This document shows positions 1 to 64,000 of a DNA stretch of 64,000 bases, in pieces (position 1 is the stretch's first letter; every line of letters starts with the position of its first letter). The translations under genes and the position numbers were made by a program. Below the pieces are notes generated by a model. That model saw nothing but the letters and a program-made list of their open reading frames with translations, ran no database searches and was not told where the DNA came from. The stretch comes from a virus. Where the stretch lies: positions 29,467 through 93,466 of IMG/VR virus record IMGVR_UViG_3300022220_000003; one strand, written 5' to 3'.

Positions 1-31
1 TTGTTTGTGAACGAGGATATTTGTCGATACG

Positions 32-51
32 CTATGACAACCGAGTCATAG
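32..51. promoter_or_regulatory. Upstream inverted repeat CTATGAC-N6-GTCATAG
   Basis: Perfect 7-bp inverted repeat with a 6-bp spacer. Its centre lies about 97 bp upstream of the start site expected from the promoter-like element at 112-140. The same repeat recurs at 1905-2058 and 7019-7194, always upstream of the same promoter element. The form and distance fit a binding site for a dimeric activator of the NtrC/Fis-HTH class. That function is inferred. Confidence 0.6.
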
Positions 52-111
52 TCCACGGACCACCCGCAGGCTATAACCTTATTTTATCGCGGGTTTGCGG
101 CGGCGGCAAGT

Positions 112-140
112 TGGCATTGGTGTTGCATACTAAGTATGCA
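112..140 (+). promoter_or_regulatory. Sigma54-like -24/-12 promoter with 17-bp palindrome
   Basis: TGGCAT (112-117), five bases, then TTGCA (123-127) matches the sigma54 pattern TGGCAC-N5-TTGCW with the required 12-bp GG-to-GC distance. The -12 box merges into the perfect palindrome TGCATACTAAGTATGCA (124-140). Five other copies of this composite occur in the first 7.3 kb. The next gene starts about 100 bp downstream at 242. The palindrome could also be a repressor operator. The match is seen; the sigma54 role is inferred. Confidence 0.55.
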
Positions 141-241
141 GTTAACGCAGTCGAGCAGCACATGGGACGGCGTTGGCAACCGACACGGGCCGAGAGCGGG
201 GCCGGACTGAGACAACCAACCCAAACCCAAAGGACACCACC

Positions 242-592
242 ATGTTGACTGCTACCATCACCCGAAAAGCCGAAGTCGCCTACTTGTTCACCCTGTTGGA
301 CGGCTGTCGAGCCTCGGATCCTGCGTTGTTTCGGCGTTTGCGGCGAGCCTATCGAGTACTCAAGGAGATCGACCTCGCTAACAACGCCGTGCTTTGCGAG
401 GTGGAATATGAGAGCGAGGACGTGCCGCAAACCGTGATTCGGTTTCGGGGCACCTACTTTGCGGCCAACGGAGTCGGGAAGTTTTCAAAGCAGACCGTAA
501 TCCATGCGGGCGGCGACCACTTCGCGATCTACCTCTCGGACCGGCCGGGGCGTTACTGTGGCCTCGAAGGCTACACGCTACCCCTGTACTAG
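242..592 (+). CDS. Unknown early protein, paralogue of the gene at 7324
   Basis: A 116-residue protein of no family I recognise. It is collinear with the product of 7324-7668: both have a basic helix followed by an LKE(I/L)D stretch, the nine-residue block VEYESEDVP, and a C-terminal F-I-x-L-S-x-x-PGR segment. Both genes are first in units driven by the sigma54-like element. The ATG at 242 follows AAAGGACACCACC, a usable ribosome site. A TTG start at 173 in the same frame is possible but makes a poor N-terminus. It is probably an early regulatory or host-interaction protein, though nothing shows its function. Confidence 0.75.
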   Translation: MLTATITRKAEVAYLFTLLDGCRASDPALFRRLRRAYRVLKEIDLANNAVLCEVEYESEDVPQTVIRFRGTYFAANGVGKFSKQTVIHAGGDHFAIYLSDRPGRYCGLEGYTLPLY

Positions 593-607
593 GCACCGCG
601 GGTTGCT

Positions 608-626
608 CGGCCCCACCTCGGGGCCG
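608..626 (+). terminator. Hairpin after the first gene
   Basis: CGGCCCC (608-614) pairs with GGGGCCG (620-626) across a 5-base loop, 16 bases after the stop codon. The nearest T-run (668-673) is about 40 bases away, so this is not a canonical intrinsic terminator. The rest of 593-750 holds nothing I recognise. Confidence 0.3.
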
Positions 627-750
627 GGCGGCGGGGGTGCCACGAGGCGCAGCGGGGCTCGGTCCTGTTTTTTGTTCCTTGCGGGGCTTGCCTACCTTGG
701 GATCATGTTTACCACGTTGACACCTTGAGGGCGCTAGGGTAGGGGGTGGT

Positions 751-1014
751 ATGAGCGACCTGGAAAAGTTGATAACCGCCAAGGAAACCTACGATTCGAC
801 ACCTACAAATCTCGACCTCGAGGACGCGTTGGAATCCGTACTAGGCACCCTCGAGCTGGTGGCCCGGGCTCAGGTCGCGGCGGCGTTGATCCAAGCCAAC
901 CCGAGTTTTGTCGAGGCTCCTAAACTGTTGGCCAACACCGTCAACAAGATCACGCTAGCGCTGGCGTTCAACCAAGGGGAGCAAACGGAGCAAACGAACA
1001 ATGTCGACCCTTGA
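751..1014 (+). CDS. Hypothetical early protein
   Basis: An 87-residue, acidic, mainly helical protein with no recognised family. A purine-rich GGGGGTGGT lies directly before the ATG. The end overlaps the next gene by 14 bp, and that gene overlaps a third by 14 bp, so 751-1493 looks like one three-gene operon following the gene at 242. Charge pattern and leucine spacing suggest a helical bundle. Function unknown. Confidence 0.7.
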   Translation: MSDLEKLITAKETYDSTPTNLDLEDALESVLGTLELVARAQVAAALIQANPSFVEAPKLLANTVNKITLALAFNQGEQTEQTNNVDP

Positions 1015-1228
1015 TAGTTCGGTGTGGGCCGTGAGCCGGGCCCTCGAGAAGCGCAACGAAATCGAGCTGCGTCGGGTCAAGGCCCTCGAGTTTCGAAACC
1101 AGATCGAGATCTTGCGGGCGGTGGTGGAGTATTCCAACGGCGCGGGTGGCCTTGGGTCAAAAGACCTCGCCGATCGGGCGTTCGAGATCCACCAAATGCT
1201 CAAGGAGCGGCCCTATGCCAGATCCTAA
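1001..1228 (+). CDS. Hypothetical small helical protein
   Basis: A 75-residue protein rich in Glu, Arg and Leu, likely helical over residues 10-45 with a heptad-like pattern that could be a short coiled coil. The start is chosen because it overlaps the upstream stop region in the same operon; its own stop lies inside the next gene. No family recognised. The tight overlaps suggest coupled translation with both neighbours. Confidence 0.65.
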   Translation: MSTLDSSVWAVSRALEKRNEIELRRVKALEFRNQIEILRAVVEYSNGAGGLGSKDLADRAFEIHQMLKERPYARS

Positions 1229-1493
1229 AGCCCCCTCGGTGGCCCTGCTCGAGGAACAACGCCGCCTAAACCCCGATCTCGCGGCCATCTATCGCCACCT
1301 CCTTGGGATCCGTGAGGACCTCGCCGTGATCACCATGGCGATTCTATCCGAGCGGGTGATCGCCGCCGGCGTACCCCTCGAGGACGTGCCCGTGAGGACC
1401 GCTAAGCTCTATTCGACCTACCTCCACAATGTGCACACCATCCGAGAGCGCCCCGAGCCCCCCACCGGGGGCCGGGGGCCCGCCGGGCCCTAG
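1215..1493 (+). CDS. Hypothetical early protein with Pro/Gly tail
   Basis: A 92-residue protein. The ATG at 1215 sits 8 bases after AAGGAG inside the end of the previous gene, a better start than in-frame codons further upstream. Residues 1-75 look helical. The last dozen residues are Pro/Gly/Arg-rich because the DNA there also forms two strong hairpins. The stop overlaps the stop of the opposing gene at 1490-1765 by 4 bp, so the two operons converge exactly. Function unknown. Confidence 0.65.
   Translation: MPDPKAPSVALLEEQRRLNPDLAAIYRHLLGIREDLAVITMAILSERVIAAGVPLEDVPVRTAKLYSTYLHNVHTIRERPEPPTGGRGPAGP
1457..1490. terminator. Tandem GC-rich hairpins at a convergent gene junction
   Basis: GCCCCC-CACC-GGGGGC (1457-1472) and GGGCCC-GCC-GGGCCC (1476-1490) stand side by side where the + operon and the opposing gene meet. 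Neither has a T-run, but the position and symmetry suggest a bidirectional terminator or RNA-stabilising structure. Both lie inside the end of the + strand reading frame. Confidence 0.45.
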
Positions 1494-1765
1494 CGGTAGG
1501 GTAGGCCGCGGGCCTTATTGATGGCCCGAGTTGCGAGCCTACGCAATTGGGATCCTAGGTGATAATAGTTGTTGACCGATCCGGCCTCGCGATACCGCTG
1601 GCCCCGATCGGAGATCCGCAACACGAGGGCGCCGGTGGTGTGCACATAAATGTGCCCGTCAAAGGCCTCAACAACGCGATATTCTTGGCCCCTCGCGTTG
1701 AACGTGGCCGAGGCGGTAAAGAGGGGAAGTTGAGCAAAGTTGGTGTCTGTGTTCGTTGTGGTCAT
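1490..1765 (-). CDS. Unknown early protein, probably leaderless
   Basis: A 91-residue protein, likely beta-rich at residues 15-55 and basic at the C-terminus, with no recognised family. The first base of its ATG is the last base of the palindrome at 1765-1781. A sigma54-type start would fall within a few bases of the ATG, so the mRNA is probably leaderless or nearly so. Its N-terminal coding DNA resembles those of the other palindrome-linked genes (ATGAC followed by AC/AA-rich codons). It is transcribed divergently from 2147, sharing the 365-bp regulatory region between them. Confidence 0.7.
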   Translation of the reverse strand: MTTTNTDTNFAQLPLFTASATFNARGQEYRVVEAFDGHIYVHTTGALVLRISDRGQRYREAGSVNNYYHLGSQLRRLATRAINKARGLPYR

Positions 1766-1793
1766 GCATACTTAGTATGCAACACCGGTGCCA
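1765..1793 (-). promoter_or_regulatory. Sigma54-like promoter with palindrome, leftward
   Basis: On the minus strand TGGCAC (1788-1793), five bases, and TTGCA (1778-1782) match the -24/-12 consensus, fused to TGCATACTAAGTATGCA (1765-1781). It drives the gene at 1490-1765, whose ATG starts on the last palindrome base. Confidence 0.6.
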
Positions 1794-1904
1794 GGTTTTC
1801 TGAGGTATTGGGGCCGTATTGGGGTGATACCGGTATGATACCACGCCTAAAATCAAGCACTTGCGGCCGGCGGGAGAGCTCGGAGGTGTGTGGGTGCAAT
1901 ACCT

Positions 1905-2058
1905 CTATGACTTAGGTGTCATAGTTGTACTTGGTTGATATTACTAGGGAAACCGGTGATTTTACGTATTTACTATGACATTAAAGTCATAGGCTACTTG
2001 GTTGTTTTTGTTGAGCAAAGGGCGTTTTCGGTGGTTTGCTATGACATAAATGTCAGGG
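1905..2058. promoter_or_regulatory. Array of three upstream inverted repeats
   Basis: CTATGAC-N6-GTCATAG occurs at 1905-1924 and 1973-1992. At 2039-2058 the left arm is intact and the right arm keeps only GTCA. Centres are 68 and 66 bp apart and lie about 98, 164 and 232 bp before the rightward start near 2147, and 150-284 bp before the leftward start near 1765. The array between divergent promoters looks like a shared enhancer. The 365-bp gap 1782-2146 holds nothing else recognised. Confidence 0.6.
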
Positions 2059-2118
2059 TTGGTTATTGGGCCGTTGGCTTCGAGCCTAGTTTATCGGGTG
2101 TTTGCGGGCCTGGCAAGT

Positions 2119-2147
2119 TGGCACCGGTGTTGCATACTAAGTATGCA
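2119..2147 (+). promoter_or_regulatory. Sigma54-like promoter with palindrome, rightward
   Basis: TGGCAC (2119-2124), CGGTG, TTGCA (2130-2134) is a full match to the -24/-12 consensus, joined to TGCATACTAAGTATGCA (2131-2147). The ATG of the next gene starts at the final A. Similarity to the element at 112-140 extends about 20 bp further upstream (TTTGCGG...GGCAAG). Confidence 0.6.
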
Positions 2148-2797
2148 TGACCAACACGAACAAAACCACCGCCACCTACGAGAGCGCCCGGCAACTAGTC
2201 GCCACCCTCCGCGGGGAGCTCGAGCAGCTCACCTTGTTGCCCTCCGACACCCTCGAGATCTGCGATCAGTTGGTTGCTCGTGTCGAGCTCGCCAAGGCGC
2301 GGGCGGATAGCGCGCCTAGCGATATCGTGAAGTTTTCGCGGCCCGAGCCCGAGAGCGTGCTCGAGCGTGAAAAGGCGGCGGCCCGCCGGGCGGGTGCGGC
2401 GGCGGTGGTTGAGGACGCCAAGGCCAAGGCCGAGTTTCTGGCCAAGACTGCAGTCAAGGGCCCTCGCAACCCCGTGCACTTGGTTGAGGTCGAGGAGGGC
2501 CACCACGTTGACGTGATCCCCCGCAAGTCGATTCGTCTGCACGGCTTGGACCGCAACCGCCGCAACGGCCCGGTGGCCTACGATCGGACCTTCGAGATCG
2601 GCGACTCGGCCGAATACGACAGCTATAACACCTCATTTATCGGCCGGATCGTGGCCATCGGCGCCAAGACCGTGACGATTGACACCAAGATGGGTGAGCG
2701 GCGGCGATTGAAGCTCGAGCAGTTCTCGTGGCGCAACCGCCACTTTGACCTTGAGACCGTGGCCCGCCGCAACGCCGAGGAAAGTTATTACATCTAA
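2147..2797 (+). CDS. Early protein with C-terminal SH3-like domain
   Basis: A 216-residue protein. Residues 1-60 are helical, 65-105 are Ala/Lys/Glu-rich and probably a coiled coil or linker, and roughly 145-205 form a compact beta-rich domain (F-x-I-GD-x-AEYDSYN, G-x-I-x-x-I-G-x-KTVTI). I know this block from other phage proteins but cannot name the family. The ATG overlaps the promoter palindrome, so translation is probably leaderless. It heads an operon running at least to 4310 with short gaps or overlaps. Function unknown; a small-ligand or nucleic-acid-binding role is only a guess. Confidence 0.75.
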   Translation: MTNTNKTTATYESARQLVATLRGELEQLTLLPSDTLEICDQLVARVELAKARADSAPSDIVKFSRPEPESVLEREKAAARRAGAAAVVEDAKAKAEFLAKTAVKGPRNPVHLVEVEEGHHVDVIPRKSIRLHGLDRNRRNGPVAYDRTFEIGDSAEYDSYNTSFIGRIVAIGAKTVTIDTKMGERRRLKLEQFSWRNRHFDLETVARRNAEESYYI

Positions 2798-2813
2798 CCA
2801 AGGAGCCAACACC

Positions 2814-3239
2814 ATGACCACCAACGTACGCACCGAGCGCAAGTTTGAGACCTACTCCCGCGGGGCCGAGCTCGTGAGAGCTATCAAGGCCATGTGGGAG
2901 TGCAACGAAGGTGACCGCGGGCGGCCCGATGGTAACACTCGGATCAACACTCGTATTGAGGCCCTAGCGGCCGAATACGATTTGACCTCGGTTGAGTGGA
3001 TCTATTGGGCCCGCATCGCCATGGGGTTAACGAAACCCAATCAACTTTACCTTTGCCGCGGCCTCCCAACACACTGGGTTGCCACCGACGCCAACAATCA
3101 GCCTTGGCTGTTTCCGGCGGTGGCGGGTGGGTGGAAGCACCGAACGCGGTTCGTTAGCCACCTCGAGGCCTTGATCGAGACCGACAACCTTTACGCCACC
3201 GGTACGGGGTGGTGCAAGTCTGAGGAGGGTTCACCATGA
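2814..3239 (+). CDS. Hypothetical early protein
   Basis: A 141-residue protein with an aromatic, Trp-rich central part and no recognised family. The ATG at 2814 follows AAGGAGCCAACACC, a strong ribosome site, and is preferred over the longer frame beginning inside the upstream gene. It ends in an ATGA overlap with the next gene, so the two are probably translationally coupled. Confidence 0.7.
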   Translation: MTTNVRTERKFETYSRGAELVRAIKAMWECNEGDRGRPDGNTRINTRIEALAAEYDLTSVEWIYWARIAMGLTKPNQLYLCRGLPTHWVATDANNQPWLFPAVAGGWKHRTRFVSHLEALIETDNLYATGTGWCKSEEGSP

Positions 3240-3637
3240 CCACCAAAACCACAATGTGGGAAGTCTACAACCCGAGCTCGGGGCACAGTCTAGGCCATTA
3301 CAAGGCCGAGAGCTCCGAGGAGGCGATCGAGGCGTGCTGCCGGGCGGCGGGGTACGGGTCGGAGGCGGAGGCCTCCGCGGCCACCGGCGGGCGGGGGGTG
3401 CTCCGAGCTCTCGAGGTTGAGGAGGTCGATCTCAACACCGACAACGGATCCAAAACGCGGGCATACCTAGACGAATCAGGGTTTGCGACCTTCGAACATG
3501 CCAACGCCGCGGGCGATCGGATGATCGTCAAGGCCAAGGGCAACTGCCTCGAGATTGTGCCCGCGTCCGGTTGTTGTCTCAAATCCAATGTGGAGCACGC
3601 CGGCCGGGCCGTCTATATTTGGGTGCAACCATGTTGA
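3236..3637 (+). CDS. Hypothetical early protein
   Basis: A 133-residue protein. Residues 8-45 have the form W-x-V-Y-N...LG-x-Y-x-A-x-S-x-E-E-A-I..AAGY, a layout I know from small phage and bacterial proteins of unknown role. A cysteine-containing C-terminal half follows. Coupled to the upstream gene by ATGA; the next candidate gene starts inside its last codons at 3631. Confidence 0.65.
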   Translation: MTTKTTMWEVYNPSSGHSLGHYKAESSEEAIEACCRAAGYGSEAEASAATGGRGVLRALEVEEVDLNTDNGSKTRAYLDESGFATFEHANAAGDRMIVKAKGNCLEIVPASGCCLKSNVEHAGRAVYIWVQPC

Positions 3638-4032
3638 CCATGTTCGTTGTTGGGTGGCGCTGCGGGTGCGGTTGCGAGACCTTGCACCGCATGTATCTGA
3701 AAACCTCACAGGAGGCCTTGGCGCTAACGGTGCAGCTCCGCGATAGCACCGCCACCGAGACCTGGGTGTGGCGAATGCGACTCCCGCGGCGCAAGGAGGC
3801 GATCCTAGTGGCGCTCAACTACTGCTGTGGGGCTCGATATCGAGCTCGAGGGGGAGCTCGAGCAGCTCGCGCACCTAGTGCGATCCGATTGGGAGGCCGA
3901 GGCGGAGGCCGAGGAGCCGACGCACGGCGAGGGCCCGCCCGGTGGCCGAGGAGCCGACGCACGGCGAGGGCCCGCCCGGAGGCCGAGGAGCCGACGCACG
4001 GCGAGGGCCCGCCCGGTGGCGAGTTTCATTGA
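3631..4032 (+). CDS. Cys-rich hypothetical protein with repeat-encoded tail; frame uncertain
   Basis: This frame gives 133 residues. Residues 1-65 look like a genuine protein (a WRCGCGCETLH cluster, then a helical segment). After about 3826 it becomes Arg/Gly/Ala-rich, while the frame one base over reads a plausible acidic helix (LDIELEGELEQLAHLV) before both enter the 37-bp tandem repeats at 3908-4018. Either a frameshift near 3827 joins two frames, or the tail is low-complexity. It ends 35 bp before the Fis-like gene. Function unknown. Confidence 0.5.
   Translation: MLTMFVVGWRCGCGCETLHRMYLKTSQEALALTVQLRDSTATETWVWRMRLPRRKEAILVALNYCCGARYRARGGARAARAPSAIRLGGRGGGRGADARRGPARWPRSRRTARARPEAEEPTHGEGPPGGEFH
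3908..4018 (+). repeat. Three tandem 37-bp repeats inside coding sequence
   Basis: Near-identical units start at 3908, 3945 and 3982 (each begins GCCGAGGAGCCGACGCACGG). Since 37 is not a multiple of three, each successive copy is read in a new frame. Three copies restore the frame and give peptides of the type AEEPTHGEGPPG, GRGADARRGPAR and RPRSRRTARARP in rotated order in every reading frame. Confidence 0.9.
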
Positions 4033-4067
4033 GTGGCCTTGGCCCGCGGATTGCAAGGAGATCGGAT

Positions 4068-4310
4068 ATGACGAAAAAGGTATCCAAAACCACCCGAAAT
4101 GGCCATTTACTTGGACGGTTAGTCCGTGACGCGGAAAAGGCCATTATTATCCAATACATAGCCAAGCATCGCGGAAACAAGACCCACGCGGCCGAGGCCC
4201 TCGGGGTGACGCACCGGCATTTGCAGCGGCGGTGCGTGGCGCTCGGTATCGAGGGGGCGGACCTCGAGGGCGGCAACGTGGGTGTTGTAATCGTGGGCGG
4301 GCTTGTGTAG
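4068..4310 (+). CDS. Stand-alone Fis/NtrC-type helix-turn-helix protein
   Basis: An 80-residue protein. Residues about 19-61 match the C-terminal DNA-binding domain (HTH_8/Fis type) of NtrC-class activators: a helix with AEKAIIIQYIAKHRGNKTHAAEALGV, then THRHLQRRCVALGI as the recognition part. No receiver or AAA+ ATPase domain is present. It should bind inverted repeats as a dimer; the CTATGRC-N6-GTCATAG arrays in this region are natural candidates. AAGGAG-N7 before the ATG at 4068 is a strong ribosome site. It is last in the operon from 2147, ahead of the hairpin at 4348. It could also act as a nucleoid-like Fis protein. Confidence 0.85.
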   Translation: MTKKVSKTTRNGHLLGRLVRDAEKAIIIQYIAKHRGNKTHAAEALGVTHRHLQRRCVALGIEGADLEGGNVGVVIVGGLV

Positions 4311-4347
4311 GCTCGGGCCTACTCCGGATTTTCGGTTTTCGCGCAAA

Positions 4348-4373
4348 GCCCCCGGCTCTAGCAGGCCGGGGGC
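4348..4373 (+). terminator. Terminator-like hairpin after the Fis-like gene
   Basis: GCCCCCGGC (4348-4356) pairs perfectly with GCCGGGGGC (4365-4373) over an 8-base loop, 38 bases after the stop. No T-run follows on the + strand; on the minus strand the stem is followed by TTTGCG. It likely ends or protects the operon transcript. The remaining part of 4311-4541 shows no gene. Confidence 0.6.
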
Positions 4374-4541
4374 GCCTATGCTAGGGTGGAGCCGGCCCCC
4401 GCGTCTCAATTCATGGTGATCAACCGCCCGCGGTAGCCTAAGCCATTGCCAACGAACGTTGATCGGGGTGTGGGGGCCACCAAATAGGTCAGGCATTTTC
4501 TCTTGTGAAAGTCCATTGATTTCGGTGTAGTGTGGCGCGCT

Positions 4542-4844
4542 ATGTCGATAGACGATCAGCAATTCATACGGATTCCTGAGCCCCATATCGGCTGGGATAC
4601 GGGGCTACTGCTGCGGGTGGTGGCTGGGGAGCTCCGCGGGGCGGAGCTCCGCCGCGAGGTGGATTATATCCACGCGGTGGAGCGGGTCTCGGTGGACATT
4701 TCGCAGCAACTAGTGAGGACGGCGCAAGGGTCGGTGAGGTGGGCGTTGATCGATCTCGTGGTCTCGGGCCTACGACGGCGTTTGCTCGAGCTCTCGAGCC
4801 GGCCGGCGGGGCCGTTGCCTCCTCGGGGTTGGCCTTGCGCTTAA
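4542..4844 (+). CDS. Hypothetical early protein
   Basis: A 100-residue protein with alternating acidic and basic helices (residues 25-85) and a Pro/Arg-rich end; no recognised family. An upstream in-frame GTG exists at 4530, but the ATG at 4542 gives the more typical start. It stands alone between the hairpin at 4348 and the opposing zinc-ribbon gene. The 100 bp after it (4845-4945) contain nothing I recognise. Confidence 0.55.
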   Translation: MSIDDQQFIRIPEPHIGWDTGLLLRVVAGELRGAELRREVDYIHAVERVSVDISQQLVRTAQGSVRWALIDLVVSGLRRRLLELSSRPAGPLPPRGWPCA

Positions 4845-4945
4845 ATGAAAAAGTCCAATGATTCCAAGAGGTAACGCCATTTGGGGGTGCTGGTGGGGGT
4901 TTGGGCTTAAATAATGTGGGCGGTCTAGTTTGGCGCGGAGCCCGG

Positions 4946-5326
4946 TTAATCCTGTTGGTTGCGGTCGCGGTCTCGGTCTAGGTCGCGGTCGCGGTCGCGG
5001 TCGTTTGGTCTCGATTTGTTCCGTATCCGGGCCAGGAGTGGTCCGGTCTCGTTTTCGGGCGGGGTTTCGAGCGGTGGGAGGTGGTCTCGTATGCCCGGGC
5101 GCCTTGGGCCACTGTAGCGGCCGGTATTCATGCGTTCAAATGGCCAAATCGAGTAGGCCTGGCCCGTGTCGGACTCGGCGAGGTCTGGGGTTACTTTCTC
5201 GAGGGTGTGGGGCCTCGTTTTGCACTGGCATACCGGGCAACGGATCTTGGTGGTCACGAGGTGGCACCGGTGGCACGTAGGGGCCGTGAAATAGGATCCG
5301 ATCGTGGTGTTGACGGGGCTCGGCAT
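4946..5326 (-). CDS. Small zinc-ribbon protein with Arg-Asp repeat tail
   Basis: A 126-residue protein. Residues 17-33 hold C-x2-C-x9-C-x2-C, a zinc-ribbon signature. The last 20 residues alternate Arg and Asp, encoded by a (GGTCGC)n-type hexanucleotide repeat at about 4961-5003. GAGGTG sits four bases before the ATG on the minus strand. About 95 bp upstream is a leftward copy of the sigma54-like element. It may be a nucleic-acid-binding or adaptor protein. The + strand frames across it are Gly/Arg-rich shadows. Confidence 0.65.
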   Translation of the reverse strand: MPSPVNTTIGSYFTAPTCHRCHLVTTKIRCPVCQCKTRPHTLEKVTPDLAESDTGQAYSIWPFERMNTGRYSGPRRPGIRDHLPPLETPPENETGPLLARIRNKSRPNDRDRDRDLDRDRDRNQQD

Positions 5327-5393
5327 ACTGCACCTCGAGGGGTTGATTGGGGGCAGCTTATCACGGGCTCGGGTGGAGGTTTACTGGCATGGT

Positions 5394-5403
5394 GTGACGT
5401 CAC
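5394..5403. repeat. Perfect 10-bp palindrome GTGACGTCAC
   Basis: A perfect palindrome between the sigma54-like element at 5420-5440 and the zinc-ribbon gene, so inside its predicted leader. It could be an operator or an RNA stem. No second copy was seen nearby. Confidence 0.4.
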
Positions 5404-5419
5404 GATGTGTCAGGTTGTT

Positions 5420-5440
5420 GTGTATGCATACACGATGCCA
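5420..5440 (-). promoter_or_regulatory. Sixth sigma54-like element, leftward variant
   Basis: On the minus strand TGGCAT (5435-5440), five bases, then ATGCA (5425-5429) keeps the spacing of the other copies with one change in the -12 box. Its palindrome is different: perfect 14-bp GTGTATGCATACAC (5420-5433). The gene at 5326 follows at about 95 bp, similar to the 100-bp leader of the gene at 242. No CTATGAC repeat was found upstream. Confidence 0.4.
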
Positions 5441-5785
5441 AAAAATAATGTTCTGGGTTATTGGGGGGTTAGGTGGAGGGTATGGCGGGCTTTGTCAGGC
5501 TGTTTGGATGATGTGGTGCGTCATTGAGGTGGGGTTGGCGGTTTGGGGTTATTTAGGTGGGTTGTTGTCGATTTGGTTGATTGAAAAAGTGGTGTGTTTG
5601 TAGGGGTTTACAAGGGGGGCTTGACGTGACTTGTCAACGTTTTTCGAGGCGTAACGATTACAGGTAGTTAGCTACTTATGTAAGTGGTTATGGAAGTGGT
5701 GGGATGTGTCGAGTTGTGACAGGTGGCGGTGTAAGTCGGTGTAATCGTTGCGGTATTGGTATGGGAGGGCGTGGGGGGTGATTGG

Positions 5786-5839
5786 GTGTCTCGATTTGTG
5801 GACAGTGTTGCGGTTCCGAGTGTCTTGATTTGTGGACAG
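5786..5839 (+). repeat. Two 20-bp direct repeats, 34-bp spacing
   Basis: GTGTCTCGATTTGTGGACAG at 5786-5805 and the same with one change (TCTTG) at 5820-5839. They lie 180 bp before a second, unrelated repeat family. Repeats of two kinds flanking a short segment also resemble multi-repeat ends of some transposons, but no transposase is present. Confidence 0.8.
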
Positions 5840-5842
5840 GGG

Positions 5843-5858
5843 TGGCGAAATTTCGCCA
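5843..5858. repeat. Perfect 16-bp palindrome TGGCGAAATTTCGCCA
   Basis: A perfect 16-bp inverted repeat without spacer, four bases after the second TTTGTGGACAG repeat and directly before the G-tract region. It looks like a protein-binding site for a symmetric dimer. Confidence 0.65.
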
Positions 5859-5895
5859 GGGGGGTTTTGGGGGTTTTGAGGGGGTGGGGTGAGGG
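5859..5895 (+). other. G-quadruplex-forming motif
   Basis: Successive G-runs of 4-6 separated by TTTT, TTTTGA and T (GGGGGG-TTTT-GGGGG-TTTTGA-GGGGG-T-GGGG) meet the usual four-run rule for an intramolecular quadruplex on the + strand. The fold is predicted from the pattern only. Confidence 0.6.
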
Positions 5896-6003
5896 ATTGA
5901 GTTAGGGGGTGGGTTTGCGGCGGTTTTTGGGGCCTTAGGGGGCTTGTCACGTGGTGGTGTAGGGTGGTGGGGAGGTGTTTCGGTTGGTGGGCACGGCGGG
6001 AGA

Positions 6004-6085
6004 TGTGCACCATTTTGGAGCAGTTGGTGAGGGGTGTGCACCATTTTGGAGCAGGTGGGGTGAAATGTGCACCATTTTGGAGCAG
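6004..6085 (+). repeat. Three exact 20-bp repeats with 31-bp period
   Basis: TGTGCACCATTTTGGAGCAG is present without change at 6004-6023, 6035-6054 and 6066-6085. The period of exactly 31 bp is close to three helical turns, so bound proteins would sit on one face of the DNA. The 11-bp spacers differ from each other, which indicates selection on the 20-mers. Confidence 0.85.
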
Positions 6086-6377
6086 TTACAGGTTGGTGAG
6101 GTTGAGGGTATAAGGTTTTGTTATAGGTGGGTAGTGTTTTTGGGCGGTTTACTTATGGGTTTTGGGGGGTTGGGGGTTGTTTGTGGGCGGCCCGCGGCGG
6201 GGTGGACGCGACCGGCCTCGGGCCGGGCCTGGTGCTGCGGTGTAGGCCCCGCCCGCACCTCCGCACCGCTCCGCCCCTAAGCCCCGTCCTGTGCAGCTCT
6301 CGAAGAGCTCCCCGGCCTCGATCTCGGTTCCCAGTGGTTCGTCCCTATGGGAGCTCGAGCTCGGCGAGCCGTGCGAC

Positions 6378-6725
6378 CTAACGAGGGCCAACACCGTACA
6401 CACGGCGGTCGAGGGCGATCCGCAGCTCGGCATGGACGCGTTTGGCAACCTCAAACTTGGTGGCCGCGTCGTTGAGCTCGGCGTTAGTCTCGCCGCCCAT
6501 GAACATGGCCCACAAGCTACCAACGCCCCCGGTGGCGTCTGCGATAGCTCGCTTACGCTCGGCCGCCTCCTCAACCTCGGCCGCGGCCTCGGCGATGGCC
6601 TTGGCGAGCTCGGCACGATAGATAAGCTCGGCGCTACGGTCGGTGCCCGCGGCGGCCCGGTAGGCGGCCTGGGTGTTCTCGACGACGGTGGCGAGGGCGG
6701 CGGCGGTGGTAATAGTCTTGGTCAT
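6378..6725 (-). CDS. Ala-rich helical early protein
   Basis: A 115-residue protein, almost wholly helical and Ala/Glu-rich (residues 10-110), with a coiled-coil-like middle part. The ATG at 6725 is preceded by GAGGATCGAGACC on the minus strand. It lies 11 bp behind a 43-codon membrane-protein gene in a two-gene leftward operon controlled by the element at 6868-6896. No family recognised. Confidence 0.65.
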   Translation of the reverse strand: MTKTITTAAALATVVENTQAAYRAAAGTDRSAELIYRAELAKAIAEAAAEVEEAAERKRAIADATGGVGSLWAMFMGGETNAELNDAATKFEVAKRVHAELRIALDRRVYGVGPR

Positions 6726-6736
6726 GGTCTCGATCC

Positions 6737-6868
6737 TCAGAGCACCACCGCGGCGGCGGCCTCGTTGCGGGCGGCGAGCTTGGGGCGGCGGGTGCCCTCG
6801 CCACCGACAACCAAGACCACAATCGCGACCACCGCGATAACTGCCTTGATTGTCTTGTTGCGTGTCAT
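6737..6868 (-). CDS. 43-residue single-span membrane protein
   Basis: The sequence begins MTRNKTIK, has a hydrophobic segment at residues 9-23 (AVIAVVAIVVLVVGG), then a basic and Ala-rich cytoplasm-like tail. The ATG starts on the last base of the promoter palindrome, the same arrangement as at 1765, 2147 and 7297, so a leaderless mRNA is likely. It is the first gene of the operon with 6378-6725. A small membrane protein made early could modify the host envelope or exclude other phages; function is not shown. Confidence 0.6.
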   Translation of the reverse strand: MTRNKTIKAVIAVVAIVVLVVGGEGTRRPKLAARNEAAAAVVL

Positions 6869-6896
6869 GCATACTTAGTATACAACAACCGTGCCA
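6868..6896 (-). promoter_or_regulatory. Sigma54-like promoter with palindrome, leftward
   Basis: On the minus strand TGGCAC (6891-6896), GGTTG, TTGTA (6881-6885), fused to TGTATACTAAGTATGCA (6868-6884), a one-mismatch form of the 17-bp palindrome. It directs the genes at 6737-6868 and 6378-6725. Confidence 0.55.
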
Positions 6897-7018
6897 GAGC
6901 TCGGGGGTGGCACGGCGGGTGCAACTCGAGGAGGGCGACACAATATCAAGGGGTTACGGGCCGAGAGCTCCCCGCCGAGCTCCCCGAGGGCCGTGTTTAG
7001 CGTGTAGGGCCAATACCT

Positions 7019-7194
7019 CTATGACTTAGGTGTCATAGTTGAGATTAGGGGCTAACTACTCGTAATGAGGGCGAAAATGCCAATTGGTACTAGACTACTA
7101 TGGCAATCATGTCATAGTTGAGGATTGGGCTAACTGCACGTAATAGCGAAAGAATCCTAGGTTAGACCGATTTACTATGGCATCTATGTCATAG
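7019..7194. promoter_or_regulatory. Second array of three upstream inverted repeats
   Basis: CTATGACTTAGGTGTCATAG (7019-7038) is identical, with flanks, to the copy at 1905. CTATGGC-N6-GTCATAG occurs at 7098-7117 and 7175-7194. Centres are 79 and 77 bp apart and lie about 112, 189 and 268 bp before the rightward start near 7297. As at 1905-2058, the array lies between divergent units (6868 leftward, 7297 rightward). The remainder of 6897-7268 contains no gene. Confidence 0.6.
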
Positions 7195-7268
7195 CTATGA
7201 TGCTCTGCGTTATCAAGGTGATTGGCCTAAGTGCTTGATATTGTGTTGAGAGCTCCTCGCCACGGTAT

Positions 7269-7297
7269 TGGCATCAGGGTTGCATACTAAGTATGCA
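7269..7297 (+). promoter_or_regulatory. Sigma54-like promoter with palindrome, rightward
   Basis: TGGCAT (7269-7274), CAGGG, TTGCA (7280-7284) and the perfect palindrome TGCATACTAAGTATGCA (7281-7297). An ATG begins on its last base and is in frame with the gene annotated from 7324. Confidence 0.6.
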
Positions 7298-7323
7298 TGA
7301 GCACAACGAGAGGAAACGAGACA

Positions 7324-7668
7324 ATGAACGCAATCACCACCGAGATCAAGTTTGCCAAGGCTGAGATGGCCGCGATTAACTTCCAAGGTGCAGGCCCCGA
7401 GCTTGGACGACGTTTTTGTCACCTCCGCCGGTTGGTTAAGCTGCTCAAGGAGCTCGATCGGCTCAACGGGTTGGGACTCGCCGAGCTCGTCACGGTTGAA
7501 TACGAGTCCGAGGACGTCCCTAGCACATGTGTTGTTTTTTGGGCGAACACTGATGCCACGGCCGATATCGTGGGCAAACGCTCGGGCCAAGAAGTTGCGC
7601 GGCTTTCATCGCGTGAATTCTTTATCGAGCTCTCGTTGGCCCCCGGGCGTATGCCTGGTTTCTTTTAG
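7324..7668 (+). CDS. Unknown early protein, paralogue of the gene at 242
   Basis: A 114-residue protein collinear with the product of 242-592 and sharing VEYESEDVP exactly. Two in-frame starts exist: ATG at 7297, overlapping the palindrome and adding nine residues by leaderless translation, and ATG at 7324, preceded by AGGAAACGAGACA. I prefer 7324 for standard initiation, but the parallel with 1765, 2147 and 6868 makes 7297 quite possible. Duplication of a gene together with its promoter suggests the pair mark an ancient duplicated early module. Confidence 0.75.
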   Translation: MNAITTEIKFAKAEMAAINFQGAGPELGRRFCHLRRLVKLLKELDRLNGLGLAELVTVEYESEDVPSTCVVFWANTDATADIVGKRSGQEVARLSSREFFIELSLAPGRMPGFF

Positions 7669-7980
7669 GCCAGCCAAACCCCAACGGCCGAGACTGCACA
7701 AAAGTGGCCGTTGGCCTCGGAGGGGCTCGAGGGATCTCCAGGGGTTGCGGCGAGAGCTGCGGGCCGATCACAGGACGTCAACAGCCACTTTCCTCGAGCT
7801 CTGGCGCGGGAGCTGAGCTCGGCGAGCTCTGGGGAGGTAAGCGCGGGGGATCTTTTGTCCCACACCCCCCACTGGCAAAAAAACTGCGAAAATAGTTTTT
7901 TCCGAGGTACTGGCTCCCCCACCCACAAAACGCGACCAAAACCCACCCCCACTTATGTATACTTAGTGTACACACCATAG
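7669..7980. other. Intergenic region with a degenerate palindrome copy
   Basis: No convincing gene. TGTATACTTAGTGTACA at 7956-7972 is a decayed form of the 17-bp palindrome (7 of 8 arm pairs). Reading leftward, a TGGCCC lies near the -24 position but one base off the proper spacing. A leftward 95-codon frame (7665-7952) follows it but looks unconvincing. It may be a relict promoter. Confidence 0.4.
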
Positions 7981-8120
7981 GGCCACCACCTGGTCACCTG
8001 GCACACCACCTGGTCGCCTGGCACACCACCTGGTCACCTGGCACACCACCTGGTCGCCTGGCACACCACCTGGTCACCTGGCACACCACCTGGTCGCCTG
8101 GCACACCACCTGGTCGCCTG
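7981..8120 (+). repeat. Seven 20-bp tandem repeats (iterons)
   Basis: Seven contiguous 20-bp units of the form GCACACCACCTGGTCRCCTG (first unit GGCC at its start) fill 7981-8120, followed by a partial copy. The R position alternates A, G, A, G, A, G, G, giving a 40-bp higher-order period. Unit length and position, about 860 bp before the primase-helicase gene, are those of replication iterons. It is not coding on either strand in any convincing way, and has no spacers as a CRISPR array would. Confidence 0.85.
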
Positions 8121-8246
8121 GCACACCACCGCCGCCACCGCCGCCTAGTCAACCTCACCGGACGATCGTGGGGCGGGCAAAAACAACAACTTTTGAAGGG
8201 AGGTCGCCAAGGGGGGCAAAAACAAGGTGCAGCGGTAAACCTAGTG

Positions 8247-8654
8247 TCAGGCGGCCGACTGCTCGAGGCCCACCGCGTCCACAAACGCGGCAAGGTTGGC
8301 CTCGGTGGTGTTGGACGGCTGCCAAGTATGCCCGAGCAGGTCCACCAAGGCTCGGAGGGATGCGGCGATGTTAGGTTCACCTCGCCGAGCTCCCCACAAC
8401 CAAAGGGCCCGCGTCCGAGGTGAGGCCTTAAACGTTGGAATCCTTACATATTTTGAGTACACCCGAACGCCGTTCCAAGTCTTGGCCCGCGGGTCGGACG
8501 GTTTGGACACCGCATCGGCTGTTTTGGGGTCACCGCAACACTCTAAAATCATTGATAAAAGCAGGTGGCACGCGTCGTCACAGCTCTCGATACCGTGCGC
8601 GTGCCCCCATTGTGCCAAGGTTTTAAATTGCTGGTCTGTCAATCTCATAATCAT
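8247..8654 (-). CDS. Hypothetical protein between iterons and primase
   Basis: A 135-residue protein with Cys and Trp residues and several helices; no family recognised. It is transcribed away from the primase gene. ATG codons at 8654 and 8648 are possible. No clear ribosome site precedes either, but a sigma70-like promoter places the transcript start almost at the ATG, again suggesting a leaderless message. Its location between the iterons and the large inverted repeat suggests a link to replication control, by position only. The stretch 8121-8246 holds only Pro/Ala-type low-complexity sequence. Confidence 0.6.
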   Translation of the reverse strand: MIMRLTDQQFKTLAQWGHAHGIESCDDACHLLLSMILECCGDPKTADAVSKPSDPRAKTWNGVRVYSKYVRIPTFKASPRTRALWLWGARRGEPNIAASLRALVDLLGHTWQPSNTTEANLAAFVDAVGLEQSAA

Positions 8655-8660
8655 ATCAAG

Positions 8661-8690
8661 TAATTAGCTCATTTCTGGAGACCAAGTCAA
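8661..8690 (-). promoter_or_regulatory. Sigma70-like promoter, leftward
   Basis: On the minus strand TTGACT (8685-8690), 18 bases, TAATTA (8661-8666). The start would fall near 8654, the ATG of the leftward gene. Confidence 0.4.
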
Positions 8691-8734
8691 GGGTGGCACG
8701 CTGTCACACGATCTACTCCTTTATGGAACAACAT

Positions 8735-8797
8735 ATATATGCACCGGTGAACCTACAGTTGGTAAGTCAACCACATGAGCTTCACCGGTGCATATAT
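8735..8797. repeat. Perfect 17-bp inverted repeat upstream of primase
   Basis: ATATATGCACCGGTGAA (8735-8751) and its exact complement (8781-8797) flank a 29-bp loop. Each arm also contains the palindrome CACCGGTG. Such a cruciform-capable element beside an A/T-rich stretch (about 8850-8880) and iterons fits an origin or a strong autoregulatory site before the replication gene. Confidence 0.8.
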
Positions 8798-8881
8798 CTG
8801 TTATAAGTAAAAGTATAGAACAATAGGCCACGCGTGCCAGGTGTGACACAACATTTATTCAAAACGTAAAATAAAACAGGC

Positions 8882-8900
8882 TGTCACGCGGTGTCACGCG
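8882..8900 (+). repeat. TGTCACGCG direct repeat in primase leader
   Basis: TGTCACGCG at 8882-8890 and 8892-8900, with related TGTCACACG at 8702-8710 and inverted GTGTGACAC at 8841-8849. These boxes surround the inverted repeat at 8735-8797 and may bind an initiator or regulator of the primase operon. No other gene is visible in 8655-8984. Confidence 0.5.
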
Positions 8901-8984
8901 TGTTTTGGTCCTGTGGATCCGTATTGCGTTATTCCCAACAGTTGGCCTAGTGTCCTTGCAGCTCAAAACCTCGGGGGTGATTGA

Positions 8985-11465
8985 GTGCCAAGGGACCTAA
9001 CCCTGCTCGTGTGGGGTGACATCAAATCGGGTGATCCCAACCAAGGTAACCTGGTGACTGCACCTTGGGTTGACTGGGTTAGCGTGCTATCCACCCACGT
9101 ACGCAGGTCAACCAAAGGGGGTCCGTGCGTTGTCTGCGGTCACATCCCCAAAGGTAAACCCCGTTTGCAAATCCACGTCGAGGCCACCGACACGGTGTGC
9201 CTTGATATCGATAAGGGTACCACCGAGGAGATCGGCGAGATCCTCGAGGCCTTTGCCCCGTATGAATACGTGGCCTATACGAGCTTTAGCCATGCTCGAT
9301 ATCAGCTCGGTACCAAGGACACCCCACCGGCCCCCGGTGAGCCGACACAAACCAAGCTGCGGGTGTTGCTACCCCTAGCCCGTCGAGTAAGTGCCAAAGA
9401 ATATGAGGGGGTTTGGCCGGTGATCCAGCAGTTGGCCAAGCACCCAATCGACAAGGCAATCAAGGCTCTCAACCAAGGGTACTATTTACCGAGCGCCAGG
9501 GTCGGGGCCCCGACCCTGGCCCACCACAACAAAACCGGCCGGTGGCTCGACCCTGACAACCTCTTGCAGCTCTCGGACACCCCCGCCGAGACCTCCACCG
9601 AGCTCCCCACCGTCGAGGTTTTGGGCCGGGTCGAGACAATTATCCGCAAGCTCGCCAAAATGATACGCTCGCACCCCCTCAAGGCGGCGGCCAATGCCTT
9701 GATCAACGGCGAGCCCCTGGACTTCGGTGATGGTCGCCACGATACGATTATCCGGTTGACGGGTTGGATCGCGTTCAAAACCGAGAACAAACCTCTGCAC
9801 CCAAGCGTAATCGAGGCCTTGTTCCAACGGTCGATTGACGCAATGCGTCTTGATCGACCTCATGACATGGCATCGGTGACCATCGACGCCGCCACCGCAG
9901 CCTACGAAACCGCAATCGCCAAGGCGATTGAGATCAAGGAGGCCGAGCGTAAGGAGGCCCAAAGTCATTACGCCGGCCCGGAGTCACCCGAGTGGCCCAA
10001 AGAAACCCTCGAGCGGTGCGCCGAGGCTCAAGAATCCACCGTCGAGCAACTCGCGTTTGTTGTGGTGCGAGACCGGGCGCACTACATCCTACAACCGGAC
10101 ACCTATTTTTGCGGTCCGTTCACTGAAAAGGACGCGTTTATTGAAATCATTCAAGCTTTGGGGCGATCCCCGGTGGAGCTTTACGAGGTCACCAACTCAG
10201 GCAACTATAAACCAAGGCCATTTTTTGAGCTGATACGCCGATATGGCAGGGTAGCTCAACAAGTGGTCGCAAACCTCGCAACCCAACGGACCTATTACGA
10301 TCGCGAGCACCGCACGATCCATGAGGCCGTTTGCCCTCGCCGCACCTTCGAGCCGGTTCACAACCCAAAAATAGACCATTGGTTGCGCCTATTCGCGGGC
10401 ACGCCTGCCAATTACGAGAAGCTCCTCGATTGGATGGCCTGTTGCCCCGATCTTAACAAGTTACTTTGCGCCCTCACCTTGGCGGGAGCTCCTGGCACCG
10501 GTAAAACCTTGTTTGCCCAAGGCATGGCCAGCCTATGGGCCGAGGGTGGAGCGGCGGCGAGCCCCGAGGTGATCCTCGGTAACTTTAACGAGGACCTAAC
10601 CCGATGCCCCCTCGTATTCGCCGATGAGACCCTGCCGAAAACCTACCGGTGGGAGTCGGTGACAACCAAGCTACGGGCCGAGATTGCCTCCTTGGTGCGC
10701 ACCCTCAACCGCAAGTATTACGCCCCCTTAACCCTACAAGGGAGCCTCCGTTTTATCCTGGCGACCAACAACCCGATGATTCTCGCCAGCAACATCAGCA
10801 CCGCGGCGGATCTCAACGCGGTGGCGGTGCGATTTCTCTACCTCGAGACCGGGGCCGAGGCCGAACAGTACTTGCTCACCCTGGACCACGAGACAAAGGA
10901 CGGCTGGCGTATACACCAAATCGCGGCTCACGCCCTTTGGCTCCAACAAAACCGAGCGGTGACCCCCGCGGGCCGTTTTTGGGTCACCGGCGATCTCGAA
11001 AAAATGCACCGCCTACTCGTGACCTCATCGGATTGGAATAGTTGGGTTTGCGAGTGGATCGTCAAGGGGCTGCTAGACGGCTATCGCAAGGCGGAGCAAA
11101 ACCAAGACACGGTGGGCCGGGTGATAGTCCAGGAGGGCCACCTCTTTGTCAATATCAGTGCAGTCGCAGATGGTTGGCCCATATACACCAACTATCCCAA
11201 TATCCCCCCCGACCCGCGCAAGATCGCCACGGCCCTCCGCTCGATCTCCCTGCAACCCAAGGCCGTCCAAGTTCGCACCCCCGGCGGGACGCGGCACCGC
11301 TACTTTGACATTGACCTAAACCACCTCGTGGCGTGGGCGGATGAGAAGGGGATCTGCGGAGCACCCGAGATCGAGCTCGCAATCCACCAAGGAATCACCG
11401 AGCGGCCCAAGATCGTCAATCTGAACGAGCACCGGAACAAAGGAAAGGATCAGCCACAGCAATGA
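8985..11465 (+). CDS. AEP primase-SF3 helicase fusion
   Basis: An 826-residue replication protein. Residues 1-200 look like an archaeo-eukaryotic-type primase/polymerase: a VCLDIDKG motif with D74 and D76, YTSFSHA at about 98-104, and a K-L-R-V-L-L-P-L strand at 124-131. Residues about 450-640 form a superfamily 3 type helicase: Walker A GAPGTGKT at 501-508, Walker B PLVFADE near 542-548, and sensor FILATNN near 589-595. It should prime and unwind at the phage origin. The GTG start at 8985 follows TCGGGGGTGA. It heads the long replication operon, directly after the iterons and inverted repeat. The helicase part has a degenerate copy in the next large gene. Confidence 0.9.
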   Translation: MPRDLTLLVWGDIKSGDPNQGNLVTAPWVDWVSVLSTHVRRSTKGGPCVVCGHIPKGKPRLQIHVEATDTVCLDIDKGTTEEIGEILEAFAPYEYVAYTSFSHARYQLGTKDTPPAPGEPTQTKLRVLLPLARRVSAKEYEGVWPVIQQLAKHPIDKAIKALNQGYYLPSARVGAPTLAHHNKTGRWLDPDNLLQLSDTPAETSTELPTVEVLGRVETIIRKLAKMIRSHPLKAAANALINGEPLDFGDGRHDTIIRLTGWIAFKTENKPLHPSVIEALFQRSIDAMRLDRPHDMASVTIDAATAAYETAIAKAIEIKEAERKEAQSHYAGPESPEWPKETLERCAEAQESTVEQLAFVVVRDRAHYILQPDTYFCGPFTEKDAFIEIIQALGRSPVELYEVTNSGNYKPRPFFELIRRYGRVAQQVVANLATQRTYYDREHRTIHEAVCPRRTFEPVHNPKIDHWLRLFAGTPANYEKLLDWMACCPDLNKLLCALTLAGAPGTGKTLFAQGMASLWAEGGAAASPEVILGNFNEDLTRCPLVFADETLPKTYRWESVTTKLRAEIASLVRTLNRKYYAPLTLQGSLRFILATNNPMILASNISTAADLNAVAVRFLYLETGAEAEQYLLTLDHETKDGWRIHQIAAHALWLQQNRAVTPAGRFWVTGDLEKMHRLLVTSSDWNSWVCEWIVKGLLDGYRKAEQNQDTVGRVIVQEGHLFVNISAVADGWPIYTNYPNIPPDPRKIATALRSISLQPKAVQVRTPGGTRHRYFDIDLNHLVAWADEKGICGAPEIELAIHQGITERPKIVNLNEHRNKGKDQPQQ

Positions 11466-11509
11466 CAACGCAAACAACGGGGCCCGTCCCTACGGGGCGG
11501 ATCGAATGA
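11462..11509 (+). CDS. 15-codon mini-ORF linking primase and pseudo-helicase
   Basis: Encodes MTTQTTGPVPTGRIE. Its ATG overlaps the primase stop (ATGA) and its TGA overlaps the ATG of the next gene (ATGA), so it exactly bridges a 40-bp gap. It may exist for termination-reinitiation coupling rather than for its peptide. Three similar mini-ORFs occur downstream in the operon. Confidence 0.4.
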   Translation: MTTQTTGPVPTGRIE

Positions 11510-12108
11510 ATCAATCCATAAACCAATGGCTTCGCCTATTGGCGGGCAATGACGACAATCACCAAAAACTCCTCGATTGGTTGGCTTGTGCCCCCAATCT
11601 GGACACGCCTTTATGTGGCCTGATTTTTGCGGGCCCACCGAAAACGAGCAAGGGTCTGTTTTTGGCGTTTGTGGCGGGGTTGCGGGAAATTTGGAACGGC
11701 TGGCGCAGTATGCCCAATAATGACACCCCTATCCTGGTCTACCGAGACGATCCCAAGGCCCTGAGCACTATCGACCCCATAACCCTAGATGCCTACCCCC
11801 GGCGGCGTTTCGTGGTCGCCACCAACACCCCCGAGATCATGTTGGCCCATGTTCACGAGCGGACACCGTTAGAACAGCTCGAGCGGTGGTTTTTGTACAT
11901 GGAACCCACCGAGGAGGCGGCCGAGCTCCTCGAGGGATTCGAAGATTATCACCCGGTGTGGGGTGTGCGCCATATCACGACAGCTATCGAGACCTTGCAC
12001 CAGTATCACAAGGTGGAGCGGGCCGGGCATCTATGGGTTGAGGGTACCCCGGGCGCCATGCGCCACCTCACAACCCAACCACCTAAAGCCGTAGGGGTGA
12101 CCCCATGA
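11506..12108 (+). CDS. Degenerate SF3 helicase paralogue
   Basis: A 200-residue protein collinear with the helicase part of the preceding primase-helicase, from W-L-R-L-x-AG...KLLDW-x-AC to the C-terminal H-L/F-WV segment. The ATP site is altered: GAPGTGKT is replaced by GPPKTSKG (residues 43-50), losing two loop glycines and the Thr after the Lys, while K49 and an acidic Walker B-like pair remain. It has no primase domain. It arose probably by partial duplication and may be a regulatory or structural partner mixing into helicase rings. ATGA overlap with thyX follows. Confidence 0.85.
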   Translation: MNQSINQWLRLLAGNDDNHQKLLDWLACAPNLDTPLCGLIFAGPPKTSKGLFLAFVAGLREIWNGWRSMPNNDTPILVYRDDPKALSTIDPITLDAYPRRRFVVATNTPEIMLAHVHERTPLEQLERWFLYMEPTEEAAELLEGFEDYHPVWGVRHITTAIETLHQYHKVERAGHLWVEGTPGAMRHLTTQPPKAVGVTP

Positions 12109-12728
12109 GAATCATCGGACCGACCTACACGATATTGACCCCGATCAAAGGGGAACGGATCCTAGCGGCAATCGAGGCCGCGGGGCGTACGTGTTACAAA
12201 TCGCAAGAAAAGATCACACCCACGTCCTCCCAGAGGTTTGTCCAAATGATCCTCGAGCGGGGCCACGAATCGGTGATCGAGCACGAATCCGTTTCGGTGC
12301 GGATCACTTGTGACCGAGGGGTGTCTCACGAGATCGTACGCCATCGCCTAGCGTCTTACTCCCAAGAGTCGACTCGCTATTGCAACTACGCAAGCGCCAA
12401 ATTTGGTCAGGAGATCTCGGTGATTGAGCCCCCTGGACTCGGGGAGCTAGCGCGGGCGCATTGGGTCCAGGCCGTCAAAATGTGCGAGGGGCAATATTTG
12501 GAGTTGTTGGCCCTCGGGACACCACCGGAGATCGCTCGGTCGGTGTTGCCTAACGCCCTTGCCACCGAGATTGTGATGACCGCAAACCTCCGCGAATGGC
12601 GCCACTTTTTCAGGCTGCGGACGGCCAAGGCCGCACACCCTCAGATGAGGGAGATCGCGCGGCCGATGCTCGCCGAGTTTCGTCAGCGTATACCTGTGAT
12701 TTTTGACACCGTGGGGGTGACCCAATGA
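12105..12728 (+). CDS. thyX: Flavin-dependent thymidylate synthase ThyX
   Basis: A 207-residue protein, the normal ThyX length. It carries the family signature RHRX7S (R79-H80-R81 ... S89) within RHRLASYSQESTR, with a conserved H-E-S-V-x-EH segment before it and LR-x-WRHFFRLR near the C-terminus. It methylates dUMP to dTMP using methylene-tetrahydrofolate, FAD and NADPH, raising dTTP for phage DNA synthesis. It overlaps the upstream gene by ATGA and the following mini-ORF in the same way, so it is part of the replication operon. Confidence 0.97.
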   Translation: MRIIGPTYTILTPIKGERILAAIEAAGRTCYKSQEKITPTSSQRFVQMILERGHESVIEHESVSVRITCDRGVSHEIVRHRLASYSQESTRYCNYASAKFGQEISVIEPPGLGELARAHWVQAVKMCEGQYLELLALGTPPEIARSVLPNALATEIVMTANLREWRHFFRLRTAKAAHPQMREIARPMLAEFRQRIPVIFDTVGVTQ

Positions 12729-12784
12729 AAACCTCAATCCCAAATCCACCCCACGGAGCGGGCCCAAAGGATCCACCACAATGA
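12725..12784 (+). CDS. 19-codon mini-ORF after thyX
   Basis: Encodes a Pro-rich 19-residue peptide (MKTSIPNPPHGAGPKDPPQ). The start overlaps the thyX stop and its TGA overlaps the next ATG, both as ATGA. AAAGGA for the next gene lies inside it. Likely a coupling device; a functional micropeptide is not excluded. Confidence 0.4.
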   Translation: MKTSIPNPPHGAGPKDPPQ

Positions 12785-12903
12785 AAGGTTTAGCCATGGG
12801 TTTGCTCACGGTCGTGGGCCTCGTGACCTCGTTTATCAATCCGCCGGTGGGGCTCATGCTCTTGACGATCGCGGGTTGTTGGTTTTGGTGGGAGCACGGA
12901 TAA
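12781..12903 (+). CDS. 40-residue two-span membrane protein
   Basis: The peptide has two hydrophobic stretches (about residues 4-18 and 22-36) separated by NPP, and ends WFWWEHG, the layout of a tiny hairpin membrane protein. AAAGGATCCACCACA precedes the ATG. It ends in TAATG with the next gene. Possible roles are holin-like or envelope-modifying; nothing decides between them. Confidence 0.6.
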   Translation: MKGLAMGLLTVVGLVTSFINPPVGLMLLTIAGCWFWWEHG

Positions 12904-13115
12904 TGAAAGTGAAGATCGGAAACACGGTTTATGACTCCAACGATCAGCCTATCTTGTTGGTCCTAGACAACCACGAAAAGAGCATGATCTCGAATATGCT
13001 CCCCCAGTGTTACAAATATTGTGCTTGTCCGCACGGTACCCCGGTGGCCGAGATCGAGCGGTTTATGGGTATCGATCACCTGAGCAAGCCCACCCCTGCG
13101 GGGCGGGCGGGGTAA
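12903..13115 (+). CDS. Hypothetical small protein with Cys cluster
   Basis: A 70-residue protein. The start at 12903 is set by the TAATG junction and GGAGCACGGATA before it. The first 35 residues are beta/helix mixed. Residues 36-45 contain C-Y-K-Y-C-A-C-P-H, a possible metal site. No family recognised. Four bases separate it from the next gene. Confidence 0.6.
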   Translation: MKVKIGNTVYDSNDQPILLVLDNHEKSMISNMLPQCYKYCACPHGTPVAEIERFMGIDHLSKPTPAGRAG

Positions 13116-13119
13116 ATAG

Positions 13120-13599
13120 ATGCCTAGAAAACACGATCGCTGCACCGGACATTGCTGCGAAAAATTCACCCTCCGCCTATCCCCCGAGGAGCTCGCGGCG
13201 AGCTATCGGCATTGGCTCAATCGAGACGCCGAGCCGCTCGAAATGAACGGGACTAGGACTCCACCAATATACCGCGATATACATCTGATTGCGCCCATGG
13301 TGCGGTATCTCGGGTTCACCTACGATCACCCACCGCAGATCAATCCGTCCGATAACAGGCTACTAGGCAAGCCAAAAACCAAACAACATTACTACACGTG
13401 TAAGCACTTCAACCCCAAAACGCGGGATTGCACGATTTACGAGATCCGGCCGGCGATGTGTCGGAGCTATCCGGACTCGGGGTTGTGCAACTACGCCAAG
13501 TGTACCTGGAAGGCCAAGCGGGCCAAAAAGCAGACCGCGGCGGAGCTGCGCCGACGCAAAAAGGCAATCATGGCCAAGGTCAAGGAGCCCACCGAATGA
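13120..13599 (+). CDS. YkgJ-like cysteine cluster protein
   Basis: A 159-residue protein. C-TGH-CC near the N-terminus (residues 8-13) and CKHFNP-x4-C-x-IYEIRPAMCRSYP later follow the layout of the YkgJ/UPF0153 family, whose clustered cysteines are thought to bind iron or zinc. The tail is Lys/Arg-rich. Function in phages unknown; RNA or DNA modification has been suggested for distant relatives but is not supported here. Coupled to the next gene by ATGA. Confidence 0.75.
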   Translation: MPRKHDRCTGHCCEKFTLRLSPEELAASYRHWLNRDAEPLEMNGTRTPPIYRDIHLIAPMVRYLGFTYDHPPQINPSDNRLLGKPKTKQHYYTCKHFNPKTRDCTIYEIRPAMCRSYPDSGLCNYAKCTWKAKRAKKQTAAELRRRKKAIMAKVKEPTE

Positions 13600-14003
13600 C
13601 CGCCAACAAGTGGGAGGCCAAGCGCAAGGCCCAGTTTCTAAACCGGTGTATCCATTATCCGAGGTCATGGGAGGATACCCATTGCGCGGTAGGTGTGGAT
13701 CTTGACGCCATATGGGACAAATCCGAGCGGCCCTACCGGCGGATCTGCTACTCCCCCAAGGCCGCGATTCCCTGTGATAAACGAGAGCTCCCCACCGAGG
13801 CCGATTATGAGGCCTACCGTCAAGAGCTAGAAAACAGTCTCACCCGCATGGTCAAAATTGCCGAGGCTATTGGGGCCACCGGACAGAAGCAAGGCCGCAT
13901 CGATTGCCCTTGTTGTAACGGCGTAGTTGGGTTTTCAATCGCTAGCAATGGCCACATGGCCGCGGCATGCTCAACGGATGGGTGTGCCAAGTGGAGTGAA
14001 TAA
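13596..14003 (+). CDS. Hypothetical protein with C-terminal zinc ribbon
   Basis: A 135-residue protein. The start at 13596 is fixed by the ATGA overlap. The N-terminal half has four spaced cysteines and Trp/Tyr residues. The C-terminus carries C-P-CC then a C-x4-C pair near the end, resembling a zinc ribbon (IDCPCCNG ... CSTDGC). A DNA-associated role is plausible given the operon, but no family was recognised. Confidence 0.7.
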   Translation: MTANKWEAKRKAQFLNRCIHYPRSWEDTHCAVGVDLDAIWDKSERPYRRICYSPKAAIPCDKRELPTEADYEAYRQELENSLTRMVKIAEAIGATGQKQGRIDCPCCNGVVGFSIASNGHMAAACSTDGCAKWSE

Positions 14004-14006
14004 GCC

Positions 14007-15197
14007 ATGGCAACTGAACCTGAGATCATTGCATCATTAACCGCGGGCATGTCTAGTGCCTACGGCGAGCCCGAGGCCACCTATGAGGAGTTTGCAGGCG
14101 CGATCGCCCCTGCCATTGTATTGGGTGGCAGTGGTGCCGCTGGCGGCGACGTAACCGGGCCCGCGAGCTCGACTACCAACGGGGTGGTGGTTTTTGATGG
14201 TACATCGGGCAAGGTGATCAAAGGAGCCACCGCGGCGGTGGATTTCGGTGGTCAGAATATCACCAACGTGGGATCGATCGCTGGTCTCGTTCCAACGAGC
14301 CGCCAAATCAACAACGGCACCGGTATCAGTGGAGGTGGAGATCTCACAGCCGATCGGACCCTATCTGTCAACCAAGGAGCCCTAGATCCTTCCAATATGG
14401 ACAGCACGGGCGCCACCGATGGCCAATTGGCCACGGCCGATGGCCTCGGTGGTATAGCCTGGGAGGACGCCGCCGCTGGCGGCGGCGGCGACGTGTCCGG
14501 GCCCGGGTCAAGTACTGACCATGGCTTGGCGCGCTATCACGGAGCGACCGGCAAAATTATACAGAATAGCGGTGTTACGCTTAGCGACGGCAACGCCATG
14601 GTGTTCCCGTCGTCAGGGTCCATTAGCTGCCGTGGGTCCGGCAGTTACTCGGAAAAATTCGGCGTTGGCGCAGTCGCGAATGGAACTTCAGCAACCGCAA
14701 TCGGTAGGCTTGCCGAGGCGACGCATAATGATACGACAGTGGTTGGCGCACAAGCTGACGGCAAGGCGGCAAAGGCCTGCGCGTTCGGCAAGGGTGCATT
14801 GGTCAATACCGGCGCAATCAATTCGATTGCCATTGGTTACGGCACAGAAGCGAAAGGAAGTGCAACCAACTGCGTTGCGGTTGGTTATTATGCCGAAGCG
14901 TCGACCAACGTCGATCACAGTGGTGCGCTTGGTACCAATGCAAAAGCTGCCCATGACCAGTCTTGGGCCTTCGGTCGCGCGGCGATCACGACTGCAACAA
15001 ATCGCGTCACGTTCGGGCAAATCGGTACCGGTTACTTGCTCGAGCTGCAGTGCGGCGACGGCTTTGGCTGCTTCGGCGTAACACCCCCTGGATCACAGCC
15101 GGCCAAGATCAGCGACCCCACCGATTTGGCGTCATGCGTCACAGCCATTACCGCGATAATTGACGTTTTGGAGGGTGCGGGGCTCTCAAGTACATAA
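14007..15197 (+). CDS. Fibre-like protein with YadA-type head repeats
   Basis: A 396-residue, Gly/Ser/Thr-rich protein. It has two GDV(T/S)GP-x-SST blocks (about residues 48-57 and 160-170) typical of phage tail-fibre stalks. Residues about 215-330 hold repeats of the trimeric-adhesin head type (x-A-I-G-x-x-A-x-A, V-A-V-G-Y). A C-terminal segment of the CFGVTPPGSQPAKISD type follows, common at fibre ends. It probably trimerises and binds a host surface. It is out of place among replication genes, and the 14540-15060 part lacks the GAGCTC/CTCGAG words common elsewhere, pointing to recent acquisition. Confidence 0.8.
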   Translation: MATEPEIIASLTAGMSSAYGEPEATYEEFAGAIAPAIVLGGSGAAGGDVTGPASSTTNGVVVFDGTSGKVIKGATAAVDFGGQNITNVGSIAGLVPTSRQINNGTGISGGGDLTADRTLSVNQGALDPSNMDSTGATDGQLATADGLGGIAWEDAAAGGGGDVSGPGSSTDHGLARYHGATGKIIQNSGVTLSDGNAMVFPSSGSISCRGSGSYSEKFGVGAVANGTSATAIGRLAEATHNDTTVVGAQADGKAAKACAFGKGALVNTGAINSIAIGYGTEAKGSATNCVAVGYYAEASTNVDHSGALGTNAKAAHDQSWAFGRAAITTATNRVTFGQIGTGYLLELQCGDGFGCFGVTPPGSQPAKISDPTDLASCVTAITAIIDVLEGAGLSST

Positions 15198-15245
15198 AGG
15201 CGTAAAGGGTGCCAATTACATTCGAGTAATAATCGAGGAGATACC

Positions 15246-15473
15246 ATGATCAAGGCAATCGAAGATCCGTCGAGTTTGCGCAAGCTCTACAGTGACTTGC
15301 AGGTGACCGGGGCCGAGGCCGCTTTGGCCAAAGCGCAATTAGACCTATACATCACGCGAGTCTACAAGGAGCACGACATGAGCCCCGAGACCCACGCGGT
15401 ATGCTTGTGGTGTGGCAAGTTTGTGCCCCGTGAGGCGGGTTGCGGTTGTCTCAAAAAGGATAAACCAAAGTGA
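15246..15473 (+). CDS. Hypothetical small zinc-binding protein
   Basis: A 75-residue protein. Helical N-terminus (residues 1-45), then C-L-W-C-G-K and C-G-C at residues about 53-69, a possible zinc knuckle. GAGGAGATACC before the ATG is a good ribosome site. The 48-bp gap before it shows no mini-ORF. It ends in GTGA overlap with a mini-ORF. Confidence 0.65.
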   Translation: MIKAIEDPSSLRKLYSDLQVTGAEAALAKAQLDLYITRVYKEHDMSPETHAVCLWCGKFVPREAGCGCLKKDKPK

Positions 15474-15556
15474 GTTGGCACGTGCATTGCAACCTTATAA
15501 TAATCTCGCGCCGCGGTTTCCCCGCAACGCTCGAAACTGCGGGGGTGGGACCATGA
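15470..15556 (+). CDS. 28-codon mini-ORF bridging two zinc-protein genes
   Basis: Starts with GTG overlapping the upstream TGA (GTGA) and ends with TGA overlapping the next ATG (ATGA). It carries GGGGGTGGGACC, the ribosome site for the next gene. The peptide (MSWHVHCNLIII...) shows no known feature. Confidence 0.4.
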   Translation: MSWHVHCNLIIISRRGFPATLETAGVGP

Positions 15557-15747
15557 CCTATAAACCAACCTTCCCCACCAACTCACACTGCGACCTGTGC
15601 GGCCACAAGGTGAGCTCCGAGGATCTCGCCGTATGCGAGAGGTGCAACCGGTGGGTTTGTCGGTTGTGTTGGAGTTTCGCTCTTTGTGATGAATGCTCGG
15701 CCATGACCGCCACCGGCGACGGGCCGTTTGGAGATTTAGATGATTAA
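15553..15747 (+). CDS. Small double zinc-finger protein
   Basis: A 64-residue protein with CDLCGHKVSS-x7-CERCNRWVCRLC and C-DEC, eight cysteines arranged in C-x2-C pairs like a treble-clef, RING or FYVE-like fold. Such small phage zinc proteins often bind nucleic acid or proteins; the target here is unknown. The start is set by the mini-ORF overlap; the end overlaps the next gene by 8 bp. Confidence 0.7.
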   Translation: MTYKPTFPTNSHCDLCGHKVSSEDLAVCERCNRWVCRLCWSFALCDECSAMTATGDGPFGDLDD

Positions 15748-15979
15748 GAACGGTGCAACCATGGCCGAGCAAATGACCCAATGGCGCAAGGCCCACCCCG
15801 AGCACGATCCCCCACCACTCCCTCGAGGGCCATACCAGCCCAAGACCAGCCCCAAGGATCGGGCGGAATTCCAACGGCTCGCAAACGTGACCCTACGCCA
15901 GGAATGGGCGGAGCTCGTGGTCGATATCCTGGCAGACCTAGACCGGGCCGAGGCGGCCCTCAAACGGGGCGGTCAATGA
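15740..15979 (+). CDS. Hypothetical helical protein
   Basis: A 79-residue protein with a Pro-rich middle (residues 20-38) and a C-terminal helix ending DILADLDRAEAALKRGGQ. The next protein ends with a similar VIKDLDRAEASLG motif, so the two tandem genes may share a short C-terminal domain by duplication. ATGA coupling at the end. Confidence 0.65.
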   Translation: MIKNGATMAEQMTQWRKAHPEHDPPPLPRGPYQPKTSPKDRAEFQRLANVTLRQEWAELVVDILADLDRAEAALKRGGQ

Positions 15980-16296
15980 ACACCAAAGATCGAGATCTGA
16001 TTAGGCGATTACAAGCTTGGTTGGTAACCTCGCCACCCGAGCGAGCATTGGCAATCCCATGGAAGGACGTGGCCCGTATTCTAGCTATGTTCATAACAGA
16101 GCCAAAAAGGCCAGTATACGAGCCCGAGACCACCTCCGAGCAGCGGGCGGCCATACGAGACGTCTTGGCAAACAACCCACTATTGGACCGCGGTATGGTT
16201 GCGGTCATCAAGGATCTTGACCGGGCCGAGGCATCTCTCGGTATCGAAAATACCCCACCGTGGCAGAGTCTGGATCAGACCGAGGAAAAACCATGA
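15976..16296 (+). CDS. Hypothetical helical protein
   Basis: A 106-residue protein with no recognised family. Start set by the ATGA junction at 15976. Residues 80-95 repeat the I-x-DLDRAEA-x-L motif of the preceding protein. Ends in ATGA overlap with a mini-ORF. Confidence 0.65.
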   Translation: MNTKDRDLIRRLQAWLVTSPPERALAIPWKDVARILAMFITEPKRPVYEPETTSEQRAAIRDVLANNPLLDRGMVAVIKDLDRAEASLGIENTPPWQSLDQTEEKP

Positions 16297-16358
16297 TCCC
16301 ACACCCAAAAACCATCCTTCGAGCTGAGGTTTGTATAGGGATAGGGCCAAGCCAGTGA
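16293..16358 (+). CDS. 21-codon mini-ORF
   Basis: ATG overlaps the upstream stop (ATGA) and the final TGA overlaps the GTG of the next gene (GTGA). AGGGCCAAGCCA for that gene lies within it. This junction is the main reason for choosing GTG 16355 as the next start. Confidence 0.4.
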   Translation: MIPHPKTILRAEVCIGIGPSQ

Positions 16359-16588
16359 TCCAATACGTACTATACAAGAATCCCCTAGACTTCCCCGGCC
16401 GGTTTGTGGTGCGGCGGTGGCACATTGACGGGACGGCGCCAGGGGGATTCAGACCGGATCAACATGTGATGGCCAACTGCAAAACCTTGGAGGGTGCTCG
16501 GATGGCGATCCGCAAAGCAAGTCTGAACGCGGTGTGCATACCCCGCCACCCCACCGACGATCCCACGATCCGAGAGGTGTGGATATAA
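16355..16588 (+). CDS. Hypothetical small protein
   Basis: A 77-residue protein. The fragment FPGRFVVRRWHI ... ARMAIRKASL-x4-PRHPTDDPTIREVWI is a layout I recognise from small phage and proteobacterial proteins of unknown function. GTG start chosen from the GTGA junction. Ends TAATG with the next gene. Confidence 0.65.
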   Translation: MIQYVLYKNPLDFPGRFVVRRWHIDGTAPGGFRPDQHVMANCKTLEGARMAIRKASLNAVCIPRHPTDDPTIREVWI

Positions 16589-16776
16589 TGTTAAGACGCC
16601 CACCCACCAACGTCGAGCGGCTCGAGAGCTGCAAGGCTCCCCATAATTTCCAGGCCTACACTGGCAACCCCTACCGGTGGCATTGCATCAAATGTGGCGG
16701 GAAGGTCTCGGAGGGCGAGGCGGTATGGTACGCCATGGGAGTCAAGCACGGTCGCGGCGAGGTGCACAGCAAATGA
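16588..16776 (+). CDS. Small zinc-knuckle protein
   Basis: A 62-residue protein with C-x17-C...W-H-C-I-K-C-G-G, a single C-x2-C knuckle near residue 32. The start is fixed by the TAATG junction. ATGA overlap with the following membrane-protein gene. Function unknown. Confidence 0.6.
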   Translation: MLRRPPTNVERLESCKAPHNFQAYTGNPYRWHCIKCGGKVSEGEAVWYAMGVKHGRGEVHSK

Positions 16777-17006
16777 ACCAGCCACAACGAGACCAGTGGG
16801 TCTATTTTGCGATCCTCGCGTTGTTAGCTGCAATCACTATAATTATTCTAGTTTTGGTGTTGCATCAGGAAAAAAGCAAGGATCGAAACCTCGAGGGGTG
16901 TTTGGAGTGGTGCTTTGCCCATGGGGCCTACGAGACCCCCGAGGAGCACCTCGATTGCACCGAGAGGTGCCAAACCAAACTGTTGGAGATCGCCCGTGAT
17001 GAGTGA
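16773..17006 (+). CDS. Membrane-anchored twin CX3C protein (first copy)
   Basis: A 77-residue protein. One transmembrane helix (about residues 10-31) is followed by a soluble helical hairpin with GCLEWC ... DCTERC, that is CX3C-X14-CX3C. The gene at 17079 encodes the same architecture with the same spacing, so they are tandem paralogues. Twin CX3C hairpins in other proteins form paired disulfides in oxidising compartments or bind metal; with this topology the hairpin could sit in the periplasm. Orientation and role are inferred. Confidence 0.7.
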   Translation: MNQPQRDQWVYFAILALLAAITIIILVLVLHQEKSKDRNLEGCLEWCFAHGAYETPEEHLDCTERCQTKLLEIARDE

Positions 17007-17085
17007 CCTCAAAACCTATTGGTGGCTGGCGCTGGCCGTGGCGACCGCGATCGCAATGCCGCTGATCTTGGTGCACCGATGTTAG
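16999..17085 (+). CDS. 28-residue membrane peptide
   Basis: MSDLKTYWWLALAVATAIAMPLILVHRC: a single hydrophobic span over residues 8-25 with a C-terminal Cys. ATG overlaps the end of the first twin CX3C gene, and the stop lies 7 bp inside the second. It is probably a third small membrane component of this mini-operon. Confidence 0.5.
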   Translation: MSDLKTYWWLALAVATAIAMPLILVHRC

Positions 17086-17318
17086 CCAAGGTAAAAGAGT
17101 GGTGGCCGTGGGCGGTGATGACCGCGGCGGCGATCGTCCTATCCCTGGCGTTTTGGTATTTCGACAGGATCTGGCTGGCCCACCAAGACGAGCTCGAGGG
17201 GTGTCGCCACTGGTGTCATTCCCACCGAGACTACGACACCCCCGATAAATACGTGGGGTGTGTGCGAAAATGCAAGGAGGCTATCAATGGCTCACAAAGT
17301 ACACCTCCACCACAATGA
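17079..17318 (+). CDS. Membrane-anchored twin CX3C protein (second copy)
   Basis: A 79-residue protein. A transmembrane segment at about residues 9-28 is followed by GCRHWC ... GCVRKC, CX3C-X14-CX3C with the same LEGC..WC..H..Y-(E/D)TP core as the protein of 16773-17006. The end overlaps the next gene by 32 bp. Family unknown; see the linked finding. Confidence 0.7.
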   Translation: MLAKVKEWWPWAVMTAAAIVLSLAFWYFDRIWLAHQDELEGCRHWCHSHRDYDTPDKYVGCVRKCKEAINGSQSTPPPQ

Positions 17319-17523
17319 CGGGGCAGCATGTGGGGCGATTTCGCTCAACACACATTGGCCCCGGACCGTGGGCCGGGTAGTATGGCCCGCGGTGGTCAAG
17401 GAATACAAGTGCAAAGCGTGCGATCGGTTGTATCGTCTGGACAAGTTGGGGACAACTCAGGCCGATAATAGACCAGACCCGCACCCACTAACGGTTTGCC
17501 TAGATCGCGAGTTATCCACATGA
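17287..17523 (+). CDS. Hypothetical zinc-knuckle protein
   Basis: A 78-residue protein with several His residues at the N-terminus (HKVHLHH) and YKCKACDRLY at about residues 45-54, a C-x2-C knuckle. AAGGAGGCTATCA before the ATG is a strong ribosome site inside the previous gene. ATGA overlap with the nuclease gene. Confidence 0.6.
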   Translation: MAHKVHLHHNDGAACGAISLNTHWPRTVGRVVWPAVVKEYKCKACDRLYRLDKLGTTQADNRPDPHPLTVCLDRELST

Positions 17524-19310
17524 TCCACGTATCGCCGAGCCAACTGGCCACGTTTAGGGATTGCAAGCGCAAGTGGGCCTACGGGTACATTGACGGGATC
17601 AAGCTCCCGCCGAAAAAAGAGCAGGCCTTTGGCCTCGAAGGCCACAAACGCAACGAAATTTACCTCCGCCGAGCTAAGTTTGTGGGCGAGGACGATGTGG
17701 GCAAGGTATGCCAACAGGGAATCAAGCCCGGGTATATGCCCACACCAGCCCCGGACCTTTTGATTGAGGCCAAGCTTAAAATCCCGATCCTCAATAACCA
17801 AGCCAACATGATCGGGTATATCGATTGCGTGTTGCCACCGAGACAAGCGGGCGCCACCTCCACCTTGGCCGTGGTACACGATTGGAAGTTTACCAAGGAT
17901 CTTCGGTGGGCCATGACCCCCGCCGAGCTCTACAAGGACGATCAAGCGGCGGTCTATTCGTATTGGGCGCACAAAAAATACAATGCCCGCAAGGTGGTGG
18001 TGCGGTGGGTCTATTTTTGCGGCCGGATCAACGCCAAGTCTGAGGACGGCCGGCCCCGTACACCGCGGGGTGTCAAAAAGGTGGAGCTCACGTTTACCGC
18101 GGCCGAGATTGAGGCCAATTGGCAACGCGAGCTCGAGGTGGCCAAGCAAATCCTCGAGGTCAGAAACACCTACAAAAAGGCCGATGAGGTGCCCGGTAAC
18201 GAGCTCGTCTGTGATAAATACGGCGGGTGCGGGCACCGAGAGCGCTGCCCCCTAGGCAACGAGGTGAGCCTCGAAGGCCTGTTTAACCAGTGGGATCGAA
18301 CCCACACCCCTGAAAATTCGGAGGTAGAAAAAATGAGTCAAGAGGATGTGATGGCCAAGCTAAAGGCCCATACCGCAAGCCTACGCCAGCAACAACAGAC
18401 CGCCACCGAGACCGCGGCGGCCGAGACCGCGGGGCCGGCCCCCGAGGTTGCCCCAGCGGCCGAGGAGGCCCCGCCGGTGGCAAGTGAAGAAGAAGAAGGC
18501 ATCAAAAATTCGCCACCCCCGGCGGAGCCTCCCCCACAGAATACAGGGATCGAGCACGTGGCGCAGCTCCAAAAACAATCGGGTCAGGTCGACCCCGATC
18601 CCCCACCGGCGGAGCCGGCGGCCGAACAACAACCGGCCGAGGGCCCAAACCTATTGGCCTCCCTTCAAGCCCAAACCGGGGCCACCGGTATCAATCCTCC
18701 CGAGGCGGCCAAGGTGGTGGTGCCCAAGGCGGAGGTGGCCCTCGCCCCCACCGAGATCATCGAGCAACCCCCCGCCACCGAATTGGCCAAGATACCCCCC
18801 GCGGTCACCAAGGAAGACCTGGAAAAGCTCACCAACGGGGCACCGGAGGAGGTGACACAACTATTGTGTGCGGGATCAAAACTTGAGGAGGTCACCAAGG
18901 CCCCACCTGCGGTGATGGGTGAGGAGGCCAAGCCCGCCAAGGATAAGAAGTCCAAGACCACCAAACCCAAGGCGGTCAAGGTGCCATTTGTGGTCTGTAT
19001 CGATGCGGTGCCCTCCAAGCTCACCAACGGGGCCCTCGGGGAGGTGATCCACCTATCCGAGTTTGTGGAGCCGTTCACCAAGGCGATCGCGAAGGGCCAC
19101 CGCTGTGATGAGCACCCGCAAGGGGTGGACCATTGGAACCTGATTGAATTCAACAAGGGGATCTCGATCCTTGCCCACCACGTTGGATCCCACCTCGACA
19201 ACAAAGGGTTTTCGGGGGTGCTCGTGGTGGATTCCTACACCGCCGAGGGCCGGGCCCTCACCGATGTTCTGATCCGGCGGGCCGACGCCGTGTTTAGGGG
19301 GGTGCGATGA
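17520..19310 (+). CDS. RecB/Cas4-type Fe-S nuclease with long Pro/Ala linker
   Basis: A 596-residue protein. Residues 1-250 form a PD-(D/E)XK exonuclease of the RecB/AddB/Cas4 kind: SPSQLATFRDCKRKW at 5-19 with C15, the catalytic D121-W-K123, D-x-QAAVYSYW downstream, and a closing cysteine group near 231, 237 and 243 (CDKYGGCGHRERC). With C15 these give the four ligands of a [4Fe-4S] cluster. Residues about 285-480 are Ala/Pro/Glu-rich linker, and about 485-596 form a second, unrecognised domain. It probably processes DNA ends for recombination together with the helicase, SSB-like protein and RuvC-like enzyme downstream. ATG 17520 is set by ATGA. Confidence 0.85.
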   Translation: MIHVSPSQLATFRDCKRKWAYGYIDGIKLPPKKEQAFGLEGHKRNEIYLRRAKFVGEDDVGKVCQQGIKPGYMPTPAPDLLIEAKLKIPILNNQANMIGYIDCVLPPRQAGATSTLAVVHDWKFTKDLRWAMTPAELYKDDQAAVYSYWAHKKYNARKVVVRWVYFCGRINAKSEDGRPRTPRGVKKVELTFTAAEIEANWQRELEVAKQILEVRNTYKKADEVPGNELVCDKYGGCGHRERCPLGNEVSLEGLFNQWDRTHTPENSEVEKMSQEDVMAKLKAHTASLRQQQQTATETAAAETAGPAPEVAPAAEEAPPVASEEEEGIKNSPPPAEPPPQNTGIEHVAQLQKQSGQVDPDPPPAEPAAEQQPAEGPNLLASLQAQTGATGINPPEAAKVVVPKAEVALAPTEIIEQPPATELAKIPPAVTKEDLEKLTNGAPEEVTQLLCAGSKLEEVTKAPPAVMGEEAKPAKDKKSKTTKPKAVKVPFVVCIDAVPSKLTNGALGEVIHLSEFVEPFTKAIAKGHRCDEHPQGVDHWNLIEFNKGISILAHHVGSHLDNKGFSGVLVVDSYTAEGRALTDVLIRRADAVFRGVR

Positions 19311-19648
19311 ATTGGGCGAATATGGGGCGAGAATTGATCGCAAGCCTGCAATCAATTGAGCGGGCGATCCGCGAATTGACGGCCGAGGTGCGCAATGGGC
19401 GAGGCCTTCAACAAAGCATTGGGACTCCTTGGAGTGGACAGGGTGATCCCACAATCAACCCTCGGGCGCCTTTTGCGGGAGTCGGGACCGCAGAAAACAA
19501 CCGAGTTCCGGCGGATCCACAACCTACCGCGGCGGGAGTGGGAGACCGATCCGACGGTCGCGGAGCTAACACGGTTGTTGACGATCCACCTAAGGACCGC
19601 CAATGGAAGCATGGAATTGTGGGCCATACAAGCGGCCGGTTTGCGTGA
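19307..19648 (+). CDS. Overlapping ORF at the nuclease-helicase junction
   Basis: A 113-residue frame whose ATG overlaps the nuclease stop (ATGA), but about 250 bp of it coincide with the start of the helicase gene in another frame. Residues 1-32 look like a genuine amphipathic helix; the rest is Gly/Pro/Arg-rich, as expected of a shadow frame. It may be a coupling ORF or a true overprinted gene. Confidence 0.35.
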   Translation: MNWANMGRELIASLQSIERAIRELTAEVRNGRGLQQSIGTPWSGQGDPTINPRAPFAGVGTAENNRVPADPQPTAAGVGDRSDGRGANTVVDDPPKDRQWKHGIVGHTSGRFA

Positions 19649-21113
19649 GATCTACGAGGTGGGGGGCCTATTTGGCCCCATGGCTGTATCGGCCGGCAAA
19701 ACCCTGATCACGCTATTAGCCCCGGTGTTGCTCGAGGCCGAGCGCCCCCTGCTCGTGGTGCCCGCGGCCTTGCGCGAACAGACGAACCGGTTTGTGATCC
19801 CCGCCATGGCCGAGCATTGGCGGTTGCACCCAAGCCTGACGATCGTTGGTTATACCGAGCTATCCTTGGAGAAAAACGCCATGTTTCTCGTGAAACACCG
19901 GCCGGATCTCATCATTGCTGACGAGTGCCACCGCCTCAAAAACAAGCAGGCGGGCCGTACCAAGCGGTTTATCCGGTACATGCGGGAATACCCCGAGACC
20001 CGGTTCGTTGCCCTCTCGGGTACGGTAACCAACCGATCGATCAAAGACTACGCCCACATATTGCGGTGGTGCCTCGGTGAGCGCACCCCCTTGCCCGAGT
20101 CATGGCGGGAGCTCTCACAATGGGCCGATGCCCTAGACGTGCTCAAACCCGGGGAGGAACCGAGCCCGGCGGGAGCTCTCGAGGCGTGGGCGGTGGAGGG
20201 CAACGTACGCCACGGTTATCGGGATCGGTTGGTCCAGACCCCCGGGGTGATCGCCACCAAGGAGGGCGAGCTCGGGGTTAGCCTGCAAATCCTCAACCGG
20301 CGGCCGGCGGTGCCCGATCACGTGGCCGGGTTAATCAACACCATGCGCAACAAATGGGTGACGCCCTACGGGGAGGAGATCACCGAGGCGGTGGAGCTCT
20401 GGCGCCACGTGCGAGAGCTCGCGTGTGGATTCTACTATAGGTGGGAGCCACCGCCCCCGATCGAGTGGCTCTTGGCCCGCAAGGGGTGGAAAACCTACGT
20501 TCGCAACACCCTCCTACACAACCGCCGAAACCTAGACACCGAATTGCAGGTTTGGAACGAGGCGGCCGGGGCCAAGCGTCCCCCCGAGGAGTGGGTTAAG
20601 TGGGAGGCTATCAAGCATACCTACGAGCCCAACACCGTGGCCGAGTGGGTGAGCGATTACGCCATTGCAGACGCAACCGAGTGGTTCGAGGAGGTGGGCG
20701 GGATCGTTTGGACCGAGCACCGGGTTTTTGGGACCGAGCTCGCCATGGTCTCGGGGTATCCCTACTTCGGAGCCGGCCCAAAGGCCAACGTGGGGATCCT
20801 CGAGCACAAGGGCCCGTGCATAGCCTCGATCCGGGCCCATTCCGAGGGAAAAAACTTGCAACACCACCACCATGCCAATTTAATAGTCGCACCACCGAGC
20901 TCTGGAAAGACGTGGGAACAGCTCCTCGGCCGTACCCACCGCCATGGCCAACAGGCTGAGGAGGTGACCGCCGAGGTATATACCCAAGTGCCCGAGCTCG
21001 TGGCTAGTTTTCGCCAAGCCGTGCGGGATGCTCGGTATCTCGAGCACACCCTCGGCAGCCGACAAAAATTACTATACGCGGACATTGCGTTTGACTACTC
21101 GGGGGCCATATGA
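19395..21113 (+). CDS. SNF2/DEAD-like DNA helicase
   Basis: A 572-residue superfamily 2 ATPase: motif I VSAGKT near residue 103, motif Ia LLVVPAALREQT, motif II DECH near 176, motif III ALSGTVTNR, and C-terminal motif VI QLLGRTHRHGQ near 512-522, the SNF2 form. The arrangement matches phage SNF2-type helicases associated with recombination or with remodelling branched DNA. It lies between the Fe-S nuclease and the ssDNA-binding candidate. Start at 19395 has no strong ribosome site and lies inside the overlapping frame above, so a slightly different start is possible. Confidence 0.87.
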   Translation: MGEAFNKALGLLGVDRVIPQSTLGRLLRESGPQKTTEFRRIHNLPRREWETDPTVAELTRLLTIHLRTANGSMELWAIQAAGLREIYEVGGLFGPMAVSAGKTLITLLAPVLLEAERPLLVVPAALREQTNRFVIPAMAEHWRLHPSLTIVGYTELSLEKNAMFLVKHRPDLIIADECHRLKNKQAGRTKRFIRYMREYPETRFVALSGTVTNRSIKDYAHILRWCLGERTPLPESWRELSQWADALDVLKPGEEPSPAGALEAWAVEGNVRHGYRDRLVQTPGVIATKEGELGVSLQILNRRPAVPDHVAGLINTMRNKWVTPYGEEITEAVELWRHVRELACGFYYRWEPPPPIEWLLARKGWKTYVRNTLLHNRRNLDTELQVWNEAAGAKRPPEEWVKWEAIKHTYEPNTVAEWVSDYAIADATEWFEEVGGIVWTEHRVFGTELAMVSGYPYFGAGPKANVGILEHKGPCIASIRAHSEGKNLQHHHHANLIVAPPSSGKTWEQLLGRTHRHGQQAEEVTAEVYTQVPELVASFRQAVRDARYLEHTLGSRQKLLYADIAFDYSGAI

Positions 21114-21379
21114 CGGGTTTTGACAGCCACTGTTTAGATTGTGATAAACGGATCAAAGATGATTACGAACGCTGTTTTGACTGTGCACAGGAGTACCGCA
21201 ACGAGCCATTGAGAATAGAGGGCAAGCTATCCACGGAAACGGCCAAGGGACTCGGAGGAATCCTCGAGGGGTACGAGGACCGGATCAATTGGTTTCCCAA
21301 ATCGGTGGTGACTTACGAGGATGGGGCGTTTTGGGTTCCGAGGTGGCTCGCCGAGGAAAAAGGAATCGTCGCAATCTAG
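21110..21379 (+). CDS. Small zinc-ribbon protein
   Basis: An 89-residue protein: CLDCDKRI-x6-CFDC at residues 8-23 is a zinc ribbon, followed by a mixed alpha/beta part with Trp residues. ATGA overlap with the helicase gene suggests a dedicated partner. Its stop is followed at once by the 7-bp repeat tract. Confidence 0.7.
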   Translation: MTGFDSHCLDCDKRIKDDYERCFDCAQEYRNEPLRIEGKLSTETAKGLGGILEGYEDRINWFPKSVVTYEDGAFWVPRWLAEEKGIVAI

Positions 21380-21414
21380 CAACAGGCAACAGACAACAGA
21401 CAACAGACAACAGG
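21380..21414 (+). repeat. Five 7-bp tandem repeats at a ribosome site
   Basis: CAACAGG, three CAACAGA and CAACAGG in direct succession. The last unit runs into AGGAGCC, the ribosome site of the next gene. The tract begins on the base after the upstream TAG. Slippage would change the distance between genes without touching a protein. Confidence 0.85.
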
Positions 21415-21424
21415 AGCCTAGGCC

Positions 21425-21907
21425 ATGTCAGATTTCGATGGAATTGAGGACGCCGAATCAACCCGGCGATCTAACTACGTTTTACCGGGGCAATACCCGG
21501 TCCTATTTGTCAACGCCCTCAAAAAGATCCGCTCTCAAAAAACCGGGGATACCTTGTTTATCGCCGAGTTCGATATCCTCGAGAGCAAGGTGGATGAGCG
21601 CCCTCCGGGTATGGATATGTCATCAATATTCAATATATCCAAACACGGCAAAACCGCGCTCGGTAATATCAAGGGTTTGATCGCGGCGTGCCTCGATATT
21701 GAGGAGGCCAAGGTGGACTCGAAAACCGCGGATCTCGCGGTGAGCATTGAGAATCCGTTTCACGGTCGGTTGGTCCGATGTGAAGCGGTGGAGGTGACCA
21801 CCACCGCGGGGGCCCCGTTTACCAAGCCGAATTTTTACCCATTGCCCGAGGGGCTCCAAAGCCAATCTCTCGAGCTGCACGAAAAAGCCGGATTTGCGCC
21901 CTTTTAA
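21425..21907 (+). CDS. Probable OB-fold ssDNA-binding protein
   Basis: A 160-residue protein. The pattern L-PG-x-Y-P-V...K-K-I-R-S-x-KTGD-x-F-I-A-E-F-x-I-L, followed by N-I-K-G-L-I-A-A and a K-P-N-F-Y segment, resembles phage single-strand-binding or DUF669-like OB-fold proteins. It sits between helicase and polymerase genes, where an SSB is expected. AGGAGCCTAGGCC precedes the ATG. Family assignment rests on pattern and context only. Confidence 0.55.
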   Translation: MSDFDGIEDAESTRRSNYVLPGQYPVLFVNALKKIRSQKTGDTLFIAEFDILESKVDERPPGMDMSSIFNISKHGKTALGNIKGLIAACLDIEEAKVDSKTADLAVSIENPFHGRLVRCEAVEVTTTAGAPFTKPNFYPLPEGLQSQSLELHEKAGFAPF

Positions 21908-21945
21908 ATAAGGGTCCTGCACCGGCCCCCCAATTCAACAGGGCA

Positions 21946-23883
21946 ATGGTGTGCGGGGGGCCGGTGTTTGGCTTGGAGGGCCCGCGAGTGGTTGGGATTG
22001 CTTTTGATCTCGAAACTGAGAAGTTTCGGCCGGGCCTAATGGCTCCGCCACCGGTGTGCCTATCGTACGCCCACGAGTCGACCAAAGGTCTCAAGGTGGG
22101 CGGCGATATCGCCACCTATGCGGCCTCGATTTTCCAATACGCTCTCGAAGGCCATGCTTACATTGTGGGCCACAGTGTTGCGTTTGATATGGCTGTTTTG
22201 CTGGCCCACCGGCCCGAGCTCGCCGATCTGATCTGGCTGCTCTATACAACCGGGCGGGTGCGGTGCACCCGGGTGCGGGAAAAGTTGCTCGATATTGCTG
22301 AGGGGACCCACGGCGGCGAGTGGGATGCCAAGGGCGAGAAAAAGATCAAGAAGACCTATGATCTCGCCGATATCGTGGCACGCAAGTTTGGCCGCAAGCG
22401 CGACAAGAAGACTTGGCGGACGGGTTACGCCGAGCTGCTCGAGACGCCTCTCGATCAATGGCCGCAAGGCGCCATCGATTACGCGGTGGACGACGCAACC
22501 GACACCCTCGAGCTCTATAACCACCAAGAGGATCGGGCGTACAACATGCGCTATCTGCTGCCTGATCAAGACAGCCAAACGCGGGCTGATCTCGGATTGC
22601 GCCTAATGTCGGTGTGGGGTGTGCGGACCGATGGCGCAAGCGTCGAGGCCCTCAAGGCGGCCACCGATAAACGATTCGAGGAGCTCAAGTTTGAGCTTCA
22701 AGCGGCGGGGTTGGTTCGCACTAAGCGGACCCCCAAGGGTAAAGAATCCAAAAATTTAGCCCAGACCCGGGAGCTTGTGGAGCGATCGTTTTCAGGGCCA
22801 ACGGTGCCAAGGACCGATAAAGGGGCGATCAAAACCGATGCGGACACCCTCGAGCTCTGTAATGATCCATTGGCCTCGGTGTTGCATGAATACGTGGGCC
22901 TCGAAAAATCGGCCGGGGCCTTTGTCAACAAGCTGCGGGAGGGGGCCGAGCTCCCGATCCATCCCTCGTTTAACGTGCTAGTCAACTCGGGGCGGACCTC
23001 GAGCTCTAGCCCCAACATTCAACAGCAACCACGGGTGCCCGGGGTGCGGGAGTGTTTCACACCGAGGCCCGGGTGGTTGTATCTCGCATGTGATTACGAC
23101 AGCCAAGAGCTCCGAGCGTGGGCCCAAGTGTGCCTCGATCTCGTTGGTCAAAGCACCCTCGCCGAAAAATACCAGGCCGATCCGGACTTCGATCCACACC
23201 TCGATTTTGCCGCGAGCAAAATGTTGGGGATCTCATACGAGGAGGCCCAAGTCCGCAAAAGGGCGGGCGATAAGGTCGTTAAAGAGTATAGACAACAGGC
23301 CAAACCCGCGAATTTTGGGTTTCCTGTCGGCATGAGTTACAAAACCTTTCGCACGTATGTGCGAGGTTACGGCCTCAAGATATCGGAGGATGAGGCCGAG
23401 GAGCGGCGTAGCCAATGGTACGCCCAATGGCCCGAGAGCCAAAAATACTTCGAGGAGATCAATCGCCAAGTGGGCCAGGCCGGGGAGGGTGATATTATCC
23501 AGCTCCGATCCGGCCGCAAGCGGGGCTTTTGCCGCTACACGGTGGCGGCCAATACCTATTTCCAAGGCCTCGCGGCTGACGCCTCCAAGCTCGCCCTGTG
23601 GTGGGTGACGCGGGCGTGTCACATCGATCAGAGCTCACCGTTGTACGGTTGCAGGCCGGTGATCTTTTTGCACGATGAGATCATAATGGAGGCCCCCGAG
23701 GCCTACGCCCACCTAGCAGCCCCCGAGCTCGAGCGGCTCATGGTCAAGGCCATGCAATTGTATGTGCCTGATGTGCCCTGCCGTGCCACCGCGGCATTGA
23801 TGCGGCGGTGGGCCAAGGGGGCCGAGCCCGCCTATATTGATGGCAAGTTGGTGCCGTTTGAGGACGTGAGGACCGCGGCATGA
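21946..23883 (+). CDS. Family A DNA polymerase with 3'-5' exonuclease
   Basis: A 645-residue replicative polymerase. N-terminal proofreading domain: FDLETE near residues 20-25, IVGHSVAFDMAVL and YAVDDATDTLELY later, with the DEDD acids apparent. Polymerase domain: motif A is ACDYDSQELRAW near 381-392 (usual form DYSQIELR, so one residue is rearranged), motif B RQQAKPANFGF near 449-460, motif C LHDEIIME near 575. No 5' nuclease domain is present, as usual in phages. ATG at 21946 lacks a strong ribosome site. Overlaps the RuvC-like gene by 4 bp. Confidence 0.95.
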   Translation: MVCGGPVFGLEGPRVVGIAFDLETEKFRPGLMAPPPVCLSYAHESTKGLKVGGDIATYAASIFQYALEGHAYIVGHSVAFDMAVLLAHRPELADLIWLLYTTGRVRCTRVREKLLDIAEGTHGGEWDAKGEKKIKKTYDLADIVARKFGRKRDKKTWRTGYAELLETPLDQWPQGAIDYAVDDATDTLELYNHQEDRAYNMRYLLPDQDSQTRADLGLRLMSVWGVRTDGASVEALKAATDKRFEELKFELQAAGLVRTKRTPKGKESKNLAQTRELVERSFSGPTVPRTDKGAIKTDADTLELCNDPLASVLHEYVGLEKSAGAFVNKLREGAELPIHPSFNVLVNSGRTSSSSPNIQQQPRVPGVRECFTPRPGWLYLACDYDSQELRAWAQVCLDLVGQSTLAEKYQADPDFDPHLDFAASKMLGISYEEAQVRKRAGDKVVKEYRQQAKPANFGFPVGMSYKTFRTYVRGYGLKISEDEAEERRSQWYAQWPESQKYFEEINRQVGQAGEGDIIQLRSGRKRGFCRYTVAANTYFQGLAADASKLALWWVTRACHIDQSSPLYGCRPVIFLHDEIIMEAPEAYAHLAAPELERLMVKAMQLYVPDVPCRATAALMRRWAKGAEPAYIDGKLVPFEDVRTAA

Positions 23884-24323
23884 TGGTGGCGATCGACCCC
23901 GGCAAACACGCCAGCGGGTGGGCGGTGTTTTCGCGGCGGCGGTTGTGGGCTTGTGGGTTTGGCAATGATCACCACGCGATCCTCGAGGCCGCGGTGGGCC
24001 GGGTGGATCTCGTGGTGCTCGAAGTGCCTAGGGTTTATGACCGGCGGCGGTGGAAAGGTGACCCCAACGATCTGATCGATATCTCGATCGCGGGTGGAAT
24101 TTTGGCCGGGGCCTTGCGGGCCGAGCAGGTCAAGCCGATCCGGCCCCAAGACTGGAAAGGGCAGACCCCCAAGGCGGTGCAGACCGAGCGGACCGTTGCC
24201 AAGCTCACCAAGGCCGAGCTCGAAAAGCTCGAGGGGGTGACCACAAAAAGCAAGCTACACAACGTGATTGACGCGGTGGGGATCGGCTTGTGGGAGCTGA
24301 AACGATGCCAAAACGCGAGGTAA
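23880..24323 (+). CDS. RuvC-like Holliday junction resolvase
   Basis: A 147-residue protein with the RNase H/RuvC layout: AIDPGKHASGWAVF (first Asp at residue 6), VVLEVPRVY (Glu near 47), and HNVIDAVGIGLW (Asp near 130). It should cut four-way junctions in replicated phage DNA before packaging. Overlaps the polymerase gene (ATGATG start) and runs 19 bp into the HTH gene. Confidence 0.85.
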   Translation: MMVAIDPGKHASGWAVFSRRRLWACGFGNDHHAILEAAVGRVDLVVLEVPRVYDRRRWKGDPNDLIDISIAGGILAGALRAEQVKPIRPQDWKGQTPKAVQTERTVAKLTKAELEKLEGVTTKSKLHNVIDAVGIGLWELKRCQNAR

Positions 24324-24535
24324 AAGCGTTCGATCAGCAGAATTACGAGGACTTGATCGTCTTGCTCCAAGAGGTGCAGCTCTCGATTGATGCAATCGCG
24401 GATCGGTATGAGATATCCCAACGGACGGCGTATCGGTGGCTAAGATACGCGAAATCTGACGGGTGGGACGTGATTAAACGGGGTTGTAACCCAACCCGCT
24501 ACCAATTGGCGGTGCCAACATGTCAAGCAGTCTAG
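24305..24535 (+). CDS. Small helix-turn-helix protein
   Basis: A 76-residue protein. Residues about 13-45 read LIVLLQEVQLSIDAIADRYEISQRTAYRWLRYAK, a clear HTH, followed by a short basic wing. GGGAGCTGAAACG precedes the ATG. It could regulate the switch from replication to late genes, or be a terminase-like DNA binder; the location just before the packaging module allows either. Confidence 0.75.
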   Translation: MPKREVKAFDQQNYEDLIVLLQEVQLSIDAIADRYEISQRTAYRWLRYAKSDGWDVIKRGCNPTRYQLAVPTCQAV

Positions 24536-25146
24536 CAGTGGCCGAGCAGGCCGAGGTGATTCAAGCGGCGGGGCCTCAGACCAAAGACGCGGAGGCGAGC
24601 CTCGATTTTATCAAGCGGCTCGAAATAACCACCGGGGCCGATTTCGCGGGCGCGGTGCGTATGGCGGCCCAAGTCAAAACCAAGTTTGGTGAGGTGGACG
24701 CGAAGCGCAAAGAGTACACCTCCAAGCTCGCCGAGATCGTGGACCAATTCAACGGCGAATTCAAACCGGGGCTCGAGGCCCTCAAGGAGGCCGAGAAAAC
24801 CCTCAAGGATAAGCTTGCGGGGTTTGCCAAGGCCCAAGCCTATACGCGGGCCCAAATGCTTCGCAAGGCCTCGGAGGCGGCGGAGGCCGGGAAGCAAGCC
24901 AAAGCAGACGCCATGATCGCCGAGGCGGCCGGGTACGGGGTGCCCGAGGTCAAAGGGTGCTCGATCCGGGACGTGTGGACCGGTGAGGTGGTGGACGCCG
25001 AGGCGATCCCCCGCGAGTATTTGATCGCCGATGAGAAGGCCCTCAAGGCGGTTACCAAGGCGAGAAAATGCGACCCACAGATCCCCGGGTGGCGGGCTTA
25101 TCCTCAACCCTCGGTGACGATCACGGTGTCACGGGTGCGGGTATGA
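24520..25146 (+). CDS. Coiled-coil protein of phage replication operons
   Basis: A 208-residue protein. Residues about 20-125 are a long, charged coiled coil; residues 140-200 contain the pattern SIRDVWTGEVVDAEAIPREYL and KALKAVTKA, which I have seen in many phage coil-containing proteins near recombination genes. Exact function not known to me. Overlaps both neighbours. Confidence 0.75.
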   Translation: MSSSLAVAEQAEVIQAAGPQTKDAEASLDFIKRLEITTGADFAGAVRMAAQVKTKFGEVDAKRKEYTSKLAEIVDQFNGEFKPGLEALKEAEKTLKDKLAGFAKAQAYTRAQMLRKASEAAEAGKQAKADAMIAEAAGYGVPEVKGCSIRDVWTGEVVDAEAIPREYLIADEKALKAVTKARKCDPQIPGWRAYPQPSVTITVSRVRV

Positions 25147-25340
25147 TCGTTGAGGTGGACGCGGATAGGTTAGAGGTTGCAGGAAAAGAGGCCCGCAAGG
25201 CCCTCGCGGCCCTACGGTCCCAAGGCCACCCCGATGGGTGCTCGTGTAAACTTTGCACTGCGGGGCGTTATCTCGACTCGGCCTATAGGCGACTTGAGGT
25301 GAGCCTCAAGGATTCGAGCAACGGGCATGTCAGAGGATAG
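25143..25340 (+). CDS. Small protein with Cys motif
   Basis: A 65-residue protein, helical, with HPDGCSCKLCTAGRYLDSAYRRL (three cysteines in C-x-C-x2-C) in the middle. Start fixed by the ATGA junction with the coiled-coil gene; the end overlaps the next gene by 14 bp. Function unknown. Confidence 0.6.
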   Translation: MIVEVDADRLEVAGKEARKALAALRSQGHPDGCSCKLCTAGRYLDSAYRRLEVSLKDSSNGHVRG

Positions 25341-26124
25341 ACGACGCACAAGGCGAGAGCAGCTCGATCGTTACCTTGAGGGGGTGCAAAAAGGTGAGGC
25401 GGATCTGGCCCTCCAAGCCGATCTCGAGCTCACCAACGCGGCCTTTTCCCACCTCAAAGAAAACGCCCTCGCAAACGAGATCGAGCGGATAAAGAGCACT
25501 ACCACCGAGCAGACTTATGTTGAATATTGCCTAGCGCAACGGGGTTGTATTGATGATTTAAACACCCTGCTCGACCAGTACCGCGAGGCCAAAAACGCCA
25601 GCGCCATCGTTGGGGCGGTCAAGGCGAGGTCGGACATTATCGACAAAATGATCAAGCTCGGTCAAGATTTTGGGATCATTGAAAAGAAGCCCGAGGAAAA
25701 ACGGATTGTGGCGGGGGTGGTGGTCACCCAGTTGAGCAACGAGGATCTAAAGGCGGCGATCGCCGAGCAGATCTCGAACCTAAACACGTTGGTGACGCAA
25801 TACGGCAACAAAAAGTTGGTGGACGTCGAGCCGGGCGATCTCTACCGCGAATTGCCCGAGCCTAGCAATGTGATCGAGGCCAAGCTCGAGCCGGAACCGG
25901 AACCGGCCCCACCGGCGGAGCCGGAACCGGACCCTGCCCCTGAGCAACCACCACCGGAACCACTTTCCGAGACCATATCCCAACGAGCCAGGCGAATATT
26001 GACGACACCACCGCCACCACCCAAACAACGAGCTTCAAAACGGGCGGAGTCCGATAAACGAAATCGAGCCAAGGCCAATAAAGTGCACCGAGGGCGCCGA
26101 GTTGTGAAGCCCCCGGTGCGGTGA
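25327..26124 (+). CDS. Putative small terminase subunit
   Basis: A 265-residue protein. Residues 1-170 are helical, with V-E-Y-CLAQRG..DDLN and IVGAVKARSDIIDKMIKLGQDFGII resembling the multimerising core of small terminase subunits. Residues about 180-225 are Pro/Glu/Ala repeats and the last 40 residues are strongly basic. It lies 800 bp before the large terminase, as expected for a pac/cos-recognising subunit, but no sequence motif proves it. Confidence 0.55.
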   Translation: MSEDRRRTRREQLDRYLEGVQKGEADLALQADLELTNAAFSHLKENALANEIERIKSTTTEQTYVEYCLAQRGCIDDLNTLLDQYREAKNASAIVGAVKARSDIIDKMIKLGQDFGIIEKKPEEKRIVAGVVVTQLSNEDLKAAIAEQISNLNTLVTQYGNKKLVDVEPGDLYRELPEPSNVIEAKLEPEPEPAPPAEPEPDPAPEQPPPEPLSETISQRARRILTTPPPPPKQRASKRAESDKRNRAKANKVHRGRRVVKPPVR

Positions 26125-26187
26125 TATTTGGATTAAAACCGGCCCCAACGTTGCAGATCAGAAGGGGTCTATCACGAGGAGTGAGAC

Positions 26188-26487
26188 ATGGGCAGCAGCA
26201 CAAGCAGAGTTATGCGGGGCGCGTTCGTTGGGACGGGCGCTGATATCGACATTGAAACCGTAGGTTTTAGGCCGCGATCGGTTCACCTGATCAATCAAGA
26301 CTCGGCCGACGAAATGTGGTGGCATAGCCACATGGCCGACGCCTCCGCGTTCAAACGGGTGACGGCGGGCACGGGATCAATTATCACGACGTTGGGGATC
26401 ACGCCCTTGGCGGCCGGTTTCACATTGGGCGCCGATACCGATCTGAATGTGGACGGTGAGACCGTGCTTTGGGAGGCCACCGAATAG
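26188..26487 (+). CDS. Small virion-associated protein
   Basis: A 99-residue protein, likely beta-rich, of a type found next to terminase genes (F-x-PR-x-V-x-L-I-N...M-W). GAGGAGTGAGAC precedes the ATG. No family name can be given. It begins the late structural block after a 63-bp gap in which no clear promoter was seen. Confidence 0.6.
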   Translation: MGSSTSRVMRGAFVGTGADIDIETVGFRPRSVHLINQDSADEMWWHSHMADASAFKRVTAGTGSIITTLGITPLAAGFTLGADTDLNVDGETVLWEATE

Positions 26488-26554
26488 GGTGGTTTCTCGG
26501 CCGGGCGGGTCGGCTGATCCCCGCTCGGCCACTCATATTTTGAGGAGGTGACCT

Positions 26555-26926
26555 ATGGCCGAGACCTCAGGCAACCCCTTTGGGGCCCCAAGGTACGCTC
26601 GCCACCGATCCGGGGCAACCGGGGTGGACGCGGCGACGATCACCGATCGCAAGGTCGGGATCAATATGACCGAGTACACCCACGCCCATATACAGGTGAT
26701 CCCGTCCGGTGGTGCCAACCCCACGGTGGAGATCCTTTGGTGGAGTGAGGCGGCGGGCCGTTTTATTGAGGATCACACCCTAAACAGCAAAGGCGCCAAA
26801 GGCATCAACGTGCCGTTTGAGCTAACAGTGGATTGTCGTGGCCGTATCATGTTTGTGCGGTTTGACGCCTTGGCGGCGGGTAGTTGCGAGGTAATGGTTT
26901 CGGGATTCCACAGCAGCGCGATCTAG
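26555..26926 (+). CDS. Small putative structural protein
   Basis: A 123-residue protein predicted to be a beta-sandwich (alternating hydrophobic strands from residue 30 to the end). GAGGAGGTGACCT before the ATG is a very strong ribosome site, suggesting abundant synthesis, as for decoration proteins. Function inferred from place and composition. Confidence 0.6.
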   Translation: MAETSGNPFGAPRYARHRSGATGVDAATITDRKVGINMTEYTHAHIQVIPSGGANPTVEILWWSEAAGRFIEDHTLNSKGAKGINVPFELTVDCRGRIMFVRFDALAAGSCEVMVSGFHSSAI

Positions 26927-26929
26927 CCA

Positions 26930-28396
26930 ATGCCCGAGCCGATCCCAATGCTCCCCAGCGGTGACGCCTTGGCCGACGCCGGGCGGGATGCATTGATCGA
27001 CTATTACGACCATTGCAAATCGATGGCCGGCGAGTGGGTCTATCGCCAGGTGGTGGATAACTGCCGGGCGGATATCTTGGCGGCGATCCTCGGGTATGAG
27101 GTGCAGCCGTTTCATTTGGCCCTGATGGTGTTTCAAATGCTGCACCCCGACAATTTGCAGCTCTGTTTTCGGGGTGCAGGCAAAACCACCGTTTGCACGG
27201 TGACCCGGGCGATCTTTATGCTGATCCGCAACCGGGACTTGCGGATCCTCATAGCCTCGAAAACCAAGGGCAACGCCGAGAGCATGCTCAAGGAGATCAA
27301 GGGACACCTCGAGGAAAACCAGCGACTGATCGAGGTCTTTGGGTTGTTTTACGATCCGGCGGTGGTGACCAAATGGGATAACACCGAGATCGAGATCCTC
27401 GGGCGCAGCCGCAAGACCAAAGAGAGCTCGATCATAGCAATCGGTGTTTCGGGTGCCTTGGCCTCCAAACACGTTGACGTGATCTTGGCCGATGACTTGG
27501 TGGACGAAGAAAACGCCCGTACCAAGTATATGCGAGACCGCGTCAAGCAGTGGTATTATCAGATCTTGGATCCGGTCCTCGAGCCACCCGAGCCCGGGTT
27601 TTTGCACCGCGGTGAGTTTCACCGGTTGGGGACCAGATATCATTTTGATGACCTATACGGGCATCTGATGTCGAATGAGCTCAAGGAGCACCACCAAGTG
27701 ATCCCCGCGCTCGACTCAAACGAGCGCAGCCCGTGGCCCGAAAAATTTCCGCCCGATTGGTTCAAAGCCAAAAAGGAAAAATCAGGTACGATTATATTCA
27801 ACGCTCAATACCAGTGCGATACCGAGGCAATGAAGGGCGAGATCTTCCAATATGACGATTGCCAACAGGTTTCGGCTGACGACGTGCCCGCGGGTCTCAA
27901 GGTCTACATGGGTGTTGACTTGGCGATCACCGAGCAGGAACAAAACGACATGTTTTGCATAGTGGTGGGAGGTCTAGACCAGGCCGAAAACTGGTATGTG
28001 ATTGACTATTTCGAGGGCCACCTCCGATTTGCAGCCCAAACCGCGGCGATCAAGCGCTACTACAAAAAACACGATCCTATCCGGGCGGCCATTGAGACCA
28101 ATAGCTACCAGGCGGCCCAATACCAGACCCTCAAAGATGAGGATCAGAGCTTGCGGCTTATGCCGGTGCACACCGAGAAAGACAAGATCACCAGAGCTTG
28201 GAAGGTCTCACCGAGGTTTGAAAATAAGCAGATGTTTTTCGTCAAGGGGGGCAATATCCACAAGCTGATCGAGGCGATCGTTTTATTCCCCTCGCATCGA
28301 TACAAGGACCCGTTTGACGCCTTGGACATGATGCTCAGGGCCAGCAAAGTGCGTCGACGCCGCAAGCGGCGACAACGTGAACCGGGGATCATCTGA
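26930..28396 (+). CDS. terL: Large terminase subunit
   Basis: A 488-residue packaging motor. Walker A is CFRGAGKTT (R81-G-A-G-K85-T), Walker B VDVILADD near 182-189 followed by LVDEEN, and the RNase H-like nuclease starts with YMGVDLAIT near 325-333; further acids follow. It pumps DNA into proheads using ATP and cuts concatemers. A basic tail (RRRRKRRQR) ends the protein. Stop and portal start share a base (TGATG). Confidence 0.96.
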   Translation: MPEPIPMLPSGDALADAGRDALIDYYDHCKSMAGEWVYRQVVDNCRADILAAILGYEVQPFHLALMVFQMLHPDNLQLCFRGAGKTTVCTVTRAIFMLIRNRDLRILIASKTKGNAESMLKEIKGHLEENQRLIEVFGLFYDPAVVTKWDNTEIEILGRSRKTKESSIIAIGVSGALASKHVDVILADDLVDEENARTKYMRDRVKQWYYQILDPVLEPPEPGFLHRGEFHRLGTRYHFDDLYGHLMSNELKEHHQVIPALDSNERSPWPEKFPPDWFKAKKEKSGTIIFNAQYQCDTEAMKGEIFQYDDCQQVSADDVPAGLKVYMGVDLAITEQEQNDMFCIVVGGLDQAENWYVIDYFEGHLRFAAQTAAIKRYYKKHDPIRAAIETNSYQAAQYQTLKDEDQSLRLMPVHTEKDKITRAWKVSPRFENKQMFFVKGGNIHKLIEAIVLFPSHRYKDPFDALDMMLRASKVRRRRKRRQREPGII

Positions 28397-30186
28397 TGAC
28401 AGACAGCACCACCACCGCCACCCGAGTGAGCAACGCCACCAACAAGCGGGCCCTGCGGGCCGTTGTGATCGGCATGCGCAAGCGTGCGGCCGAGGTGCCG
28501 CACCCTAAAAACCTCGAGGAGGGGCGGCCCGAGCCGGGGCAATCCAAGGCCCTCACCGAGGACCCGTTCGAGGCTTTGACGGCCGAGGGTCGGTTGATTG
28601 AACCACCGTTTGACCTGCTCACCTTGGCCATGTTGCCCGAGCATTCGAGCGAGCTCGGCCAATGCGTCGAGGCCTACGAGGTTAATATCGAGGGGTTTGG
28701 GTTTCGGTTTGTGCCGCGGATCCGATCCAATGTAGATATGGCCAAGCTCGATCCGGTGTTGCGTGACGCAGTGCAGCTCGAAAAAACCGAGCTCGAAAAT
28801 TTTTTTGCCTACTGCTCTGGAAGGCTCTCGTGGGTTGAGACGCGGCGGCGGGTGCGAAAGGACCTCGAAACTACAGGCAACGGGTATCTAGAGGTGGTCC
28901 GCAACGCGGCGGGCAAGATCCAAGGGCTCAACCACCTACCAAGTTATCAAATGCGCCTTGGTGGCCTCGATCAAGAGGCGGTCAAGGTGGCATTGCCGAT
29001 TCACGAGCTCCAAACCGATGGGTCTATCAGGATTGTGCGGGTGCCCTCGTGGGAGCGGTTTCGGCGGTTTGCGCAATCACGATCTTTGTTGCTACGCCAT
29101 GCCACCCATGTGGGCCGATACGCGATCCGGTGGTTCAAGGAATTTGGGGATCCACGGGTGTATGACTACGAATCGGGCGAGGAGGCCAAGGGCGAGGATA
29201 TCGCCAAGCTCCCACCCGAGCGGCGGGCCAACGAGTTGATCCATTTCAAGCTTTACAGCCCCCGCAGCCCGTACGGCCTACCTCGGACGATTGGCAATCT
29301 ATTGAGTATCTTTGGCGCGAGAGCGGCCGAGGAGATCAACTACACCACGTTTCGCAACAACAACATACCATCAATGTTGCTCTTGGTATCCAATGGCCAG
29401 CTCACCGAGGGATCAATTGATCGGATCGAGAGCTTTGTCGAATCCCAGATCCAGGGGTCGGACAACTACAGCAAATTTTTACTCGTTGAGGCCGAGGGGC
29501 TCGGCGAGGAGGGCGAGGACACGGGCCACGTCAAGGTCGAGGTTGAGCGGCTTGTTGAGCAACAACACAAAGACGCCCTGTTCCAAAACTACTCGGGCAA
29601 CGCAGACAGCCGGATCCGGCGGGCCTTCCGATTGCCACCGATCCTTGTGGGCCGGGCCGATGATTACACCCGGGCCACGGCGGACACCTCGAGGCGATTG
29701 GCAGACGAGCAGATCTTTGCTCCCGAGCGCAATATCCACGACGATACGGTCAACCGGTTGTTATTTCCCGACATGGGGATCGTGTACCACAAGTACAAGA
29801 GCAACACCCCCAACACCACTGACAACGCCGAGCTAGTCAAGATCCTCGGCGGGGCTGAGAAAACCGGTGGCATGACCCCAAGGATCGCCCGGTTGTTGCT
29901 CGAGGATATTCTTGGCCAAGACTTGCCAGGGTTCCCGGCCGAGTTTGCAGACAAGGCCGATATGCCGTTTAGCCTGCTCATGGCCGAGGCGGTGCAAAAC
30001 AAGGCAGACCCGGCGGAGCCGGGGCAACAGGTAACGGCGATCAAGGCCTTGGACTTTATCGAAAAACTGACCGGTGGGGAGCTCGGCGAAATCGAGGAGG
30101 CCGAGCTCGCCAAAACCGCGGTGCAAATCAATCGGCACTTCGAGAAACGATGGCGCCGAGAGGTCAAGGCTAGTCTAGCGGGATAA
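28396..30186 (+). CDS. Portal protein
   Basis: A 596-residue protein with features of the PBSX/SPP1-like portal family: H-S-S-E-L-x-Q-C-V-x-A-Y near residue 80, GNGYLEVVRNAAGKI near 158-172, LIHFK-x-YSPRSPYG, and an extended helical C-terminal half (NNNIPSMLLLVSNG, then a long Q/N-rich helix). It forms the ring at the capsid vertex through which DNA passes. Directly between terminase and the gpF-like gene, the canonical order. Confidence 0.93.
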   Translation: MTDSTTTATRVSNATNKRALRAVVIGMRKRAAEVPHPKNLEEGRPEPGQSKALTEDPFEALTAEGRLIEPPFDLLTLAMLPEHSSELGQCVEAYEVNIEGFGFRFVPRIRSNVDMAKLDPVLRDAVQLEKTELENFFAYCSGRLSWVETRRRVRKDLETTGNGYLEVVRNAAGKIQGLNHLPSYQMRLGGLDQEAVKVALPIHELQTDGSIRIVRVPSWERFRRFAQSRSLLLRHATHVGRYAIRWFKEFGDPRVYDYESGEEAKGEDIAKLPPERRANELIHFKLYSPRSPYGLPRTIGNLLSIFGARAAEEINYTTFRNNNIPSMLLLVSNGQLTEGSIDRIESFVESQIQGSDNYSKFLLVEAEGLGEEGEDTGHVKVEVERLVEQQHKDALFQNYSGNADSRIRRAFRLPPILVGRADDYTRATADTSRRLADEQIFAPERNIHDDTVNRLLFPDMGIVYHKYKSNTPNTTDNAELVKILGGAEKTGGMTPRIARLLLEDILGQDLPGFPAEFADKADMPFSLLMAEAVQNKADPAEPGQQVTAIKALDFIEKLTGGELGEIEEAELAKTAVQINRHFEKRWRREVKASLAG

Positions 30187-31182
30187 ATGAACATCGGGGC
30201 CCTGTTTGATCAGGTCCGAGCCACCGATCAAGCCGTGGCCAAGGCTCTCGGGATCTCGGAGGTGGCGCAAATTGCCCGGACCGAGACGCGCCTCCGTGAA
30301 TACCTCTTGGCCGAGTGGCAGACCCGAGCCAACAAGGCGGCGGCCCAAGCCGCAACATTGACCCGCAAGGGGGCTACAGCTCGCCAAGTCAACGCAGCGG
30401 TGGCCATGGGTCTCAAACCGTGGGCCGAGGTGGTGGCCCCCCGTATGGATCGGGAGCTCGCCAAGGTCTACCGGTTGGCCAAGATCGCGGGATGGCGCAA
30501 AGCAACAGGCCAAACCAAGGCCCCGTTGACCTACGATACCCCGAATTTTGAGCAGATGGCCAAGGCCGCACCCCGTGAGGGATTTGCGGTTTTGCCTACG
30601 TTTGACAAGCTTGACATTGACACGGTTGACGCCCTCACCGAGCAACAGATGTTTTGGCTCGGGGCTCACTACGAGGAAAACGTGGGGGCCACGATAGCTA
30701 GCACCGTGTCGGAGGTGATGGCCCAAGAGGGGCGAAATCGCCAAGTGGCCGCGGTTACGATGCGAGAGCGGCTCGCCGAGACCTTGGGCCAGGTGGTGAC
30801 CCCGGCCGGGTGGCATGGGTCGGTGCGTCAATACATGGAAGGGGTGGCAGCCAATGCCGCCACCGTGGGCCGGGCCTATGGGCAAGTGGCCGCGTTCAAC
30901 GAGGCCGGTGTAACACGCTACGAGATCGCAAATCCCACCGATGAGAGGACTTGTCCGGTTTGCTCGCATATGGACGGTAAAAACTTCACCGTCGAGCAGG
31001 CCAACCAACAGATCGCGGCGGAGCTCAAGGCCGAGAGCAGAGACGATATCAAGTCAACACACCCATGGTACAACTATAAAGAGCTAACGAGTATCAGCCT
31101 CAAGGCCGGCAATGTGAGCCCGCAAGACTCCGCGGCCCTCGCCAAGGCCGGTTTTCCCTTGCCGCCATTCCATTTCAGATGA
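30187..31182 (+). CDS. Mu gpF-like head morphogenesis protein
   Basis: A 331-residue minor head protein. The C-terminal half has TRYEIANPTDERTCPVCSHMDGK-x-F, the usual phage Mu gpF/SPP1 gp7 signature with two Cys, and ends near STHPW. The N-terminal 200 residues are helical. Such proteins bind the portal and travel with it into the head. It starts one base after the portal stop. The 39-bp gap after it contains TTGACGTC direct repeats. Confidence 0.88.
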   Translation: MNIGALFDQVRATDQAVAKALGISEVAQIARTETRLREYLLAEWQTRANKAAAQAATLTRKGATARQVNAAVAMGLKPWAEVVAPRMDRELAKVYRLAKIAGWRKATGQTKAPLTYDTPNFEQMAKAAPREGFAVLPTFDKLDIDTVDALTEQQMFWLGAHYEENVGATIASTVSEVMAQEGRNRQVAAVTMRERLAETLGQVVTPAGWHGSVRQYMEGVAANAATVGRAYGQVAAFNEAGVTRYEIANPTDERTCPVCSHMDGKNFTVEQANQQIAAELKAESRDDIKSTHPWYNYKELTSISLKAGNVSPQDSAALAKAGFPLPPFHFR

Positions 31183-31221
31183 CGTTGCGCCGTTGACGTC
31201 AGTTGACGTCTAGGAGGCCCC

Positions 31222-33777
31222 ATGCAATTGAGCACGACCCCAACCCGCAGGCGAGCTCGCCGAGCTCGTGTTGTCAAAACCGTGACCTCGCAAGACCTCG
31301 CCACAAGCGGCAAGCTCAAGGATGCGGGTTTGCCCGGTGGGAGTGGGATCACCGAGTTGTGGGGTCTAGCGGTGAGCAAAACGGCGGCGGCCGAGCTCTT
31401 GGTGGGCAAGATCAACACTGTCGCCAAAACGACCGATTTGGACCTATCAAAACGCACGATGGTGGTGCTCGCCGAGGGCCGGGCCCTCGGGGAGGTGCAG
31501 CTCGGCAAAAAGGTTGAGGCGAGGACGTGGGCAATCAAATCGGCCAAGGTTTTTGACCGGCCCAAGCCCACCAACATACCGGCGGTGGCCAATGGTGTGG
31601 TTAAAGGGGTGCGCCTGCTCGAGCGGCTCAAGGCTACAGCAATAGAGGAACCGGTAACCAAGAGCCAGGCCAAAACCTACAATCCGCGGCCAGTGGTCGA
31701 TTCGGTGCTCTTGGCGGACGTGCGGGCCTTAAAAGAGTGGGGCGAGGAGGTGGCTTTCAAAAAGGCGCTCACCGAGGTGGAGCGGCGGGGCTTGCAGCTC
31801 CCCCAGCTCGAGCTTGCCCCCGATACCGATCCCGAGATCTTGACGTCCACCGAGCTCTTGGAGGCCCACCGAGCGCTACATGTGGCCAAGGGGTGGAGCT
31901 CCGAGGACGCGATCAACGTGCATGCCCAGATAGTGGCCGAGCTCGCCGATCGCGGCATGCCTCACCCCGAGCCACCTCCGGGCCTTGATCAACGCTCCGA
32001 GCCGTTGGAGCCGGGCGAGGTCCAGATCACAAAAGCAGCGGCCGAGGTGGCCTTGGCCGAGCTCGTGGCCTCGGTCGAGCAATATCCGGTTTTGGTCCAT
32101 AAACGTGTTGAGGGCCGGGCGGTGGTGGTGGCCAAGACCGGGGATCAAGTCAAAGTGGTCGGTGAGGATGGGACCGATCATACCGCGGAGGTGCCCGAGG
32201 TGGCCCGAGCGGTGGCAGCTCTCAAGGCCGAGGCGGTGGAGCTCGAGGGGGTGCTCGAGCCGTGGCACGGTGGCGAGGTGTTGCAGGTCCAAGATCTCGT
32301 TTATGCCGGCCGGGATCTTCGAGATTGGCCGGTATCCAAGCGGCTCGAGCGATTGGCCGAGCTCGGTATCGAGCAGGCCACCGCGTCAACGCCGAGCCGG
32401 CGGATACCTGTTAACGAGCTCCCCACAATCGAGGCCACAGACGGCGAGGCTCTCGAGCGGGCGATCCGTGTCGTCAAATCCTTACCCGGGGCGGCGGGCG
32501 TGGTGGTGAAGCCCGCAACTTCTATTGACCCGGGCGAGTGGCTCGAGCTCGAGGCCGAGCCGGTGGCCAAGGTTGCGCTCTCGGGGCCGGTGCCTTTTGT
32601 GTGGCGTGGGTCCGAGATCTTGATCGGTACCCCCGGCGGGCGGAGGGTCGAGCGGTGGCAGCTCGAAGGGGAAGCGGCCGAGGCACAGATCGCCAAACGC
32701 CGGGCGCCAATGTCGTGGGGTGCACTGCGGGCCGAGTCCACCGAGCGAGGGGAGGCGGAGCTCGGGGCGGTCAAGCCGTGGTGCCGCGAGTATTTTTTGC
32801 GAGGTGAGCAGGCGGCCCACCGGTTGGTGGTCCGCAAAATGCAGATCGGCGAGCTACAAAAGGCGGTCCATTCGTACACCCAATGCATGGTTTGCCGAGC
32901 GGCCCCTGTAATTGACGTGTTGTGGGCCGATGGCCGCGGCCGAGCTTGGTTTTGCAAGGGGTGTTATCCCAAATGGATCCACAAGGGCGGAGGCGCCAAG
33001 ACTCTCGAAGTGATTGGCACCAAGGCAATTATCGGTGGCCGAGCTCCCGCCAAGTATTCAGACCGCCACAACCGTGTCACAACCACCAAGGCCGCGAGCC
33101 CCCACGAGCTCGGCGAGTGGATTGTAATCCGTTCAAACGACCCCACGCCCATGGTGTTGCAGGCCGAATCAGTAACCAAGCGATGGATCCCACCGCTTGG
33201 TGTGTCAGCCTTGCCGCGATCTGTGGCCGAGCAAGTACCGCTTGATCTCGCCTATTGGCAAGCAGGTACTTTGGTGGAGGCCCGCGAGCTCCGTGATCAA
33301 CTTGTGTCAAAGATTGACAAGGGGGAGGTTGAGATCGATTACTCCGCGGCGTACACACCCAAGCCCGCGTCAGAACCTGTCACACAACCAACTACCGAGC
33401 CGGCGGAATTGTTTGTTTCCATTGCCAAAATTGACACCGACCGGCAAATCGTGACAGGTATAGTCTTAGAACCGGGCGAGGTCGATGCTCAAAACGATAC
33501 TATCACTGCCGAGGTTATCGAAAAAGCATCGATCAATTTTCTGTCCCGGTATAATTCCGAGACTCAACTAGGGTTTATGCACAAAATTTTTGGCGAGATC
33601 GGATTGCAGCTCGCCGCCAGTTGGGTAGCACTGAGTAACCAGACGCTTGGCGGCAAAAAGGTCAAGCGAGGCTCGTGGCTTATGAGCGTCAAGGTTGTGG
33701 ACCCCAAGTTGTGGGCTCGCGTCAAAAAGGGCGAGTTTGCGGGGTTCTCGATCGGCGGTGTTGCAAAGGTGCGATAA
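31222..33777 (+). CDS. 851-residue fusion: ligase-like domain plus XkdF-type prohead protease
   Basis: The C-terminal part (about residues 731-851; R-QIVTGIVLEPGEVDAQND ... KRGSWLMSVKVVDPKLW ... FAGFSIGG) matches XkdF-type putative serine proteases that mature capsids. Residues about 285-440 align with the ATP-dependent ligase fold: K-R-V-E-G-R-A-V-V-V, EDGTDHT..VPEVARAV, LVYAGRDLRDWPVSKRLERLAEL, and AAGVVVKP in place of motif IV EG-x-V-x-K. The catalytic Lys motif and the motif IV Glu appear altered, so adenylation is doubtful. A C-x2-C zinc knuckle pair lies near 554-580. GGAGGCCCC precedes the ATG. Family XkdF proteins are usually far shorter. Confidence 0.85.
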   Translation: MQLSTTPTRRRARRARVVKTVTSQDLATSGKLKDAGLPGGSGITELWGLAVSKTAAAELLVGKINTVAKTTDLDLSKRTMVVLAEGRALGEVQLGKKVEARTWAIKSAKVFDRPKPTNIPAVANGVVKGVRLLERLKATAIEEPVTKSQAKTYNPRPVVDSVLLADVRALKEWGEEVAFKKALTEVERRGLQLPQLELAPDTDPEILTSTELLEAHRALHVAKGWSSEDAINVHAQIVAELADRGMPHPEPPPGLDQRSEPLEPGEVQITKAAAEVALAELVASVEQYPVLVHKRVEGRAVVVAKTGDQVKVVGEDGTDHTAEVPEVARAVAALKAEAVELEGVLEPWHGGEVLQVQDLVYAGRDLRDWPVSKRLERLAELGIEQATASTPSRRIPVNELPTIEATDGEALERAIRVVKSLPGAAGVVVKPATSIDPGEWLELEAEPVAKVALSGPVPFVWRGSEILIGTPGGRRVERWQLEGEAAEAQIAKRRAPMSWGALRAESTERGEAELGAVKPWCREYFLRGEQAAHRLVVRKMQIGELQKAVHSYTQCMVCRAAPVIDVLWADGRGRAWFCKGCYPKWIHKGGGAKTLEVIGTKAIIGGRAPAKYSDRHNRVTTTKAASPHELGEWIVIRSNDPTPMVLQAESVTKRWIPPLGVSALPRSVAEQVPLDLAYWQAGTLVEARELRDQLVSKIDKGEVEIDYSAAYTPKPASEPVTQPTTEPAELFVSIAKIDTDRQIVTGIVLEPGEVDAQNDTITAEVIEKASINFLSRYNSETQLGFMHKIFGEIGLQLAASWVALSNQTLGGKKVKRGSWLMSVKVVDPKLWARVKKGEFAGFSIGGVAKVR

Positions 33778-34725
33778 ATGGCAACCAAAGAGCAACTGAA
33801 GAACGCGCGAGAGTTACTTGATCTAGATGTCAAGGAAGTCTCGTTGGTGGATAAGCCCGCAAACCTGCGGGAATTTTTGATCGTGAAACGTCGAGCCGAG
33901 AGCAATCTCGGTGAGTTTGAGGTTGAGCCCTCGGTGGTCGAGTGGCTCGACAAAATGGCGGGCACCCCCGGGGCCCCCACTGAGTCAATCCAAGCCCTTG
34001 CGGCGGCATTAACAGGAGGCACCCCGATGGAAACTGTGGAAATGATCAAGGCTCGCCACGTTTACGAGGTTGAGGTCCAAAAGGCCGGGCAGACCGAGGA
34101 GACCCCAGAGCAGCTCGAGCAACGGCACGCGGCGGAGCTCGAGCAGGTCCAAAAGGCCGACGCCGACAACCCGGCCGAGCCCGAGGCCAAACCGGCGGAG
34201 CCGGCGGCCGAGCCAGAGACCAAACCGGCGGAGCCCGAGGCCAAACCCGAAACCGAGCCCGTGACCAAAAGCGAGCCGGCGGCCGAGCCCGATCTGGATG
34301 AGGAGCCGGCGGTCGTGATCAAACGGGATGGTTCGATCCACGTGGCGGGCCAGACCGTGCAAAAAGCCAAGACGTTTGGCAAAGCCAAAACCGCCACCCT
34401 GCAAAACGCGGTGCAGGCCTTGGCCAAGCTTTTGGGCGATGTGTCCGAGGACGCGCTCAAGTCCGCCATGGCTCCCTACATGGACCCATCCAAAAAGGTG
34501 GAGACCACCAAGGCGGCCGATACCGAGCCGGCGGCGGAGCCAACCCCGGCGGTGAACCCGGCCGAGTTGATCACCAAGGCGGTGGCCACCGCGCTCGAGC
34601 CAATCGCCAAGCGGCTCGAGGAGATCGAAAAAACTCGCAACCCGTCGCAATCGGTGGAGGGTGACGGCGGGACAGACAACCAATCGACCAAGGTCGAAAA
34701 AAGCATTTGGGCTGGAGTACTTTAG
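33778..34725 (+). CDS. Scaffold-like head assembly protein
   Basis: A 315-residue protein. Residues 18-38 (VKEVSLVDKPANLREFLIVKR) are the segment usually found at the start of proteins following XkdF. Residues 100-175 are a Pro/Glu/Ala/Lys repeat linker, then a helical part, and the end is TKVEKSIWAGVL, also typical for this position. It probably acts as scaffold or internal head protein and may be cut by the upstream protease. Starts on the base after the protease stop. Confidence 0.75.
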   Translation: MATKEQLKNARELLDLDVKEVSLVDKPANLREFLIVKRRAESNLGEFEVEPSVVEWLDKMAGTPGAPTESIQALAAALTGGTPMETVEMIKARHVYEVEVQKAGQTEETPEQLEQRHAAELEQVQKADADNPAEPEAKPAEPAAEPETKPAEPEAKPETEPVTKSEPAAEPDLDEEPAVVIKRDGSIHVAGQTVQKAKTFGKAKTATLQNAVQALAKLLGDVSEDALKSAMAPYMDPSKKVETTKAADTEPAAEPTPAVNPAELITKAVATALEPIAKRLEEIEKTRNPSQSVEGDGGTDNQSTKVEKSIWAGVL

Positions 34726-34744
34726 CCTCTCGTGGCGAGGGCTA
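34723..34744 (+). other. Hairpin between scaffold and capsid genes
   Basis: TAGCC-(T)-CTCG, loop TGG, CGAG-GGCTA: a nine-pair stem with one bulge, beginning with the scaffold stop codon and 30 bp before the capsid ATG. No T-run follows. It may be an RNA processing or stabilising element that raises capsid expression. Confidence 0.5.
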
Positions 34745-34775
34745 GTTTAGATAACACACCTGAGGAGGACAAACC

Positions 34776-35975
34776 ATGGCCGGTATCCCAAACGAGGAGC
34801 TGATCGCCAAAGCCGTGATCACCACCGATGCGCTCGCTGCAAGTGGCAAGCTCAACGACAAACAGTCAGAGACGTTCCTAGACTACGTGATCGAGGAAAG
34901 CGTCTTGAAAGAAAATGCCCGTGTGATCAAGTTCAGGGCGGAAAACCTCAACATCGATAAGATTGGCGTTGGAGGCCGTGTTGCATTTCCCAAAGCAGAA
35001 GCCACGGATCCGGGCCATCGTCGAGGGGTTTCGACTTCGCAGATCCAGTTGACCCCGCGCGAGATTATCGTCCCGTTCGAGATCGGGGATCTGTTCAAAG
35101 AGGTAAGCCTCGAGAGCCCCGAAAAAATCGAGACTCACATCATTCAAATGATGGCGAGGCAGCTGTCAAATGATATGGAGGAGCTCTACATCTTGGGCGA
35201 TACCGTGGGCCCCGCGATCCTCGAATCGGAGTACCTCGACAACGGGAGCGCCACCCAATACGTCAAGGACAGCTACTTGGCGTTGCAGGACGGTTGGAGC
35301 CGGTTGGCCGACGGGGCCAACGTGGTGGACGCCCAAGGTGCCAACATTGGGCTGAGCATTTTTGGCCAAATGTTGCGGGCGATGCCCACCAAATTCCGAC
35401 GCAACAAGCGAGCCCTGCGTTGGTTCTTGAGCCCAGATTTGTGGCAGCTCTACACCGAAAAGTTGAGCACCCGCGCCACCGCGCTCGGTGACTCCGCGGC
35501 CGGTGGTGGTGAGCATGGCCCCTATGGCGTGCGACCCGTCGAGGTGCCCTTGTGGTCACTCCAACCCAAGGTGGTGCAACACGTGACCCTAACCGGGACC
35601 ACGGCGGTTGCCTTGCGGTTTGGGCCGATCTCCAACGTGGTGGTGAGCACCGAGACCTTGGGCCAGACCCCCGAGACCCCCTACGCAGAGACCACCGATT
35701 GGGTGGCCGACTACACCGCGGGCACCATTGTCCGGGCCGGTGGTACCACGATTGGGTCCGGTGACACCGTCAAGGTGACCTACGATGCGAACCCGCAGGT
35801 TCTCTTGACCCACATGAACAACTTCGTTGTGGGGATCGGTCGAGACATCAAAATTGAAAAGGACAGAAACATCTACAAAGGTGTCAACGAATACGCGATC
35901 CATGCCAAGGTCGCGGTCCAATTCGAGGAGTTGACGGCGATCGTCAAAGGCAAAAACATCGGGACCAGCATCTAA
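34776..35975 (+). CDS. Major capsid protein (HK97 fold)
   Basis: A 399-residue protein, the usual size. N-terminal helix (residues 25-50), a central E-I-x-V-PF-E-I-GD-x-F-x-E-V strand pair, a long spine helix near 110-135, and an R-x-L-R-W-F-L-S-P-D-L-W segment are typical of HK97-type capsid proteins of myoviruses with XkdF/XkdG genes. The C-terminal part (residues 270-340) carries an inserted beta domain rich in Thr/Gly. TGAGGAGGACAAACC is a very strong ribosome site. Position after protease and scaffold confirms the role. Confidence 0.9.
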   Translation: MAGIPNEELIAKAVITTDALAASGKLNDKQSETFLDYVIEESVLKENARVIKFRAENLNIDKIGVGGRVAFPKAEATDPGHRRGVSTSQIQLTPREIIVPFEIGDLFKEVSLESPEKIETHIIQMMARQLSNDMEELYILGDTVGPAILESEYLDNGSATQYVKDSYLALQDGWSRLADGANVVDAQGANIGLSIFGQMLRAMPTKFRRNKRALRWFLSPDLWQLYTEKLSTRATALGDSAAGGGEHGPYGVRPVEVPLWSLQPKVVQHVTLTGTTAVALRFGPISNVVVSTETLGQTPETPYAETTDWVADYTAGTIVRAGGTTIGSGDTVKVTYDANPQVLLTHMNNFVVGIGRDIKIEKDRNIYKGVNEYAIHAKVAVQFEELTAIVKGKNIGTSI

Positions 35976-36027
35976 ACCGGCGAGAGTTTGCGGCGATATC
36001 CACTGCCATTGATTGGAGGATCTCAAG

Positions 36028-36375
36028 ATGGCACGCGAAAAAGTGCAACTGCGAGGCGCATCGAGTTACACCAGTATCTTTTCAAAAGATCGACCCTGGA
36101 AACGTAATGAAGTGCGCTTCCTTGTTGACCCCGTCAAGATCACGTATTACCGGCAGCAGGCGGAGTTTATCTGCACCTCGGTGGGTGACGCCGAGGGCGA
36201 AAACTCCGCGGGTGGGGCGGCGGCCGAGGAGCCTTATCGGCACACCTACGCCACGTTAACCCGCCTCACCAAGCCCGAGCTCGTGGCTTATGCCTCGATG
36301 ACTCACAGCCTCGATCTCGATGAGGACAACCGCAAAGATGACCTAATCGCCGCAATACTCGGGGCCCAAGGTTAG
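36028..36375 (+). CDS. Head-tail joining or head-associated protein
   Basis: A 115-residue protein. The C-terminal 35 residues (L-T-KPELVAYA...DLDEDNRKDDLIAAIL) resemble HeH/LEM/SAP-like helical hairpins seen in small phage head proteins. The first 60 residues are beta-rich. TTGGAGGATCTCAAG before ATG 36028 selects this start over a TTG 15 bp upstream. Function inferred from place. Confidence 0.65.
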   Translation: MAREKVQLRGASSYTSIFSKDRPWKRNEVRFLVDPVKITYYRQQAEFICTSVGDAEGENSAGGAAAEEPYRHTYATLTRLTKPELVAYASMTHSLDLDEDNRKDDLIAAILGAQG

Positions 36376-36386
36376 GAGGTATAACC

Positions 36387-36719
36387 ATGCCATTGGTGCA
36401 AATCCCTGTTGGGATCGCGCCTTGCCAGATCGACGACTTCCCAGCGGAGATCGGCGAGGGCGAAAACAAGCGGCCGTTTGAGCGATCATGCCAAGGTGCT
36501 TTGTACATACAGCCAGCACGGACCAAGGTGCTCTCGGACGATGAGCTCGCATTTTTGCGGACGGCAAAGCAACACGCAAAGCTTGGAGCTCGGATCATTG
36601 TGGTGAGGGTTGACGTTGTGCCCGATACTTCAAGGCGGCCCACCGGTATGCGGGAGCACATGGAGAACCCGTTGCCACCGGCGGCCACGCCATCGGCGGA
36701 GTATGACCTAGACGGTTGA
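36387..36719 (+). CDS. Hypothetical structural protein
   Basis: A 110-residue protein, mixed strands and helices with a proline-rich tail; no family recognised. TTAGGAGGTATAACC before the ATG is strong, as for most genes of this block. Lies in the head-proximal accessory cluster. Confidence 0.6.
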   Translation: MPLVQIPVGIAPCQIDDFPAEIGEGENKRPFERSCQGALYIQPARTKVLSDDELAFLRTAKQHAKLGARIIVVRVDVVPDTSRRPTGMREHMENPLPPAATPSAEYDLDG

Positions 36720-36771
36720 GGTTGACTCCATTGGCACTAGGCCCGCTTGGCTACGGCCCAAGGGTAGCATT

Positions 36772-37152
36772 GTGCTCGAGATCCACACACGTGACGGCCA
36801 GACCACAAAAGTTGATCTGGGTAATCCGGACCATGCGAAAGAGTGGGCACGACGCATGGCTGATCCGAGGTATCAGGATACCATAACGGGGGTTACGGTC
36901 TCACATCTCGGGGTGCGTTATAGCCTATCGCGGCCATCTGATTTTAGCCCCGTCGCGTTTTCAGCCGAATACGTTGATCCCGATCCTAGCCGCAAGCTCA
37001 AGGGCGGCCACCGTGTAATTTGTCATGCCGGTGACATACGAGCGGCGGTTATGGTTCACCAACAACAACGAGCAGTGCGTCTCACGTTGCAGAAGTGGGG
37101 AAAACAGCGCTACAACCCCGGTTATGACCCCCTACGGGTACGGGAGGGTTAG
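36772..37152 (+). CDS. Hypothetical protein
   Basis: A 126-residue protein beginning with GTG; basic and beta-rich, no recognised family. AAGGGTAGCATT precedes the start. A second reading frame overlaps its end but looks like a shadow. Followed by 3 bp and then the large structural gene at 37156. Confidence 0.55.
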   Translation: MLEIHTRDGQTTKVDLGNPDHAKEWARRMADPRYQDTITGVTVSHLGVRYSLSRPSDFSPVAFSAEYVDPDPSRKLKGGHRVICHAGDIRAAVMVHQQQRAVRLTLQKWGKQRYNPGYDPLRVREG

Positions 37153-37155
37153 GCC

Positions 37156-38295
37156 GTGGCCCCATCTTTGCAACGACTCGATCAGATCCGTAACCCCGAT
37201 CAATATGATGACCAACTACCGGCGGCGAGCGTTGCAGCTAGTGAAACCACAGCCGAAACCCTCGAGGATCACAACAACGCCCTGATCTCGCAAATCAAGC
37301 GGATCTTGCGAGGGGACGGGGCGGGCAATTGGTTTGATAACCCGGCGGTCATAGGGCCCGGGTCCACCGATGCCTCGTTGGAGGCCCTTGCGGCTCGAGC
37401 ACGGCTTGAGGACAAAAATATCCTAACTTATCGGTTGCAGCTGACCGATCTCTTAGTACCCTCGGGCCAGAATTGGGTGGCATTTACGGCTGGGGCTACA
37501 TTGCCCGCGGCCAATATAGCGATCGCGGATAGCAGCCAAGGTGCTGCGGTGTCACAACTTGCCACCGCGGTGGATCAACACAGTCTTGAGATCAACGCTG
37601 GGCTCAACGCGTTAGAGCCAAAAAACTTGGTGCGGGTGTACGACGGTACCACGGGCGAGGTTTTGCAATCCGATGGGCGGGCGGTGTCTGCGTTGTTGCA
37701 GGTGGGTGTTGATGCTACTGACGGCAACCCGTTTGCAACTTCGGGGGATGATCAGGGCCAACTGTCGTTTGTGCGACCCAATGCCGCCTATACCGCTTTT
37801 GAGGCCGTACCAGTTGTTGACGTTGAATACGCTTCGATTGTGTACCGATACACGGTACGCGACGATTTGGTGGATACCCCAGAGGAATCTTTTCGGGGTG
37901 ACACGGTAACTGGCGGTGGTGGCCTTAGCCCCCATGCTTTTGGTGCGAGTTGTGACCCGTCGTTGGTGGTTGGCGAATGGGTCTACATTTCGGGGCCTAG
38001 TGTGGCGGGGTTGTACGCGGTGGACCGGGTGAATATCTCTGATTTTTCCAAGCTCCCTGCGGTGGGTGTTGTTTCACAAAAACCCACTGCGACCACTGCC
38101 TATATCCAATGGGGCGGCGAGATCCGAGGACTTGGGACGTTGACGCCTAGACGAGTTTATTTTTTGCAGGCCGATGCCACCGCGGGTTTAGCTCCGCCGG
38201 TGGGTGCGGGGCAATACGTCCAGCGGGTGGGTGTGGCATTGGATGCTAGTGTGCTACTAATTAGCCCAAACCTACATCTAACGAAACGGAGTTGA
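37156..38295 (+). CDS. Virion appendage protein
   Basis: A 379-residue, Ala/Val/Gly-rich beta protein with a helical start (LEDHNNALISQIKRILRG at residues 38-55), resembling trimeric phage neck or appendage proteins in which a short coiled coil leads into beta domains. The C-terminal 60 residues (RRVYFLQADATAGLAPP...QYVQRVGVALDASVL) resemble the end of other fibre proteins. GTG start. Role as structural or receptor-binding protein is inferred. Confidence 0.65.
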   Translation: MAPSLQRLDQIRNPDQYDDQLPAASVAASETTAETLEDHNNALISQIKRILRGDGAGNWFDNPAVIGPGSTDASLEALAARARLEDKNILTYRLQLTDLLVPSGQNWVAFTAGATLPAANIAIADSSQGAAVSQLATAVDQHSLEINAGLNALEPKNLVRVYDGTTGEVLQSDGRAVSALLQVGVDATDGNPFATSGDDQGQLSFVRPNAAYTAFEAVPVVDVEYASIVYRYTVRDDLVDTPEESFRGDTVTGGGGLSPHAFGASCDPSLVVGEWVYISGPSVAGLYAVDRVNISDFSKLPAVGVVSQKPTATTAYIQWGGEIRGLGTLTPRRVYFLQADATAGLAPPVGAGQYVQRVGVALDASVLLISPNLHLTKRS

Positions 38296-38299
38296 CACC

Positions 38300-38725
38300 A
38301 TGGCAAAAAAGGGACCGCGAAAACGGTGTGATTCGGAGGATTGCCGACGGCTGCGGTTGAACGGATCAACCTATTGCCGTTTTCACCAATCCAAGCCAGC
38401 TAGCGCCGAGGTTGCCGACGAAAACGTGGTTAAACTTTCTGAACGTGATGCGCTGCGTTTTGGCAAGGTGGACGCTGAGGTACGTAATGCTATCCAAGGG
38501 CAAAAATTGATTGATTACGAAATCAACGTGGTACAGCAAAATGTGCGCCAAAAGATTGCCGAGTTGCAACAGCGCAAGGCGGAGCTGATCAACGTAGTTC
38601 GTGAATACCAGGGCAGCTATCAGGCTATTGTCCAAGAGATAGCCGAGACTTACGGCATACATGACCCCGCTAAGATGGCGATAGATCCAGACGCTGGGAT
38701 TGTGCGAGACTTGACGAAAGTCTAA
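38300..38725 (+). CDS. Zinc-finger coiled-coil protein
   Basis: A 141-residue protein. Residues 9-29 contain C-x4-C-x11-C-x3-H (CDSEDC ... YCRFH), a single zinc-binding site. Residues 60-115 form a long coiled coil rich in Gln/Lys. It lies between two appendage genes and might be a chaperone for them. A short GGGGT/ACCCC hairpin (38733-38748) without T-run follows the stop. Confidence 0.6.
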   Translation: MAKKGPRKRCDSEDCRRLRLNGSTYCRFHQSKPASAEVADENVVKLSERDALRFGKVDAEVRNAIQGQKLIDYEINVVQQNVRQKIAELQQRKAELINVVREYQGSYQAIVQEIAETYGIHDPAKMAIDPDAGIVRDLTKV

Positions 38726-38769
38726 CAAACCGGGGGTGCTAATACCCCACCTACCCAGGGAGTTTTGCC

Positions 38770-40497
38770 ATGGCAGCACGCAAGCCGTTATTTATGGACA
38801 CCGAGGGCTTTTCGGAAGAAATGGCCATCACTGATAGTATGACACTCGGCGGTCTCACCATGGGCGGTGCCATCGCCATGGGTGACAACAAGATCACGGG
38901 CCTTGGCGATGCGACAGCCGATGGTGATGCGATCGGGTATCAGCAAACGGGCGCCGAGCTTGGTGATCTCGCAATCACCAGCGGTGGAGATATCACGCTA
39001 TCCGGTGGCGGCGAGCTCACCGGTTTGCCCGCGACTCCCACCGGTGACACAGCGGCGACCTCAAAGGCCTATGTGGACGGGCTCGTGATCTCGGGCGGGT
39101 CTTTTAAAGAGGCTTTGCTACACGAGGGTCAGGTTGACAACTCTGAAGGCATTTTGGGCAGTATCGCGCTGGTAATGCAGGCCAACCCGGTGAGCGGTGA
39201 TGTGATCACGTTGACCGATGGCACCACCACGCGGGGCTACGGTGCGGGATCCGGTGGCGATGTGCAATACACGATCGGTGCTACCGCGGCCGACAGTATG
39301 GCCAACCTGGCGGCGGCAATTGAGGGTGATGGCTCCGCGGCGTGGGGTGGGTCGTTTACGACCGATCTAGACGCGATCGATTCGGCCGGGGTGGTGGTTA
39401 TCACCGAGGACGATAACGACGGAACGGCCTCGAAGGCTTGGGGTGTTTGGGCAACCCCCGCAAATGTCCAGGTGGTGGACTTCGGTGGCGAGAGTGACTA
39501 CACGAAAAAGACGCTGACCAACTTGCCCGGATCCCTTCCGGGCTCTACCAATTTCGGCCTTAACCGCACGCAATCGGCTTTGACCGATGGCGAGCTCCAT
39601 TACGTGCTCAACGATGACGTGGTGTATGGCTGGGATGATTCGGGCAATACGTGGCAGACCATGTCAGGCAGCGCCAGCATCCCAGACGCGACGTCGGCTT
39701 CCGGTGGTGGTACCAAGGGCAAGGTCACGTTTGACAGCGATAAGGGCTTGGTTGTCGTTGGCGGTGTGGCCGAGGTGAACATTGACGCGGTGACTTTGGA
39801 TTTTGATGGGGCGACCAAAAAGATCGAGGTTACCGGTGTACCTTCGCTCTTCGAAATTGGTGGTACTCCGGTGGGTGCCACGGTGACCGCGGCCAATTTG
39901 GACGATGTCACCGACGGGTCTAACGCGGATTCGTTGCACGTACATACCGGTACGGGCATTACGATGGACCATGCGGACCTCAACAACGTTACAACTGATC
40001 AGCACCATGCTCAGTCACATACGGTTGCAAGCCACAGCGATACCACCGCAACAGGCGCCGAGCTCGAGACGTTGACCGATGGGTCCAATGCAGACGCGTT
40101 GCACGTGCATGCGTCTGCAACGGCCACTGAGGCCCCGAAGGTCGAAAACACCTTGACCACCGCTACCGATGCCACAAGCAACGGTGATCCGGTATACGTC
40201 AACGGCAATTCGACAGTGGGCAAATCTTTGGCCAATGACGACGCCAAGTCTAGGGTGCTGGGTGTTATTCGCACAGGCGCTGGTGCAGCGGGTGCAACCC
40301 CTGAGGTGGTATCGCTTGGCATCTGTGCCGGGATCCTGTCGAGCGCAACGGCTGGGACTCCCTATTACCTCCAAACGGCGGGCGGTATTGGTACCAGCCT
40401 TCCGGGCGGCGGTAATCGGGTGATCCAAGTTGGTTGGGCCTACAACGCCGATGACCTTTGGATTGAGCTCAAGGACTACGGCAAAAAAGCTGCGTGA
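38770..40497 (+). CDS. Large fibre protein with HxH motifs
   Basis: A 575-residue fibre. Residues 1-120 hold the LGGLTMGGAIAMGDNKITGLGD-type stalk start. The last third contains two copies of DGSNAD(S/A)LHVH, the histidine motif that binds metal ions in trimeric phage fibres and spikes, plus an H-rich segment. The C-terminal 60 residues (GILSSATAGTPYYLQTAGGIG..RVIQVGWA) form a capsid- or tail-fibre end domain. It probably trimerises and contacts the host. GGGAGTTTTGCC precedes the ATG. Confidence 0.8.
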   Translation: MAARKPLFMDTEGFSEEMAITDSMTLGGLTMGGAIAMGDNKITGLGDATADGDAIGYQQTGAELGDLAITSGGDITLSGGGELTGLPATPTGDTAATSKAYVDGLVISGGSFKEALLHEGQVDNSEGILGSIALVMQANPVSGDVITLTDGTTTRGYGAGSGGDVQYTIGATAADSMANLAAAIEGDGSAAWGGSFTTDLDAIDSAGVVVITEDDNDGTASKAWGVWATPANVQVVDFGGESDYTKKTLTNLPGSLPGSTNFGLNRTQSALTDGELHYVLNDDVVYGWDDSGNTWQTMSGSASIPDATSASGGGTKGKVTFDSDKGLVVVGGVAEVNIDAVTLDFDGATKKIEVTGVPSLFEIGGTPVGATVTAANLDDVTDGSNADSLHVHTGTGITMDHADLNNVTTDQHHAQSHTVASHSDTTATGAELETLTDGSNADALHVHASATATEAPKVENTLTTATDATSNGDPVYVNGNSTVGKSLANDDAKSRVLGVIRTGAGAAGATPEVVSLGICAGILSSATAGTPYYLQTAGGIGTSLPGGGNRVIQVGWAYNADDLWIELKDYGKKAA

Positions 40498-40522
40498 CCC
40501 TGATTAGTCTTGAGGTGGTGCT

Positions 40523-41110
40523 ATGGATCGGGTTCAGGTTCTCAAGGTCGAAACCGCCGATTTAGGTGGGGATGCGGCAGACGAGCGGCCTTGGCCCGAG
40601 CCCATAGCACCCCAAGAGGATGCTATTGAGGCTGCGGGGTACTATCTCCAAGACGCAAGCAATCGTGATGAGAATGTGGGGTTTAAACGCTCCGGTGACG
40701 ATGCGGAATTTTTTGACATCAATAACCCCACCCCTGTGACGTTGACGGATCTCGTTGCGGGGGCCGGGGGTTTGACCGAGAGCGCCCACCGGACCTTACG
40801 CCAATTGATCCATTTCGTTGACAACGGGCCGGCGGAGGGTTTCACGAGTGGTGCTTACAGGGAGTCCTTGCCTTCGGCTGATCCGTTTCCCACAACGGTG
40901 ACTTGGTGGGAAAGCTCGAGCAAATCCAAACGGATTGTGGAAAAGACGATCACCCGCAGCGGTGGAGGGGCCACCAACGTGACACCAACCCCCGTTGTTT
41001 GGGATATATACGATACTGACGGGACCACCAAACTTGCCACCGTGAGCGATGCGATCGCTTATAGTGGGGTTTTCGAGACTTCGAGGACTCGGACCATTAC
41101 GATTTACTAG
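40523..41110 (+). CDS. Virion appendage-associated protein
   Basis: A 195-residue protein; residues 35-100 (YYLQDASNRDENVGFKRSG-x2-A-EFFD...TLRQLIHFVDNGP) form a segment I know from phage appendage gene clusters, followed by an Ig-like beta part. TTGAGGTGGTGCT before the ATG. Exact role unknown. Confidence 0.6.
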   Translation: MDRVQVLKVETADLGGDAADERPWPEPIAPQEDAIEAAGYYLQDASNRDENVGFKRSGDDAEFFDINNPTPVTLTDLVAGAGGLTESAHRTLRQLIHFVDNGPAEGFTSGAYRESLPSADPFPTTVTWWESSSKSKRIVEKTITRSGGGATNVTPTPVVWDIYDTDGTTKLATVSDAIAYSGVFETSRTRTITIY

Positions 41111-41119
41111 GGCAAAGCA

Positions 41120-42283
41120 ATGAGCGAATCCCCCGCAGCAATACTTTATGATGCCAGTGGTAACGCCATGGCGGTGCAGGATGGTGTAGCTATCCCAGCC
41201 AACACCAAGGGCCTGTTGATCCATGGCAAAGATGGTTCGGGCAACGCGAGGGTGGCCGAGCTCGTGGCCGATGCGGGGATCTATCGTGTCCGGACCGAGA
41301 CCCCGCCAAATTTGGTTGATTCCAACAACAGCTCGGTCTCGCAACTTGGCGCCAGCGGTACTTTTGTTGGCACGGGTGTTGACTGCTCTGGGTTTTCGTC
41401 TGTTGCGGTGACGGTACACTCGGACAAAGACAGCGCCACCGATGGTATGGTGTTCGAATTTTCAATAGACAATTCCAATTGGGATGATTCGTACGCGTTC
41501 AACCTCGAGGCCTCCTCCTCGCAAACGCGGCGGTTTCAGTTCCCTGTGTGTGCCCAGTATTTCCGAATCAACTACACCAACGGATTGGAGATAACAACAC
41601 AGTTTCGGGTCCAGACTATCCTACACCGTGACAACATACTGACATCGATCCACCGGACCGAGGCCGTTGTCAAAGAGGATCGCTCCGCGCAATTGATGAA
41701 GTCTGCCATTATTGCCCAGCGCGAGGGGGCGACGATCCAAGATTTTTACCCGATACAGTCTGATGTGAGTGGTAACCTCAAAGTGACCACGATCGGGACG
41801 GATATTCCCTCGGATCCGACGCAGCTCGTGTTGCAGTTTTGTGAGAATGGCGGCTCAGAGGATTTGTTGGTGGACGGCTCGACTCCTGTGAATTTTGAAA
41901 GAGGGCCGACAACAACGGATGAGATTTGGTCGGTCCGAGAGTTGTTGCTAGCGTTTGCTGCGGACGACTTCGATTTTGACGGGGTTAGTTTTGGTCCGAT
42001 TGCGGCTCTCACAACCGGGGTATCAATACGCGTTGTGAAAAACTCGGTCACCACCGAGGTGTTTAACGTCAAGCAAAACGAGGACTTTTTAAGGTTGCCT
42101 GGTAGGCAACCCCTGGTGAACAACACTGGACCAAAAGACGTGCTTGGGGCGGCCCTTTCGTTTCAGGGGTTGGTGTTGGACCAGTCTACCGGGGACAAGA
42201 TACAAGTGGCCGTGCGTGATAACTTGACCTCGGTCAAACTGCAATACTTCACCGCAACATTATTCGCGGTCAAGGTGGTGTAA
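41120..42283 (+). CDS. Virion beta-sandwich protein
   Basis: A 387-residue protein with several beta domains. Residues about 70-180 (a G-x-F-x-G-x-G-x-D-x-S-G-F...FEFSIDNSNW..QFPVCAQYFRINYTNG) resemble discoidin/jelly-roll modules seen in phage structural proteins. A helical linker near 175-205 (HRDNILTSIHR) follows, then a second beta domain. It is coupled within 3 bp to the next gene. Likely a fibre or neck appendage component. Confidence 0.65.
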   Translation: MSESPAAILYDASGNAMAVQDGVAIPANTKGLLIHGKDGSGNARVAELVADAGIYRVRTETPPNLVDSNNSSVSQLGASGTFVGTGVDCSGFSSVAVTVHSDKDSATDGMVFEFSIDNSNWDDSYAFNLEASSSQTRRFQFPVCAQYFRINYTNGLEITTQFRVQTILHRDNILTSIHRTEAVVKEDRSAQLMKSAIIAQREGATIQDFYPIQSDVSGNLKVTTIGTDIPSDPTQLVLQFCENGGSEDLLVDGSTPVNFERGPTTTDEIWSVRELLLAFAADDFDFDGVSFGPIAALTTGVSIRVVKNSVTTEVFNVKQNEDFLRLPGRQPLVNNTGPKDVLGAALSFQGLVLDQSTGDKIQVAVRDNLTSVKLQYFTATLFAVKVV

Positions 42284-42285
42284 CC

Positions 42286-43281
42286 ATGGGCTATACAAAA
42301 ACAGCCGACGGCACGCGAATCGTTGCGACGCCAGAGTGGGCGCTTGGCCAACTGGCTTGCAAGCGGATCACCGATGGCAAGGTGTCAATGAAAGTTGACG
42401 GCTCGCCGAGCTCGGCAACTATCATCTGGAATGGGACCGGCGAAAATGATACCGGCGGCGATTGGACGCGCAGTGGTGAGGGGAGCGAATCCACAGCAGC
42501 TAAAAAAAGCGGAACGAACGGGCTCAACACCACCGTGACGAGCGAAAACGACACCTCGGTGTTTGACAACGGCTCCATGGTCGACGTTGACGGCACCTAT
42601 GGCAGTCTGCAGTTTTGGATTCGGGCCAAGGTTTACCCTGTGGGATCCGATCCGGTGGTGTTTTGGCGGGATAGCTCCAACGTCCTTGTTGGGGTTGAGG
42701 TGCACCTAAACGACTACGTCGAGGACTTTTCGGACGATACGGAATGGCACCTTGTGGCGATCCCTATTTCTGATTTTGCGCTAACCACCAACGTGCAAAA
42801 GCTTGTTTTCCGGTATGAGGGTGTAGGCGGCCAACGCTATTTCATTGACGATATCGAGCTCTACAGCACGGGAGGGTTTGTCTATCGAGCAGCGGCCACT
42901 GCAACCGAGGTGTACCACCTCAAAGATGTGATCTTGACCTTCGTTGAGGAGAATGGGACTTGGGACAGCGGGGATTTTACCGCGATCAACGGCGGGCTAT
43001 CGAACGGGTTGCTTCTGAGGCACCGGCGGTTGAGCACCGGGGAGGTGCTTTGGAAGATCAATTTCAAAAGCAATATCACCCTGTTTGGGCGGCTCAACGT
43101 TCTGAACGACGTTGAATATAGTACTTCGGTGCACCAATTCACGCTGGCCCTGGATCCAACCCCTGCGATGATCAAGGTGACGTCCGACGATGTGATCGAG
43201 TGGGTGGTTAGGGATGACTTGACCACAATCAACGATATTCGCTCGTTTTTGCGCTATGGCCGAGAGGAGGTGGCGGCGTGA
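42286..43281 (+). CDS. Carbohydrate-binding-module-like virion protein
   Basis: A 331-residue protein. Residues about 35-195 look like a lectin/CBM jelly roll (FWIRAKVYP, DTEWHLVAIPISDF, FIDDIELY at the end). The second half is another beta domain resembling the C-terminal part of the preceding gene product. It may bind host polysaccharide. ATGs of neighbours are within 4 bp, so the cluster 40523-44018 is one translational unit. Confidence 0.65.
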   Translation: MGYTKTADGTRIVATPEWALGQLACKRITDGKVSMKVDGSPSSATIIWNGTGENDTGGDWTRSGEGSESTAAKKSGTNGLNTTVTSENDTSVFDNGSMVDVDGTYGSLQFWIRAKVYPVGSDPVVFWRDSSNVLVGVEVHLNDYVEDFSDDTEWHLVAIPISDFALTTNVQKLVFRYEGVGGQRYFIDDIELYSTGGFVYRAAATATEVYHLKDVILTFVEENGTWDSGDFTAINGGLSNGLLLRHRRLSTGEVLWKINFKSNITLFGRLNVLNDVEYSTSVHQFTLALDPTPAMIKVTSDDVIEWVVRDDLTTINDIRSFLRYGREEVAA

Positions 43282-44018
43282 CCGTCAACCTAAACAAGGT
43301 GCCCCGCAACTTGGATAACAAGCCGTTTATGGTGCCCGTGATTCACCACGATCATGACAAATTCATACATGCGGGGAGCTCTGATGATATTGCCAACGGG
43401 GTGCGGTGGGATGGTGATTTATTCGAGTTGACTCGCACCGATTCCGGTGACACGACGGGGACATTTCAATACTTGGAATGGGTCCGGATAGCGGGCGCGC
43501 ATGTTACGTGCACCGGCAATGTGGCAGGTGACCATGTGCATGGTAAGGTGTATGCACCCTCCTCGAGCCCGGCGGCGACCTCCAACCCCGGGGCGGGTGC
43601 GTACGATAAGTACAACCTTGGCACGGGGATGAATGTGTTTGTACCCAATGGGACGCAAACCGGTGATTGGGATCTGGACCTGTCAAGTCGACTAAACGCC
43701 AACTGTAATATCACCAAGGTGTGCCCGGTGACGGCTGAGGACGGGGACGGGTGGTTTGACTATGACTCCGACAGTGGAGACGTGACACTAAACGCGGGTC
43801 AGGCCGGCGGGTATAACTTGTTTGACTTCGATTTGGATTTGCTCCGGATCATTCCAAAGGCTCCCCTGCCATTTTCAGGGTATTGGAACCTGGCCCCCGC
43901 CAATGTGCGGCCAATGCTTTTGCTACCCCATTGGAAGCTCGAGGTGATCCTATCGCGGACAACAGGTGGTACGGTGTCCGTGAATTGGGTGTTGATTATC
44001 GAGAGGGCCACGACATGA
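43278..44018 (+). CDS. Hypothetical virion protein
   Basis: A 246-residue, beta-rich protein with many Asp/Gly turns; no family recognised. It starts in a GTGA overlap with the preceding gene and ends in an ATGA overlap with the patatin gene. Function unknown; appendage or decoration role by context. Confidence 0.6.
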   Translation: MTVNLNKVPRNLDNKPFMVPVIHHDHDKFIHAGSSDDIANGVRWDGDLFELTRTDSGDTTGTFQYLEWVRIAGAHVTCTGNVAGDHVHGKVYAPSSSPAATSNPGAGAYDKYNLGTGMNVFVPNGTQTGDWDLDLSSRLNANCNITKVCPVTAEDGDGWFDYDSDSGDVTLNAGQAGGYNLFDFDLDLLRIIPKAPLPFSGYWNLAPANVRPMLLLPHWKLEVILSRTTGGTVSVNWVLIIERATT

Positions 44019-44878
44019 CCGAGAAAACAGCGCTAGTCCTCTCGGGCGGTTCGCGGTTTGGAGCCTGGCAAGTGGGTGCGGCAAAACGCCTATACGAAAA
44101 GGGGTTGAAACCCAAGATTTTTTGCGGGGTGTCCGTTGGTGGGCTCAACGGCGCATTTTTGGCGCAATACGATCACGAGGTGTCGGCCTTGCAAGCGGTT
44201 CACGATTTGGCCGATCGGTGGCAACAGACTACAACTAGGGACGTTTGGCGCCATCACATACCGTTTGGGTATTTACACCTACCTTGGAAAAAGAGCCCAT
44301 ACGATTCGAAACCCTTGCGGCGATTGATTCGGCAGTGGTTCGATCCGGTTTTGGTTGAGGCGGCGGGCAACGAGCTCTACCTCGGGGCGGTATCGTTGGA
44401 ATCGGGCCGGTATCACGTGTTTGGGCTTGACCATATTGATCCGCATGCGGTCTTGGCCGCAAGTGCGGCCAACGCCATGTTTGAGCCCCGCGAGCTCCCC
44501 ACCGGCCTGTGTGCCGATGGCGGTTTGGTTTGTGCCACGCCCTTGCGGGCGGCGTTTCGAGCGGGAGCCACCCGGATCTACGTGGTGCTTACCGAGGCCG
44601 ATGTGATGGCCGAGCAGACCAAGCTTGATACGTTCGCCCAAATTGGGCCTCGCCATATTGCGATCCTAGCCCGTAGTGTTTTCGAGCTCGATATCGGTTG
44701 GGCCCTCGCCGAGAATAAATTGGCCGCAAGTGGAGCGGGCACCAAGCGCCACGTCGAAATCAAGGTTTTGCGACCGAGCGAGCCTCTCGAGGGCGATCCG
44801 TTGGATTTTGACCCCACCCGCTCGGCGGAGTTGATCAGGTGGGGTTACGAGGACGCCAAACAAGTGGTGGTGCAGTGA
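44015..44878 (+). CDS. Patatin-like phospholipase
   Basis: A 287-residue enzyme of the patatin family. The glycine-rich oxyanion loop GGSRFGAWQVG is at residues 11-21, the nucleophile elbow G-V-S40-V-G at 38-42, and the catalytic Asp is in D168-GG. All parts of the Ser-Asp dyad are present, so lipid acyl hydrolase activity is likely. Within a late virion cluster it could help DNA entry through the host membrane, damage membranes at lysis, or modify lipids. No signal peptide. ATGA on the 5' side and GTGA on the 3' side couple it to its neighbours. Confidence 0.9.
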   Translation: MTEKTALVLSGGSRFGAWQVGAAKRLYEKGLKPKIFCGVSVGGLNGAFLAQYDHEVSALQAVHDLADRWQQTTTRDVWRHHIPFGYLHLPWKKSPYDSKPLRRLIRQWFDPVLVEAAGNELYLGAVSLESGRYHVFGLDHIDPHAVLAASAANAMFEPRELPTGLCADGGLVCATPLRAAFRAGATRIYVVLTEADVMAEQTKLDTFAQIGPRHIAILARSVFELDIGWALAENKLAASGAGTKRHVEIKVLRPSEPLEGDPLDFDPTRSAELIRWGYEDAKQVVVQ

Positions 44879-45228
44879 GTCAATTGGTTGACCTATTTTA
44901 TGGCGCGATTGTCGTGATCTTTGGGATCGCCGATTTGTGGTGGGTCGTCTATCGTACGCCGGCGGTCTCGAGGACCCTCGCCGCGTTTGGCTGGCGAGTA
45001 TCGGTCATGCCATTTGCTTGCGGGGCGTTTATCGGCAGGTTGGCCAGCGCCGAGCTCGGTCCAATAGGCGGTGACCCTCTCAAGGCAGCGGGTTTGTTGG
45101 TGGCGTTTTTCGTGCTCGTGTATGGAATCCATTGGTTTTTGCGTACGTGGTTGGAGCTCCCCAGCTGGTTTGGTGTTTTGTACGTGCCTTGTGGTATCGC
45201 TACAGGGATGCATTTTTGGCCGGTATGA
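44875..45228 (+). CDS. Membrane protein, holin-like candidate
   Basis: A 117-residue protein with about four hydrophobic stretches (residues 7-25, 42-60, 68-88, 96-112), strongly aromatic. GTG start overlaps the patatin stop. Being coupled to a phospholipase, it may deliver or regulate it at the membrane, or act as a holin; no endolysin is nearby to support the latter. Confidence 0.6.
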   Translation: MSQLVDLFYGAIVVIFGIADLWWVVYRTPAVSRTLAAFGWRVSVMPFACGAFIGRLASAELGPIGGDPLKAAGLLVAFFVLVYGIHWFLRTWLELPSWFGVLYVPCGIATGMHFWPV

Positions 45229-45236
45229 GGTGAGTT

Positions 45237-45545
45237 GTGGCCGAGGTCAGAGAATCGACGATCCGGGCCTTATCGGGTACCACCAACGGTATCAACAAGA
45301 TGTTTACCACGCCCACCGAATACCAGGCGGGATCGTTGCGGCTGGTCTGGAATGGTCAAGTTTATGAGCCTACCGATTCGACTTTTGGGTGGACCGAAAC
45401 CGGAACCAACGAGATCACGTTGACCACGGCCCCCCGGGCGGGGGATGTAATGCAGGCGTTCTATCGTGATTACACAGGAACCACGGTTGACCCCACCGAC
45501 GTGGTGGTTGGGTCACCATTCTACCCGGGGGAGCTCGGGCCATAA
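45237..45545 (+). CDS. Small virion protein
   Basis: A 102-residue beta-rich protein (ALSGTTNGINK-x-FTTPTEYQAGSLRLVWNG...W-x-E-T-G-T-N-EITLTTAPRAGDVMQAFY), a fold and pattern found in phage appendage or neck modules. GAGGTGAGTT precedes its GTG. Function not known precisely. Confidence 0.65.
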   Translation: MAEVRESTIRALSGTTNGINKMFTTPTEYQAGSLRLVWNGQVYEPTDSTFGWTETGTNEITLTTAPRAGDVMQAFYRDYTGTTVDPTDVVVGSPFYPGELGP

Positions 45546-45555
45546 GGAGACGAAA

Positions 45556-45954
45556 ATGGAAAAGGAAAAGAAAGAAGCCCGGATCCAAGTAGCCAAGGCC
45601 GTGTTGCCTCTCGGCCCGAATCAGACATTGAAAGACTTTACCCGCGAGCTCCGCGAGGAGCTCAAACCGCCCCTAGGCAAAGCTCTAAAGCTCAAATGGG
45701 AATCAGGCGAGAATCAATCGGCTTACATGTATGTCGTTGACATTTTCGGCGATCATATCGTGGCCGAGGTGCACCAATGGCAAAAGGGCAAAGGCGGGGC
45801 GGACACCTATTGGCTTGTACCCTATGCAAGGGGTGCGGGCGGGTTTGCGTTTGGCGCACCGGTGGAGGTGGTCAAGGAGGTCCATTACGTGCCAAAGGTG
45901 TCGGTATCCAAACGCGTGGTGCCCGAGGGGCAGTTGTGGGCCGATATCCTCTAA
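45556..45954 (+). CDS. Hypothetical protein
   Basis: A 132-residue protein with a basic start (MEKEKKEARIQ), helix near 30-45 and a strand-rich second half (SAYMYVVDIFGDHIVAEVHQW). AAGGAGACGAAA before the ATG. No family recognised. It lies directly before the head-tail connector gene. Confidence 0.6.
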   Translation: MEKEKKEARIQVAKAVLPLGPNQTLKDFTRELREELKPPLGKALKLKWESGENQSAYMYVVDIFGDHIVAEVHQWQKGKGGADTYWLVPYARGAGGFAFGAPVEVVKEVHYVPKVSVSKRVVPEGQLWADIL

Positions 45955-45969
45955 CCGGCGGGGTTTAAA

Positions 45970-47082
45970 ATGCCATCGATCGCCAGGGGCCAAGAGAACA
46001 CCACCGATCGGATCAACTGGTTTGTGACGATCAATGGCAATCTAGCGGACGTGCATGAGATCGGATTTCGGATCCTCGATATCAGCGGGGGATTGCCAGG
46101 CACGCAAATTTTCCCGACAACCCCGGGCGATTTCGAGGACGTGACTTCGGCCCCCGGCAATTTTAGCGTGGGGTCGTATTACGCCTACGATAACACGGCG
46201 GGCACCGGGTGGACCCCAGAGCTAACCGCGAGCCTCGGTGACCACCGGATTGAGTGGCGGTGGAAAACCTTCGCAAGCTCGAGCTATCAGCTCGACGCCG
46301 AGGATTTTACGGTCCTGGTCGAATCGGCGGGGAGCTCAACGGACACCTATATCACGGTCCAAGATATCCGAGATGTGGGGATCACGGTAGCCATGGCCGA
46401 TGATCAGACCGTGCTTGACACGATCGCGATATGGCAAGAATTCATCGATCGGGCGTGTAGACAGTGGTTTAACCCTCGAGTTCTCACGTTGCTATTTGAC
46501 GGGACGGATTCAGATACGCTGCACTTTGGCGTGCCAATTATTTCGATCGACTATGTGCGGCTCAACAACGATACGGTCAACCTCAACACCGATTATTACA
46601 AGGTCTATAGCTCCCGCAGCTATCCGGACGATCGGCGCAACCCGCGGGTCAAGCTGATTCGTTCCGATCAGTTTCGAGACATATACACCGCTCCATTGAC
46701 GTGGGGCGATCTCCGGTTTCGCAAGGGGCGGCAAAACCAGACGATCAGAGGGACGTTCGGTTTCACCGAGTCCGATGGATCGGTGCCCAAGTTGATCCAA
46801 CGGGCCTTGACCAAGCTCGTGGTTGAGAAGCTCCAAAACCCGATATTCCATGACTACAGCACCGGACCCGCACCGGTGCCAGCTCCACCCCCGATCGTTG
46901 GCCCCATGACCTCGGAAAAAACTGACGATCACGAGCGCAAGTTTGGCCAGGCCGGCGGTGCAGTTTCGAGCCGGCGGCCGGGGCTTGCGGGGATCACAGA
47001 TGATCAGGAGATCCTCGGCATTATCAAGCTTTACCGAGCGCCACTAGGGATCGCGACCCCGGCCCATTGGAGCTACCAATAA
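45970..47082 (+). CDS. Head-tail connector with N-terminal beta domain
   Basis: A 370-residue protein. Residues about 120-300 (Y-I-TVQDIRDVGIT-x9-VLDTIAIWQEFIDRACRQWFNPR...) are the helical core of gp6/gp15-type head-tail connectors, normally a protein of 100-200 residues. The first 115 residues form an extra beta-sandwich of the kind used as decoration (WFVTINGNLADVHEIGFRI). Pro-rich linker and tail at the C-terminus. It docks under the portal ring. Ends TAATG with the next gene. Confidence 0.78.
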   Translation: MPSIARGQENTTDRINWFVTINGNLADVHEIGFRILDISGGLPGTQIFPTTPGDFEDVTSAPGNFSVGSYYAYDNTAGTGWTPELTASLGDHRIEWRWKTFASSSYQLDAEDFTVLVESAGSSTDTYITVQDIRDVGITVAMADDQTVLDTIAIWQEFIDRACRQWFNPRVLTLLFDGTDSDTLHFGVPIISIDYVRLNNDTVNLNTDYYKVYSSRSYPDDRRNPRVKLIRSDQFRDIYTAPLTWGDLRFRKGRQNQTIRGTFGFTESDGSVPKLIQRALTKLVVEKLQNPIFHDYSTGPAPVPAPPPIVGPMTSEKTDDHERKFGQAGGAVSSRRPGLAGITDDQEILGIIKLYRAPLGIATPAHWSYQ

Positions 47083-47483
47083 TGCCGATCCCAAACCTGA
47101 TCCACCCCGTGCCGATCACGGTTGAGAAGATCAGCCGATCCACGACGTATTACGATGAGGATGCCCGCGAGCCGATCCAGTTTGCAGACCGCCCCACCGA
47201 GACGATTATCGATGGCCAGGTTAAGTGGTTTGATGAGGCGGAGCTCGCCACCACCAAGGTGGGACCGGCGGAGGGCTCGGCGGGATATGTACTATTTCGG
47301 CAGGTGGATTTGACGGCCAAGGGGCTTGAGCTCGAGCAAAACGACCGGTTCACCCAGATCGGCCTACGTACCACCGATGTATACGTCAAAGCATTGCGGC
47401 CGGTGGGCCATTATCCGGACATTGGGGGCCACACCATGATCAAGGCCTACTTCGTGGATCGTCAACCCTCAAGGGTGGAGTAA
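47082..47483 (+). CDS. Head completion/stopper-like protein
   Basis: A 133-residue beta-rich protein with a start fixed by the TAATG junction. Position between connector and gp10-like gene corresponds to the head-tail stopper (SPP1 gp16/HK97 gp9 class). Sequence itself shows no named motif. Confidence 0.65.
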   Translation: MPIPNLIHPVPITVEKISRSTTYYDEDAREPIQFADRPTETIIDGQVKWFDEAELATTKVGPAEGSAGYVLFRQVDLTAKGLELEQNDRFTQIGLRTTDVYVKALRPVGHYPDIGGHTMIKAYFVDRQPSRVE

Positions 47484-47611
47484 CGCCAAGGGCGATCATA
47501 TCGTTTAAGGTCGACTCCGGATGGGGCCGGTTCAAACGTGCGGTTAGCCCCGGCGGTTTTAGTCGAGCAGCTCGGGCCGAGATCCGCAAAGCCACCCGCA
47601 AAAACGGCCTA

Positions 47612-48133
47612 ATGGCCGTCAAACAAATACGGCAACTGATACGCGGTGGCGAGGGTGGTTATGCGGCCAACGCCGATCTCACCAAGGAGATCAAAGGGGC
47701 CTCGGTGCCTCTCGTGGGGGGCAAGGCGGACACCGGCGGGATCAATCTATTCCAAGCGATAAGCTCCACCATGCTCGACGATTACACGGTTTTCGCTGGC
47801 GTCAAGTTTGTCTCGGAAAAATACGACGTGGCCGCAACGTTGCATGATGGGGCGGTGGTCCCTGTTACTGAACCTATGCGGACCATGTTTAAAATGCTGT
47901 GGTGGGCCTCGGAGGGGTCGATCGACCCCGGGGAGCTCACCGGGCGGGCGGCGGAGCTCTGGAGGCTCAAAAAAGGCGGCTGGTATCCCTTGGATGATTC
48001 CACCACTGCGATCGTGATACCCGGGCGGCCGTTTATCGAGCGGGCGTTTGAGAGCGGCGAGATCAAGCGGGAGGCTCGCCGCAATTGGGAGTTTGCGGTC
48101 GCTCGAGCTCTAAAAATCCTGGCGAGGGGTTGA
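47612..48133 (+). CDS. Tail completion protein, HK97 gp10-like (N-terminus uncertain)
   Basis: The annotated ATG gives 173 residues containing IRQLIRGG ... and L-H-DG-x-V-V-P-V, a pattern of gp10-like tail completion proteins. But the same open frame continues upstream to 47480 with protein-like sequence (I-I-S-F-K-V-D-S-G-W-G-R-F...ARAEIRKATRKNG) typical for the N-terminus of this family. No ATG, GTG or TTG is found there in frame, so an ATC/ATA start near 47495-47498 or a frameshift from the preceding gene is possible. Ends 2 bp before the next gene. Confidence 0.7.
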   Translation: MAVKQIRQLIRGGEGGYAANADLTKEIKGASVPLVGGKADTGGINLFQAISSTMLDDYTVFAGVKFVSEKYDVAATLHDGAVVPVTEPMRTMFKMLWWASEGSIDPGELTGRAAELWRLKKGGWYPLDDSTTAIVIPGRPFIERAFESGEIKREARRNWEFAVARALKILARG

Positions 48134-48135
48134 CC

Positions 48136-49395
48136 ATGGCACGACGCATCAAACGACTGATCAAACGGTTCAAATTTGAGGAGGGCAACCGATTGCGGAT
48201 CGAGTTGACGTCAAACACGCGGTTGGATCCCCAAGCCCACCGCCTCAAGTTGTCGGAACCGTATCAGAGCTCGGGCATAGCCAAGACGTGGGTCACCAAT
48301 CCCCAATCGGTCAAGCAGTGGCTTGGATTCCAAGCGGTGATCCACCATGCCACGATCGGCGGATCCGTGGGCGGGGTGCCTGCCTCGGTGCCAATCACCG
48401 GGGCCAACTACCGTCTCACCGATGGCACAGACGAATACTGGCACAATGGGGCCTCGTGGGAGGTCAACACCACCGATTGGAATACTGAGGAGGAGGTGGC
48501 GGCCGAGATCTCAAGTTTCCCGGTGACCTCCCAACAACTCGGAATCGTGGTGCAGCTCACAACCACCGATACCGCATACACCCCCGAGCTCGAGGAGATC
48601 CGGGTGTTGTGGGGATCCGATATCGAGTTTCACGAGGATTTGGTCTATCGTAGCTTGGTGCGTTCGTTGCGCACCAATGTGCGGCCGATCGCCGATTATT
48701 ACCTCAAACCCGGGGCGGCCACCACAACGATCGACCTCGATACGTTCCCGCTCAAAACGCCGTATAACGTGGTTGCCATTGACTCGGTGTATGATCGTAC
48801 AGATGACCCAAATCGGCTTGTTGATCTGCTCGACTCGTACGACAGCGGAACCAACACGATAACGCTAAACGCCACGTTGCCACAAGATCACGTGGCGGTT
48901 GTGCGGTTTGTTTACGAGCCCGAGGTCTCGGTCACGACCAGCCAAGACTATCACGAGGTGGGCAAGGTGCCCGCGTTGGTGCTCGACGATATCGATTTTA
49001 TTGATGCGGCCCCTTTGGCGGTCAACGATGAGGTGGTCAACAAAGGGGACGGCTCGGCCGTCAAAGTGTATGCCCCTATCCAAGGGGATCTTGAGGTCAC
49101 CCTATTGGCGTTGACTGACAAGGGGGTGGACCAGCAACGGCTTAAGGCGGAGCTGCAACGATATTTTGAAAACAACCCGACCCTGCAAAGCACGGGACTT
49201 GACGAGGCCTATACGTTGTGGTTGATTGACGAATACGACATGCGGAACGTGCCGAGCTCGGCCGATATCCACACTGGCCGGGTGAGGTTTCGGATCCGAG
49301 ACGTCGTTGTCTACGCTAGAGATTCCGTCGACAGTTTTGGAGTGCAACGGTTTAAGCTCACCGGGACCGAGGATTACACCCTCGCGGGAGATTGA
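48136..49395 (+). CDS. Tail terminator/sheath-associated protein
   Basis: A 419-residue protein. Residues 50-150 and 160-280 are beta domains (a T-D-T-A-Y-TPELEEIRVLWG segment, then Y-L-K-PG...V-V-A-I-D-S-V-Y). The C-terminal part (QGDLEVTLLALTDKGVDQQRLKAELQRYFENNP ... HTGRVRFRIRDVVVYAR) resembles tail terminators that cap the tube next to the sheath. It lies directly before the sheath gene, supporting that. The assignment is tentative. Confidence 0.6.
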   Translation: MARRIKRLIKRFKFEEGNRLRIELTSNTRLDPQAHRLKLSEPYQSSGIAKTWVTNPQSVKQWLGFQAVIHHATIGGSVGGVPASVPITGANYRLTDGTDEYWHNGASWEVNTTDWNTEEEVAAEISSFPVTSQQLGIVVQLTTTDTAYTPELEEIRVLWGSDIEFHEDLVYRSLVRSLRTNVRPIADYYLKPGAATTTIDLDTFPLKTPYNVVAIDSVYDRTDDPNRLVDLLDSYDSGTNTITLNATLPQDHVAVVRFVYEPEVSVTTSQDYHEVGKVPALVLDDIDFIDAAPLAVNDEVVNKGDGSAVKVYAPIQGDLEVTLLALTDKGVDQQRLKAELQRYFENNPTLQSTGLDEAYTLWLIDEYDMRNVPSSADIHTGRVRFRIRDVVVYARDSVDSFGVQRFKLTGTEDYTLAGD

Positions 49396-49410
49396 CCTTA
49401 GGAGGAGACC

Positions 49411-51699
49411 ATGGCCGTCAAGCGTTTTGGACCAACCCGCGGCGCGGGCGTTGTTGTAATCGAAAAAGAAGGCGAGAAAACGATCGAGGCCGGGGCCCTC
49501 GGTATGGTCGCCTACTCTGGCGTTTTGGAAAAGGGCAACCCGGGTGAGCTGATCCAAACGTTCAGCAAAACCGAATTTCTGAAAAAATGCGGTGGGCGGC
49601 TCACCGATTGGCAGACCCCCAATTGCGCGATCGACTTTTTCGACAACGCTGCGGGAGCCGGGGCGGTGCATTTGGTGCGGATCACCGATGGCAACGAGCT
49701 CCAAGCCGAGGCCACGTTGTACGCCAGATACGAGAGCCTTTTGACCCCAATGGGGACGATCAAGGCCAAAAACGGCGGCCGGTGGGGCGGCAAAAAGCTC
49801 TATTACACCGGGGACGTGGCCGCGTCTGGAGACATCACCGACACCACGTTGGACACCGGGATCACGACGTTCACCACCGACCAATGGGCCGGCGGTTATG
49901 TCGAGCTCGAGGATGTGCCAAACGTGCAGTTTCCGATCGTTGGCAATGATAACACCGGCGTGATCACCCTCGCGGCCGATCAGACAATGAAAACGCAGTA
50001 TGACGCGTTGAGCGGCTCGAGCCTCAGGTATTACCTTGTCCTCGAAAACGAGGAGAAGGAGGTGACGTTCAAGATCGGGGACGGCGAGGATCTACCGGAC
50101 ACCGAGTTTTCTCTCGAGGTGTATGTTGACGGTGAGACCGTCAAGACATGGCCAAACCTCAACACCGATTCGACCAATGGCAAGTATTGGGTGGACGTGA
50201 TCAACGAGGACACCGGCAACGACGAGATCGAGGTTGTCGACCTTTGGACCGGTGCCCACACGGCGGCGGTGCGGCCGGCGAATCACTATGGTGTGATTGA
50301 TACCGGTTTGACCGATACGGTTTTGACCGCGGAGATTTCTGATTTTCGGGTGACTCTGTCACCGACCGGGGCGAATCCGACATTTGGGCTTGGCACCACC
50401 ACCGATGCAATGGAGCCGCAACAGATCACGGTGACCATGTCCGGGGCGGCGGCGTTTGATGCGGTCTCGGATAAGTTTGGTGCTCTTGGCTCGGGTGCCA
50501 CCGATGCGTTGTTTACGCCAGACAACAAGTGGACCCCACCATTCACCATTACCGAGGGGGCCACACCCCTTGCCACGGCCGACGTCATTGTGATCAACTA
50601 CAAGCCGTTCCAACCCGATGAATTGATCGGCGGTCGGATCTATCCGGACAAGGAGAACGCCAAGAACGTCAACTATCGGATCGTTGACAACGACCACAAG
50701 ACGATCACCGCGGCGGATGGGTCTGACATGACCACCGACGGGGCCGACGGTGACACGTTTATGGTGGTGGCTCCGATGCCTTTGGCCGGCGGTCGCGATG
50801 GCAATGCCGATCTGATCGATGCGGATTACTCGCAACAGGCGTACGACGTGGACGCGAGCCCGTTCAACCAACTATTTGGCAAGAACTACGGTTTGATCAA
50901 GATGGCCACCCCCGGTATTTCCGCAACGGCCGTTCAAAAAGCGGGGTTGGCCTATGCCGCGGCGCGCAACTACCAGTACCGCTACGAGGTGCCATCAAAC
51001 TACACCACCGAGGTCTCGGCGATCGACTATATCAACGAGACGATCGGCCGGTCCGATTACGCGGTCTGTGCGTTCCCAAGTTGGGGATATGAGACCGATC
51101 CGGATTCCACCGAGGGGCGGTTGATGCTCGTTTCAATGACGGGCGCCATCCACGGCAGGGAAGCCAGAATTGCAGTCGATTATAAAGGCTATCATAAGGC
51201 CGGGGCGGGCCAGGACGCCACCCTGCCTCAAATCCTCAAGATCCCAACGGGCGAGACTGCTCTGAACGAGGAGATCCTCAACCCGGCGGGGTTGCAGGTG
51301 ATCAAAAAGATCAAGGGCAACTTCGTGATCTGGGGGGACCACACGCTGTACACCGATCCAACATGGAAATGGAAGCATCAACGCGAGCTCATGTCCTACT
51401 ATGAGAACGTGTTACGGGAGTCTTTCGATTGGATCGTGTTTATGATCAACGACCCGATCACCGAAAACCTGGCCAAGGTCGCGTTGCGGTCGTTTTTCGA
51501 GCCAGAATACGCCAAGCGGGCGTTGCGGGGGGATACCTTCAACGACGCTTGCGTGATCAAAATTGACGGCGAGAACAACACCAACGCCACCCGGGCGGCC
51601 GGTGATATGTACGCTGATTTGACCTTGCGTTTGGCCGATACGGTCGAGCGTTTCATTCTGCGAATGGGCAAGGCTGGAATCTTTGACGGGGCGGCCTAA
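49411..51699 (+). CDS. Tail sheath protein with large insertion
   Basis: A 762-residue protein. The N-terminal R-GAGVVVIEKEG..T-I-EAG...GMVAYSG and the C-terminal third (KAGLAYAAARNYQYRYEVP, FVIWGDHTLYTD, ESFDWIVFMINDPIT, and TLRLADTVERFI at the end) belong to contractile phage sheaths. Most phage sheaths have 380-500 residues; about 250 extra residues between roughly 130 and 430 are beta-rich surface domains. Contraction of this protein drives the tube into the host. TTAGGAGGAGACC before the ATG is very strong. Confidence 0.9.
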   Translation: MAVKRFGPTRGAGVVVIEKEGEKTIEAGALGMVAYSGVLEKGNPGELIQTFSKTEFLKKCGGRLTDWQTPNCAIDFFDNAAGAGAVHLVRITDGNELQAEATLYARYESLLTPMGTIKAKNGGRWGGKKLYYTGDVAASGDITDTTLDTGITTFTTDQWAGGYVELEDVPNVQFPIVGNDNTGVITLAADQTMKTQYDALSGSSLRYYLVLENEEKEVTFKIGDGEDLPDTEFSLEVYVDGETVKTWPNLNTDSTNGKYWVDVINEDTGNDEIEVVDLWTGAHTAAVRPANHYGVIDTGLTDTVLTAEISDFRVTLSPTGANPTFGLGTTTDAMEPQQITVTMSGAAAFDAVSDKFGALGSGATDALFTPDNKWTPPFTITEGATPLATADVIVINYKPFQPDELIGGRIYPDKENAKNVNYRIVDNDHKTITAADGSDMTTDGADGDTFMVVAPMPLAGGRDGNADLIDADYSQQAYDVDASPFNQLFGKNYGLIKMATPGISATAVQKAGLAYAAARNYQYRYEVPSNYTTEVSAIDYINETIGRSDYAVCAFPSWGYETDPDSTEGRLMLVSMTGAIHGREARIAVDYKGYHKAGAGQDATLPQILKIPTGETALNEEILNPAGLQVIKKIKGNFVIWGDHTLYTDPTWKWKHQRELMSYYENVLRESFDWIVFMINDPITENLAKVALRSFFEPEYAKRALRGDTFNDACVIKIDGENNTNATRAAGDMYADLTLRLADTVERFILRMGKAGIFDGAA

Positions 51700-51730
51700 G
51701 GCCGGTTTTTGCGCAATCTAGGAGGCAAGC

Positions 51731-51952
51731 ATGGCAGCGACACTCAAAACACTGTTGGGCGAGGCCGGGGCCGGGATCGATGATTCCGTGGGCATCGATC
51801 GGCTGTATGACGTGGTCAAAGAATTGGCCACGGTTCAAAACGACCTCGTGGCGCAATTCAACCAATTGCGCACCGATTACAACGCGGAGACGGCGGCGGA
51901 TCACACCGATACGACGGCCACCGCGGTTACCGCAGCGGTAACGATCGAGTAA
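51731..51952 (+). CDS. Small tail-region protein
   Basis: A 73-residue helical protein with a Thr/Ala-rich C-terminus (TAATAVTAAVTIE). CTAGGAGGCAAGC before the ATG. It stands between sheath and tube, a place often taken by a second small tube-related or chaperone protein. Function unknown. Confidence 0.65.
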   Translation: MAATLKTLLGEAGAGIDDSVGIDRLYDVVKELATVQNDLVAQFNQLRTDYNAETAADHTDTTATAVTAAVTIE

Positions 51953-52003
51953 CTCCAACCGGGCCAAGGCCCTACACGGGGATCCTTTCCGAGGAGGTGA
52001 CAT

Positions 52004-52444
52004 ATGAAAGGCGCAATCTTACCGGGCCACGTAGGTCAAAACCGTTACAAGCTGCAAATCGTTGGAGCTCCCGAGCTCGTGTTTACCGAGGTATCGGGCC
52101 TTGAGTCCGAGACCACGGTGGTGGAGCTCCCCGATCGCACCCAAGCGAGTGGTGGCGAGGAGGCGGTGGGCGAGATCACCGCACAGCACCCGTTACACCA
52201 TGGCGTGGAGCGGGCCTATCTCGAGGCCTGGCTTGTGGCGGGACGTGATCCGGTGCAGCCCGGGTACAAGCGGCCGGCAACTATGACGTGGATCAATATC
52301 CATGGTGAGGTTGCGGGTGTGTGGTCAATCGTTGGCATGTTTTGCAACAAGCGGGTTTTGCCCGATGCGGAAATGGGCAACGATGGCGAGATGACCACGA
52401 TCGAGTGGACGTTTAAGCACGATAGCTGCGTCCCTCTTCCCTAG
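52004..52444 (+). CDS. Tail tube protein (gp19-like)
   Basis: A 146-residue protein with the tube/Hcp-like layout: F-x-L-Q-I-V-G..E-L-VFTEVSGLESET at the start, L-P-D-R-x-Q-ASGGEE (where family members carry the interface loop), and E-MTTIEWTFKHD at the end. Hexameric rings stack to form the inner tail tube. GAGGAGGTGACAT before the ATG. Follows the sheath as in other myoviruses and contractile injection systems. Confidence 0.88.
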   Translation: MKGAILPGHVGQNRYKLQIVGAPELVFTEVSGLESETTVVELPDRTQASGGEEAVGEITAQHPLHHGVERAYLEAWLVAGRDPVQPGYKRPATMTWINIHGEVAGVWSIVGMFCNKRVLPDAEMGNDGEMTTIEWTFKHDSCVPLP

Positions 52445-52503
52445 CAATTCCTGAACCCAGCGGGTGGGCTTGACAAGGCCGTGAGGCCGATTGGAGGTGA
52501 CCC

Positions 52504-53310
52504 GTGACAACGACCAAGATCCAGCTAAAAGAGCGGGGACCGCGGCTCCCTTTGGGACTGCCGGGGCCCGATGGCAAGTTCCAAACCGAGATATCCTGCA
52601 AACCGTGGCGGGGCCGTGAGGAGCGGGAGGTTGGGAGACTTCGAGGCGAGTCTCGAGGCGAGGGCAATTTCCCGACGAAGCTCCTAGCATATATGTTCGA
52701 GCGGGTGGGCCACCACGACTTTACGGCCATGAGCATGCCCGAGCGGGAGGTGGTGATCTCCCAACTGTTCTTTGGGGATGGTCTGTATGCATACGTTTGG
52801 TTGCGAACCCAATGCATAGGAGATCGGCTAAAGCTCGATCTCACCTGCCCCAATTGCACGTTTGAATTCAAGTACGAGGCGGATCTCGGTACGATTGAGG
52901 TTCGCACGGCAGAGGACCTCGAAGCGGTGCAATGGCAGTACGAGCTAAAGCACCCGTTTGAGATCCGAGGCAAGGAGGCCGCCGGTTTCGAGCTTGCGCC
53001 GAGCCGGTGGAGCACGATCCACCGGGCGGCCAAGACCGCGAGTGAAGGGATCCCAAACACCAACGCCACCAAAATGGAGATCATGCAATCATGCGTTGAG
53101 GGGGTGGTTGGGGCGGGTCCGGTGGTGCTGACGTCAACCGAGCTCGACGATATGGCCAAGATCGATATCGAGGGGCTTGCGGGCAAGATTGACGAGCACG
53201 AGATCGGGCCCGATATGATGGTGAACGAAAAATGCCCGAGGTGCCAGCGGCGGTTTCGGGTATCGTTGGATTGGGACTATGCAAGTTTTTTCGAGAGTTC
53301 CTCCCCATAG
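52504..53310 (+). CDS. T4-baseplate-like/tail assembly protein with zinc ribbon
   Basis: A 268-residue protein with LPLGLPG near the start, an M-x-E-R-E-V-V-I-S-Q-L helix, and two C-x2-C pairs (CPNC near 117-120, CPRC near 247-250) that build a zinc ribbon, as in the T4-type baseplate family found beside gp19 genes. Near its end the frame contains TTTTTTC at 53286-53292, where a -1 shift would continue into the following frame. TTGGAGGTGACCC before the GTG start. Confidence 0.75.
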   Translation: MTTTKIQLKERGPRLPLGLPGPDGKFQTEISCKPWRGREEREVGRLRGESRGEGNFPTKLLAYMFERVGHHDFTAMSMPEREVVISQLFFGDGLYAYVWLRTQCIGDRLKLDLTCPNCTFEFKYEADLGTIEVRTAEDLEAVQWQYELKHPFEIRGKEAAGFELAPSRWSTIHRAAKTASEGIPNTNATKMEIMQSCVEGVVGAGPVVLTSTELDDMAKIDIEGLAGKIDEHEIGPDMMVNEKCPRCQRRFRVSLDWDYASFFESSSP

Positions 53311-53486
53311 CCACCGGGGAGGAGTTCTTAGAGGAGGTGTTTGCGCTAACCTACTGCATACCGGGGATTACGTGGGAGGCGTGCCTCGACCTACGGCGAA
53401 ACGAGCGGTTGCACTTGTTGCGGTTGCTCGGTGACCAAAAACGAAGCGAGGCCGATAGCATGAAAAAGGCCACGCGGGGACGGTAG
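53232..53486 (+). CDS. Downstream tail-assembly frame (DUF6760-like)
   Basis: The part from about 53292 on reads FLEEVFALTYCIPGITWEACLDLRRNERLHLLRLL, close to the small DUF6760-type proteins that follow T4-baseplate-like genes in contractile systems. An ATG at 53232 would allow separate initiation but has no good ribosome site. Expression by -1 frameshift from the upstream gene looks more likely. It stops 2 bp before the tape measure gene. Confidence 0.7.
   Translation: MPEVPAAVSGIVGLGLCKFFREFLPIATGEEFLEEVFALTYCIPGITWEACLDLRRNERLHLLRLLGDQKRSEADSMKKATRGR
53286..53292 (+). promoter_or_regulatory. Candidate -1 ribosomal frameshift site T_TTT_TTC
   Basis: The heptamer is in the correct phase (codons TTT 53287-53289 and TTC 53290-53292). 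A -1 slip bypasses the stop at 53310 and yields a 327-residue fusion ending at 53486. Tail-assembly genes directly before tape-measure genes commonly use such slips. Confidence 0.65.
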
Positions 53487-53488
53487 CC

Positions 53489-56400
53489 ATGGCGTTTGAG
53501 CGTATCGGGTTAGGCGGGATCCTACGATTTGACGAAAAGCAGGCCCTGTCCGGTATGCGGCGGGCGCAAGCTGGATTTGCTCGACTCCAAGGCAGCGCTC
53601 GAAAACTCGGGGCCGGTTTGGCAATGATGGGCGACGGCATGCGCAATGCCGGGATGGCCTTGTTACCTGTGACCGCGGGCCTTGGGTTTGGTGCGGTCAA
53701 GGCAGCCAAATTTGAAAAGCAAATGTCAGGGGTGGGTGCAATCACCCGCAGCTCGGCCGATGATCTCGCGGCTCTCACCAACGAGGCCAAAAAGCAGGGC
53801 GTTGAGTCCGTATTTTCGGCGCAGCAAAGCGCCGAGGCCATGGAATTTATGGGCCGGGCGGGTTTTGACACCAAGGAAATCATTGACGGCCTTGGTGGCG
53901 TGATGGCCGCGGCGGCGGCCGATGGCATAACCCTGGCGACCTCGAGTGATATCGTTGCACGTGTGGTCAAGGGGATGGGCCTGGAGATCAAGGAAGCTTC
54001 GCATGTGGCCGATGTTTTGGCGCTCACCAGCGCCAAGACCAACACCAACATAACGGCCCTCGGGGAGGCGTTCACATATGGCGCGCCTCAGGCCAAGGCC
54101 CTCGGGGTATCCCTCGAGGAAACCACCGCGGCGTTTGGTCTGATGGCGGATGCGGGTTTGCGCGGCTCGATCGGTGGCACCTCGTTTATGAATATGTTGG
54201 TCAAGTTGAGCAAACCAACGTCTAGGGGTGCTGCCTTGATCAAAAAGTTTGGGATCAAGCTCACCGACGCCCACGGACGTTTGAAGCCTCTTCCCGATAT
54301 TATTGGGATGTTCAAGACCGAGCTCGATAAGGTCAATGATGTGACCAAACGCGGGGCCATGATGGCCGAGATCTTCGGCCTCCGCGGTGCCAAGGCCTAC
54401 TCGGCCCTTTCGCTTGCGGGTCGTCAAAGGATGGCCGAGCTAACCGAGGACCTCGAGGCGTCGAGCTTTGGGCTCGGGGCGGCCCAAGAGATGGCCAACA
54501 AGCGGCTCGACAACTTCCTTGGAGCTCTGACCCTATTTGGTAGCTCTCTAGAGGCCGTGGCAATCGAGTTTTTCGGGCCGTTTCTGAACGTGTTCAAAGA
54601 GACCACCCAAGACATGACCGCGGCTTTAAACAAGGTCTTGTTTGCGGTCCAATCGCTCAAACAGATCCGAGAGCAGGCGGCCATGTCAGCAGTCAAGGCG
54701 GCCAAGCGAGAATCAACGGCCATTGTCGAGCAGCAAAAGCACTTGGCCAACTTGAGCCGGCGGGAGCAATCCACCGCCAAGGTCGGGATTGCGGCGATAC
54801 AATCGCGCATAATCGGCCAAGAGAAGCTTACCCGAGAGCAACAACGAGCCCGCTCGAGATCATTCGCGGAGTTTGTCAAAGGCAACTTGGCCCGTGAGAA
54901 GCTCACCAAGGCCGAGCGCAAAACACAGCTCAAGGCAATCGATGCGTTTATCAAGGCCAACGAGCAGGGCAAACTATCCGCGGCCGGCCGGGAGGAAATG
55001 GAGCGCCAATATCTGCGCACATTGGTGACCATTGGCGCCAAGGGCAAAAAGATCGGCCAAGCCGAGGCCCACCGGCGGGCCCAAAACCTCGAGACTTTGA
55101 TCCAACAACGGGCCGAGGTGGCCAAATTCGAGGCGGCGGCCGAGGCGGTAATCCTCCGCGAAGAAAAGTTGACCGAGATCGAGGAAAAACACGGGCGAAC
55201 GGCTCGACTGATCGCCGAGGGGGTGCTCCAAGCAATCGACCAGATCAAAGCCGGTTTTAAAACCGCGGTGGCGGCGGTCAAGACGTTTGGCGAGCGGCTC
55301 GGGGCGGCGGTGGGTGAGGGCAGGCTGTCGGAGTTTGCCCGTATTGCCACGATTGCCACCGTGGTGGCGGGAGCTCTAGCCCCGGTTTTCCTCGGATTTG
55401 CCGCGATCGGGTTTGTGGTCAAGGCGGCGGTGTTGCCCCAAATAATGGGCCTATTCAAGATCCTCTCGGCCCTCAAACCCGCGTTGACTGGGTTAATGCT
55501 GCTTGTCCGCGGGATGCTATCCATGGCGTTTTGGCCGTTAACCTTGGCCATCGGTGTGGTGGGCGGTGCGTTTTTGTTGCTTCGCAAGCAGGGCGAATCC
55601 GTGAGCCAGACCTTTTGGCGGTTGTGGTCCGCGGTCGAGGGGACCGTGGGCTCTTTTGATGTGTGGAAAGAGAGGGCGATTAAAGCGTTTGACGCTGTAC
55701 GGCAGGCATTGTTCGAGCTCCCCGGGGTGCTGATGTTTTGGCGCCAAGAGGGTGAGACCACCTTGGATGCGTTGAGCCGTGGATTTCGCATGGTGATTGA
55801 TGCGGCGCAGGCGATCTGGACCGAGGCCATAAAGCCGTTTTTGGTGGACTCGTGGGCGGTGGTGGTCGAGGCGGTGCAGCCTTTGATCGATACCGCTCGA
55901 TCGGTGAGCCAAGCCGTGCGGCTCGTGTGGTCAGAATTCAACGCCACCGAAAAAATCAAGGCCAGATTGGCGGGCCTTTGGGCGGTGTTGAAAACGGGCG
56001 CCGAGTTTGTTGGCAACGTGATCAAGGGTGTTTTTGACGTGGTGAGAACGGCGGTTTGGCCGTTGATCTCGGGGTTTGTCTCGGGGTTTGCTTCGGCCCT
56101 TGCCCCGATCCTGACGGTGTGGACCTCGATTTGGTCTAGCATGGTGACCATTTTTGACGTGGTCTGGTCCACAATCAAAAGTATCTTGACGGTATTCTCG
56201 GACACTTGGGGCGATATCGTTGATCTGTTTATCGACGATTCGGATCGGAGCTCCACCAAGTGGGCCGAGATCGGTCAGACGATCGGCCAAGTGGTGGCAT
56301 GGTTGGGTGAAAAGTTGTTGTGGGTGGTGGACGTGATCGGCTCGGTCGTGAAAACCGGGATCGTGCTCGTGGGCTACCTAGTGCGGGGCCTAGTCAAAAT

Positions 56401-57265
56401 GTTTGGCTTTTTCGTTCGCACCGGTTTGCCTGTCATGCTGTTGCCGTTCAAAGCCCTTTGGGACACCGTCAAAATAGTGGCGGGGGCGGTGATCGACTTG
56501 TTCGAGGGCAACTTTACCCAAGGCCTAAAACGGATTTTTCTGGCCTTGGTGGATATCGTTTTGCTCCCCACCCGCATGTTGATCAAGGGCATAGTGCAGC
56601 TCGCCAAGGCCATGCCGAGCCTAATGGGCAAGGTGATCTCGCCGCAAAACCTCGAGAAGCTCAACGAGTTTGCCAAGTTTGGGGTGTCCGGTGCACCAAA
56701 GGTCAAGCCCAAGGTGGTCAAGGCCGAGCCCAAAACCAAGCCCGTGCTGGCAGACAACGTGATCGACTTGGCCACCGAGCGGCGCAAGCGGCGCGGCCGG
56801 TTGACTATGCCTGCAATGGGGATAACAGGCGGGAGACCGGCGGCGGCTAAGATATCCGCGGATCTCAGCCCCAAAGTGGCCGAGATTATGGAGAAGGGAG
56901 GGATCAGGAGCGAGCAACGGGCGGCTCGGATCGCCCAAATGTTGGACGAGACGAACAAGGAGGCCACCCGCGAGAACATTATTGCAGCCAAAAAGGCCCT
57001 CGGCACGGTGTCACAACGGCGGCGCAAGGAGGCCAAGGACCGCGAAAAAGCGGCCGAAAAAGAGCTCCAAGCCAACGTCAAGATCGACGATAAGCGCCAG
57101 CTCGATATCACCAACAAGATGTGCGTTGACGGCGAGGCGGCCAACATTGCCACCTCTCGCCACAAACGAAACGTGTTTGAGCGCAATGGCGCCACCCACG
57201 AGCCTTATCTCCAAAAGCTATCCACCGAGACCGGGGTTAGAATGGCGGGCAATTCGAGGAGCTGA
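53489..57265 (+). CDS. Tape measure protein
   Basis: A 1258-residue protein, the longest of the window. Residues about 60-330 have the TP901-type tape measure core (KFEKQMSGVGAITRSSADD, A-M-EFMGRAGFDTKEI, T-N-x-NITALGEAF, GVSLEETTAAFGLMADAGLRGSIGGTS). Residues 350-600 are helical and charged; about 616-695 is strongly hydrophobic and may insert into the host membrane during DNA delivery; the tail is basic and Lys/Ala-rich. It sets tail length. Long minus-strand frames opposite it are shadows. Confidence 0.95.
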   Translation: MAFERIGLGGILRFDEKQALSGMRRAQAGFARLQGSARKLGAGLAMMGDGMRNAGMALLPVTAGLGFGAVKAAKFEKQMSGVGAITRSSADDLAALTNEAKKQGVESVFSAQQSAEAMEFMGRAGFDTKEIIDGLGGVMAAAAADGITLATSSDIVARVVKGMGLEIKEASHVADVLALTSAKTNTNITALGEAFTYGAPQAKALGVSLEETTAAFGLMADAGLRGSIGGTSFMNMLVKLSKPTSRGAALIKKFGIKLTDAHGRLKPLPDIIGMFKTELDKVNDVTKRGAMMAEIFGLRGAKAYSALSLAGRQRMAELTEDLEASSFGLGAAQEMANKRLDNFLGALTLFGSSLEAVAIEFFGPFLNVFKETTQDMTAALNKVLFAVQSLKQIREQAAMSAVKAAKRESTAIVEQQKHLANLSRREQSTAKVGIAAIQSRIIGQEKLTREQQRARSRSFAEFVKGNLAREKLTKAERKTQLKAIDAFIKANEQGKLSAAGREEMERQYLRTLVTIGAKGKKIGQAEAHRRAQNLETLIQQRAEVAKFEAAAEAVILREEKLTEIEEKHGRTARLIAEGVLQAIDQIKAGFKTAVAAVKTFGERLGAAVGEGRLSEFARIATIATVVAGALAPVFLGFAAIGFVVKAAVLPQIMGLFKILSALKPALTGLMLLVRGMLSMAFWPLTLAIGVVGGAFLLLRKQGESVSQTFWRLWSAVEGTVGSFDVWKERAIKAFDAVRQALFELPGVLMFWRQEGETTLDALSRGFRMVIDAAQAIWTEAIKPFLVDSWAVVVEAVQPLIDTARSVSQAVRLVWSEFNATEKIKARLAGLWAVLKTGAEFVGNVIKGVFDVVRTAVWPLISGFVSGFASALAPILTVWTSIWSSMVTIFDVVWSTIKSILTVFSDTWGDIVDLFIDDSDRSSTKWAEIGQTIGQVVAWLGEKLLWVVDVIGSVVKTGIVLVGYLVRGLVKMFGFFVRTGLPVMLLPFKALWDTVKIVAGAVIDLFEGNFTQGLKRIFLALVDIVLLPTRMLIKGIVQLAKAMPSLMGKVISPQNLEKLNEFAKFGVSGAPKVKPKVVKAEPKTKPVLADNVIDLATERRKRRGRLTMPAMGITGGRPAAAKISADLSPKVAEIMEKGGIRSEQRAARIAQMLDETNKEATRENIIAAKKALGTVSQRRRKEAKDREKAAEKELQANVKIDDKRQLDITNKMCVDGEAANIATSRHKRNVFERNGATHEPYLQKLSTETGVRMAGNSRS

Positions 57266-57267
57266 TC

Positions 57268-58038
57268 ATGTTTATTCCGAGCGTGACTGATTACCTGCGG
57301 GTTTGGAACCTGATCAACTATGACACCCTCGAGACAATCACCGGTCAATTCCATGCCGAGGAGCTCACCCAAAACGTAGGCTCGGCCTACTCCGAAAAAT
57401 TCGCGCTAAACCGCGAGCACCCCGTGGTGCAGTTCCTACATGGTGAGGTTGAAACCGTTTCGTTTCGCGGCCGGTTTCACGCCACCACGTTCGTCGAGGA
57501 CGTGGTGGAAATCCTCGAAAAACTCAAGTCATGGGCCAAACGAGACGATGATCTAGAGCGGCCCCCGGTGCTCGGTTTTTGGGCGGGCGATTCACTCTCG
57601 GCCTATCTGGTCGAATGCACCATGAGATTGTCGAATATCGTCTATGACCGGCCCACGTTTCTTGGAGGCCTGCGCCATGTGACGTTTACCGTGGGCCTGC
57701 GGGAATACAAGAGCTATAGCCTCGAAGCCGGGGCGGTTGGCAACACCCGGTATCACCGAGCCCGCGAGTTTGACTATTACGAGAGCCTAGCACAGCTCGA
57801 ATATGGCGACGCGTTGGTTGGGGACGTGGTTCGCAAGCTCCACCCAAGCAAGCCGAATATCCAAGTAGGTGACGTGATCACGTTGCCCACCGCGAGCACG
57901 ATCCGCAAAACCAAAACCGAGCCCACCTCGATACCCCTCGAGACCGGATTCGGGCGAAAGGATACCCCGCAGCGCGCCCTACGGTTGCACATGCTTGAGC
58001 AGCGCAACCGGACCAAGGTTTCGTTTGTGGTCAAGTAG
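57268..58038 (+). CDS. LysM-like baseplate/tail protein
   Basis: A 256-residue protein. Residues 1-160 are a mixed domain (RGRFHATTFVEDVVEILEKL, V-GLREYKSYS); residues about 185-210 form a LysM-like segment (VVRKLHPSKPNIQVGDVITLPT), as in phage XkdP/gp53-type proteins that follow the tape measure. It probably joins tape measure and hub. 2-bp gaps on both sides. Confidence 0.8.
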   Translation: MFIPSVTDYLRVWNLINYDTLETITGQFHAEELTQNVGSAYSEKFALNREHPVVQFLHGEVETVSFRGRFHATTFVEDVVEILEKLKSWAKRDDDLERPPVLGFWAGDSLSAYLVECTMRLSNIVYDRPTFLGGLRHVTFTVGLREYKSYSLEAGAVGNTRYHRAREFDYYESLAQLEYGDALVGDVVRKLHPSKPNIQVGDVITLPTASTIRKTKTEPTSIPLETGFGRKDTPQRALRLHMLEQRNRTKVSFVVK

Positions 58039-58040
58039 AC

Positions 58041-59192
58041 ATGCCCGCAACCGCCTACCATGACCTTGCCCCCCGCTACGTGGTGGAGATCGGATCGGCC
58101 GAGCTCTCGGACGCGATCCAGCCATATATCAGCCGGGTGGAATACGAGTCGGCGGACGGCATGGCAGATATGGCCAAGATCGTGGTCAACAACCCCTATT
58201 ACAAGCTCCAAGACCTCAAGATCTGGCAGCCAGGCAACGAAATGAGCATTTGGCTCGGGTACGGGTCGCAGCTCACACACATCGGCCGGGTTATATTGCG
58301 TCGAGCTCGGTGGAATTTTCCAGATAGTGACATGCCCTCGGTGACCGTGAGCGGGTACACCTTGGACGCCAAAATGATGGACGCCGAGCCAGACGTTGCC
58401 AAAGATAGGCGTTTCAAGGATATGAAATATTCCGACATTGTGGCGGCGGTGGCCACCCGAGACTACTATTATGACAAGCTCGAGATCGATATTGATGACA
58501 CCGAGGACGAGCCCAAAAACCGCCACCAAAAGGCGGGGATCTCCGATTATCAGGTCCTCAAAGGGTGCGCCAATCTGACGGGTTACTACCTTTGGATCGA
58601 TGGTGATGAAAACGGGGTGTGGACCCTGCATTTCAAAAAGCCCGAGGCGGTGCTCGACGCAGTGGACCAACCCGATCTTACGTTTCGCCACAACAACGGC
58701 GATCTGACGTCCCTATTTTCGTTCACACCCGAGCTCTTGATCCAGGGTGCCAAAACCAAATTGCAGGTCCAATTCAAACACCCTAGGACCGGCAAGGTGG
58801 TGACCCAAGAGGTGGAGGAGGATCTCGATAGTCCTGACGTGACAGCCACCGACGATACGAGCGAAGTTGACGCGGAGCACAAGGCGGCGAGCCCGATCAA
58901 GATCTTTTTTAATGACTTCAGTTTCACCACCGAAACCCGCAAGCGATTCAAGACCGCGGCCGAGGCCAAAGCGTGGGCGGTGGCTTGGTTCAAATCCCAG
59001 CGGGAGGCATTCATTACAGGCCAGGGGATCACGATTGGCCATGACCGTTTGATGTCTCGCCAAATACACACTCTCGAGGGGATAGGCACCACCCTCGAGG
59101 GGAGGTGGTATTTTTCGCGGGTCAAGCACCAGCTCTCGGAGTCTGACGGGTATATGTGCACTTTCAATGCCCGTAAACAGGAGTCGGCCTAA
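58041..59192 (+). CDS. Baseplate hub protein, gpD/gp27-like
   Basis: A 383-residue protein related to the P2 gpD late control/hub group: the I-S-R-V-E-Y-E-S-x2-GMADMAKIVVNNP start, W-LGYG-x3-THIGR-x2-L near 70-90, AVATRDYYYDKLEIDID near 130-150, and a final V-K-H-x-L-S-E-x-D-G-Y segment. It forms the trimeric hub under the tube. ATG of the next gene overlaps its stop (TAATG). Confidence 0.88.
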   Translation: MPATAYHDLAPRYVVEIGSAELSDAIQPYISRVEYESADGMADMAKIVVNNPYYKLQDLKIWQPGNEMSIWLGYGSQLTHIGRVILRRARWNFPDSDMPSVTVSGYTLDAKMMDAEPDVAKDRRFKDMKYSDIVAAVATRDYYYDKLEIDIDDTEDEPKNRHQKAGISDYQVLKGCANLTGYYLWIDGDENGVWTLHFKKPEAVLDAVDQPDLTFRHNNGDLTSLFSFTPELLIQGAKTKLQVQFKHPRTGKVVTQEVEEDLDSPDVTATDDTSEVDAEHKAASPIKIFFNDFSFTTETRKRFKTAAEAKAWAVAWFKSQREAFITGQGITIGHDRLMSRQIHTLEGIGTTLEGRWYFSRVKHQLSESDGYMCTFNARKQESA

Positions 59193-60238
59193 TGCCCGTG
59201 GTCACCGAGCGCTACGAGGCCGTTGTGACCTCGATCGAGGATGAGGAAAATCGCGGCCGGATCGAGGTGGCTTGTGTGGGCATCGGGGCGGACCCCACCA
59301 CCCCGATCGCGGTGCTTTGTGAGCCGGCCCATGATTGGGGTTGGTTTGTTATTCCTGATGTGGGCGAGACCGTCGAGGTTGAGGTGGTGGTGAGCTCCGA
59401 CCGGGATCAGGTGTGGGGCGAGGCCGCGCTCGAGGAGTTGAGCCCCGTTTGGCGCTCCAAGCGGTTTTTGACTGATATCGAGCTCGAGGACGATGCGGAC
59501 GGCTCGGTTTCTAGGCCGATCCATGATGACTTTTTGTCCACCAACTACGGCAAACGGCGGGGGTTTTGTACCCCGTGGGGCCACGTGCTTTTGTTTGACG
59601 ATACCGAGGGCGATCCTCGGATCTACGTCACCCACATGGGCGAGCAGCTCGAGCCGGGCGAGGCCCCCGAGCCAGAAAACTATACCCGGGTGGAGCTCGA
59701 GCCCGATGGCAGTCTAAAGATCGGGTTTTTGAATCGCCACCAACTGCACTTGACCACCGAGCAAGGCAACCTCCTGATCGCGTTTGACGGCGAGCCGGGG
59801 AGCGAAAAACATACCCTAGAGTTTGACGCCGAAACTCCCAAGTTTGAAATCAGCATGGCCGAGGGTAAGCACGTGCTTACCTTTGACGGCTCGGGTCCGC
59901 ACCTCGAAACAACCCACGATAGCGGGGCCGGGATCAAGGTCGACCAAAAAGACGGTGACACGGTAACCACGTTAGGCGATGGCGCGGTGAGCGCCACGAT
60001 CGCCGAGCACCTCGAGGCGTGGTTAAACGATGTTTACACCCCCGCGATCGCGGACATGCATGATAATCATATCCACCCTTTGCCCCAATTCATTGCGCCT
60101 TTGATCCCGCTCTCACCAATACCAACGATCCCTGGCGGTCCACCGGCCCCACCGAGCGAGGCTCCGGTCATGCCGGCAATGCTAGAGGATTATGACACTA
60201 ACATTACGAGCGGTAAGCTCGTGTTTCCGGACAACTGA
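59192..60238 (+). CDS. Baseplate spike protein, gpV/gp5-like
   Basis: A 348-residue protein with an N-terminal OB fold (YEAVVTSIEDEENRGRIEVACVG..., WFVIPDVGETVEVEVV near 48-70), a central beta-stalk with repeated L-x-F-D-x-E pattern (residues 185-260), and a helical and Pro-rich C-terminus where an apex metal site or PAAR-binding surface would lie. It forms the cell-puncturing spike on the hub. Confidence 0.85.
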   Translation: MPVVTERYEAVVTSIEDEENRGRIEVACVGIGADPTTPIAVLCEPAHDWGWFVIPDVGETVEVEVVVSSDRDQVWGEAALEELSPVWRSKRFLTDIELEDDADGSVSRPIHDDFLSTNYGKRRGFCTPWGHVLLFDDTEGDPRIYVTHMGEQLEPGEAPEPENYTRVELEPDGSLKIGFLNRHQLHLTTEQGNLLIAFDGEPGSEKHTLEFDAETPKFEISMAEGKHVLTFDGSGPHLETTHDSGAGIKVDQKDGDTVTTLGDGAVSATIAEHLEAWLNDVYTPAIADMHDNHIHPLPQFIAPLIPLSPIPTIPGGPPAPPSEAPVMPAMLEDYDTNITSGKLVFPDN

Positions 60239-60240
60239 CC

Positions 60241-60615
60241 ATGATCGATTACGTCGAGGCCAAAAAGCGGATCCTGCTCGCGTTTTGTCGGGGGGTACTA
60301 AAAAAATATGGATCCCGACGATACGAGACCGAGGAGATCGAGGTTGAGCGGCCCGGGCCCTTGTATTGGGCCAAGGACGAGCGGTGGACCGATCCCGAGG
60401 GTGTCGAGCGGCGAGGGCGTATGTTGCGCAAGCCGAGCCGCAAGGTCAAAACCGAAGTGCAGGTTCCCCGGGGTGTGGTGGGGTCTGAGATCCTAGACTA
60501 CGCCGACGCCGTGGCCGAGGCCTATCTCGAGGTGTTGCGGATCGCCGAGGAGACCTTTGAGGGGCGGGCCGAGGGATTCTTGGCCGAGCTCCACCGAGAC
60601 AAGGAGGCCCCCTAA
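60241..60615 (+). CDS. Hypothetical baseplate-region protein
   Basis: A 124-residue, highly charged, mostly helical protein. No named family. It sits between spike and gp25-like genes with 2-bp or 1-bp spacing, so it is probably a baseplate component or assembly factor. Confidence 0.65.
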   Translation: MIDYVEAKKRILLAFCRGVLKKYGSRRYETEEIEVERPGPLYWAKDERWTDPEGVERRGRMLRKPSRKVKTEVQVPRGVVGSEILDYADAVAEAYLEVLRIAEETFEGRAEGFLAELHRDKEAP

Positions 60616-61004
60616 TGCCAACCGGATTGCGTATGCCAGTGGGAGTTGACGGGACGGGAGGCGCGGCCCTGAGCTCGAGGGACGTGCAAAACCTCAAGAT
60701 AATCAAGATCGCCCTATCCGATTGCGACTCCGACAACGCGTTTCAGGACATAGGTCTCGGCAATTGGATGATCTTCGAGATTGACGCCCCCGAGGTGCAA
60801 GCCCGGGCCCTCAACTTTATTCGGCGGATCTTCCGGCAGTTTCGAGCGGAGCAACGATACAAACTGCTCGAACGTACGATCCAATTCACCAAGACGTCCG
60901 AGGGGGAATTGGACCTCGAGTTCAAATACCTCGATATTGAGAGCGATCAAGAGGAAACCTTTAAGGCTAGCGTGACCGGCGGCGGGTTCGTCGGGGCGGG
61001 GTGA
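60615..61004 (+). CDS. Baseplate wedge protein, gp25/gpW-like (divergent)
   Basis: A 129-residue protein. Length, order before the J-like gene and the pattern V-x-N-L-x-I-I-K-I-A-L...A-L-N-F-I-R-R-I-F-R-Q-F-R-A-E-Q-R-Y...ELDLEFKYLDIE fit the gp25/W group, though the usual EPR triplet is replaced by A-E-Q-R. TAATG junction at its start. Confidence 0.72.
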   Translation: MPTGLRMPVGVDGTGGAALSSRDVQNLKIIKIALSDCDSDNAFQDIGLGNWMIFEIDAPEVQARALNFIRRIFRQFRAEQRYKLLERTIQFTKTSEGELDLEFKYLDIESDQEETFKASVTGGGFVGAG

Positions 61005-61008
61005 CACC

Positions 61009-63174
61009 ATGGCAACCGAGATCACGACCCCCGATTTTGACTTTTCTGGGTTCTACTATGCCGAGATCCTGGAGGCGTTGATCCAGTACAAGCGCCAAAA
61101 CGTGCCCGAGCTCACCGACGAATCGGAATTCGAGCCGTTTATCCAACTTTTGCGCGGCACGGCCCTCGTGGGCCACCTCAACAACGTGTTGCTCGACCTC
61201 GTGGCCAACGAGAGCACCCTCCCCACCTCCAAGCTCGCCGAGACCGTGCGCAATATGCTGCGGTTGATTGACTACGAGTTGAGCCCGGCGACCCCGGCCC
61301 AAGTGGATCTCGTGTATGAGCTCGCCAAGGTGTTTCTGACCACCACCGAGGTCATACCCGAGCGGGCGCAAGCGGCCATCAAAAAAGTGGGTGATGATCC
61401 GGTGATCTACTTCGAGGCCCTCGAGGCCTTGAGTGTGGAGCGGACTGATCAGTTTAGCTACGTTTACGGCCTCGAGGCGGGGAGTTACACCGACCACACC
61501 ACCGAGGCTAACAGCGCCACCACCCCCGGCGACGATTGGAGCCCTTGGGCCACCCCCGCGGCGGGCGATGCGCTTTATATTGGGCACAAGCAAGCTATGT
61601 GGAACGAGATCACGGTGGGGCCGTTGACGGTTTTGGCTGCGGGGATCACCGGGGTGTGGGAGTTTTACGACGGCGAATGGGCCAAATCCGCGCCCTCCTC
61701 GGTGACCTTGGATGGATCCAACCTGATAATCGATTTGACGGCCTATTTGGGCTCTCAAAACCGACAGGGCGCCGTGGTTAGGGTGCAGTTCAACGAGACC
61801 GGGGCCTATGAGGACGTGAGCTCGACTTGGACCGGATCGGCGAATATTGCCACCGTGGGCCTGCTCGGGCAATCCAGCCCCTCCACCGAGGCCACCGATT
61901 ACACGGTGGGGGCTCAGTGGGAGCCCTTGCCAGATATCGAGGACGCCACCGTTGATTTTACGGTGGACGATGAGGTGATCGAGTTTTCATTGCCGCAAGA
62001 TATCGATCGAAACTGGATCGCGGGCGCGGTCAATGGGGCCACGGCCTATTGGTTGCGGTATCGGATCGTCGAGGTGTCGGTGGCCACCGGCCCCACGTTC
62101 CAACGCCTACGGCTCGATACGGGCAAGCAATACGTCTATCGCAGCGCCACCCAAGGACGCACCGTCAAGGATAGCCCGCTCGGGAGCTCCACCGGGCTCG
62201 CCAATCAAGAATTTGAATTGACCCGGGACTATTTCATAAACGGATCGGAATCGGCGTACGTTGACAACGGTTTGTGGACTCGGGTCGACAACTTTTTGAG
62301 CTCGAGCCCGACCGAGCTGCACTACACGATCGAGCTCGGCGACAACGACCGGCCCACGATCAAGTTTGGTGACGGCACAACGGGCAAGATCCCACCGCTA
62401 GGCGTCAACAACGTCAAGGTGGACCCGTACCGATACAACGCCGAGACCGATGGCAATGTCGGAGCCAACACGGTGGAGGTCGATAAAACGGGTTTATCGT
62501 TTGTCAACAAGCTCTGGAATCCCAGAGCGGCCACCGGGTGGGCCGAGGCCGAGGGGGCGAGCGAGACCTCCCTCGAGCAGGCCAAGATCGCGGGGCCCGC
62601 GAGTCTGAGGACCCGCGAGGTTGCGGTGGGGCCCGAGGACGTCGAGGCCCTAACCGTGGCCTTTGAGGATTCAGAGGGGGCTAGCCCGTTTTCTCGAGCT
62701 CTGATTATCGAGGAGGCCTATGGGGCGAAAACTCTCGGGGTGGTGGTTGTGGCGGCCGGCGGTGGCCAAGCAACCGCGACCCAGCTCGAGGCCCTCGAGC
62801 TCTACTTTAACGGCGATCAATATGCCTACCCGCCGGAAACAAAGCACCTCGTGGCCAACCAAGAGGTGACGGCCCTAAACCACACCCCCAAGGTGATCGA
62901 TATCGTGGCCACGGTTTACGGCGATGTGACGGCCGAGGAGGTCACCAACGCCTTGGCGGCGGTGCTACACCAAGAGGCCCTCAAGGCAGACGGTTTGACC
63001 TACGAGTGGGAATGGGGCGAGGATGTGCCCCGCAATCGGCTGATCCACGAGATTTTTGAGACCGATGAATCAATCACCAACGTGACCTTAACGAGCCCGG
63101 CGGCCGACGTCCCGTTGACTGCGAAAGAGCTCCCCGTTTTGGGGACCGTGATGCTCACTATTGTGGAGCCATAG
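61009..63174 (+). CDS. Baseplate wedge protein, gpJ-like
   Basis: A 721-residue protein. The N-terminus (FDFSGFYYAEILEALIQYKRQ...ANESTLPTSKLAETVRNMLRLIDY) and the C-terminal third (RALIIEEAYGAKTLGVVVVAAGG, P-K-V-I-DIVATVYG..TAEEVTNALAAVL) match the Mu/P2 J-like baseplate family; a beta-rich insert of about 200 residues lies between about 150 and 400, making it longer than the usual 300-500. It connects hub to outer baseplate. Ends 8 bp before the next gene. Confidence 0.88.
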   Translation: MATEITTPDFDFSGFYYAEILEALIQYKRQNVPELTDESEFEPFIQLLRGTALVGHLNNVLLDLVANESTLPTSKLAETVRNMLRLIDYELSPATPAQVDLVYELAKVFLTTTEVIPERAQAAIKKVGDDPVIYFEALEALSVERTDQFSYVYGLEAGSYTDHTTEANSATTPGDDWSPWATPAAGDALYIGHKQAMWNEITVGPLTVLAAGITGVWEFYDGEWAKSAPSSVTLDGSNLIIDLTAYLGSQNRQGAVVRVQFNETGAYEDVSSTWTGSANIATVGLLGQSSPSTEATDYTVGAQWEPLPDIEDATVDFTVDDEVIEFSLPQDIDRNWIAGAVNGATAYWLRYRIVEVSVATGPTFQRLRLDTGKQYVYRSATQGRTVKDSPLGSSTGLANQEFELTRDYFINGSESAYVDNGLWTRVDNFLSSSPTELHYTIELGDNDRPTIKFGDGTTGKIPPLGVNNVKVDPYRYNAETDGNVGANTVEVDKTGLSFVNKLWNPRAATGWAEAEGASETSLEQAKIAGPASLRTREVAVGPEDVEALTVAFEDSEGASPFSRALIIEEAYGAKTLGVVVVAAGGGQATATQLEALELYFNGDQYAYPPETKHLVANQEVTALNHTPKVIDIVATVYGDVTAEEVTNALAAVLHQEALKADGLTYEWEWGEDVPRNRLIHEIFETDESITNVTLTSPAADVPLTAKELPVLGTVMLTIVEP

Positions 63175-63182
63175 GAGACCCC

Positions 63183-63602
63183 ATGTCCAAGGGTTTGACG
63201 GATACCATCAAAGAGCAGCTCCTAGACAACATGCTAGGGGACTCCTCGGCCACCCCGTTGGCTCAGACCCCGATCTATGTCGGTTTGAGCACCACCGATC
63301 CGGGGAGTGACGGGACCGGTTTTACCGAGCCCACCGGCGGGGCTTATGCTCGCCAAAGCTCGGTAAATGATTCGGGGGGTTGGCCAGCGGCGAGCTCGGG
63401 GCAGAAAACCAACGGCGTGTTAATCCAATACCCGGTTGCAACGGCGGCGTGGGGGACGATCACCCATTGGGGGATATTTTTGGCCAGCTCTGGCGGCTCA
63501 CCGGTGGCTTGGGGGGAGCTCGATACCCCTCGAGCGGTGGGCAGCGGTGACCAATTCCAACACGGGGTAGGCAAGCTCGTGTTGACCTTTGCCAACCAAT
63601 AG
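63183..63602 (+). CDS. Tail fibre-associated protein
   Basis: A 139-residue protein with YVGLSTTDPG-x-DG-x-G-x-x-EPTGGAYAR near 33-58, VLIQYPVATAAWGTITHWGIF near 80-100 and GELDTPRAVGSGD, a widely spread small phage tail family located near baseplate and fibre genes. GGAGACCCC precedes the ATG. Confidence 0.8.
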   Translation: MSKGLTDTIKEQLLDNMLGDSSATPLAQTPIYVGLSTTDPGSDGTGFTEPTGGAYARQSSVNDSGGWPAASSGQKTNGVLIQYPVATAAWGTITHWGIFLASSGGSPVAWGELDTPRAVGSGDQFQHGVGKLVLTFANQ

Positions 63603-63611
63603 GGGCCCGCC

Positions 63612-64000
63612 ATGGCGTTGATTGACCCCGTCTGCACGTGTGACCCCTTGGTGGCTATAAGCGCCGAGGCTGCCCTCGTGTTTGACCCTGTGTGCACCGT
63701 CGAGCCGGCGGTGGACTCGGCCGGATCCGAGGGGGCGGTGATATTTGACGCCGTGTGCACAATCGATCCGGCGGTGGAGATCACCGGGGAGTTTGGGGAT
63801 CCATCACCCACGATCTCGGTTTCGGTGACCGGGGCCACGACGCTGCGGGTCAATTTTTCGGAGGCCATGGCGGCCACCACCGAGATCGATGATCCAACCT
63901 CGTATGGGGTTTCGGTCGAGACCGATGGCGCGGTTGGTGTGGCGGTGAGCTCGGTTACCCGCGAGGCGGTCACCAACCCCACCTACGTTGATCTCGTGAC
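63612..64000 (+). CDS. Distal tail protein with Ig-like repeats, cut by window end
   Basis: Open from ATG 63612 to the last base without a stop (about 129 residues visible). It has repeated segments (P-V-C-T..., V-FDPVCTVEPAVD, I-FDAVCTIDPAVE) at about residues 5-60, then ISVSVTGATTLRVNFSEAM..DPTSYGVS, resembling an Ig-like/SbsA-type domain. Probably a large baseplate-distal or fibre protein continuing beyond the window. Confidence 0.75.
   Translation, partial: MALIDPVCTCDPLVAISAEAALVFDPVCTVEPAVDSAGSEGAVIFDAVCTIDPAVEITGEFGDPSPTISVSVTGATTLRVNFSEAMAATTEIDDPTSYGVSVETDGAVGVAVSSVTREAVTNPTYVDLV

Follow-up and report, generated by a model that had tools for sequence, protein, structure and literature searches.

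Introduction

The closest precedent for the locus described here is the patatin 'lytic cassette' of Wolbachia phage WO, which was proposed (PMC9203015; earlier suggestion in PMC3173496; see also PMC5062602) because WO lacks an endolysin, a holin, and a spanin (PMC9203015). Patatins are also encoded by the marine megaphage Mar_Mega_1 (PMC9723777) and among the morons of Burkholderia prophages (PMC2920897); these are phage patatins too, but they belong to different phages. The patatin domain is likewise common to the CapV-type phospholipase effectors of CBASS.

Here we analyze a patatin gene and the membrane protein gene that adjoins it in a 64,000-base stretch of DNA (the window), which comprises bases 29467–93466 of a 93,466-base virus record. 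By description, phage WO and the window phage are alike in that each carries a patatin near late or tail genes and beside a small membrane protein, with membrane action at exit or entry suggested. A first-pass annotation had delimited the pair at 44015–45228, and our analysis returned the same range.

An Intact Patatin Gene in a Myovirus Late Operon

The patatin gene (44015..44878, plus strand) encodes a 287-residue patatin-like phospholipase/acyl hydrolase, beginning at ATG 44015 and ending with the stop codon at 44876–44878. A 331-residue frame starting at TTG 43883 was rejected in favor of ATG 44015, since the latter matches the coupled start in a sister phage. Residues 7–180 align with positions 1–190 of the PF01734 profile at E=1.5e-19 and 71.4 bits, compared with a curated cut-off of 27.7, and membership of the PF01734 patatins stands on sequence. 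The first-pass annotation had described the enzyme as intact on the basis of three motifs, each of which is present on the plus strand as described: the oxyanion-hole loop GGSRFG (codons 11–16, 44045..44062), the nucleophile elbow GVSVG with S40 (codons 38–42, 44126..44140), and DGG with the catalytic Asp168 (codons 168–170, 44516..44524). The Ser-Asp dyad (GxSxG with DG[GA]) is retained throughout the comparison set: S40 and D168 do not vary in an eight-sequence alignment, and each of the 24 rows of the motif table has both. In the oxyanion loop, the third Gly and the Arg of the canonical patatin GGGxRG are replaced, and the motif table shows loop variants among bacterial homologues as well (GGASLG, GGSSLG, GGFLRG, and GGGSLG). 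The enzyme is apparently functional, with lipid acyl hydrolysis as its predicted activity.

The only solved-structure match to the protein was PlpD (PDB 5fqu, E=1.4e-9). PlpD belongs to the secreted type Vd autotransporters. The window patatin shares its family, catalytic dyad, and patatin domain with PlpD and other bacterial PF01734 phospholipases but, whereas PlpD is secreted, has neither a secretion nor a transport domain, and no signal peptide is apparent. A PHROG search with the patatin returned no match, and an AF2 prediction of the protein made from two sequences had a pLDDT of 34. In an NG86 comparison of the window phage with its sister, where dS exceeded 1 throughout so that the values are rough, dN/dS was about 0.13 for the patatin, 0.07–0.15 for neighboring genes, and 0.44 for the membrane gene, indicating that purifying selection acts on the patatin and that the membrane gene evolves faster.

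As the first-pass annotation had placed them, both genes sit inside the late operon among virion genes. The gene set is that of a myovirus (terminase, portal, probable capsid protein, head-tail adaptor, tail sheath, tape measure, and baseplate wedge), and includes on the plus strand the probable major capsid protein (34776..35975; phrog_1623 virion structural protein), the head-tail adaptor (45970..47082; phrog_442), and the tail sheath (49411..51699). Immediately upstream of the patatin, a 246-residue protein that is possibly virion or fiber related (43278..44018, plus strand; 88% identity in the sister and 37% in L044 and L046) overlaps the patatin start by ATGA, while the patatin stop overlaps the GTG start of the membrane gene at 44875 by GTGA, an overlap that the first-pass annotation had noted. 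These two overlaps link the genes in a closely coupled series. Downstream, a 102-residue protein with weak tail-fiber/structural PHROG similarity (45237..45545, plus strand) is conserved in patatin-less relatives and marks the boundary of the variable slot discussed below. A scan of 42–47 kb for promoter- and terminator-like signals gave no excess over shuffled sequence.

This location bears on whether the enzyme serves auxiliary lipid metabolism, in which fatty acids cleaved from the host's phospholipid would supply energy or precursors, with no part in lysis. Such a role would suit the enzyme class, and the patatin of the marine megaphage has been listed among auxiliary metabolic genes (PMC9723777), but the window patatin lies in the virion operon and not with the nucleotide and replication genes of the left half, and we consider a purely metabolic role improbable.

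Three other genes drew attention during annotation. An 851-residue protein (window positions 31222–33777) ends in an XkdF-type protease domain (PF14550), and its N-terminal part is unusually long for a head maturation protease. YadA-head repeats occur in a 396-residue protein (window positions 14007–15197) encoded in the half of the genome devoted to replication. Finally, a radical SAM protein (L004:7587–8312) is encoded on the minus strand, with nearly all other genes on the opposite strand.

The Adjoining Membrane Protein

The membrane gene (44875..45228, plus strand) encodes 117 residues, probably forming four transmembrane helices, in line with the multi-span protein of the first-pass annotation. 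AF2 places helices at 2–27, 33–61, 68–93, and 97–114 at low confidence (mean pLDDT 57.7), and the C-terminus reads GMHFWPV. The protein has no match in Pfam, NCBIfam, or PHROG, so its identification as a holin is without family support; holins are diverse, and a similarity test is not decisive on function. When viral contigs were searched with this protein, only the sister phage matched. A weak match within a 599-residue frame of one genome of the phylum Myxococcota (E=3e-4) was rejected as chance-level. Profile comparison by hhalign with a family of small membrane proteins found in relatives was colinear over 91 columns with a probability of 48% and a score of 29.6, the best of 200 block-shuffled controls scoring 26.1. 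The window protein is thus likely a homologue, and a diverged member, of that family, which occurs in patatin-less relatives.

Distribution of the Two Genes among Relatives

The sister phage (G001, IMGVR_UViG_3300009509_000010; locus L002) conserves the two genes, with 77% identity for the patatin and 39% for the membrane protein, so neither is a chance open reading frame. In the sister, too, the upstream gene is coupled to the patatin, there by a GTGA overlap. The GTGA overlap between patatin and membrane gene is not conserved: in L002 the patatin stop (TAG, 8856–8858) and the membrane gene start (ATG 8864) are 5 nt apart.

A search with the capsid protein yielded 249 relatives, and the best 80 of the 249 loci were examined. 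Capsid and connector were both present in 44 of these 80, at distances of 1 to 9.9 kb, and among the 44 complete capsid-to-connector intervals the sister's was the only one with a patatin match. The first-pass annotation had called such lipases uncommon in late operons, and PF01734 was found in just one of 35 long relatives, the distantly related G483 (locus L041). Pattern searches of viral contigs, whether started from the single patatin sequence or from a two-sequence alignment, returned the sister phage only, and the L041 patatin was for this reason reached only via the connector gene, not through the capsid search. Pattern searching may have overlooked further distant patatins of phages.

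The L041 patatin (34% identity) occupies the same slot, directly upstream of the homologue of gene 45237; the two overlap by GTGA, and the membrane gene is absent between them. Directly upstream of the L041 patatin, L041:5285–6784 encodes a 499-residue protein that bears a lipoprotein-type signal along with an fn3 domain and may be a secreted glycanase. The L041 and window patatins may or may not go back to one capture (p-AU 0.44), and the L041 protein scores higher against the bacterial homologue L024 than against the window patatin. Because L041 has a patatin without the membrane gene and other relatives lack a patatin but encode a membrane protein that is likely related, comparison of these loci indicates that the two genes are separate optional occupants and not an obligate pair. 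The first-pass annotation had suggested that the pair works as a device for membrane attack or DNA entry. An obligate two-part device is at odds with these loci; membrane attack by the patatin as a lysis helper, or a role in the virion, is compatible with them.

A virion role retains some plausibility because the slot neighbors are virion genes. The patatin could be packaged or attached together with the neighboring fiber or decoration proteins and act on the host membrane at entry, as the flanking virion genes on both sides of the block and the tight translational coupling to the upstream gene, kept in the sister, would suggest. However, the protein is soluble and single-domain, with no added virion-anchoring domain and with the same layout as homologous bacterial patatins; it is absent from nearly all relatives that carry the same virion genes; and the corresponding slots of other phages also hold genes of non-structural appearance, such as C92 enzymes and multi-span proteins. 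A virion-borne enzyme is accordingly a fairly unlikely explanation in our judgment.

The closest cellular homologue found, L024, is 36% identical over the full length and belongs to a genome from the phylum of a Myxococcales relative; no membrane partner is visible beside it. A scan of genome contigs with the patatin gave no match. Contigs with sheath genes related to that of the window phage are present in one Bdellovibrio and one Myxococcales MAG (L021 and L022), which hints at a host group, though weakly since binning of phage contigs is unreliable.

A Variable Slot with Alternative Occupants

The slot lies in the late operon between the fiber/decoration genes and the head-tail connector. 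In the patatin-less loci L046, L049, L078, and L087 it is occupied by a small membrane protein of several spans that carries PFxxGxxxGHLFWP-type motifs, and a more diverged form occurs in L066. In L044 and L113, a C92/YiiX-like enzyme of permuted papain fold (L044:13595–14095 and L113:18672–19211) comes after a small membrane protein of another kind. C92-like enzymes are found in the slot of L058 (12558–13070) and L077 (11045–11548) as well, and a related enzyme, detected with a profile built from these four, lies in the same interval of L068 (14099–14629). The assignment is supported by a Pfam match for L044 (6.8e-7) and by matches of L044, L058, L077, and L113 to phrog_1128 at 1e-18 to 1e-10; in an alignment of these four enzymes, with L068 left out, a His and a Cys-Ser-Glu motif are kept. 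One-transmembrane proteins fill the slot in L071, L095, and L098.

The patchy occurrence of the patatin at one variable slot, alternating with C92-type enzymes and small membrane proteins, is what would be expected of moron-type competition cargo, that is, of genes that exclude or damage a superinfecting phage or alter the host envelope. The PHROG to which the C92 slot genes match is classed as moron, and the patatin itself is weakly similar to CBASS phospholipase effectors (NCBIfam 4.3e-8, PADLOC 1e-6). Its score against the CBASS lipase model NF041079, however, is 32.8 bits against a cut-off of 200, on which we rejected identity as a CapV-type effector, and no CD-NTase, cyclase, or other defense partner was recognized among the adjacent genes scanned. 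Expression of the patatin also appears tied to the late operon, and no integrase was seen among the proteins scanned, a scan that was not exhaustive. Competition cargo is therefore an unlikely reading of the patatin, if one to be taken seriously.

The less expected part of these results is the slot itself, whose occupants alternate among patatin, C92-type enzymes, and small membrane proteins. One tentative proposal, which we think has a modest chance of being correct, is that a widespread group of myoviruses uses the slot as a dedicated exchange site for helper modules that act on membranes or lipids (patatin, permuted papain-like C92/YiiX enzymes, and unrelated small membrane proteins) that would be expressed with the virion genes and act beside canonical lysis, either as an extra layer of egress or in superinfection exclusion.

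Canonical Lysis Genes Elsewhere on the Contig

That neither holin nor endolysin is visible, as the first-pass annotation remarked, is true of the window, but this reflects where the window was cut: the lysis genes lie on the remainder of the contig (L003), at contig positions 5090–7214, upstream of window position 1. They comprise an endolysin (5090–5779; Peptidase_M15_4, 3e-14, and PG_binding_1, 2e-11), a holin-family match (5824–6291; PHROG 1299, 2.6e-8), and a weak Rz-like spanin (6930–7214; 4.8e-5). The block is kept in the sister phage, with identities of 64% for the endolysin, 82% over 112 residues for the holin, and 86% for the spanin. M15_4 endolysins were found in 7 of the 17 records tested, including L046, L049, L066, and L087. 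Also in L003, positions 49–4224 encode a fiber-like protein of 1391 residues with many short YDLGS-type repeats and weak similarity to endosialidase tail spikes.

Because an endolysin, a holin match, and a weak spanin are present on the same contig and kept in the sister, the patatin is unlikely to replace classical lysis, and the corresponding suggestion of the first-pass annotation was not borne out. In its strongest form, the suggestion would be a dedicated two-component system in which patatin and membrane protein stand in for holin and endolysin in the manner proposed for WO (PMC9203015), an idea to which the adjacent and overlapping genes lend themselves. In addition to the lysis block, which WO lacks, the separate occurrence of the two genes in relatives speaks against it, as does the nature of the partner: the holin-like protein of WO has a single transmembrane segment and a charged coiled-coil tail, whereas the window protein probably has four hydrophobic helices and has no such tail. 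We regard a two-component system as very improbable, and while WO offers the closest precedent, identity with a WO-type lytic cassette does not stand.

Discussion

Our preferred reading, to which we assign a probability of roughly 0.4, is that the gene is a captured bacterial-type cytosolic patatin, an optional late gene whose product acts on host inner-membrane lipid and assists lysis. A patatin of this type would have been captured into the variable late-operon slot of a myovirus and would be translated late; the enzyme, with no evident signal peptide, would then deacylate phospholipid at the inner face of the host inner membrane and may, together with the canonical holin, endolysin, and spanin, contribute to lysis or to breakdown of the membrane as infection ends. 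The helper step is drawn only from the enzyme class and the operon position. The membrane protein probably occupies the slot in its own right; it could help dock the patatin but is not required across relatives.

The proposal that a phage patatin can substitute for the usual lysis enzymes comes mainly from WO, and the window phage has a patatin together with an endolysin and a holin match. As this late-operon patatin coexists with endolysin and holin match, and one close relative has a patatin while dozens of relatives are without, the two roles are separable. A slot with interchangeable membrane-related genes and enzymes provides a comparative handle on the roles of late accessory genes.
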